From a virus, in the IMG/VR virus record IMGVR_UViG_3300009433_000046, positions 1 to 25,814 of that record: 25,814 bases of DNA. The stretch is one strand, 5' to 3'. The position numbers and the translations under genes are program-made. The first letter of the stretch is position 1. Each line of letters begins with the position of its first letter. Shown here one piece after another: positions 1 through 25,814 of this stretch. A model generated the notes under the pieces. It worked only from the letters and a program-made list of their open reading frames with translations, did not search any database and was not told the DNA's origin.

Positions 1-2
1 TA

Positions 3-665
3 GTCACTGTTAACCCTAAGTTTCCTACACAGCTTGTGTTAAACGCTATTAACGATGAGTTAGCTGATTTGTCATCTCCGCAAAATGGTTTGTATCAGAT
101 AAAAACAGTTGAGTTTACTTACAACATATCTCAAGATGGATACGACCTTACTGGCGTAACTGACGACGTTCTGACTGTGTATCAGGTGACGTACACTGAT
201 GACGGTTCTGAGAATACTGAGCCGGTGTTGCCTGCGTGGACTTTGCGACGAGATCGAAAGACAAGTTCATTTGCTTCAGGTTACGCTTTGATTCTTCATG
301 ATGACGCTAACTCCGGGCAAGCAGTTAGAGTACAATATAAGACAGGGTTTACTGCGTTGGCTGCTACGTCAACAGCCTTAAGCACTGTTGGATTGCATTC
401 ATCAGCGTATGATTTGCCGTCAGTTGGGGCAGCGTTACGGTTAATGTCTACTCGACCTGTCCGACGTGAATTTATTGATGAGCAAGGGTCTAGTCGTAGA
501 GCAGATGAGGTTCCTGCCGGTGCTATATCTGCTTCTATGCGTGACCTTAGAGCGTTGCGTGATACTAGAATAAATGCTGAAGCTGCTAGGTTAGATCAGC
601 AATATCCAACGTATTGGATGAGGTCAGGGACTAAAACGCAGAACTCTTTTTATAGAGGGGTGTAA
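3..665 (+). CDS. Head-tail connector-like protein (5' end outside window)
   Basis: The frame is open from the left edge. The first in-frame GTG at 36 sits inside what reads as continuous coding sequence, so the true start is probably outside the window. At least 220 residues are visible. The protein is a mixed alpha/beta type with a C-terminal helical part rich in Arg and Ala (about residues 150-200 of the visible part), ending in a Tyr/Arg-containing tail. It stops directly before the ATG of the tail protein, with an AGGGG ribosome site overlapping its end. Position (just before a tail protein) and size suggest a connector or adaptor that joins portal to tail. This is inference from context and general look; no diagnostic motif is visible. 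Confidence 0.5.
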   Translation, partial: VTVNPKFPTQLVLNAINDELADLSSPQNGLYQIKTVEFTYNISQDGYDLTGVTDDVLTVYQVTYTDDGSENTEPVLPAWTLRRDRKTSSFASGYALILHDDANSGQAVRVQYKTGFTALAATSTALSTVGLHSSAYDLPSVGAALRLMSTRPVRREFIDEQGSSRRADEVPAGAISASMRDLRALRDTRINAEAARLDQQYPTYWMRSGTKTQNSFYRGV

Positions 666-2570
666 ATGGTTCACAGAGCTGAACGGCTACCAGTTACATT
701 AACGATAGATGCTGATGCACGTTCATACAATATTGATGTTGACCAGTATCGTCGAACGACTATCCCTACGTTGCGTGAGCAAAGAGATACGTCTAACGAA
801 CCCGGTGAGCAGTCAATAAGTTCTCAGTTTTGGTTGAGGTCGCAGACTGATTGGTCGTTTGGTTCAGGTCAAACGCATTACGATCATGCTGATTCTAATC
901 GGTCAAGGTTTAGTGCTTCGTCTGGTGTGGATGTGTGGACCGAGGGGCAGATTAGTTTGTTGCCTATTTGTGAGTCTAAAAATGACACGTTTGCGTGGAC
1001 TGATGTGAAGATGAAAATGCTTGGGTCGTACATGTATGTGGCTCAAGGAACTAACTTGTATTTCTCTAACTCGTTTAACTCTGCTGACGCTGATGTGAAC
1101 TGGTCAACGGTTACAGCTTTGGCTAGTCCGCATGCAATAACTGATATTGCGTCTGACGGCACGAATGTGTTTATTGCGTATGGGTCTAACAGAGCTGCTG
1201 CTACTGTGGTTGTCGGTTCAACTAGTCAGCCTACGTCGTTAGGTTCTCATACACCTGATTTTATTCGCATTGTTGGTGGAAGATTGTTTTTCTTAGATGG
1301 TTCTAACATTTCTGAGATAGCGTCAAATGGTAACAAGGTTTCTAGCAGCATTGACCATGATTTACCGCACGCTGGAACATGGGTTACTGTGTGTTCAGGT
1401 CCGGTAGGTTTTTACGCAGCGGAAAACACAAATGATACAGGTTCAATTAAGTTTATTTCTGTAGCTGCTGCTGATGGTTTGCTTGACGAACCACAACAAG
1501 TAGCTGAATTGCCTAGAGGCGAAAAGATTAACGACATGGTTTCCTACGCTGGTATTCTTGCGTTAGCGACTACTAAGGGTTTGCGTATCGCTGCTATGGA
1601 TGCAGGGTCAGGATCAGTAACGTATGGTCCTGTCATTGATGACGTTGGGCAAGTATTTAGTTTGGCTGCTGATGAACGTTTCGTATGGTTTGGTGGCGGT
1701 TCCGGAAAAGTGTATCGAGCTGATTTGTCACGATTTACCGAAACGCTTGTTCCTGCTTGGGCGGCAGATGTAGTGTCAGTTAAAGATGAAACGGCTGGTG
1801 GTGCTGATGCTTCGCCAAGTAACGTTATGTTTATTGCTAGGGCTTTAGGCAAAACGTATTTTACTGATTCTACTAATGGTGTGCAGGGTGAGAAGTCTAC
1901 TGGTGAGTTGGTTGCGTCTGGTACGTTAACGGTTGGAGATGTGAGTTGGAATAGCCAGTTTGATAAGGTGTTGCGTAACTTTGAGATACGTTACGCTCCG
2001 TCATCTTTGTCAGCTACAAGCAATCAGTACAGTGAGTCAGGTGTAGGGTACAGCGGTAGTGGTACTCAGTATGCTGGTGCTTCGTCTAGCGCTGGTGGTT
2101 CGATAACTGCAACGGTTACGAATGATGAGAACGTTAGTGTTACGACAAGTAATTTGACTAATAAGACTGCTACGAACATTACGACGCTTGTTCCTGAACT
2201 ATCTGAAGCGTTTAAGGTGCAACTGAATTTAACTAGGGATTCTGTAGTGACTGCTGGTCCTATTATTGAATCGTGGAGAATCCAAGCGTTCCCTGCGCCT
2301 ACAAGAGTAGATGAAATAATTGTCCCAATTATTCTTAAGACAAGGGTTGCTACGTCTAGAGGTAGAGGTTCCGCTATTGGGTACGATACGAAAGCTGAAT
2401 ACAATGCGTTAAAAACAGCTATGGCTAATCGGGAGATCATAACGTATCAAGAAGGTTCGCAAACTGACACTTGCGTAATTGACCAAATTGCTATGTCAGC
2501 AGAGAAATTATCTGATGATGGCAACTGGTGGGAAGGGGTATGCACCCTTCGACTACTAACTGTCCCCTAG
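666..2570 (+). CDS. Phage tail protein with propeller-like repeats
   Basis: A 634-residue virion protein. ATG follows the previous stop directly, with AGGGG five bases upstream. The N-terminal 100 residues include a W/G/Q-rich stretch (FWLRSQTDWSFGSGQTHYD) of a kind I associate with tail proteins of actinobacterial phages. Residues about 105-390 are beta-rich, with recurring short strands and Asp-Gly or Gly-Ser turns (GSYMYVAQGTNLYFS, DERFVWFGGGSGKVYRAD) that look like propeller blades. Residues about 450-500 are Ser/Thr/Gly-rich. The C-terminal 100 residues (from RVDEIIVPIIL to the end) resemble the closing domain of minor tail proteins. It could be a podophage nozzle or a siphophage minor tail protein; the sequence alone does not decide. 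Confidence 0.6.
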   Translation: MVHRAERLPVTLTIDADARSYNIDVDQYRRTTIPTLREQRDTSNEPGEQSISSQFWLRSQTDWSFGSGQTHYDHADSNRSRFSASSGVDVWTEGQISLLPICESKNDTFAWTDVKMKMLGSYMYVAQGTNLYFSNSFNSADADVNWSTVTALASPHAITDIASDGTNVFIAYGSNRAAATVVVGSTSQPTSLGSHTPDFIRIVGGRLFFLDGSNISEIASNGNKVSSSIDHDLPHAGTWVTVCSGPVGFYAAENTNDTGSIKFISVAAADGLLDEPQQVAELPRGEKINDMVSYAGILALATTKGLRIAAMDAGSGSVTYGPVIDDVGQVFSLAADERFVWFGGGSGKVYRADLSRFTETLVPAWAADVVSVKDETAGGADASPSNVMFIARALGKTYFTDSTNGVQGEKSTGELVASGTLTVGDVSWNSQFDKVLRNFEIRYAPSSLSATSNQYSESGVGYSGSGTQYAGASSSAGGSITATVTNDENVSVTTSNLTNKTATNITTLVPELSEAFKVQLNLTRDSVVTAGPIIESWRIQAFPAPTRVDEIIVPIILKTRVATSRGRGSAIGYDTKAEYNALKTAMANREIITYQEGSQTDTCVIDQIAMSAEKLSDDGNWWEGVCTLRLLTVP

Positions 2571-2578
2571 AATGGTAT

Positions 2579-3337
2579 ATGACCAAAATTCTTTACTACG
2601 ACATTGAAACAGCGCCTAACTTAGCGTATGTGTGGGGGCAGTACCAGCAAGATGTTATAGCGCATGAGCGTGAATGGTACATGATGTGTGTGTCGTATCG
2701 TTGGGAGCATCAGAAACGCACGCATGTATGTGCAATGGTTGATTTCCCTGAAGCGTATACAAAAGACCCTGAGAACGATTACCATGTTGTAAAAAAATTG
2801 TGGGAATTAATTGATGAAGCTGACATCGTTATAGCCCATAACGGTGACAAATTTGATATGCGTAAAGCTAACGCTAGGTTTGTGAAGCATGGGTTAGGTC
2901 CAGCCTCACCTGTTAAGTCTGTTGATACGTTGAAAGTAGCTCGCAGGTATTTTATGTTTAATTCAAATCGCTTGAATCATATTGGGCAACACTTGGGACT
3001 TGGTGAAAAGGTAGATACTGGTGGCTTCCAAACGTGGGCTGGGTGTATGCGTGGCGATATGAAAGCTTGGAAGACGATGATTAAGTACGCTCGTCAAGAT
3101 GTGGATTTGTTGCGTGATGTGTATTTAGCGTTGCGACCTTGGATGAAGAACCATCCTAACCTTAACATTCATACAAAGGAACATGCGTGTCCTACTTGCG
3201 GTTCATATAACTTGCAACGTCGGGGTTACAAAACAACTCAAACTACTTCGTATCAACAATGGCAATGCAATGATTGTAGGTCGTATAGCAGAAGTCGATT
3301 AGCTGAGAAAACAGAGAAACCCTCTATAGTTCCGTAA
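2579..3337 (+). CDS. DEDDy 3'-5' exonuclease with C-terminal zinc ribbon
   Basis: A 252-residue RNase H-fold exonuclease. The frame is open from 2528, but ATG at 2579 is chosen because the exonuclease fold starts at once (MTKILYYDIET) and the earlier codons overlap the tail gene. Exo I is D8-I-E10. Exo II is around H87-N88-G89-D90-K91-F92-D93. Exo III is Y170-xxx-D174 (YARQD). After a short linker, C204/C207 and C230/C233 form a CPTC...CNDC zinc ribbon. The family removes nucleotides from DNA 3' ends; the ribbon probably helps bind nucleic acid. It lies between tail and lysis-region genes rather than with the replication operon, so its role (proofreading, host DNA turnover, end processing) is open. 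Confidence 0.8.
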   Translation: MTKILYYDIETAPNLAYVWGQYQQDVIAHEREWYMMCVSYRWEHQKRTHVCAMVDFPEAYTKDPENDYHVVKKLWELIDEADIVIAHNGDKFDMRKANARFVKHGLGPASPVKSVDTLKVARRYFMFNSNRLNHIGQHLGLGEKVDTGGFQTWAGCMRGDMKAWKTMIKYARQDVDLLRDVYLALRPWMKNHPNLNIHTKEHACPTCGSYNLQRRGYKTTQTTSYQQWQCNDCRSYSRSRLAEKTEKPSIVP

Positions 3338-3347
3338 CGTTTAGTTG

Positions 3348-3360
3348 TAATCTTAGCCTA
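3348..3360 (+). promoter_or_regulatory. Candidate leaderless -10 element
   Basis: TAATCT at 3348-3353 is followed by six bases and then the ATG of the secreted protein gene at 3360. No ribosome site precedes this ATG. The TANNNT-N6-ATG spacing matches leaderless genes of Actinobacteria and recurs at 10123 and 10386. No good -35 is visible. Confidence 0.4.
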
Positions 3361-4892
3361 TGGCTAGGTTCTTTTTTGTGCTGTCTCGAATACTTTTTGC
3401 GTCAATGCTTGTCATGGCTTTGTTAAGCCCTGCATCAGCGCAAGAGAACGAGCCTGAAACAACGTGTGTAGATCAGGAAAATGAGGACAATACTGCGTGT
3501 ACTGTGCATGTAAATGATTACGATGACTCACCTATTGTGTATATGACTGTGGAAGAGGATCAGACTGCTGTGGAAATCATTACCTATACATCATTGACAT
3601 GCGATGACCATGAAACAGGGGAAGGAACAGACACTTACGCAGCAGACCCCTATCTTAAACTATACGACAGCGATGGGACAATTATTGGTGAGGATGATGA
3701 CAGTGCTACTCACAACGTTAACGGCATGTGCTGGGATAGCTACTTGACCCTTACGTTAGATGCAGGGGACTATGAACTATTAGCTACCTCTTACAGTGAT
3801 ACGACTATTGGAACGTATACGTTAGAGTTCTCTGGTGTGAGCTGGTCGTTGTCTAATGACCCTGAGCCTGCGCCTGATCCTGAACCTACTCCAGAACCAC
3901 AACCTACGCCTGAACCAACTTTTGAGCCTACGCCTGAACCTGTAGAGCCTACGCCTGAGCCAGACCCTGAACCTGAACCAACGCCTACGCCTGAAGAAGA
4001 AATTGAACCTCCCGTAAATGAGCCTATTCAAGATCCCACTCCTCTCCCACCAGAACCAGAAGAAGAGCCAGAACCAGACCCGCCGTGGGAACCCCCCACA
4101 ATACAGCCATCGCCACCCCCAGTGCTAATTCTGCCATCACCAATTGGAGAAAACCTACAGATACCAGTGACAACAGACATAGAGGAATTAGAAGAAGAGC
4201 CATTTGAAGATGATACCATGTGGGACTTCGACGATGTAGAATGGGAAGAGTTCGAGTTAGATGAGTTACCAGAAATTGAGTTTATTCCAGAAGAATTTGA
4301 GGAAGAAGAGGAAGAAGAAACAACTTTCCTTGATGATGGAGAACAAGAACAGCCAGATGAAGTACAATCAGATGTGGAACTAGACTTTGTTCTTGAAGAG
4401 TTTGAGGACATTGAAGAGATAGACTTTGAGGAGTTAGACGCTGATGAGCTTGACGACGAAATTCTTACTGAAATATTACAAGATGAAGAGACAGTTGAAG
4501 TCTTTCTGGAAGAAGTCTTAGAGGACAACCCGGACTTCTTTGAAGAAGCCACAGATGAACAGATAACTGTTATCTTTGAAGCAGCGCCAGAGATATTTAA
4601 CGAAGCATCTGACGAGGTTAAAGAAGAACTCGAAGAAGAAATAAACGTGTTTGCTGGTGGCTTTGAAGAGTATGTGCCAGAGGATTCAAACATTAGCGTC
4701 GATGACAGACGTTCTATCATTGCTGTCACAACTGCGACTACAATAGTTGCTGGAGCTGCAATCGCAAGACCAACACCTCCACCAACACCAAGACCTACAA
4801 CTCCAACCCCTCCAAGACCTAGCAGTCCACAATCTGTTTCTCCCAGTGGTCCCGAAACCCCAAGGAGAAAAACTAGAGATGATAAAGCGTAA
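3360..4892 (+). CDS. Secreted, membrane-anchored acidic/proline-rich protein
   Basis: A 510-residue surface-type protein. Residues 1-27 are a classic signal peptide (basic start, hydrophobic core, SPASA cleavage site). Residues about 35-165 form a beta-rich domain with several Cys; the stretch [18 protein letters not shown] and the following [15 protein letters not shown] resemble the PPC (pre-peptidase C-terminal) fold seen in secreted bacterial proteins. Residues about 168-260 are Pro-Glu-Pro-Thr repeats, 270-430 are extremely acidic, 452-469 form a hydrophobic anchor ([18 protein letters not shown]), and the last 41 residues are Pro-rich with a basic end (RRKTRDDK). The layout predicts an outward domain on a stalk fixed in the host membrane. 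Superinfection exclusion or surface modification would fit, but nothing proves either. Third-position base use changes from T/G to A/C near 4000. Confidence 0.65.
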
Positions 4893-5061
4893 AGTTAAAC
4901 GACTAACTCACGAAGTGTTTATCCTTAGCCTTACTGCTGGGTCAACCGGAATCGTGCTTATCACGTTGTCAGGTGAAACCAGAGAGTACGGTATTTGGAT
5001 TACCGCAGCTAGCTTTGTATGCCACATGGTAGGTGTGTGGATTGACTGGAAAGATGATTAA
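4879..5061 (+). CDS. Small two-span membrane protein, holin candidate
   Basis: A 60-residue protein beginning MIKRKVKRL. The start is fixed by AAGGAG eleven bases upstream, although the frame is open further back; it overlaps the previous gene by 14 bases. It has a basic N-terminus, then two hydrophobic segments (about residues 12-30 and 38-56) split by a charged turn (GETREYG), and a short acidic end. Size, topology and nearness to the convergent lysin gene at 5496-6092 are what a class II holin shows. Small membrane proteins of other function would look alike. Confidence 0.45.
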
Positions 5062-5317
5062 AGTTTGGATAGATCAAGACCTGTGTACAGGCGATGGTCT
5101 ATGCGCTGAAATCGAACCAACTATTTTTGAAATGCACGACGATGGTTTAGCTTACGTTAAAGAAGCATCTTGGTCGAACATTCTTAATGGAGGTTTTGAA
5201 CCTGTTTTGCAGATGGCTGATGGTACAGCAACAGTACCTGAGAATCTACTAGCTAACGTTATAGATGCGGCAGAGGAATGTCCGGGAGAATGTATTTTCA
5301 TAGAGGTTGAGTCGTGA
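5054..5317 (+). CDS. 3Fe-4S-type ferredoxin
   Basis: An 87-residue electron carrier. ATG at 5054 overlaps the previous stop and has GGAAAG just upstream. The N-terminal motif is VWIDQDLCTGDGLCAEI (C11 and C17, spacing C-x5-C), followed by an acidic body and a C-terminal EECPGEC (C76 and C80). This layout matches the small single-cluster ferredoxins of Actinobacteria, which feed electrons to cytochrome P450s and other oxidoreductases. An insert of roughly 20 residues (about 38-60) lengthens it beyond the usual size. It sits between two small membrane proteins near the lysin, an odd place for a redox protein. It is a likely auxiliary metabolic gene taken from a host; no partner reductase or oxygenase is visible in the window. 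Confidence 0.85.
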   Translation: MIKVWIDQDLCTGDGLCAEIEPTIFEMHDDGLAYVKEASWSNILNGGFEPVLQMADGTATVPENLLANVIDAAEECPGECIFIEVES

Positions 5318-5499
5318 CATTGGAAGCATTATTTTTAGTTATTCTTACAGCGTGCCTTGTTCCGTGGATGGCTTGGATTTCTACTGTTTTGATTAAGATT
5401 GAGATACGTTTAGCTAAGGGTGATGAAGCGTTAGAAACTGCTGAGGAGCGGTTAGCTGACCATGAGCAAAGATTACGAGCGTTAGAACAACGCTGTTAG
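5314..5499 (+). CDS. Small membrane protein with coiled-coil tail
   Basis: A 61-residue protein. GTG at 5314 overlaps the ferredoxin stop (GTGA). Residues 4-28 form one hydrophobic span. Residues 32-61 are a charged heptad-like helix (EIRLAKGDEALETAEERLADHEQRLRALEQ is split here only by position: acidic and basic residues alternate with Leu/Ala). Single-span proteins with a short coiled coil are common in phage lysis cassettes as accessory holins or antiholins, which fits the convergent lysin next door. Its end overlaps that gene by four bases tail to tail. Confidence 0.45.
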   Translation: MTLEALFLVILTACLVPWMAWISTVLIKIEIRLAKGDEALETAEERLADHEQRLRALEQRC

Positions 5500-6092
5500 C
5501 TACACACCCAGTGTTGCCAACCTCCGCCTGTAGCCCTGTAAATTAGCCAAGCGCTAACCCTGATATTAGCCTCACCTGAAAAAACGTCTGCTACATAACC
5601 TAAAGCAGTACGACTTCTAGCATCCCAATACGTTGTCAAGTGTTGCATCAAGCCACTAGCTGTACTAACACTAGACCTCGCTGTAGGATCGCCACCAGAT
5701 TCACAATCTATAATTTTCAAGAACCTAGCGGTATCGCTAACAGGCCCACCGTTCGCTAGTATTGCGTCTTGCACAATTGGCCTCCACCGTTCGACCTCCG
5801 GCTTAAAGGTAGCGTTAGGAGAAACAGTTGAGTACAAACGCACCGAAATGTTCCGTTCCATAGCCCACTGACGATGATGCTTATGCGTATTTGCACCATA
5901 AATCCCATCCGTGTTCACGTTCATCCAGTACTGCAACAACCACACTCTCTCGCTGTCCTCTAACCAGTCATACTCAATAGATATAATATGATTCTCTATT
6001 TTGCCCCAAGGTATGTAAGCTAGAGCTGTAGCTGACAGTGCGTTGATAGCGAACGTAAATAAAATCGTGCTATAAATAAAGATCTTTCTCAT
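5496..6092 (-). CDS. Secreted lytic transglycosylase/lysozyme-like lysin
   Basis: A 198-residue peptidoglycan hydrolase. Residues 1-25 form a signal peptide or signal anchor ending ALA. Residues about 45-85 (WLLQYWMNVNTDGIYGANT) resemble a degenerate peptidoglycan-binding repeat. Residues 115-198 form a lysozyme-fold SLT-like domain: catalytic Glu is expected at E131 in IIDCESGGDP, followed by ASGLMQHL (147-152) and a closing helix AWLIYRATGGGWQHW. Export by the host Sec system would allow action with or without a holin. It starts inside the upstream nuclease gene (23-base overlap) and ends against the coiled-coil membrane protein gene on the other strand. Confidence 0.75.
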   Translation of the reverse strand: MRKIFIYSTILFTFAINALSATALAYIPWGKIENHIISIEYDWLEDSERVWLLQYWMNVNTDGIYGANTHKHHRQWAMERNISVRLYSTVSPNATFKPEVERWRPIVQDAILANGGPVSDTARFLKIIDCESGGDPTARSSVSTASGLMQHLTTYWDARSRTALGYVADVFSGEANIRVSAWLIYRATGGGWQHWVCS

Positions 6093-6429
6093 TGTGGTGT
6101 CTCCAAATTGTTAACAGTTCTGCGGCAAATGCCGCATCTAAAACAGCTACTTTACCAACTGTCTTTCCTATTTGCGACCTCCTGTCCCCGTGGATAGCAA
6201 AAATTACCCACTGATTATTGTGAGCAACTTTCCGTATCCTGCTAATCCACGGGAACAGTGTCCAACGCTTGCGATATTTCACTTCAATAGGAATATCTAA
6301 GTCCCCCAACCAGATATCGTGAGACTCGCTACTAGCGCTGGTTCTGTGAGCATCGTTATGCCCCCATTCCATAAGTAAGGCCACTATTTCATTTTCACCT
6401 GCAGTTCCTTTTTGTTTTGCTTTAGACAA
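6070..6429 (-). CDS. PD-(D/E)XK nuclease, possible Holliday junction resolvase
   Basis: About 119 residues. A TTG at 6435 would lie only three bases after the AAGGAG site, while the TTG at 6429 lies nine bases after it, so 6429 is preferred (MSKAKQKGTAGENEIV). The PD-(D/E)XK core is visible: an early Glu in GENEIVALL, Asp in SHDIWLGD, then IEVKY supplying E-x-K, and a later helix with Q/R residues. The Hjc-type resolvases and small phage nucleases share this plan. Next to recombination genes, junction or branched-DNA cleavage is the likely role. Restriction-like activity cannot be excluded, since the methyltransferase gene directly precedes it and overlaps it. Confidence 0.65.
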   Translation of the reverse strand: MSKAKQKGTAGENEIVALLMEWGHNDAHRTSASSESHDIWLGDLDIPIEVKYRKRWTLFPWISRIRKVAHNNQWVIFAIHGDRRSQIGKTVGKVAVLDAAFAAELLTIWRHHNEKDLYL

Positions 6430-6970
6430 AATCAAACACTCCTTGTATTTCTGCCCGTTTTTTTTCGACGGTTACGATTGTATCGTTCCTAACTCCTCCA
6501 TGGGGTACTAAAAGAATTTCTAACATATCAAAACCTAAAGTCTTGCCTATGCCCATGGAGTTCCAACCACAACGCACTACGATGGCGTTAGGTTTGCATA
6601 TCCTTGCGATTTGTTTTTTGATCTCTGACCACGGGTTTTGTGTGTCTTCTTGAGTGACTACACGCCCTATCCCGTCGTAGCATTCTTTGATCTGTCTAGA
6701 GCTGTACGGTGGATCAAATAGAACTCCGTCAACTGACTCATCTTCAAACAATGAAAGAAAATGATTAGAGTCGTGATGAAAGTCTGCTTCAAACTCTGGG
6801 TTGATGTCGTTTGTGAACTTCATTAAATGCTTAAAACAACTGTTACGGACATAAGGATCAACCCAAACTCCCTTGGTTATCACCCTGCGAAGGAGGGAGT
6901 TAATGGGTTGAATCCTAAATGTTTCAGAGTTAGGCATAGCCCATTCTCTATGAAACTGTATTTCTGTCAC
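6422..6970 (-). CDS. DNA methyltransferase (N6-adenine or N4-cytosine type)
   Basis: A 182-residue enzyme that transfers a methyl group from S-adenosylmethionine to DNA. DPPYS at residues 86-90 is catalytic motif IV of amino-methyltransferases, and VWVDPYVRNS (35-44) fits the SAM-binding DP-x-x motif. The helix and strand after it (KPNAIVVRCGWNS) match the next core elements. No target-recognition domain is obvious and the protein is short, as in many phage orphan methyltransferases. GTG at 6970 overlaps the upstream stop (GTGA). Likely roles are protection from host restriction or marking phage DNA. It overlaps a PD-(D/E)XK gene, so a small modification/nuclease pair is conceivable. Confidence 0.75.
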   Translation of the reverse strand: MTEIQFHREWAMPNSETFRIQPINSLLRRVITKGVWVDPYVRNSCFKHLMKFTNDINPEFEADFHHDSNHFLSLFEDESVDGVLFDPPYSSRQIKECYDGIGRVVTQEDTQNPWSEIKKQIARICKPNAIVVRCGWNSMGIGKTLGFDMLEILLVPHGGVRNDTIVTVEKKRAEIQGVFDFV

Positions 6971-7158
6971 AAAAGTTCTTTAATGTCTTCTGCAATCGGC
7001 CCGTAATGCTGTTCTGCGTAAGCGTCTAAAGCATCCCGTATCATACCTGATCTAGTTTGACCGTTATGTATCGCTAACTGGTCTACCTTAACTAACAAAG
7101 AGTGAGGTATCCGCATAGCAATTAACTGGTCGTTTTTGTCTTTAAGTGGTGTTTCCAT
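6967..7158 (-). CDS. Ribbon-helix-helix DNA-binding protein
   Basis: A 63-residue CopG/Arc-like protein. The frame is open up to 7197, but ATG at 7158 is chosen because AGGAG lies eight bases before it and the upstream gene stops exactly there (TAATG). The beta strand is QLIAMRIPHSLL, followed by helix 1 VDQLAIHNGQ and helix 2 TRSGMIRDALDAYAEQHY, the normal order for this fold, with a 15-residue tail. Such proteins dimerise and bind operator DNA through the paired strands. It sits inside the replication operon and may control that operon. Confidence 0.75.
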   Translation of the reverse strand: METPLKDKNDQLIAMRIPHSLLVKVDQLAIHNGQTRSGMIRDALDAYAEQHYGPIAEDIKELL

Positions 7159-7313
7159 TAATATTTCTCCTGATGTTTTTGCCCGCATGTAGGGCATTTA
7201 TTATTGTTATTCTCTATTACTTTTGAGCCTATGACCCAACCGCAACTACAGCTTATGTAGTACGGTGATTTGGTTCTGAGTTTAGATTTCTTCTGACCGA
7301 AATCATCCCACAC
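7158..7313 (-). CDS. Tiny zinc-ribbon protein
   Basis: A 51-residue protein. GTG at 7313 shares one base with the SSB stop (TAGTG), and its own stop TAA shares one base with the next ATG. This seamless packing is the main sign that it is a gene. It has two knuckles, C22-S-C24-G and C40-PT-C43-G, separated by 15 residues, the pattern of a rubredoxin-like or TFIIB-like zinc ribbon; the rest is basic and polar. It may bind nucleic acid or protein alongside SSB. I do not recognise a named family. Confidence 0.7.
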   Translation of the reverse strand: MWDDFGQKKSKLRTKSPYYISCSCGWVIGSKVIENNNNKCPTCGQKHQEKY

Positions 7314-7717
7314 TAAAACCAGTCCTCATCTTTATCTATTGGCTTACCATCAACTATTGCAGTTTTCCCCTGCCAATCATCTTGCTTAGGCGCTCTAACA
7401 ATCTGAAATAAATCCCAAACGTTACAGTCCCAACCAGTTACAGTTTGCCCGTCTTTGTTCTTGTATTGACGGCTGGTAAATTTGCCTCTAACAGCTATCC
7501 TGCTACCTTTATCTGTGGCTTTAGCTATAGCTTCTGCTAACGCTGTTGACCCATCTCTGGAGTCTTCCCAAATGCTTAACGTTACCCATGTGGTTTCTTC
7601 TTCACCTGTTTTCACAGCTAACGCATTCTCATAAACTGCTTTGCCTGTGCCAGTGACTTTAGGTAGCCACTCTCTGCCTAGGTTTCCCATTTGGAAACCG
7701 ATTCCTTCATTAAGCAT
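7313..7717 (-). CDS. ssb: Single-stranded DNA-binding protein
   Basis: A 134-residue OB-fold protein. Strands are evident in VYENALAVKTGEEETTWVTLSIWED, followed by a helix ALAEAIAKATDKG and SRIAVRGKFTSRQYKNKDG, the usual SSB order. The C-terminus ends DEDWF, the acidic tip with a terminal aromatic that SSBs use to recruit partner proteins. It would coat exposed strands made by the neighbouring exonuclease and replication machinery. It overlaps the upstream gene by eight bases. Confidence 0.8.
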   Translation of the reverse strand: MLNEGIGFQMGNLGREWLPKVTGTGKAVYENALAVKTGEEETTWVTLSIWEDSRDGSTALAEAIAKATDKGSRIAVRGKFTSRQYKNKDGQTVTGWDCNVWDLFQIVRAPKQDDWQGKTAIVDGKPIDKDEDWF

Positions 7718-7946
7718 TTTGTTGCTCCTTCATTTCTTGTTGCCATTCTACAAATGTATTGTTGCAATAACTAGTAAGCATCCCTATCCAATCTTGCACG
7801 ATATCTAATTTTAAGAGGTTGTTGCATTCTTCTAATTCGTCAGTAGCAATAAAATTACCTTCACCCACCTGAATGTCTGCTTCAAACATCGCCCCTGTAT
7901 CTAACAACCATTCATCTGCATATTCCTGATCTTCTTTACCCAACAT
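7710..7946 (-). CDS. Acidic hypothetical protein
   Basis: A 78-residue, acidic, probably helical protein. ATG at 7946 is preceded by AGGAG seven bases upstream. It overlaps both neighbours (the annealing protein and SSB), so it belongs to the recombination operon. It contains DEWLLDTGAMFEADIQ and a C-terminal helix rich in Gln and Glu. No known motif is visible. A small modulator of the annealing protein or SSB is a guess from position only. Confidence 0.6.
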   Translation of the reverse strand: MLGKEDQEYADEWLLDTGAMFEADIQVGEGNFIATDELEECNNLLKLDIVQDWIGMLTSYCNNTFVEWQQEMKEQQNA

Positions 7947-8352
7947 TATTGTTCTCCTTTTTAATTAATTGTTGATGTAATACATAATACTCATCTGATG
8001 TCCAAAGTGACAACCCCAAACTTAAGCGCATGGCTATTCTTTTTATACCATCGCTGACTGAACTTTTGGCGTTCTGACCTGAGTGCTTACTAGGTCTTTC
8101 CACCTCGCCAATCTCTTGAATCGTGACTTGCTTGCCATCTATGGTAAAAGTGCATTCAAGGATGCAACCCTCAACAATGCCCTCTGGACTTCTGATAAGT
8201 TCTACTATTCGCATGTCAAACGGACCTAAATGCAACAACAAAAATTGTGTTATATCTCCGTGGCTGACATACCTGTCACCCCTACCTGTCGGCTTTACTT
8301 TAACGAAAGTTTCGGGTATTGGTTTTGATAATTTAATTAATTGTTCACTCAA
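7936..8352 (-). CDS. Rad52-like single-strand annealing protein
   Basis: About 138 residues. The start is placed at TTG 8352 (MSEQLIKLSKPIPETF), seven bases after GGAG; a GTG at 8367 is the longer option. The hallmark is the segment KSSVSDGIKRIAMRLSLGL followed by LW, matching the conserved N-x-K-x-A-x-SDA-x-KR-x-A helix and GLG turn of the Rad52/Sak annealing family. An N-terminal YVSHGDITQFL and a central beta region (ILECTFTIDGKQV) fit the same fold. These proteins form rings that anneal complementary strands. A Cas4-like exonuclease is encoded just upstream, so the two form a phage recombination pair. Confidence 0.7.
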   Translation of the reverse strand: MSEQLIKLSKPIPETFVKVKPTGRGDRYVSHGDITQFLLLHLGPFDMRIVELIRSPEGIVEGCILECTFTIDGKQVTIQEIGEVERPSKHSGQNAKSSVSDGIKRIAMRLSLGLSLWTSDEYYVLHQQLIKKENNNVG

Positions 8353-9202
8353 TTTCTTGCTCCTCACCTGCTAATAAATTTGCGTGATACCGTGCAACAT
8401 CAAGCGTTACCTCATCACCGCTAAGGACCGAACACAAATCGTTGTGCCTGCAATACCTACATTGCCATGCACCGCCCTTAGACGGTACACCATACGGGCT
8501 AGGTTTCTCTTGATGTATAAGCTCTCCGTCATCGTTAGGTATAAACGCTACGGGTAAAGCTCCCTGAGCAATGTCCTCCTGTACACTCTTGAACCAACCT
8601 AACTCTAACTCTGCTATCTGGCGTGGTGTCATACCCCACTCTGAGATTTCTTCGTCCATGTGTATGACCCATTCTAAAGTTTCGCCTACTTTTATTTTGT
8701 CACGCCAACTATCTTGTTTCGCAACGTACACAATCCATAACTCATCTACTTCGCAAGCCATTGCATACAAAGCGGATTGTGCAACGTGAGCCATTTTAGG
8801 CAGACCATCTCTAGCCAATCTGAACCCAAAACTAGAGACTGTTTTCAGTTCTAAAAGTCTTTGTGTTTCATCGTCAACCCACACCAAACCGTCACAAGAC
8901 CCTGACAAAGAAACGTTAGTTAACGGAGTTAGATCTAACGCTAGTTCATACTGACCGCTGTACGCCTTCTGGCACGCTTTTTGTATGCCCTCATGGATTG
9001 CGTTACCTATCTCAAACGCTATGAGCGTTGATTTGTCTATAGGGTTTGTCTCTTGATATTTCAAGGCTTCAAACGCTCGTTGCCTCAAGCACGACCCTAC
9101 GCTACTTATTCTGAGAAGCGTATCCTTGGCTGTGGGCTTAGGTTGCCTACTGTCCTCCAAATGCTTTCCGTAAACTTCTGATATTTCTTGTGTGTAATTC
9201 AC
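8345..9202 (-). CDS. Cas4/RecB-like exonuclease with Fe-S cysteines
   Basis: A 285-residue PD-(D/E)XK nuclease. GTG at 9202 has GAGGAGG seven bases upstream. The motifs are in the Cas4/AddB order: C38 (SVGSCLRQR), G-N-A-I-H70, D104 in SGSCDGLV, E118-L-K120, a Q-containing helix (HVAQSALYAM), and a C-terminal cluster C248-x2-C251-x5-C257. C38 with the last three Cys would bind a 4Fe-4S cluster. The family resects DNA ends to expose single strands. With Rad52-like and SSB genes directly downstream and overlapping, a resection and annealing pathway for phage recombination or replication is the clear reading. There is no CRISPR gene nearby. Confidence 0.8.
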   Translation of the reverse strand: MNYTQEISEVYGKHLEDSRQPKPTAKDTLLRISSVGSCLRQRAFEALKYQETNPIDKSTLIAFEIGNAIHEGIQKACQKAYSGQYELALDLTPLTNVSLSGSCDGLVWVDDETQRLLELKTVSSFGFRLARDGLPKMAHVAQSALYAMACEVDELWIVYVAKQDSWRDKIKVGETLEWVIHMDEEISEWGMTPRQIAELELGWFKSVQEDIAQGALPVAFIPNDDGELIHQEKPSPYGVPSKGGAWQCRYCRHNDLCSVLSGDEVTLDVARYHANLLAGEEQEIE

Positions 9203-9750
9203 AGTAAACCCTCCTCAAGATATTGTCTGTGTTCTTTTTCGTGATGTAGCTGGTTGTATCCTTGACACAATTCCACATCGGATTCTTCATCTTCTAATAA
9301 ACGGTAATACGCTTGTTTAGGTCTGTCGCTTATCTTCATCATCTTGGACTCAACGGGATACCCGTTTTCTCGTAGTTCTCTAGCCCTCCTAGCGCCATCT
9401 CCGCCACCTACGACAAGTGATAACTCATCCCTGCTAACCCAACCTTCCCATATTGGGTTGTCGTCGTTTGCTTGCCGTCTATGTGATTTAGTTAATGCAA
9501 TATGTAACGCCCATTGCAAATGATCTAAAACTTTGTTAGCTAGCCTAGAGGTATCGCCCATTTCCCTAGCGCACTGATGCGCTATTTCGCTGTGGTTGTT
9601 ACCTGCTAACGCTTTGGTGTTTTTTAACTCTGGTAGCTCGTTGTGTATTATGTCTACCATTATTTGTTGTGATGCAACGATACTGTTAGCCATTGCATAT
9701 ATCCCTTTCAAATGTGGGTCATCTGTTTCAAATGGTTTTATTTCACTCAT
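9199..9750 (-). CDS. Winged-helix DNA-binding protein
   Basis: A 183-residue protein. The N-terminal 85 residues are helical, with NSIVASQQIMVDIIHNELP and a helix around HQCAREMGDTSRLANKVLDHL. The C-terminal part from WEGWVSRDELSLVVGGGDGARRARELRENGYPVE onward (given here as the region of residues about 101-153) has the helix-turn-helix and wing pattern of small phage regulators, where a Gly-rich turn precedes the recognition helix and NGYPVE starts the wing. The stop overlaps the nuclease start (GTGA). Likely a DNA-binding regulator or replication accessory protein. Confidence 0.55.
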   Translation of the reverse strand: MSEIKPFETDDPHLKGIYAMANSIVASQQIMVDIIHNELPELKNTKALAGNNHSEIAHQCAREMGDTSRLANKVLDHLQWALHIALTKSHRRQANDDNPIWEGWVSRDELSLVVGGGDGARRARELRENGYPVESKMMKISDRPKQAYYRLLEDEESDVELCQGYNQLHHEKEHRQYLEEGLL

Positions 9751-9971
9751 TACAATCCCCTTGTATCTGTGTTGATGTCATTTAATTTAGTGGTAACTAC
9801 TATGTTTCTCGCTGTTAAATCAACCCCAAACCTATGTGAACAATCAATCGCTTCTAAGGCATCGCTGATTATCGTGCCTACTTGTGGCGATTTGCCATCT
9901 TCACGGTGCATGTACTCATGGTCTATGTAGTCTTGATCTAATCTGAGAGTAACTTCAAATTGTATATCCAT
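9750..9971 (-). CDS. Hypothetical small acidic protein
   Basis: A 73-residue protein joined at both ends by one-base stop/start overlaps (TAATG). It begins MDIQFEVTLRLDQDYIDHEY, which could be a beta strand and helix, and contains a single Cys. No known motif. It appears second in the leaderless-promoter operon that leads into the recombination genes. Confidence 0.6.
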   Translation of the reverse strand: MDIQFEVTLRLDQDYIDHEYMHREDGKSPQVGTIISDALEAIDCSHRFGVDLTARNIVVTTKLNDINTDTRGL

Positions 9972-10123
9972 TATTTTTTCCTTTGTTGACTGCGTATCTT
10001 CTGATACTTTTTAAGAGTCCGTAAATCCCTACGGTAGTTCTTGTTATACCAAGTGTAGCATCTGTGTGTGACAAAACCAAACGCAAATGCTATCGCTGTG
10101 GTAACTACTGGGATTAAACTCAT
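9971..10123 (-). CDS. Tiny membrane protein, first gene of the recombination operon
   Basis: A 50-residue protein, MSLIPVVTTAIAFAFGFVTH at the start, giving one membrane span (about residues 3-18), then a strongly basic helix (YRRDLRTLKKYQKIRSQQRKK). Its stop shares one base with the next ATG (TAATG). There is no ribosome site, but a good promoter places the transcript start at or next to the ATG, so it is probably leaderless. The small size, clean overlap and promoter make it a real gene. Function unknown; it could tether DNA or protein to the membrane. Confidence 0.65.
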   Translation of the reverse strand: MSLIPVVTTAIAFAFGFVTHRCYTWYNKNYRRDLRTLKKYQKIRSQQRKK

Positions 10124-10158
10124 GTGATAATGTTATACCCGCCGTATCACAATGTCAA
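10124..10158 (-). promoter_or_regulatory. Promoter of the minus-strand recombination operon (leaderless)
   Basis: On the minus strand TTGACA (10158-10153) is followed by 17 bases, then TAACAT (10135-10130), then six bases and ATG at 10123. The spacing is ideal for a -35/-10 pair and for a transcript starting on the start codon. TATAAC two bases earlier is an alternative -10 at a poorer spacing. It would drive genes from 10123 down to 5496. Confidence 0.65.
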
Positions 10159-10164
10159 GTCAAT

Positions 10165-10386
10165 TCAATAAATTTTATTTATCATACGAAACCGTTGACG
10201 CTCTTTCGGAGTAAGCCCACCCCGAATACCCCATATCTGATCTATCGGTTCCTCAACGAAACTAGCCTGCAAGCACTCATGGACAACATCGCAATTCTGG
10301 CATACGTTCCTTGCCCTGTTAACACTGTCGCCATAAAACAAATCATGACCAACCCCACGACAATTTGCCCTTTCTAACCACGACAT
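10165..10386 (-). CDS. whiB: WhiB-family iron-sulfur regulator
   Basis: A 73-residue protein from ATG 10386 (GTG at 10401 would add five residues). The four Cys of WhiB proteins are present: one near the start (RANCRGVG) and a C-x2-C-x5-C group (VCQNCDVVHEC), followed by the G[VI]WGG-type turn (IWGIRGG) and a basic helix (LTPKERQRFR). WhiB proteins occur in Actinobacteria and their phages, hold a 4Fe-4S cluster and bind the principal sigma factor to change transcription. Here it probably redirects host or phage transcription. No ribosome site is seen; TATTGT lies six bases before ATG, so the mRNA may be leaderless. Confidence 0.88.
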   Translation of the reverse strand: MSWLERANCRGVGHDLFYGDSVNRARNVCQNCDVVHECLQASFVEEPIDQIWGIRGGLTPKERQRFRMINKIY

Positions 10387-10398
10387 AAGAAAACAATA
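10387..10398 (-). promoter_or_regulatory. Candidate leaderless -10 for whiB
   Basis: On the minus strand TATTGT is followed by six bases and the ATG at 10386, the same TANNNT-N6-ATG spacing as at 3360 and 10123. No clear -35. Further upstream, at 10448-10470, the minus strand reads GTCAACAAATTC then GGAGGAGG, like the leaders of the cassette genes, but no usable start codon follows it. Confidence 0.35.
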
Positions 10399-10471
10399 CA
10401 CTAGATTTGCTTTTGTCCTATGGACCCTGTACTCTTAATGGTGAGGTTTCCTCCTCCGAATTTGTTGACAC

Positions 10472-10508
10472 AAGCCCCCCCGTTTCCTATCGGGGGGGTC
10501 TTTCGTTT
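10472..10508 (+). terminator. G/C hairpin terminator
   Basis: CCCCCCCG (10475-10482), an eight-base loop and CGGGGGGG (10491-10498) form a perfect eight-pair stem, followed on the plus strand by TCTTTCGTTTT. The T-rich side is on the plus strand, so it would stop rightward transcripts. Confidence 0.65.
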
Positions 10509-10550
10509 TGCCTACAGGTAAAGTTAAGTCGCCTATAGGTATCGTTGACA

Positions 10551-10643
10551 CGGATTATACGGCGTTCATAGTGAATAAAATTGCGCCGTAGGCGCATCCG
10601 CTAATTAGCCCCTCCGGCGCTTGAGGAGCCAGAAGATAGTGAA
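10551..10643 (+). repeat. Structured intergenic module, copy 1
   Basis: It starts with CGGATT-N5-GCGTTCATAGTGAA (10551-10575) and ends with GATAGTGAA (10635-10643). Inside are hairpin TGCGCC-GTA-GGCGCA (10582-10596, shared with copy 2) and hairpin CTCC (10612-10615) / GGAG (10625-10628) around a nine-base GGCGCTTGA loop, shared with copies 3 and 4. TTGACA at 10545 could be a plus-strand -35 with CATAGT as a -10 at 16 bases. It is followed at once by a strong terminator. Candidate noncoding RNA, operator array or cassette boundary. Confidence 0.7.
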
Positions 10644-10667
10644 AGCCCCGCCGGTTGGCGGGGCTTT
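10642..10667. terminator. Symmetric terminator hairpin
   Basis: AAAGCCCCGCC (10642-10652), a GGTT loop and GGCGGGGCTTT (10657-10667) form a perfect 11-pair stem with A and T ends, so it could act in both directions: for the leftward gene ending at 10726 and for the rightward module. Confidence 0.8.
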
Positions 10668-10725
10668 CGTTAGGTGAATTTGATTGATATATATATTAGG
10701 AATACACTAAATAATATGTAGGCCA

Positions 10726-11103
10726 CTAATTTATTACTTCGATAGTAGCGTCTCTTAATACGTTTTTAATTTCATCCCTAAGAGCTTCATCAATGTATTC
10801 GTTAATTTTATTGCTAACAATTTCTTTGCAATCGCTTTCGCTTACAAATTCATCTGCTGGTTGATAATTGTTGTAATCTAGAAAATTGTTTATAGCATCA
10901 TCGAAATGATTATTTAACAAAAAGTAGTTTTCTAACTCATTCATTATTTCGCTACTGATATCTAGATCATTTAACTCTTTCTCTATTGCCCTATCAATTT
11001 CTTTATTAAGGCCCTCAAGAAAGGCAGTTTCTATATCGCTTATATTTGGTTTTGGTAAATATGGTGCTAACAAATCTGCTAGCGCTTTTAATAATTGTTC
11101 CAT
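10726..11103 (-). CDS. Acidic helical hypothetical protein
   Basis: A 125-residue acidic protein made mostly of helices, with no Trp and a single Cys. It opens MEQLLKALADLLAPYLPKP, then repeats of charged helix (IETAFLEGLNKEIDRAIEKE). ATG at 11103 has AGAGG five bases upstream and lies inside the inverted repeat GTTCCA-T-TGGAAC. The leader is a copy of that at 11426-11450. No known family recognised. Acidic composition would allow DNA mimicry or protein sequestering, which is only a possibility. Confidence 0.65.
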   Translation of the reverse strand: MEQLLKALADLLAPYLPKPNISDIETAFLEGLNKEIDRAIEKELNDLDISSEIMNELENYFLLNNHFDDAINNFLDYNNYQPADEFVSESDCKEIVSNKINEYIDEALRDEIKNVLRDATIEVIN

Positions 11104-11119
11104 TGGAACCTCTTTCTTT
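11095..11119 (-). repeat. Duplicated translation-start leader, copy A
   Basis: These 25 bases are identical to 11426-11450. The block holds the Shine-Dalgarno AGAGG, the start codon and a perfect inverted repeat GTTCCA-T-TGGAAC (11097-11109) centred on the ATG. In mRNA the start codon would sit in a small hairpin or, in DNA, in a protein-binding palindrome. Confidence 0.8.
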
Positions 11120-11128
11120 TTTTGATTA

Positions 11129-11434
11129 CTAGATTTGGTTACGAACTGCGTTTGCTACGTTCGCTGATAGAACTAAGGCATCTTGCAGACTTAGTTCCAC
11201 TTCGCCAATAACTGCTCCTTTTATTTGTACCTTTATGGCAACGACTGGATTTCCTTCTGCATCTTTCCACGCATTAACTCTTCTTGTGCTGATACCAAGT
11301 GGGCTGGCTGGATTGTCCATGCCATTGAATCGGTGATCCTCTATTGCATCTCGTAAAGTTCTTGCGAACTCTTTATTAATTGTTATTTCTTGTGTTGTCA
11401 TGGAATTTCCTTTCGTTGTTAGTATTTGTTCCAT
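11129..11434 (-). CDS. Hypothetical protein with a PilZ-like-sized beta domain
   Basis: A 101-residue protein (90 if the second start is used). ATG 11434 has AGAGG five bases upstream; ATG 11401 (MTTQEITINKEF) has AAAGGA six bases upstream, the same style as the ArdC-like gene, so either may be used. It contains an N-terminal helix (FARTLRDAIEDHR) and then strands (NPVVAIKVQIKGAVIGEVELSL) and a last helix (DALVLSANVANAVRNQ). I do not recognise the family; PilZ is only a size comparison and not a call. A clear promoter lies at 11467-11495. Confidence 0.6.
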   Translation of the reverse strand: MEQILTTKGNSMTTQEITINKEFARTLRDAIEDHRFNGMDNPASPLGISTRRVNAWKDAEGNPVVAIKVQIKGAVIGEVELSLQDALVLSANVANAVRNQI

Positions 11435-11450
11435 TGGAACCTCTTTCTTT
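11426..11450 (-). repeat. Duplicated translation-start leader, copy B
   Basis: Identical to 11095-11119, including the inverted repeat around the ATG (11428-11440). This copy lies directly behind a promoter; copy A lies between two genes, so a local duplication is the simple explanation. Confidence 0.8.
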
Positions 11451-11455
11451 ATTTG

Positions 11456-11495
11456 TTGACAGTTCTAACTTAACACATTTGTATAACAATGTCAA
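11456..11495 (-). promoter_or_regulatory. Cassette promoter with flanking inverted repeat
   Basis: On the minus strand TTGACA (11495-11490), 17 bases, TAAGTT (11472-11467). The spacer contains TTGTTATACA and TGTGTTA as in the promoters at 12000 and 13200. TGTCAA, the exact complement of the -35, recurs at 11461-11456 just after the expected transcript start. Confidence 0.6.
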
Positions 11496-11496
11496 G

Positions 11497-11880
11497 TTAT
11501 ATTTGAGATATTCCTTCCCAATACTCTTTTCTTACACTCTTGAATTTCTTCGACTTAATAAAATCTTTTATTTCTGATCGCAAATAAATACTCAATCTGC
11601 CCCTCTTAATAACTGGCTCTGGAAAGTCATCGTATCTTCTAATCCAATTCGCAATTCTTTGTTGACTAACCATGTGATAATTAGCGATGTCAGTTTGGGT
11701 CCATAGCTGATCTTTGTGTTGTTCTAAGAAATTGCGTATGTCGTTCATAACTCTACGTTTTCTTCTTCTAACCACATTTTCATTGTAAATAGAAACAGGT
11801 AGGTAAAGAAGATCAGTTGTATTGCGCTTACTGGGTGCAATCCGTTTAACATTGTTACTCGCTTTCGCAGTCGTGGCCAT
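11497..11880 (-). CDS. Helix-turn-helix DNA-binding protein
   Basis: About 127 residues. ATG 11880 (MATTAKASNNVKRIAP) is preferred over ATG 11901; neither has a ribosome site, so translation is likely coupled to the zinc-finger gene that overlaps its start. The N-terminal 45 residues are basic (VVRRRKRR). The C-terminal half carries a helix-turn-helix of excisionase/MerR type: WTQTDIANYHMVSQQRIANW with an RRYDDFPEPV wing. Probably a regulator of the cassette genes or an excisionase-like factor. Confidence 0.6.
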   Translation of the reverse strand: MATTAKASNNVKRIAPSKRNTTDLLYLPVSIYNENVVRRRKRRVMNDIRNFLEQHKDQLWTQTDIANYHMVSQQRIANWIRRYDDFPEPVIKRGRLSIYLRSEIKDFIKSKKFKSVRKEYWEGISQI

Positions 11881-11968
11881 AATGAAATTCATTGGCATCA
11901 TCTTCGTCTGTTAAATCAAATACCCTGTTGCATTCTGGGCATTTGGTTTGGGTTACAATCATTATCAT
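11855..11968 (-). CDS. Tiny zinc-finger-like protein
   Basis: A 37-residue protein. ATG 11968 has AGGAG five bases upstream, in a leader like that of the ArdC-like gene, and a promoter lies at 11999-12027. It has C-PE-C near the start (TKCPECNRVFDL), an acidic stretch (TDEDDAN), then H-x2-H-x-C (FHYGHDC), enough ligands for one zinc. Its end overlaps the next gene by about 26-47 bases, depending on the start of that gene. Function unknown, but the expression signals are good. Confidence 0.6.
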   Translation of the reverse strand: MIMIVTQTKCPECNRVFDLTDEDDANEFHYGHDCESE

Positions 11969-11986
11969 TTTGTCTCCTGTGTTTTG

Positions 11987-12032
11987 TTGACTAAGCTAAT
12001 GGTAACGCCTCTGTATAACAGAATCAAGTCAA
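11987..12032 (-). promoter_or_regulatory. Cassette promoter with flanking inverted repeat
   Basis: On the minus strand TTGATT (12027-12022), 17 bases, TACCAT (12004-11999). TTGACT at 12032-12027 and its exact complement AGTCAA at 11992-11987 bracket the promoter. The spacer holds CTGTTATACA as in the ArdC promoter. Confidence 0.6.
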
Positions 12033-12062
12033 TTCGCAAATCGTAACATAAATGTCATAAAT

Positions 12063-12199
12063 CGGATTGCAGTGCGTTCATAGTGAATGGCTGTAGTTGC
12101 CATTCACAAAATACTTTATTGCGCCGTAGGCGCACCCGCACAAAAACACGGCGGGCGGTGCGTTTCCGCACGCCGGAAAATTTTTTTTAGGATAGTGAA
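12063..12199 (+). repeat. Structured intergenic module, copy 2
   Basis: It starts with CGGATT-N5-GCGTTCATAGTGAA (12063-12087) and ends with GATAGTGAA (12191-12199). Hairpins: GTGAATGGC (12083-12091) / GCCATTCAC (12099-12107), which uses the box itself as one arm; TGCGCC-GTA-GGCGCA (12120-12134); GTGCG-TTTC-CGCAC (12158-12171) followed by an A4T8 run. Looks like a plus-strand RNA of about 105 bases ending at the T run. GTAACATAAATGT upstream (12043-12056) is similar to the sequence before copy 4. Confidence 0.75.
12158..12188 (+). terminator. Plus-strand intrinsic terminator in module 2
   Basis: GTGCG/CGCAC stem with a four-base loop, then GCCGGAAAA and eight T residues (12181-12188). It is oriented to stop a rightward transcript although all coding genes here run leftward, which argues for a noncoding rightward RNA. 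Confidence 0.55.
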
Positions 12200-12227
12200 A
12201 AGCCCCGCCATATTTGACGGGGCTTTT
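12198..12227. terminator. Symmetric terminator hairpin
   Basis: AAAAGCCCCG (12198-12207), a ten-base loop and CGGGGCTTTT (12218-12227). It sits 21 bases past the stop of the leftward ArdC-like gene and has A/T ends for action in either direction. Confidence 0.8.
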
Positions 12228-12248
12228 CTCAGGGAATGTATATTTATT

Positions 12249-13160
12249 CTAAGCTACTAATTGTGCATTTGAAACCTTTTCCTCTGCATTTTCTATAATC
12301 CATTGTGACGCTTTCCATGCTTTGGTGGATGCTTTCTGGATAAACTTAGGATCATTGTCTAATGCTTTTAACCATGATTGAATGTAGCTGATGTGGTCTT
12401 GTCGTGGTTTTGATTCTACTCCACGTTGGATCGCTAGAAATGTTGCCCCTAGTTCGGCACATAACTCTTCCTGAGCATAGCCTTTCATATCATCACCAGT
12501 TTCTCTGTTCAGTCTGCTCTCGTGCATTGTGGCATGACAGAACTCGTGTGCCACGGTTCCAAACCATTCTTGCTCTCCATTAAACTGAGTATCCAATGGA
12601 GTCACGATAAGATCATTTGATGGACTGTAGTAAGCCTGTGTTGATGGTTTTTCTATCCATTCAATGTTTGTACTCTGGAACCATTCACGATGGGCTTGAA
12701 CATCAATATCTGGTGAGGCTACTGGTTGCTCGAATACTGGTGCGTCGTCTACTTGGTTAGCGTGGAATACTGAGTACACTCTTGCCACAAATCGCTTTTC
12801 GTAATCTTCGATAGGTGATGGAACTTTGTTGCCAGATACCCATTTTCCGGTTGTCTTGTGAACATAGGAATTTGAATAATAAACTACTGGTATCCCACTT
12901 TCACCTTTACGGACTTGCGCTCCTAGCTTTTCCCATCCTTTATAGGTGGAGAATCTTGAGTCACCGTCTTGCATGTGCATCATTAACCAAAAGCTATTGA
13001 TCCCGCTATAAACTGTTTTGCTTGATGGGTTATGTGGCAGACTGCTTACACCTTGCCAAGGCTTAGTCCAATTCTCTGGATCATTTTTCATAGCTTCAAC
13101 AAATACGGCTGTAATCTTTTCGATTAGAGCACTTCCGCTTAGTTTCTCTCTTGTTGTCAT
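12249..13160 (-). CDS. ArdC-like antirestriction protein (ssDNA-binding + metallopeptidase)
   Basis: A 303-residue protein. The frame is open to 13220, but ATG 13160 (MTTREKLSGS) is chosen: AAAGGA lies seven bases before it and the earlier codons fall in the promoter. Residues 10-130 match the ArdC N-terminal single-strand-binding domain (WTKPWQG, NPSSKTVYSGINSFWL, GAQVRKGESGIPVVYY). Residues 155-280 form a zincin-like peptidase: HEFCH at 205-209 is the HExxH zinc site and E232 or E236 in YAQEELCAELGA supplies the third ligand. ArdC proteins of plasmids and phages protect entering DNA from restriction. It has its own promoter and terminator, like a moron gene. Confidence 0.8.
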   Translation of the reverse strand: MTTREKLSGSALIEKITAVFVEAMKNDPENWTKPWQGVSSLPHNPSSKTVYSGINSFWLMMHMQDGDSRFSTYKGWEKLGAQVRKGESGIPVVYYSNSYVHKTTGKWVSGNKVPSPIEDYEKRFVARVYSVFHANQVDDAPVFEQPVASPDIDVQAHREWFQSTNIEWIEKPSTQAYYSPSNDLIVTPLDTQFNGEQEWFGTVAHEFCHATMHESRLNRETGDDMKGYAQEELCAELGATFLAIQRGVESKPRQDHISYIQSWLKALDNDPKFIQKASTKAWKASQWIIENAEEKVSNAQLVA

Positions 13161-13178
13161 GTTGTTTCCTTTGTTTTG

Positions 13179-13220
13179 TTGACTGGTAGTATGGTAACAC
13201 ATTATGTATAACAGAGTCAA
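13179..13220 (-). promoter_or_regulatory. Promoter of the ArdC-like gene
   Basis: On the minus strand TTGACT (13220-13215), 18 bases, TACCAT (13196-13191), with CTGTTATACA and GTGTTACCAT nearly as in the 12000 promoter. AGTCAA, the complement of the -35, follows at 13184-13179. The leader then reads AACAAAACAAAGGA before the ATG. Confidence 0.65.
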
Positions 13221-13247
13221 GTTATTTCTAAAATAATTTCAGGTAAT

Positions 13248-13277
13248 GCTAGAGCTACAGCTAGAGCTAGAGCTAGA
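13248..13277. repeat. GCTAGA hexamer repeat
   Basis: Five tandem copies of GCTAGA (the second is GCTACA). It is followed by a 14-base palindrome CGAACA-TG-TGTTCG (13279-13292) that runs into module 3. Slippage-type repeat or binding site; no coding role seen. Confidence 0.8.
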
Positions 13278-13290
13278 GCGAACATGTGTT

Positions 13291-13458
13291 CGGATTAGAT
13301 GGCGTTCATAGTGAACAGCTCTGCTGGGCACTCCAGCCCTGCGGCGCTTGAGCAGCCGGATCCAACATGGAATGTTGGCCGCCGTAAATCGGCGGGACCC
13401 GTTAAACTGGCGTGCGGTGCGGTTTACCGCACGCCAAAATTTTTTTGGAGATAGTGAA
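13291..13458 (+). repeat. Structured intergenic module, copy 3
   Basis: It starts with CGGATT-N5-GCGTTCATAGTGAA (13291-13315) and ends with GATAGTGAA (13450-13458). Successive hairpins: CAGC/GCTG just after the box; CTGC (13339-13342) / GCAG (13352-13355) around GGCGCTTGA; CCAACAT-GGA-ATGTTGG (13362-13378); CCGCCG-TAAAT-CGGCGG (13379-13395); then the terminator stem at 13409-13435. The second hairpin differs from copies 1 and 4 by a paired C-G to G-C swap, which keeps the stem. Confidence 0.75.
13409..13446 (+). terminator. Plus-strand intrinsic terminator in module 3
   Basis: GGCGTGCGG (13409-13417), a nine-base loop and CCGCACGCC (13427-13435) form a perfect nine-pair stem, followed by AAAA and seven T residues. 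It is homologous to the end of module 2 and faces right. Confidence 0.7.
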
Positions 13459-13460
13459 CA

Positions 13461-13496
13461 CGAAAGGCCCGCCCCTAGGGTAGGGCGGGCCTTTCG
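13461..13496. terminator. Strong symmetric terminator hairpin
   Basis: CGAAAGGCCCGCCC (13461-13474) pairs perfectly over 14 bases with GGGCGGGCCTTTCG (13483-13496) around an eight-base loop. It lies 27 bases past the stop of the leftward gene at 13524. Confidence 0.8.
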
Positions 13497-13523
13497 GACT
13501 GGCCAGATTTTTGCCGTCTGGAT

Positions 13524-14057
13524 TTATTTAATGAACTCGTGTATGTCTTGCTTGGCTTTCATCTCTCTACCGGTCTCGCTTTTTAGTGTCCACGATTTGA
13601 ACACTTGCATGCGGTAAGTGATTTTTGCTTGACCGTTTTTAAGGTCTAAAGCGTGGTTAATTTCATCCGTAATATCTGCCATCATTGCATAGTAGGCCAT
13701 TTGTACGGCTACAGCGTGGAGAGGGTTTCCGCCTTGGGATAGGTCCAACTCGATTCCAATGTTTTCGTATTCGTTTGGATTGTTTGACCATTCTGTAACC
13801 ACTTTAACGGCTTGCCAGTTCATAAATACATAATGGCTTTGATCTGCTTGTTCACTGATGAAGTCCCACAAATCGACATGTCCGCCGTGGGGGTAGTCTT
13901 CAGTGATCCACCAGTTTTGCAAATCGTCTAGACTGTCGAAGCTGTCTGACATTTCATCAAGAATATGGAACATAGCGTCCTCTGCTAGGTCTCTAATATC
14001 ATTGTGATATGTTTGATGGGTTGGGTCGTAATATGAGTTTGTCTCATCTGCTGACAT
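13524..14057 (-). CDS. Hypothetical acidic cassette protein
   Basis: A 177-residue protein. ATG 14057 (MSADETNSYYDP) has AAAGGA nine bases upstream; the longer open frame to 14117 covers the promoter and is rejected. It is acidic and aromatic-rich in the N-terminal half (DDLQNWWITEDYPHGGHVDLWDF spans residues about 43-66), with a helical C-terminal half (AVAVQMAYYAMMADITDEINHALDL). No known family recognised. It sits in the same cassette style as the ArdC-like gene, with its own promoter and terminator, so an accessory or counter-defence role is possible. Confidence 0.65.
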   Translation of the reverse strand: MSADETNSYYDPTHQTYHNDIRDLAEDAMFHILDEMSDSFDSLDDLQNWWITEDYPHGGHVDLWDFISEQADQSHYVFMNWQAVKVVTEWSNNPNEYENIGIELDLSQGGNPLHAVAVQMAYYAMMADITDEINHALDLKNGQAKITYRMQVFKSWTLKSETGREMKAKQDIHEFIK

Positions 14058-14093
14058 AATTTCTTCCTTTTGTTGTTTCGTTGACATATATAT

Positions 14094-14122
14094 ATTGTAG
14101 CGTATCGCGTTATACATTGCAA
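14094..14122 (-). promoter_or_regulatory. Promoter of the 13524-14057 gene
   Basis: On the minus strand TTGCAA (14122-14117), 17 bases, TACAAT (14099-14094), a near-consensus pair. The leader continues ATATATATATGTCAAC and AAAGGA before ATG 14057. Confidence 0.65.
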
Positions 14123-14198
14123 TTCATTTAGGGGATTATTTTATAAACAGCGAAATTAACGGTGAGCCGTAACATATCTGTAACAATGCGACCACAAT

Positions 14199-14486
14199 GC
14201 GTTCATAGTGAACAGGCACTGTTCACTCCTACCAACAAACAACAAACACGCAACCTGATAGTAACACCAAACCACCAAAAGCAGGATTCCACAAGGCGGC
14301 ACGCCTTTGGTCGCAGTCTGCGGGCGAGACCGCAGAGCGCCCGTAACGGGCGCACCGCTAAGCCCCTCCGGCGTCTGAGGAGGAAGGATAGTGAACACAG
14401 ACGCAAACAACAAACAAGTACACCACAAACCTGCGCAGGAGCCGGAGCGCAAGCGGAGGCGACAAAATTTTTTTTGGCGATAGTGA
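14199..14486 (+). repeat. Structured intergenic module, copy 4 (double length)
   Basis: It starts with GCGTTCATAGTGAA (14199-14212; no CGGATT) and has GATAGTGAA at 14387-14395 and GATAGTGA at 14479-14486. Hairpins: AGTGAACAG-GCA-CTGTTCACT (14207-14227), AAGGCG-GCA-CGCCTT (14293-14307), TCTGCGG/CCGCAGA (14317-14336), GCGCCCG-TAA-CGGGCGC (14337-14353), CCTCC/GGAGG (14365-14383) around GGCGTCTGA. An A4T8 run stands at 14464-14475. Between hairpins the plus strand is almost only A and C. No gene here is supported. Confidence 0.7.
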
Positions 14487-14514
14487 CCCCCCCAGCAAAC
14501 CACAACTAGAAAAA

Positions 14515-14560
14515 CACGGTACCCTACCGGCTTGTCTCGCTAAATTGCAGGGGTACGGTG
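14515..14560. other. Inverted repeat at the strand-composition switch
   Basis: CACGGTACCC (14515-14524) pairs with GGGTACGGTG (14551-14560) with one mismatch around a 26-base loop. GGTACCCTA recurs at 14609-14617. Left of this point the minus strand is rich in G and T; right of it the plus strand is. Such a divergent switch with a cruciform-capable centre is a candidate replication origin. Confidence 0.5.
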
Positions 14561-14587
14561 GCTGGGTTTTGTTTATTTGCGGTTAAT

Positions 14588-14593
14588 TACAAT
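14588..14593 (+). promoter_or_regulatory. Candidate -10 for the rightward operon
   Basis: TACAAT, the same -10 as at 14094-14099 on the other strand, stands just right of the inverted repeat. The -35 region is poor (GGTTTT at 17 bases). If used, the transcript would have a leader of about 670 bases before the first gene. Confidence 0.3.
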
Positions 14594-14640
14594 GGGGGCA
14601 TGTGCCGTGGTACCCTATATACGCCTGTATGCTATGTGTT

Positions 14641-14750
14641 TGTTGGGTGTTTTGGTTTTGTGGGGGTGTTGTGTTTTGTTTGTTTTGTGTGGTTGGTGTT
14701 TTGTGTTTGTTGTGGTGGGTGTTTGTAATGTTTGGGGTATGTTGTGGGGG
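14641..14750 (+). other. G/T-only tract
   Basis: These 110 bases contain no C and only three A. Runs of G (up to six) alternate with T-rich stretches. Open frames through it are low-complexity V/L/C/G/W strings and are not counted as genes. It could form G-rich secondary structure or act as an unwinding or R-loop region. Confidence 0.85.
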
Positions 14751-14772
14751 GTTACAAAAGTTACAAGGTTAC
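14751..14772 (+). repeat. GTTAC repeat cluster A
   Basis: GTTAC at 14751, 14760 and 14768: three direct copies at steps of 9 and 8 bases, directly after the G/T tract. Confidence 0.7.
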
Positions 14773-14820
14773 TTTTATTAGGTTTTTCTTAGAAATTTAG
14801 ATTTGTGTTTGTTTGGGGCC

Positions 14821-14844
14821 GTGACATTCGTGACATTTTGTTAC
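14821..14844 (+). repeat. GTTAC repeat cluster B
   Basis: GTGAC at 14821, GTGAC at 14830 and GTTAC at 14840: steps of 9 and 10 bases. ATATATATAG and a TCTAGAGGG repeat follow. Confidence 0.65.
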
Positions 14845-14924
14845 ATATATATAGAGTCTAGAGGGTCTAGAGGCTTTGTGTTTGTGTTTTTTGTTATATG
14901 TTGTTGTGGGGGGGGTTATTGTTT

Positions 14925-14947
14925 GTTACGGAGGTTACTTTTGTTAC
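14925..14947 (+). repeat. GTTAC repeat cluster C
   Basis: GTTAC at 14925, 14934 and 14943: two exact 9-base steps. A TAGAGGCGC tandem repeat follows at about 14952-14978. Confidence 0.7.
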
Positions 14948-15016
14948 ATGTGTAGAGGCGCTAGAGGCGCTAGAGGCCGGTGTTTGTTAGGGGTTTGGTG
15001 TTTGGGCGTGGATTCC

Positions 15017-15117
15017 CTTGGGAACCTCCCAAGCATTGAGGCTGCTTTGGCCTTGTAATCGCTTTGTCCTGTGCGTTACGCCCCTGTGCGCTCATTCCGG
15101 TTGCGTTGTCACAGGGG
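15017..15117 (+). other. Hairpins in the long leader region
   Basis: CTTGGGA-ACC-TCCCAAG (15017-15033) is a seven-pair stem. CCCCTGTG (15081-15088) pairs with CACAGGGG (15110-15117), with an inner CGC/GCG. They lie in the noncoding run before the first rightward gene. No tRNA arms or known riboswitch were recognised. Confidence 0.55.
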
Positions 15118-15231
15118 TCGGTTACCCTTCTGACGGGTGACTCACCGAGGGTTAGTCGGGCGCTTCTTACAGGCGGTGTTGTGGTTGGTCAAGGGTCCAC
15201 AATCCCCTTTTTGTTTGTTGCCTTGTGTTAG

Positions 15232-15245
15232 GTTACCTTGGTTAC
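15232..15245 (+). repeat. GTTAC repeat cluster D
   Basis: GTTAC at 15232 and 15241, a 9-base step, preceded directly by GTTAG. It lies 25 bases before the first rightward start codon, next to a T7 run, so it may be a regulator site or overlap the transcription start. Confidence 0.6.
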
Positions 15246-15269
15246 GTTTTTTTAGCAAGGAGGTTTTGC

Positions 15270-15368
15270 ATGTTTTTTGAAGATTTTGATGAAGTGTTTG
15301 ATGTTGATGATGATGAGGTGTTAGAGTGTGGGTTAGAGAATCCTGACATTTGTGAAAGTTGTCAGTAA
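15270..15368 (+). CDS. Tiny acidic protein with C-terminal Cys pair
   Basis: A 32-residue protein. A perfect AAGGAGG lies six bases before ATG, the best ribosome site in the window. The N-terminal half is Asp/Glu/Phe/Val (MFFEDFDEVFDVDDDEV) and the end is CGLENPDICESCQ, three Cys in 13 residues. It is the only acidic member of the small-protein run that follows, so it might neutralise or chaperone the basic ones. Function unknown. Confidence 0.6.
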   Translation: MFFEDFDEVFDVDDDEVLECGLENPDICESCQ

Positions 15369-15379
15369 AGGAGATTGTT

Positions 15380-15472
15380 GTGGCGTATGGTTATGGTAAG
15401 GCTATGAAACCTAAGAAAAGGGCTAAACCTCAGAAGAGAAAAGCAAAAAGAAAAATGAAGAGGAGAATGTAA
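15380..15472 (+). CDS. Tiny highly basic protein
   Basis: A 30-residue protein from GTG 15380 with AAAGGAG upstream. It reads MAYGYGKAMKPKKRAKPQKR and then more Lys/Arg; about half of all residues are Lys or Arg. The stop shares a base with the next ATG (TAATG). Such a composition means strong nucleic-acid binding. Similar tiny basic proteins are familiar from marine and freshwater phage genomes, without a known function. Confidence 0.65.
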   Translation: MAYGYGKAMKPKKRAKPQKRKAKRKMKRRM

Positions 15473-15645
15473 TGCCTAAGAAGAAGGGTTTGTACGCTAA
15501 TATTCATGCGAAGCGTAAGCGTATTAAGGCTGGTTCTGGTGAGCGTATGCGTAAAGCGGGTTCTAAGGGTGCGCCTACTGCTAAGGCGTTTAAGCAGTCA
15601 GCTAAGACAGCTAAGAAAAGAAAACCTGCTAAGAAGAAGCGTTAA
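15472..15645 (+). CDS. Conserved small basic phage protein (KGLYANIHAKRKR type)
   Basis: A 57-residue protein, MPKKKGLYANIHAKRKRIKA at the start, followed by a GSGERMRKAGSKGAPTAKAF segment and a Lys/Ala/Arg tail. I recognise this pattern as a small protein found in very many environmental phages, often near terminase or virion genes; I cannot name a function. One-base stop/start overlaps on both sides tie it to its neighbours. Confidence 0.75.
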   Translation: MPKKKGLYANIHAKRKRIKAGSGERMRKAGSKGAPTAKAFKQSAKTAKKRKPAKKKR

Positions 15646-15911
15646 TGCCTTCTAAGAAAGACCCTCGTTTGGCTAGGGCTGGTGTGTCTGGGTTTAATAA
15701 ACCTAAGCGCACTCCTAAGCATAAAACGAAATCGCATGTTGTTGTGGCTAAAGAGGGTAGCAAAGTTAAAACTATTCGTTTTGGTCAGCAGGGTAAGACT
15801 GGTGATAAGGGCAATACTGCTCGTTCTAGGTCGTTTAAGGCTCGTCATGCGAAGAACATTAAGAAGGGTAAGATGTCTGCTGCGTATTGGGCTAATAAGG
15901 TGAAGTGGTAG
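15645..15911 (+). CDS. Conserved small basic phage protein (RFGQQG type)
   Basis: An 88-residue protein. Core segments: DPRLARAGVSGFNKPKRTPK, then SHVVVAKEGSKVKTIRFGQQG, then SFKARHAKNIKKGKMSAAYW with NKVKW at the end. This is a conserved family in environmental phages and I associate it with Pfam DUF6321, though I cannot verify the number. The middle looks like two beta strands, the ends are basic. Probable nucleic-acid or capsid-interior binding; role not known. Confidence 0.75.
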   Translation: MPSKKDPRLARAGVSGFNKPKRTPKHKTKSHVVVAKEGSKVKTIRFGQQGKTGDKGNTARSRSFKARHAKNIKKGKMSAAYWANKVKW

Positions 15912-16175
15912 ATGGCTCCTCGTAAAGTGGCGAAGCCTAAGCGGACTGCTGCGTATTATCGTAAGAATCCTAAAGCTAGGGCTAAGAAAAAAGCGTATGA
16001 TACAAAATATCATTCTACGAAGAAGCGTAAGAAGTATCGTGCTGATTTGCAACGTGAGCGTCGTAAGCGTGGTATTGCTGGTAAGGGCGGTAAAGATGTG
16101 TCTCATAAAAAGGGTGGCGGTTTTACGTTAGAGAATGCTTCTAAAAATCGTGCTAGGAACAGAGGCAAGAAATGA
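15912..16175 (+). CDS. Small basic protein, faint HNH resemblance
   Basis: An 87-residue protein, ATG directly after the previous stop. The N-terminal 55 residues are Lys/Arg/Tyr-rich (AYYRKNPKARAKKKAYDTKY). The C-terminal part, GKDVSHKKGGGFTLENASKN with RARNRGKK, carries D-x2-H, then N and N at spacing somewhat like an HNH core. The family recurs in environmental phages. Endonuclease function next to terminase would make sense (HNH proteins assist packaging), but the domain is short and no Cys knuckles are present. Confidence 0.6.
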   Translation: MAPRKVAKPKRTAAYYRKNPKARAKKKAYDTKYHSTKKRKKYRADLQRERRKRGIAGKGGKDVSHKKGGGFTLENASKNRARNRGKK

Positions 16176-16354
16176 AACATCAAGTGCATATTCATCAACA
16201 AAGATTGCGTAAAGGTTTGCCTGCTATTATTCATAGAACGTATAAAAGGTCTGAGTATCATCAAACGTTTACAATCCCTAAAGACGCTGTTGTTGTGCAA
16301 CCTGAGAAACCGTTGTCGTGTGGTGCTAGAGCGTGGATTGAATGGAATGATTAG
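16172..16354 (+). CDS. Conserved small phage protein (KPLSCGARxWIE type)
   Basis: A 60-residue protein; ATG overlaps the previous stop (ATGA). It starts MKHQVHIHQQRLRKG and ends EKPLSCGARAWIEWND, a C-terminal motif I recall from many environmental phages. Predicted as a small beta-rich protein. Function unknown. Confidence 0.7.
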   Translation: MKHQVHIHQQRLRKGLPAIIHRTYKRSEYHQTFTIPKDAVVVQPEKPLSCGARAWIEWND

Positions 16355-16535
16355 TTTTATGAATGTTGATGCTTGGGTTCAGTATGGTATGGATAAAGGA
16401 TGGATTTCGCCTCCTTATTGCGGTATCCATGACATAGCGCACCCAAGTGATTACGAAGAAATGAATCAAATAATCGAAGAAGAACATGACGGTGATATAG
16501 ATTGTTGTTGGACAGTAGTACATATAAGGGACTAA
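16347..16535 (+). CDS. Small acidic phage protein with C-x2-HD motif
   Basis: A 62-residue protein. ATG 16347 overlaps the previous gene by eight bases; ATG 16359 (MNVDAWVQYG) is an alternative. It has GWISPPYCGIHDIAHPSDYE and an acidic end, resembling small proteins of actinobacterial phages that carry C-x2-HD followed by an acidic helix. It sits directly before terminase, where a small terminase subunit is often found, but it has no helix-turn-helix and is too short for a usual one. Confidence 0.6.
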   Translation: MISFMNVDAWVQYGMDKGWISPPYCGIHDIAHPSDYEEMNQIIEEEHDGDIDCCWTVVHIRD

Positions 16536-16536
16536 C

Positions 16537-18441
16537 GTGGCCTCCGGCAAAGCAACAACTGTAGAGAAATGGGTGCAATACCTTCTTCTAAGACGCACCA
16601 TGAGCATATACAAGGCTGCGAAAGAATCTGGTGTTAATTATCATTCAGCTAGAGACAACGAGTCTGGCAAAGTAAGCACACGAAACTATTTAGTTGCTAA
16701 AGAACAAGTAGACACAATAGGAGTATCTAAAATACCCTCCTATGAAGAGCTACAACCCGAAGCACAAGAGTGTTGGGACAATATCGAAAAATTTGCGCTC
16801 CGATACTTCGGCATTATATTACAGCCATGGCAAATCGAAGCCACGGAACGTATCTTTGATTTATTTGAAACACCTCAAGAGGAGTATGTTGTCATAAATG
16901 CACCGCCGGGCAGCGGTAAGTCAACGTTTTTCGCTAAGGTGCTTCCGGCATGGGCAACAGTCCGCAATAGAGCAATTCGTGGAATGCTCGGTTCCTCGAC
17001 TCAACGTCTCGCTGAATGGTACACACGGCGTTTGAGGGCGGAGTTTGAACGTGAGCATGTTGCCCGTGCCGAACTAAACGATGTCAAAATGGGGTTAGCA
17101 GTTGACGCTGAACGAACCATGCAACAAGACTTTGGTCAATTCAAACCTGACGCTAAAGAAATATGGCGTGCAGAAGCATTCACCATAGTACAACAAGACG
17201 ACATGCCATTATCGCAAAAAGAACCATCATGGTCAGCGTTCGGTATGGATTCCGGTTTTCTAGGTGGTCGTTTTGATCTTATTATTTGGGATGACGTGTG
17301 GGACCCAAGAAAGATGCGTAACTCTGAATCTCGTTCTGACATGTATCGTTGGTGGGATGAGGTAGCTGAAACACGACTAGAACCAAGCGGACTACTAATC
17401 TTACAAGGACAACGCATGGCTTCTGACGACATATACCGCTACGCATTAGACAAATTCGCACCTATAGACGAAGACTACGACGAAGTAGACGAAGATAAAG
17501 TAGACGCAGAAGGCGAACGCAAATACAACCACCTTAAATTCAAAGTACATTACGACGACAGATGCGAACAATTACACAAACCTAGCGACCCAGCATACCC
17601 AGAAGGCTGTTTACTGTACCCACGGCGACTGCCATGGAGAAAAATACGCCACATTAAATCACAAACACCCGACAGATACGAAATTTTGTATCAACAAGAA
17701 GACTCCGACCCTGCATCAGTGCTTGTTGACCCTCTTTGGATTAGTGGAGGAGTCGGAAAAAACGGAGTTGACTATGTTGGTTGTTGGGATAAAGACCGTG
17801 ACTTATGGGAAGTGCCACAGTATTTAGCTGGTGATGTAATGGTTGTAGCGTCTGCTGACCCGTCACCATCTAATTTTTGGGCGTTGCAATGCTGGGCGTA
17901 CTGCCCTGAAAGCGAATATCGTTATTTATTAGAGTCGTACAGGCGCAAAATGGATGCCCCTGCGTTTCTCGATTGGAACCATGACACGCAAAGGTTTACT
18001 GGCGTAGCTGAGGAGTGGTGGCAAATAAGTAATGAGATAGGTAACCCTATTACGCATTGGATAGTTGAAGCTAACGCTGCTCAAAAGTTTATTTTGCAGT
18101 ACGATCATTTTCGGCGTTGGTCAGCTTTGCGAGGTGTGGAACTAGTACCGCATTACACGCACTCTAGAAACAAGGGTGACCCTAAGTATGGCGTGCAAAT
18201 GTTGGCTCCTTTGTATCGTTTGGGTCGTATCCGACTTCCGGGTATGCAAAGAACAGATGCTAGGCCGCATTCTTTGTTGTTAGTCAATGAAGTAACAAAA
18301 TGGAACCCAGAAGGCACAGGGTCTAGAACTGATGACTGTGTGATGGCACAATGGTTTGTAGAACATAATTTAGAAAAAATATATACGCCTATGTCTGAGC
18401 CTATTAGACAATGGCGGCCAACGTGGGTAACAGAAAGTTAG
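16537..18441 (+). CDS. terL: Terminase large subunit
   Basis: A 634-residue DNA-packaging motor. GTG 16537 has AAGGG six bases upstream. Residues about 10-50 look like a small helix-turn-helix (SIYKAAKESGVNYHSARDN). The ATPase has Walker A APPGSGKST (122-130), Walker B LIIWDD (248-253) and motif III LLILQGQR (286-293). The nuclease has D441 (SADPS), E511 (VEANAAQ) and D599/D600 (RTDDCVMAQ). It cuts concatemers and pumps DNA into the prohead through the portal encoded next. No separate small subunit is recognised. Codon endings change from A/C to T/G near residue 390, the ATPase-nuclease junction. Confidence 0.93.
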   Translation: MASGKATTVEKWVQYLLLRRTMSIYKAAKESGVNYHSARDNESGKVSTRNYLVAKEQVDTIGVSKIPSYEELQPEAQECWDNIEKFALRYFGIILQPWQIEATERIFDLFETPQEEYVVINAPPGSGKSTFFAKVLPAWATVRNRAIRGMLGSSTQRLAEWYTRRLRAEFEREHVARAELNDVKMGLAVDAERTMQQDFGQFKPDAKEIWRAEAFTIVQQDDMPLSQKEPSWSAFGMDSGFLGGRFDLIIWDDVWDPRKMRNSESRSDMYRWWDEVAETRLEPSGLLILQGQRMASDDIYRYALDKFAPIDEDYDEVDEDKVDAEGERKYNHLKFKVHYDDRCEQLHKPSDPAYPEGCLLYPRRLPWRKIRHIKSQTPDRYEILYQQEDSDPASVLVDPLWISGGVGKNGVDYVGCWDKDRDLWEVPQYLAGDVMVVASADPSPSNFWALQCWAYCPESEYRYLLESYRRKMDAPAFLDWNHDTQRFTGVAEEWWQISNEIGNPITHWIVEANAAQKFILQYDHFRRWSALRGVELVPHYTHSRNKGDPKYGVQMLAPLYRLGRIRLPGMQRTDARPHSLLLVNEVTKWNPEGTGSRTDDCVMAQWFVEHNLEKIYTPMSEPIRQWRPTWVTES

Positions 18442-18445
18442 AACA

Positions 18446-20212
18446 TTGAAAACCGCTGAAGAAATTGTAGATCTGTATTATACACGTTCATCTAACCATG
18501 CTGGTGTGAAAGAACGTATGCGCCTTATTCGTGACCATTACAACGGTGACGTTATTGTGCCTTTACCTGAAATAGATTCGACTGAAGCTTCATCTGTAGC
18601 AAACTTGTTAGCGCAGGGGTTAGATCAGACTGCTATGCGTATAGCGTCAGTTACCCCTGACATTGTTTGCCCACCTGAAGATGAGTCATCTAAACAATCT
18701 CAAAAATTTGCTGCTATTCGCCGCAAAGCATTGTTTGGTTGGTGGCAGAACTCTCGTATTGATATGCAACTTGCTAAACGTGCAAGGCATCTTATTGGAT
18801 ATGCAAGTAGCATTGTGCAGATACGGTTTGACCATGAAAAAGGTTGCCCTACTTGGCATGTGCGTGATCCTTTAACTGCGTATCCTTCTAACTTGCGTGG
18901 GCCTGATGAAATGAGTCCCGTTGATTGCGTGTTTGGTTATGAACGTTCGCAAGGTTGGATTCGTAGAAACTATCCTGACGCTGCACTACGTTTTGCTGGC
19001 GTTAACGAAGCACCATACGACAATGACAGACCTGTCGAACTTATTGAGTACGTTGACCGTGAAGAATATGTTTTAGTAGCGATACACAACCCTGCACACA
19101 GTATTGGTGTGCATACGATGAACGACAATCACGAACCAATTATTGCTGAGTTAGAAAGAACACCTAATAAAACAAGTGTTTGCCCTGTCGTTATGTCACA
19201 AAGCATTTCATTAGATGAACCTAATGGACAATTTGACGGCATTCTAGGAATGTATCAACAACAAGCAAAGCTCATGGCTTTAGAAGTTATAGCTGTGCAA
19301 AAAGGCGTGTTTCCTGATACATGGCTAGTAGGTCGTGCAGGTGAACAACCAACAATTATTAATCCTGCAAATGGGTTAACAGGCGAAGTTGGTGTTATCC
19401 GTGGTGGTGATTTGCGAGACATGCAGTTGCAACCCGGATTTATGACAAATCCTGCTATTGATCGTTTGGAAAGAGCGCAACGTTTAACTGCTGGTATTCC
19501 TGCTGAGTTCGGTGGTGAATCTACAAGCAACATTCGTACTGGTCGCCGTGGCGACGCTGTTCTTTCTGCTGTTGTCGATTTCTCTGTGCAAGAATCGCAA
19601 CGCATTCTTGCTCGCTCGTTAGAAACTGAAAACAAACTAGCTATTACCATGGCGAAAGCTCATGCAGGCAATAAATCTAAATCGTTTTATGTGTCTATGG
19701 GCAAAGTGAAAGGCAAGGTAGATTATGTTCCAAACAAGCACTTTACGACAAATGACAATGTGGTCAGTTATAGTCACGCTGGGGCTGACATTAATAATCT
19801 TGTTATCGCTGGCGGGCAAAGGTTGGCGATGGGAACAATGTCGAAAGAATCTTTTATGAAAATAGATCCTCTTGTTGAGGATGTTGAAGCTGAACGTGAT
19901 TCTGTAACTGCTGAACAGTTAGAGCAAAGTTTACTGTCTGGCTTACAACAACAAGCAGCAACAGGGGCAATATCACCTGCTGATCTTGCTCGTATTATTG
20001 ATCTTGTTAAATCAGATAAAGCTGAATTAGCTTCCGCTGTTGAAAAAGTACAACGTGAAGCCCAAGAAAGGCAAGCCACAATGGTTTCCCCTACATCCCC
20101 TGAAGCACAATCCGGCATAGCCCAACCCGAAGCGGGAGCAGAAGCTATGGTTGCTCCACCTTCTGCTGAGGGTGGGCCTGCTGGTTTGCGTGAACTATTA
20201 GGAGCCTTATAG
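18446..20212 (+). CDS. Portal protein
   Basis: A 588-residue protein starting at TTG 18446, five bases after the terminase stop. The call rests on position, length and general look: an N-terminal helical region (AEEIVDLYYTRSSNHAGVKE), a beta domain with NVHV-like strands (WHVRDPLTAYPSNL), a long region around residue 300-380 typical of the portal stem and clip, and a Gln/Ala-rich, probably helical C-terminus with coiled-coil character (about 480-560). Portals form the dodecamer through which DNA enters and to which connector and tail attach. Confidence 0.75.
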   Translation: MKTAEEIVDLYYTRSSNHAGVKERMRLIRDHYNGDVIVPLPEIDSTEASSVANLLAQGLDQTAMRIASVTPDIVCPPEDESSKQSQKFAAIRRKALFGWWQNSRIDMQLAKRARHLIGYASSIVQIRFDHEKGCPTWHVRDPLTAYPSNLRGPDEMSPVDCVFGYERSQGWIRRNYPDAALRFAGVNEAPYDNDRPVELIEYVDREEYVLVAIHNPAHSIGVHTMNDNHEPIIAELERTPNKTSVCPVVMSQSISLDEPNGQFDGILGMYQQQAKLMALEVIAVQKGVFPDTWLVGRAGEQPTIINPANGLTGEVGVIRGGDLRDMQLQPGFMTNPAIDRLERAQRLTAGIPAEFGGESTSNIRTGRRGDAVLSAVVDFSVQESQRILARSLETENKLAITMAKAHAGNKSKSFYVSMGKVKGKVDYVPNKHFTTNDNVVSYSHAGADINNLVIAGGQRLAMGTMSKESFMKIDPLVEDVEAERDSVTAEQLEQSLLSGLQQQAATGAISPADLARIIDLVKSDKAELASAVEKVQREAQERQATMVSPTSPEAQSGIAQPEAGAEAMVAPPSAEGGPAGLRELLGAL

Positions 20213-20598
20213 TGCCTAGAAAACGTAAAGGCGAACAAGCCGCAAAAACTTTAACTGGCCAACAGTATGGTCAAGCTAAAATGCAAGAAGAAGCGCAAGC
20301 TGCTGTTCCTTTGCCTAGTATGGGAGAACCACAAATTCCTACTATGAAAGCGGGGGAGCAACCGTTCGGTAGGCGTTCTGAACGACCTAATGAAATGGTT
20401 ACAGCTATGGGCCAGCCTGAAGCTGTGTTAACTCCTGAAGTTACGCAACAACGCAAAATGCAAATGCTTGCTATTTTGCCTTTGTTAGAACAAGCTGCTT
20501 CTGAACCGTATGCTTCTCCGCAAACAAGAAACTTTGCTAGGAAGTTAAGGCTTGCTATAGGGCCGATGGAAGATTTACAAAATCAGAATAGAGAATAA
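20212..20598 (+). CDS. Small scaffold-like or portal-associated protein
   Basis: A 128-residue protein from GTG 20212, overlapping the portal stop by one base. The N-terminus is basic (MPRKRKGEQAAKTL), the middle is Gln/Pro/Met-rich and disordered, and the C-terminal 55 residues form helices (TPEVTQQRKMQMLAILPLLE, then RNFARKLRLAIGPMEDLQ). A disordered, helical small protein right after portal suggests a scaffold or head accessory factor, but it is short for one and no motif proves it. Confidence 0.5.
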   Translation: MPRKRKGEQAAKTLTGQQYGQAKMQEEAQAAVPLPSMGEPQIPTMKAGEQPFGRRSERPNEMVTAMGQPEAVLTPEVTQQRKMQMLAILPLLEQAASEPYASPQTRNFARKLRLAIGPMEDLQNQNRE

Positions 20599-20600
20599 CT

Positions 20601-23600
20601 ATGGGTTTACTAGACCGATTGAAAGACATTGGTGGAGGCGTCCTTGACATAGGTGAAGGTAGCCTTGACTTTGCTGTAGACACTGTTAAATCAAGTGCTT
20701 ATTTGATAAGTATGCAACCTGATAAGGCTGCTGAAACTTGGTTTAATTCTTGGCAAGAGGACATTCTTGGGACTGCTATGCAAGGTGCGTTTGGACCCGA
20801 AGGTGTTATAGGTTCTGTTATTGGTGCGTTGCCGGAAACGGGTCCGCTTGGTTTCATTAGGACAGGTGGCGGCCAGTATTTTAATGCTGCTATGGAAAAA
20901 TGGGATTGGGTGATGCAATCCGTTGTTGATGATGGCCTTGGAACGTTCGCTACTGTTGTCGGCGCTAGTTTAAGTGACGGCAACATTTCCCGAATGTGGG
21001 ATGGTTCAACGTGGGCTAAAGCCTATGACATTAACAGCAAATCCTATGACGAAAATGGAAAGAGGATAGACGGTCATGGCCGCACGTTCGGCCAGTCGAT
21101 GCTTGCAGCAACAATGATGATTGATCCGTTTGATGACGAAGCAATGAACGCTGTGCAAGACGACTACATGTTTAAGTTGTTTTCAGGAATGCTTGACTTT
21201 GCGCAAGAGTTCCTTGACCCTGTTGACATAGCGTTAGGTGGTACTGCAAACGTTTTGTCAGGGAAGACAGCGCTTGGTCGTGTAACTAAAACTGGTGACG
21301 TTAAAATACTTGGCGTTAAAGAAGTAATTGACCCTCGTACTGGGAAAAAGACTGGCGAGTTAACGTCTACGCTTGGTAGACGGCATGTCGAGCCTCAACG
21401 CATTTATACTCCGGGCGGAGGTTTAGGTTGGCGTAGAATGGACCAACTAGTTGGAGGCGAATTAGTTACCTCTAATAGGTTCAAAGGTTTAACTGAAGAG
21501 CAACGCAAAATTCGTAGCATGATTGGTACGACAAGTACGCAAGCAAGAGCGCACGCTTTTGTGAACAGCTCTAAATGGACTAATGGAGTAGAAATAGAAT
21601 TAGGCAAAATAGATAAACTTGTTGCAGACGGCGGTCTTAGTCGGGAAGCAGGAGCAAGGCGGCGTGCCGCTGTTCTTCGGGAAACGATTGGTCGGCGTGC
21701 AGCAGCAAGTATGCCTGAGTCAGCAGCGTTCGCTATTGGCCACGGTGCTACCCCAGAGGCTAGAAGCTTAACTGCCCGTGCTTTGATTGGGGATATGACT
21801 GCGTTTGATGAAGCTAAAAGCATAGCTAAAAAAGGCAGAGACTTACTTGAAAACGGAAGTTACTTTGATGATTTGAGAATGCTTGATGATTTGAATAGCC
21901 GTATTGAAGTATTAGATGAGAAAATTAATAGTTACGGTAAACCAGAAAATCTTACAAGCGGTCAAAAAGCCGCTGTTACAAGGTTTGCTAATCAAAGACA
22001 ACGGTTAATAGATGGTTTTGAAGACGGGAAAACTGGTGAAATTTTTGATTCTAAAAAAGACATTGAAGGAAGAATAGGAGACGTTGAAAACGAATATCTT
22101 GGCAAAGTTGATTATGAAATGATGTATGATTTGCAAGCAGGTCTGTCAGAAAGTCAAATAACTCAAATTGTTAATGGCTCAACAAATGTTCGTATGAACA
22201 CGTTGACTGATGAAATGTTAACAGCCGATGATGGTTTAGCGGCAACAGCAGAGTTTGTGTTAGAGCGTTTGGCTATTCTAGATGTGTTAGAAGAAGCTCC
22301 TTTCAAAGGGGTAGATGTAGCTATAGATAAAGTGTATCGGACTAATTCTTTGCAAGCTCTCCGTAATAAGCATTTGCGAGAACTTAACGAAAATGCAAAA
22401 AAAGGAGAAAAGTTAGGAAGGTTGCAAAGACGCAACGCTGATTTTATAGAGCGTGTGTATCAGATACCGTCAGTTATTACACCTTTTGGTTTTAGGATAT
22501 TCCGTGTAATTACAGAGCGTGTGCCTCAGTCGTTAATTGAATTTAACGATGCAGGTGCGTTTACACAATATGAACGTATGCTTGCTAACGCTAGCGGCGT
22601 AACTATTGACGGTAAATCAATTATTAACGCCGATGAAGTTCGTGATTTGCTGGGCAGGTGGATGGAAATTAGGAACCGTGCGGATTCTAATATGGCAGCA
22701 GATTTACGAAATGAATTTGATAATGCTAAAACTCGACTTGTTGGCAAAGCAGATAAGTTAATTGAAAAGGCAGGGATTGACATTGGTGATTCTTTAGCTG
22801 ATCAATTACAAAGAGCGAATAACTTAAAAGATTCTTCTCGTAAACAAATAAAACAAGTTGAAGGGCAGGGTAAAAAAACCCGTGGTTCTGTGCGTGAGGC
22901 AGAGTCATCATATAGTTCCTATGACAGTAAAGAAGGAGGCAGAGTATTTATTGACCATGGGATGTCTCCGCACATGGTTAAACAAGCAGAAGTTATTCCA
23001 AGGTTTGATTTAATTAATGATTTTATTCAAGACAAGCAACGTTTAGTTGTACTGACTAAGAATCAGTTAGATGAAAAATTGTTAAAAGCTAAAGAAAACT
23101 TTGAAAAACTTGAAACTGAAAAAGCAAGCGTTAAAAAAATTAATAAAGCCAGAGAAGCAGTTGATGAAGCACTAAAAGCTGTTAATAATTTTGATCCTAA
23201 ACAATACACTAGGGATTTAACGGCTAAACGTTGGGTTGAAACAAAAGATGGCTTTAAGCGTGTCGCTAGGCCGATAAGAAATAGAGCACAGCAAGCTCAA
23301 AACATTTGGCGGCCTATGGTGTTGTTGACTCCTAAGTGGCCGATGCGTGTGCAGTTAGATGAAACGTTGCGGCGTTTAGCTGACCTTGGTGCAATTACGG
23401 AAATGCGTAATGTGTTTCGTGGTATGGGTGATTTGAAAGATGCGTATGCTACACGAAGTATTGAATCGTCAATGCGTGACGTTACAACTACTATTAAACA
23501 AGATGCTTTAGATGCTATTGAAAACGGTAATTTAACACAAACAGCTAATGAAACCGTCGCATCGCTATTTTTAGATGCAAAGACTAAAACATTGAAAAAT

Positions 23601-25814
23601 GGTGAATTGCGTTTTCTTGACGAAAGCCTTGAAAAGCCTAGATTCATTACTGCCGAAAAGTTTCTTGAACGCAAAATTAAGGCAAATGATGTAACAGCGT
23701 ATGAAGTTATGAACGTAGTTGAAGGCGGCGCAGACATACTTAAAAACAGGATTAAAGAAACTGCACAGAAAGCTAAACAAGAAAATAGGTTGCGTTACGC
23801 TATGCCTACTGTAAGTAGGGCGTTTATAGCTGGGTCGTTGTTAAATCCTTTGGCTGGTGCGGCATGGGCTGGTATGCACGGAATTAGCAGACATCGTAGA
23901 ATTAACAACATTGCTGGAAAGCGTGCAGCGTTGCATCAATCTACTTTGTACATGTCAGAAGCTAAACGATTGTTAGACGATGCGCTTGAAGCTGCTGGTG
24001 ACGAAGCTGCCGCTATGCGTGCGTTAGCGGATCAGATGCTGCAACAAGGTGTCAGCATGAGAACGTTAGTAGACAGTTTAGATAAAGACATGGTTGGTTT
24101 AGATGATGTTGTGAACAGTGTTGAGAAAGCAGAAAGGTTGTTAGTTGAAGCTGGCCATTACAATCTTAAAATAGGTGGCATTACTGCCCGTGGAGCTTTT
24201 GGAGATGACGCTGATTTTATTGCAATGAATCAACGTGCTGTTTCTTCAACAAAAGCTCAAAGCGCTATGTTCCTTGGCTTTAAGCAAGCAAGCGAACGAA
24301 GATTGCAAGAATTTAATAATGCTGAATGGAGAGCTTGGGATGTGCTTGTAGAAGATGAAACTTTTTTTGCTAAAGGGTGGGAAACAATGATGGAGCGCTA
24401 CACAGCCATTGGAGATAAATGGCAGTCATCGTTTTTTGATATTGTGTGGGCTGATTCGCCAAGAGATGTTCGTATTGCTCAACTTGCTAAAGAGATTAGA
24501 ACAAATGAAGCACTTACAAATAATTTAGGCGTGTACTACCCGATAGAAAAAGCTAAAAACGCTGGGGAAGACCTTAACAATGTAATTTACAACATAGCCG
24601 ATAACATTATTGACGAGTACGACAATGTGCTACCAAGAGGACAAATTTTTGACAACCTTAGAGAAAAAGCACGAACGCAACAACCTGTTAAATGGGAAGA
24701 CGTTAAGAAAGCATTAGAAGATTACACTAAAAAAAGTAAAAAATACAATGACGGAGATATCAAAGCTCTTGTTGAGGATATACGTTTAGGTGGAGTCCCT
24801 AGAAACGTATTAGAAGGCAACAGGTATGGAGATTTTGGTAGGCAAGTTTCACCAACCCCTGAATCGATAGCTCCACAAAGAGCAGGTTTTGGAAAGGAAT
24901 CAGGTAAATTCATTGAACGCATATATGAAAACCTTGGAACGTTACCAGCAGACCATTTATCTCGTAACCCGTACTACAGAACAAAATATGAACGTGCCTT
25001 TTACCGCAAAATTTCAGCATACATGGATGCAGACGGGCAAGTCACAATCAGCCCAAACCAACTACGGAAACTAGAAGATAGCGCCAGAGATGTAGCGCTA
25101 CTAGAAACAAGAGACCTACTATACGATTTAGCTGAAGAAACACGATTTGGAGAAATGGCTGCATTAATAATGCCGTTCTACAATGCGTGGCAAGAAGTTA
25201 TAGGTCGTTGGGTCAAGCTAGGGCAAGAAAACCCTGCTGTAGTAGCCAAAGGCGTGCGTTTATACATGTCAGATTGGAACGCAGAAACATTAGGCATAAC
25301 TGAAATAAACGATGAAGAAACAGGCGCTAACTATTTAGCGTTTAGATTACCAGAATGGGCCGTAGACGGATTAGATAAATTGCCTGCTGACGGTGGGCCA
25401 TTAGGTTTAATTGGGAAAGGGCCGTTAGGTCAGTTGTTGAGTAACAACCCGTTGCGTTTTAGCAAAGAAGGATTAGCTTCAATGTTGCAATCAACAACTC
25501 CCGGTTTTGGTCCTCTTGTTTCGATACCTGTACGAGAAGCTATATTAAAAAACCCTGAACTTGACGAAACGTTTGACTTTATGTTTCCGTTTGGTCACCC
25601 TGAAGGCGGGGTTTTTGAACGCATAAAGTCAGGGTTTATTCCTGCTTATCAACAAAACATTGACAACCTTGTAAGAGAGACTCCTACTAGGGAAAGGCAA
25701 GTGCAGTCATTTGCGTTACAAATCTTTGTAGAGCAAGCCGAAAATGGCACACCAATAAATGTTGCAGATAAAAAACAACTAAACATGTTAATAGATGAAG
25801 CTAACCAACGTGCA
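20601..25814 (+). CDS. Giant virion protein (3' end outside window)
   Basis: At least 1738 residues with no stop before the right edge. ATG 20601 follows the previous stop by two bases. It begins MGLLDRLKDIGGGVLDIGEG, with amphipathic helices, and is almost all helical and charged after that. Landmarks: WRPMVLLTPKWPMRVQLDET around residue 905-925, a hydrophobic stretch AFIAGSLLNPLAGAAWAGM near 1075, and a C-terminal part with MPFYNAWQEVIGRW near 1525. There is no visible zinc site, transglycosylase or protease motif. Size and position suggest an ejected internal virion protein or other large structural protein; a tape measure is less likely so early in the cluster. Codon endings shift to A/C for about 24900-25380. 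Confidence 0.6.
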   Translation, partial: MGLLDRLKDIGGGVLDIGEGSLDFAVDTVKSSAYLISMQPDKAAETWFNSWQEDILGTAMQGAFGPEGVIGSVIGALPETGPLGFIRTGGGQYFNAAMEKWDWVMQSVVDDGLGTFATVVGASLSDGNISRMWDGSTWAKAYDINSKSYDENGKRIDGHGRTFGQSMLAATMMIDPFDDEAMNAVQDDYMFKLFSGMLDFAQEFLDPVDIALGGTANVLSGKTALGRVTKTGDVKILGVKEVIDPRTGKKTGELTSTLGRRHVEPQRIYTPGGGLGWRRMDQLVGGELVTSNRFKGLTEEQRKIRSMIGTTSTQARAHAFVNSSKWTNGVEIELGKIDKLVADGGLSREAGARRRAAVLRETIGRRAAASMPESAAFAIGHGATPEARSLTARALIGDMTAFDEAKSIAKKGRDLLENGSYFDDLRMLDDLNSRIEVLDEKINSYGKPENLTSGQKAAVTRFANQRQRLIDGFEDGKTGEIFDSKKDIEGRIGDVENEYLGKVDYEMMYDLQAGLSESQITQIVNGSTNVRMNTLTDEMLTADDGLAATAEFVLERLAILDVLEEAPFKGVDVAIDKVYRTNSLQALRNKHLRELNENAKKGEKLGRLQRRNADFIERVYQIPSVITPFGFRIFRVITERVPQSLIEFNDAGAFTQYERMLANASGVTIDGKSIINADEVRDLLGRWMEIRNRADSNMAADLRNEFDNAKTRLVGKADKLIEKAGIDIGDSLADQLQRANNLKDSSRKQIKQVEGQGKKTRGSVREAESSYSSYDSKEGGRVFIDHGMSPHMVKQAEVIPRFDLINDFIQDKQRLVVLTKNQLDEKLLKAKENFEKLETEKASVKKINKAREAVDEALKAVNNFDPKQYTRDLTAKRWVETKDGFKRVARPIRNRAQQAQNIWRPMVLLTPKWPMRVQLDETLRRLADLGAITEMRNVFRGMGDLKDAYATRSIESSMRDVTTTIKQDALDAIENGNLTQTANETVASLFLDAKTKTLKNGELRFLDESLEKPRFITAEKFLERKIKANDVTAYEVMNVVEGGADILKNRIKETAQKAKQENRLRYAMPTVSRAFIAGSLLNPLAGAAWAGMHGISRHRRINNIAGKRAALHQSTLYMSEAKRLLDDALEAAGDEAAAMRALADQMLQQGVSMRTLVDSLDKDMVGLDDVVNSVEKAERLLVEAGHYNLKIGGITARGAFGDDADFIAMNQRAVSSTKAQSAMFLGFKQASERRLQEFNNAEWRAWDVLVEDETFFAKGWETMMERYTAIGDKWQSSFFDIVWADSPRDVRIAQLAKEIRTNEALTNNLGVYYPIEKAKNAGEDLNNVIYNIADNIIDEYDNVLPRGQIFDNLREKARTQQPVKWEDVKKALEDYTKKSKKYNDGDIKALVEDIRLGGVPRNVLEGNRYGDFGRQVSPTPESIAPQRAGFGKESGKFIERIYENLGTLPADHLSRNPYYRTKYERAFYRKISAYMDADGQVTISPNQLRKLEDSARDVALLETRDLLYDLAEETRFGEMAALIMPFYNAWQEVIGRWVKLGQENPAVVAKGVRLYMSDWNAETLGITEINDEETGANYLAFRLPEWAVDGLDKLPADGGPLGLIGKGPLGQLLSNNPLRFSKEGLASMLQSTTPGFGPLVSIPVREAILKNPELDETFDFMFPFGHPEGGVFERIKSGFIPAYQQNIDNLVRETPTRERQVQSFALQIFVEQAENGTPINVADKKQLNMLIDEANQRA

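Follow-up and report, generated by a model that had tools for sequence, protein, structure and literature searches.

Results

Noncoding modules among leftward genes

The window, by which we mean the whole 25,814-nucleotide stretch of viral DNA analysed, contains genes at 10.2–14.1 kb that are all leftward, together with four noncoding modules (Table 1). Each module opens with GCGTTCATAGTGAA, closes with GATAGTGA(A) and holds hairpins inside. Exact copies of GCGTTCATAGTGAA lie at 10562, 12074, 13302 and 14199, always on the plus strand and in three of four cases behind CGGATT-N5; with up to two mismatches allowed, the window has five sites against 0.17 expected. GATAGTGA occurs at 10635, 12191, 13450, 14387 and 14479, again always on the plus strand, where 0.69 would be expected and no shuffle reached five. 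These observations bear out the original prediction as to the opening repeat, its direction, the preceding CGGATT-N5 and the opposite orientation of the genes, and as to the sharing of a TGCGCC-GTA-GGCGCA hairpin by modules 1 and 2 and of a GGCGYYTGA-loop hairpin, on a stem of just 4–5 bp, by modules 1, 3 and 4. Other parts needed amendment. All five closing boxes match, but that at 14387 is internal, so that module 4 reads box-183 nt-box-92 nt-box; the GCAC-type hairpin and A4T7-8 tract reported for modules 2 and 3 are present, but the tract in module 4 was missed; and the perfect hairpins that were named exist, but module 4 includes long A/C-rich linkers and its inner segments are not perfect hairpins throughout.

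Table 1. Modules and neighbouring features in the window
Feature	Positions	Strand	Details
Annealing protein and exonuclease	7936–9202	-	Single-strand annealing protein 7936–8367; Cas4/RecE-like exonuclease 8345–9202
Module 1	10551–10643	+	CGGATT-N5-GCGTTCATAGTGAA; hairpins TGCGCC-gta-GGCGCA 10582–10596, CTCC-ggcgcttga-GGAG 10612–10628; end box GATAGTGAA 10635–10643
Terminator-like hairpin	10641–10668		GAAAGCCCCGCC-ggtt-like loop-GGCGGGGCTTTC, directly after module 1
Module 2	12063–12199	+	CGGATT-N5-GCGTTCATAGTGAA; hairpins GTGAATGGC-tgtagtt-GCCATTCAC 12083–12107, TGCGCC-gta-GGCGCA 12120–12134, GC-rich hairpin ~12150–12174; A4T8; end box GATAGTGAA 12191–12199
ArdC-type anti-restriction gene	12249–13220	-	PF08401, PF18818; between modules 2 and 3
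Promoter-like TTGACT-18-TACCAT	13191–13220	-	ArdC gene, left of module 3; consensus match only
LexA-box-like site	13279–13292		CGAACATGTGTTCG; overlaps the CGGATT opening module 3
Module 3	13291–13458	+	CGGATT-N5-GCGTTCATAGTGAA; hairpins GCTGG-gcact-CCAGC, CTGC-ggcgcttga-GCAG 13339–13355, CCAACAT-gga-ATGTTGG 13362–13378, CCGCCG-taaat-CGGCGG 13379–13395, TGGCGTGCGGT-gcggttt-ACCGCACGCCA 13408–13436; A4T7; end box GATAGTGAA 13450–13458
Promoter-like TTGCAA-17-TACAAT	14094–14122	-	Gene 13524–14117, left of module 4; consensus match only
Module 4	14188–14486	+	GCGTTCATAGTGAA 14199; hairpins AGTGAACAG-gca-CTGTTCACT 14207, AAGGCG-gca-CGCCTT 14293, TCTGCGG-gcgaga-CCGCAGA 14317, GCGCCCG-taa-CGGGCGC 14337, CCTCC-ggcgtctga-GGAGG 14365; internal box 14387; A4T8; end box 14479

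In each case a leftward gene unit has a module upstream of its promoter or leader, and three of the four modules additionally follow the terminator of the next leftward unit. The hairpin that follows module 1 is a predicted terminator for the leftward gene at 10726–11103 and would be able to act on either strand. The palindrome at the start of module 3 fits the actinobacterial LexA (SOS) box consensus, and a second match of this type is found in the relative L271, just ahead of its module 2. The annealing protein and exonuclease, which are candidate cassette-exchange machinery, share a block with an SSB and a resolvase.

Conservation, structure and a possible RNA

Copies of the modules are present in close relatives (L006/L271, L024 and L005), with simpler forms in distant ones. 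Module 4 has orthologues in L006 and L024, and the right edge of module 3 is common to L006 with a different last hairpin. Module 1 differs from its L271 orthologue by one change in 109 nt, a conservation of 99% as against 66–80% for the adjoining gene. Orthologues carry indels of 1, 2 and 50 nt, which indicates that the modules are noncoding; small encoded proteins were rejected because these indels break the frame. Stems show compensatory changes, and the L271 orthologue of module 2 has loop changes together with a perfect 11-bp terminal stem. Further copies and covarying stems, whose absence was to refute the original prediction, were both found. The box-and-hairpin elements are genuine and conserved, and selection acts on their structure.

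Exchange around the modules is suggested by several comparisons. Module 2 and its promoter are retained while the facing genes differ between phages. For L015 and L069 the flanks agree and the box-to-box insides differ. Boxes or hairpins mark the ends of contigs L005, L024 and 3300030108_001743, and the contig of a near-identical phage stops either side of the position of the ArdC gene; cassettes therefore appear to vary in the population, or these ends may be an assembly artefact.

Each module may instead be a structured noncoding RNA gene, read rightward and antisense to the genes, that starts beside the leftward promoter, ends at a T-run or shared terminator and displays its hairpins on A/C-rich linkers. 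Such an RNA would act in trans; it could, for example, be a decoy for host proteins that bind RNA or serve in defence. We consider this reading, the main rival to the boundary proposal discussed below, somewhat unlikely. The compensatory changes in conserved stems, folding z-scores of -2.1 to -3.4 (five pieces covering the modules), recurrent plus-strand loops (GNA, GCGNNA and GGCGYYTGA), terminator-like rightward ends of modules 2 and 3, and comparable hairpin strings in L045 and L294 are what speaks for an RNA; hairpin strings are also common to a phage with an unrelated terminase. However, when read on the minus strand, some of these hairpins form UACG/UUCG tetraloops, so that either strand may fold and the G...A loops are no proof of plus-strand folding; this counts against the RNA. 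In addition, the second box would fall beyond the T-run, the boxes of L015 and L069 have little structure, no -35/-10 signature precedes the box, and Rfam gave no match at curated cut-offs for the window or eight relatives, and none convincing below them. A new class of phage multi-hairpin RNA, in which modular hairpin strings with these recurrent loops are started by GATAGTGA and expressed antisense to the early anti-defence cassettes to act in trans, for instance as decoys of the kind described above, is in our view unlikely.

The GATAGTG box across relatives

Across the family the core box is GATAGTG(A/G), of which the 14-mer GCGTTCATAGTGAA is a local version. In the early region of 29 relatives no other 7-mer is as strand-asymmetric as GATAGTG, with 68 forward and 7 reverse occurrences (11 and 13.5 expected). 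It is not enriched in the late region, and a Chi-like genome-wide recombination signal was rejected for that reason. The box reads (T/C)CACTATC along early transcription and lies mostly in gaps of the early region. Several relatives with the same genome plan lack it. Around 56 sites only about 9 bp are conserved (YGATAGTGRM), and DNA 3' of the box folds better than DNA 5' of it. Boxes in the window are paired and enclose a string of hairpins that is structured and conserved, and in several divergent phages the box merges into a covarying stem, GAT(AGTGAnnn...nnnTCACT).

The site is short and asymmetric, its surroundings are not conserved, and a genome carries several copies that all face the same way with respect to early transcription. 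It could therefore also be a plain DNA operator: a direct-repeat array for a phage regulator, such as the CopG-like protein at 6967–7197 or a WhiB-associated activator, with hairpins as incidental terminator or spacer material. LexA-type palindromes adjoin boxes, and box pairs in distant relatives lie 31–33 bp apart, about three helical turns, as such an array might. Yet the boxes of the window clade show no phased spacing, orthology may account for the 31–33 bp, and the CopG-like protein is also present in relatives without boxes. The compensatory changes and conserved module hairpins would also go unexplained, and we regard a plain operator as quite unlikely.

Several known signals were considered as identities for the box and set aside. 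As the -10 of a rightward sigma70 promoter it shows no -35 enrichment; TTGACA-16-CATAGT occurs in module 1 alone, and L271 lacks the TTGACA. Intrinsic terminators follow only 5 of 38 boxes (background 5.5%), which gives no support to a universal terminator part. For a T7-like promoter with CACTAT on the minus strand, the upstream sequence is not conserved; the PF00940 search was uninformative because its controls gave no match. N4-type hairpin promoters, which rely on a single-subunit RNA polymerase packaged in the virion, gained no support, as searches of Pfam, PHROGs and PDB sequences matched the giant virion protein to no RNA polymerase.

Searches for enzymes and further copies

The Y1 (HUH) transposase profile (PF01797) matched none of 26 phage records, while its positive controls matched, and a host enzyme could act instead; tyrosine (PF00589) and serine (PF00239) recombinases were likewise absent from the 26 records. 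A mobile element with a dedicated enzyme was rejected accordingly. The lack of a Y1 match, the failure of the giant virion protein to match a polymerase and the box-less relatives of the same plan also make it highly improbable that the hairpins work in single-stranded form as DNA, whether during replication, on entry or in single-strand transposition. The one-strand orientation would suit such a role, as would the GNA triloops, a loop type known for very stable DNA mini-hairpins, and a composition switch with a GT-rich stretch near 14.6 kb.

A scan of viral contigs with the 14-mer gave mostly chance matches, with recognisable modules, among the matches listed, only on 3300030108_001743. A search with AAATTTTTT-N-GATAGTGAA returned mostly chance matches in coding DNA and a look-alike in a gene gap of L217/L220/L268. 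CGGATT-N-GCGTTCATAGTGAA had no match in the GTDB genome collection, where the sole terminase relative, in a gammaproteobacterial MAG, is probably a mis-binned viral contig. INPHARED phages include no relatives at the DNA level. The lineage, which comes from environmental sequence data, probably infects Actinobacteria.

Discussion

We tentatively propose, giving it somewhat less than an even chance, that the modules are orientation-locked boundary or insulator elements between exchangeable early (leftward) cassettes, stoperator- or PeSL-like but members of neither class. This proposal draws on the location of modules between terminator and promoter, the onset of structure at the box, the modules as islands of conservation, the orientation bias of the box in the early region without late-region enrichment, contig ends at boxes or hairpins, the differing insides of L015 and L069, and the annealing protein, exonuclease, SSB and resolvase. 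A factor of the phage or its host would bind the box, which together with the hairpins would block read-through, so that neighbouring units stay transcriptionally separate. Because the modules are nearly constant while neighbouring genes differ, they may also supply short homologies at which the phage single-strand annealing system swaps cassettes. Against the boundary proposal, terminators follow a minority of boxes, the leftward promoter region at ~11440–11490 has no module, several same-plan relatives have no box, contig breaks at hairpins or homopolymers may be artefacts of assembly, and long hairpins should impede strand annealing. Among the structured RNAs, stoperator arrays and cassette boundaries that the original prediction offered, the last has the strongest backing, from where the modules lie, from their conservation relative to the neighbouring genes and from the contig breaks; for the box, an orientation lock like that of stoperators is also supported.

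Environmental phages of uncultured bacteria account for a large share of viral dark matter, and next to nothing is known of their regulation. An orientation-locked box that is the top-asymmetry early-region 7-mer across a diverse lineage offers a testable handle on early gene control, and its combination with structured hairpin strings that are in part exchangeable and adjoin anti-defence cassettes could reveal how these cassettes are swapped without damage to transcription. If the modules are RNA, they would represent a new structured RNA class.

Known systems share some of these features. Integron attC sites have inverted cores and depend on a tyrosine or serine recombinase, whereas neither enzyme is found in the 26 records and the boxes are direct repeats; IS200/IS605-type and REP/RAYT elements depend on the Y1 transposase that these records lack. 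GOLLD-like large RNAs (Rfam) resemble the modules in being noncoding, rich in hairpins and encoded by environmental phages, but the modules have no convincing Rfam match and their inner hairpins appear to be swapped rather than set in one fixed architecture. SAS/ESAS of cluster K mycobacteriophages are short asymmetric repeats in one orientation and of unknown function, and half carry imperfect inverted repeats (PMC3203893). SAS (GGGATAGGAGCCC) is, however, a 13-bp repeat that lies on the coding strand where translation begins, whereas the box is antisense to genes and upstream of promoters. Cluster A mycobacteriophages carry stoperators (L5-type repressor sites), which are short, asymmetric, numerous per genome and intergenic, with orientation tied to transcription (PMC9283540). 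The box is similarly short, asymmetric, mostly intergenic and orientation-tied (68:7, 29 loci). The L5-type stoperator consensus is a 13-mer repressor site; here the box GATAGTGA has about 9 conserved bp and is coupled to hairpins. A stoperator is bound by a phage immunity repressor that halts elongation; for the box any repressor is putative, and no integrase, resolvase (recombinase-profile searches) or S24 repressor was found in 26 records. Finally, the PeSL of T4-type phages, reportedly described by Arbiol and colleagues in 2010, is said to be a noncoding stem-loop with a promoter between small exchangeable genes that may mediate modular shuffling. Unlike a PeSL, the modules have an antisense box pair bracketing several different hairpins, and exchange is only inferred; they may resemble it in joining a noncoding stem-loop unit to a promoter among exchangeable genes, and at module 2 both promoter and module are kept while the genes differ.

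Modules in the window

The original prediction of four box-and-hairpin modules between leftward genes held, with all of its positions correct and their occurrence far above chance expectation. The modules are not coding, since orthologues differ by 1-, 2- and 50-nt indels. Directly behind modules 1, 2 and 3 comes a terminator-like hairpin that belongs to the next leftward gene, and all four modules are upstream of a leftward promoter or leader. An internal box and an A4T8 tract are also present in module 4. Because the A4T7-8 tract is able to pair with itself (CCAAAATTTTTTTGG in module 3), it is not necessarily a terminator T-run.

Locations of modules, neighbouring genes and palindromes
Feature	Location	Orientation	Remark
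Module 1	10551-10643
Module 2	12063-12199
Module 3	13291-13458
Module 4	14188-14486
Terminase	16537-18441	rightward	virion gene
588-aa protein		rightward	virion gene, terminase neighbour
Giant virion protein		rightward	virion gene
Tail-end genes	1-5499	rightward
Leftward gene block	5496-14117	leftward	flanked by rightward virion genes and tail-end genes
CGAACNNNNGTTCG palindrome	window 13279-13292
CGAACNNNNGTTCG palindrome	L271 3354 (position on the reverse complement)
CGAACNNNNGTTCG palindromes	L023 5217-5262 and 8558-8635
CGAACNNNNGTTCG palindromes	L074 4980-5009 and 8121-8198
CGAACNNNNGTTCG palindromes	L016 8638-8938

At leftward gene starts (e.g. 14085-14095, 13175-13185, 11985-11995) the leaders have in common (T)GTCAACAA/G close to where transcription presumably begins, which may be a signal of a shared 5' leader. 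The WhiB-like gene has a strong hairpin in its leader (10474-10505; minus-strand reading ...CCCGATAGGAAACG...). This hairpin covaries, because the same loop, CGATAGGA(A/C)A, is kept on wholly different stems in the window and relatives L271, L015 (about 5207) and L069 (about 2774); it may be an attenuator or a rightward terminator.

Genome setting and host

The 25,814-base window is a phage contig from IMG/VR. Its leftward block codes for recombination proteins (RusA-like resolvase, SSB, single-strand annealing protein and Cas4/RecE-like exonuclease), a methyltransferase, a WhiB-like regulator, an ArdC anti-restriction protein and small unknowns. A WhiB-family gene in 19/26 related records points to an actinobacterial host. 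No reliable host emerged from genome collections: their sole terminase relative was assigned to a gammaproteobacterial MAG, probably through mis-binning of a viral contig.

The palindromes CGAACNNNNGTTCG adjoin modules and form arrays of 2-4 in distant relatives. They match the actinobacterial LexA (SOS) box; even so, neither a LexA/S24 gene nor an integrase was found in 26 records.

A long noncoding stretch (14500-15640), GT-rich on the plus strand, follows a conserved GGGGGCATGTGCCGTGG element, to which GGGGGTATGTGCCGAGGCAC corresponds in far relatives. The leftward/rightward divide and a switch in base composition near 14.6 kb suggest that this stretch may be an origin or late-control region.

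Copies in related phages

Among 79 loci from a terminase search (identity 49-100%), copies were found in contig 3300030108_001743 (L006, L190 and L271), L024 and L005. In the first, module 1 is nearly unaltered, modules 2 and 4 are present, and of module 3 there is the end; L024 has module 4, and L005 the end of that module. Between the window and L271, identity is 99% across module 1 and 66-80% in the neighbouring 60-nt bins, which lie in the next gene. Comparable gaps in L015 and L069 hold a single GATAGTGAA box or two; the outer flanks of these gaps are conserved and their insides differ. Distant members (L023, L028, L029, L074, L076) show pairs (C/G)ATAGTG-N24-30-GATAGT(A/G), and in L045 (terminase identity 72%) about seven hairpins come after GATAGTGA, four of them closed by GCGNNA loops.

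L294 has an unrelated terminase, yet it shares a small basic gene with this lineage (phrog_7595-like, 74% identity). Between its leftward genes at least six hairpins follow one another, CTCC-ggcgcttga-GGAG among them, but the box is missing, which shows that box and hairpin string are separable. Perfect-hairpin clusters numbered 40 in 1.34 Mb of this set versus 96 in 1.90 Mb of control loci; as they are not rare in phages generally, hairpin density alone is no argument, and the arguments for the modules are position, conservation and covariation.

In the unrelated phage L269 (IMGVR 3300046786_000486; 2747-4720, minus strand), two arrays of 4-5 direct repeats of TTCACTATCAAA each lie immediately upstream of start codons, apparently a similar box in operator-like use. 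Unrelated phages L217, L220 and L268 combine AAAAATTTTTTTGGGTGATAGTGAAAATGATAGTGA with a GC hairpin in the gap from a terminator to the promoter that follows it, a layout resembling module ends.

The box and the structure after it

Across 29 loci selected by length alone, the region upstream of the terminase had 68 copies of GATAGTG on the plus strand and 7 on the minus (expected 11.0 and 13.5). It ranked first for strand asymmetry among all 7-mers, although these counts are not fully independent (L071-L073 are near-identical and some sites orthologous). The enrichment was absent from the late region (37 plus, 8 minus; expected 44 and 17.6). A separate count used loci selected for boxes. Several relatives (L014, L016, L019, L036, L051, L081) lacked the box upstream of the terminase. 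Conservation around 56 box sites was limited to about 9 bp, with no -35 signal. That the box is an operator with incidental hairpins ranks third among our readings and appears improbable.

The 150 nt after the box fold more strongly than shuffles (mean z -2.03; upstream -0.83; background -0.46; p = 3e-4 versus background, 0.01 versus upstream), equally on both strands. Stems of at least 6 pairs almost never start in box bases 1-3 and peak from the fourth base on, hence GAT(AGTGAnnn...nnnTCACT), with inner arms CGCC/GGCG (L023), CCCC/GGGG (L028), CACC/GGTG (L074), ACAG/CTGT and ATGGC/GCCAT (window) and AC/GT (L038). Compensatory changes between close relatives comprise AAGGCG/CGCCTT versus AAGGCA/TGCCTT in module 4, T-A to G-C in the terminal stem common to window module 3 and L271 module 2, and CTCC/GGAG versus CTGC/GCAG flanking loop GGCGCTTGA; these are individual cases read by eye, the orthologues being too few for formal covariation statistics. 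Several loops are G...A and linkers A/C-rich on the plus strand; in some of these hairpins, however, the minus strand gives a UACG or UUCG tetraloop, and base composition switches near 14.6 kb. A structured RNA gene ranks second, as a rather unlikely explanation, and a single-stranded DNA function fourth, at very low probability.

Possible boundary role and cassette exchange

We rank first, tentatively, the reading that the modules would form a boundary or insulator between early units, doubling as homology for cassette exchange. At module 2 promoter and module are retained and the facing genes differ; at module 3 the right edge is retained and the last hairpin replaced. Homology-driven exchange is plausible because the phage has its own annealing system. 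A dedicated mobile element is disfavoured, since no Y1, tyrosine or serine recombinase gene was found in 26 records.

Several contigs of near-identical phages have an end at a box: L005 begins one base ahead of GATAGTGA and L024 at CATAGTGA, and L271 breaks off after three bases of the box (3/10 contig ends so close to a box; p about 6e-7, a simple binomial estimate). L006 starts at a hairpin of module 3, so that contig 3300030108_001743 breaks off to either side of where the window has ArdC. Breaks at boxes could also be explained by strong hairpins or homopolymers.

Comparison with known systems

The modules share an orientation lock with stoperators (PMC9283540), but differ in core sequence, hairpin coupling and the absence of lysogeny genes. 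Asymmetry and inverted repeats are shared with SAS/ESAS repeats, which, however, sit at translation starts on the coding strand (PMC3203893).

The nearest layout is that of the T4 PeSLs. A fair claim would be that the modules may work like these three systems while being a member of none.
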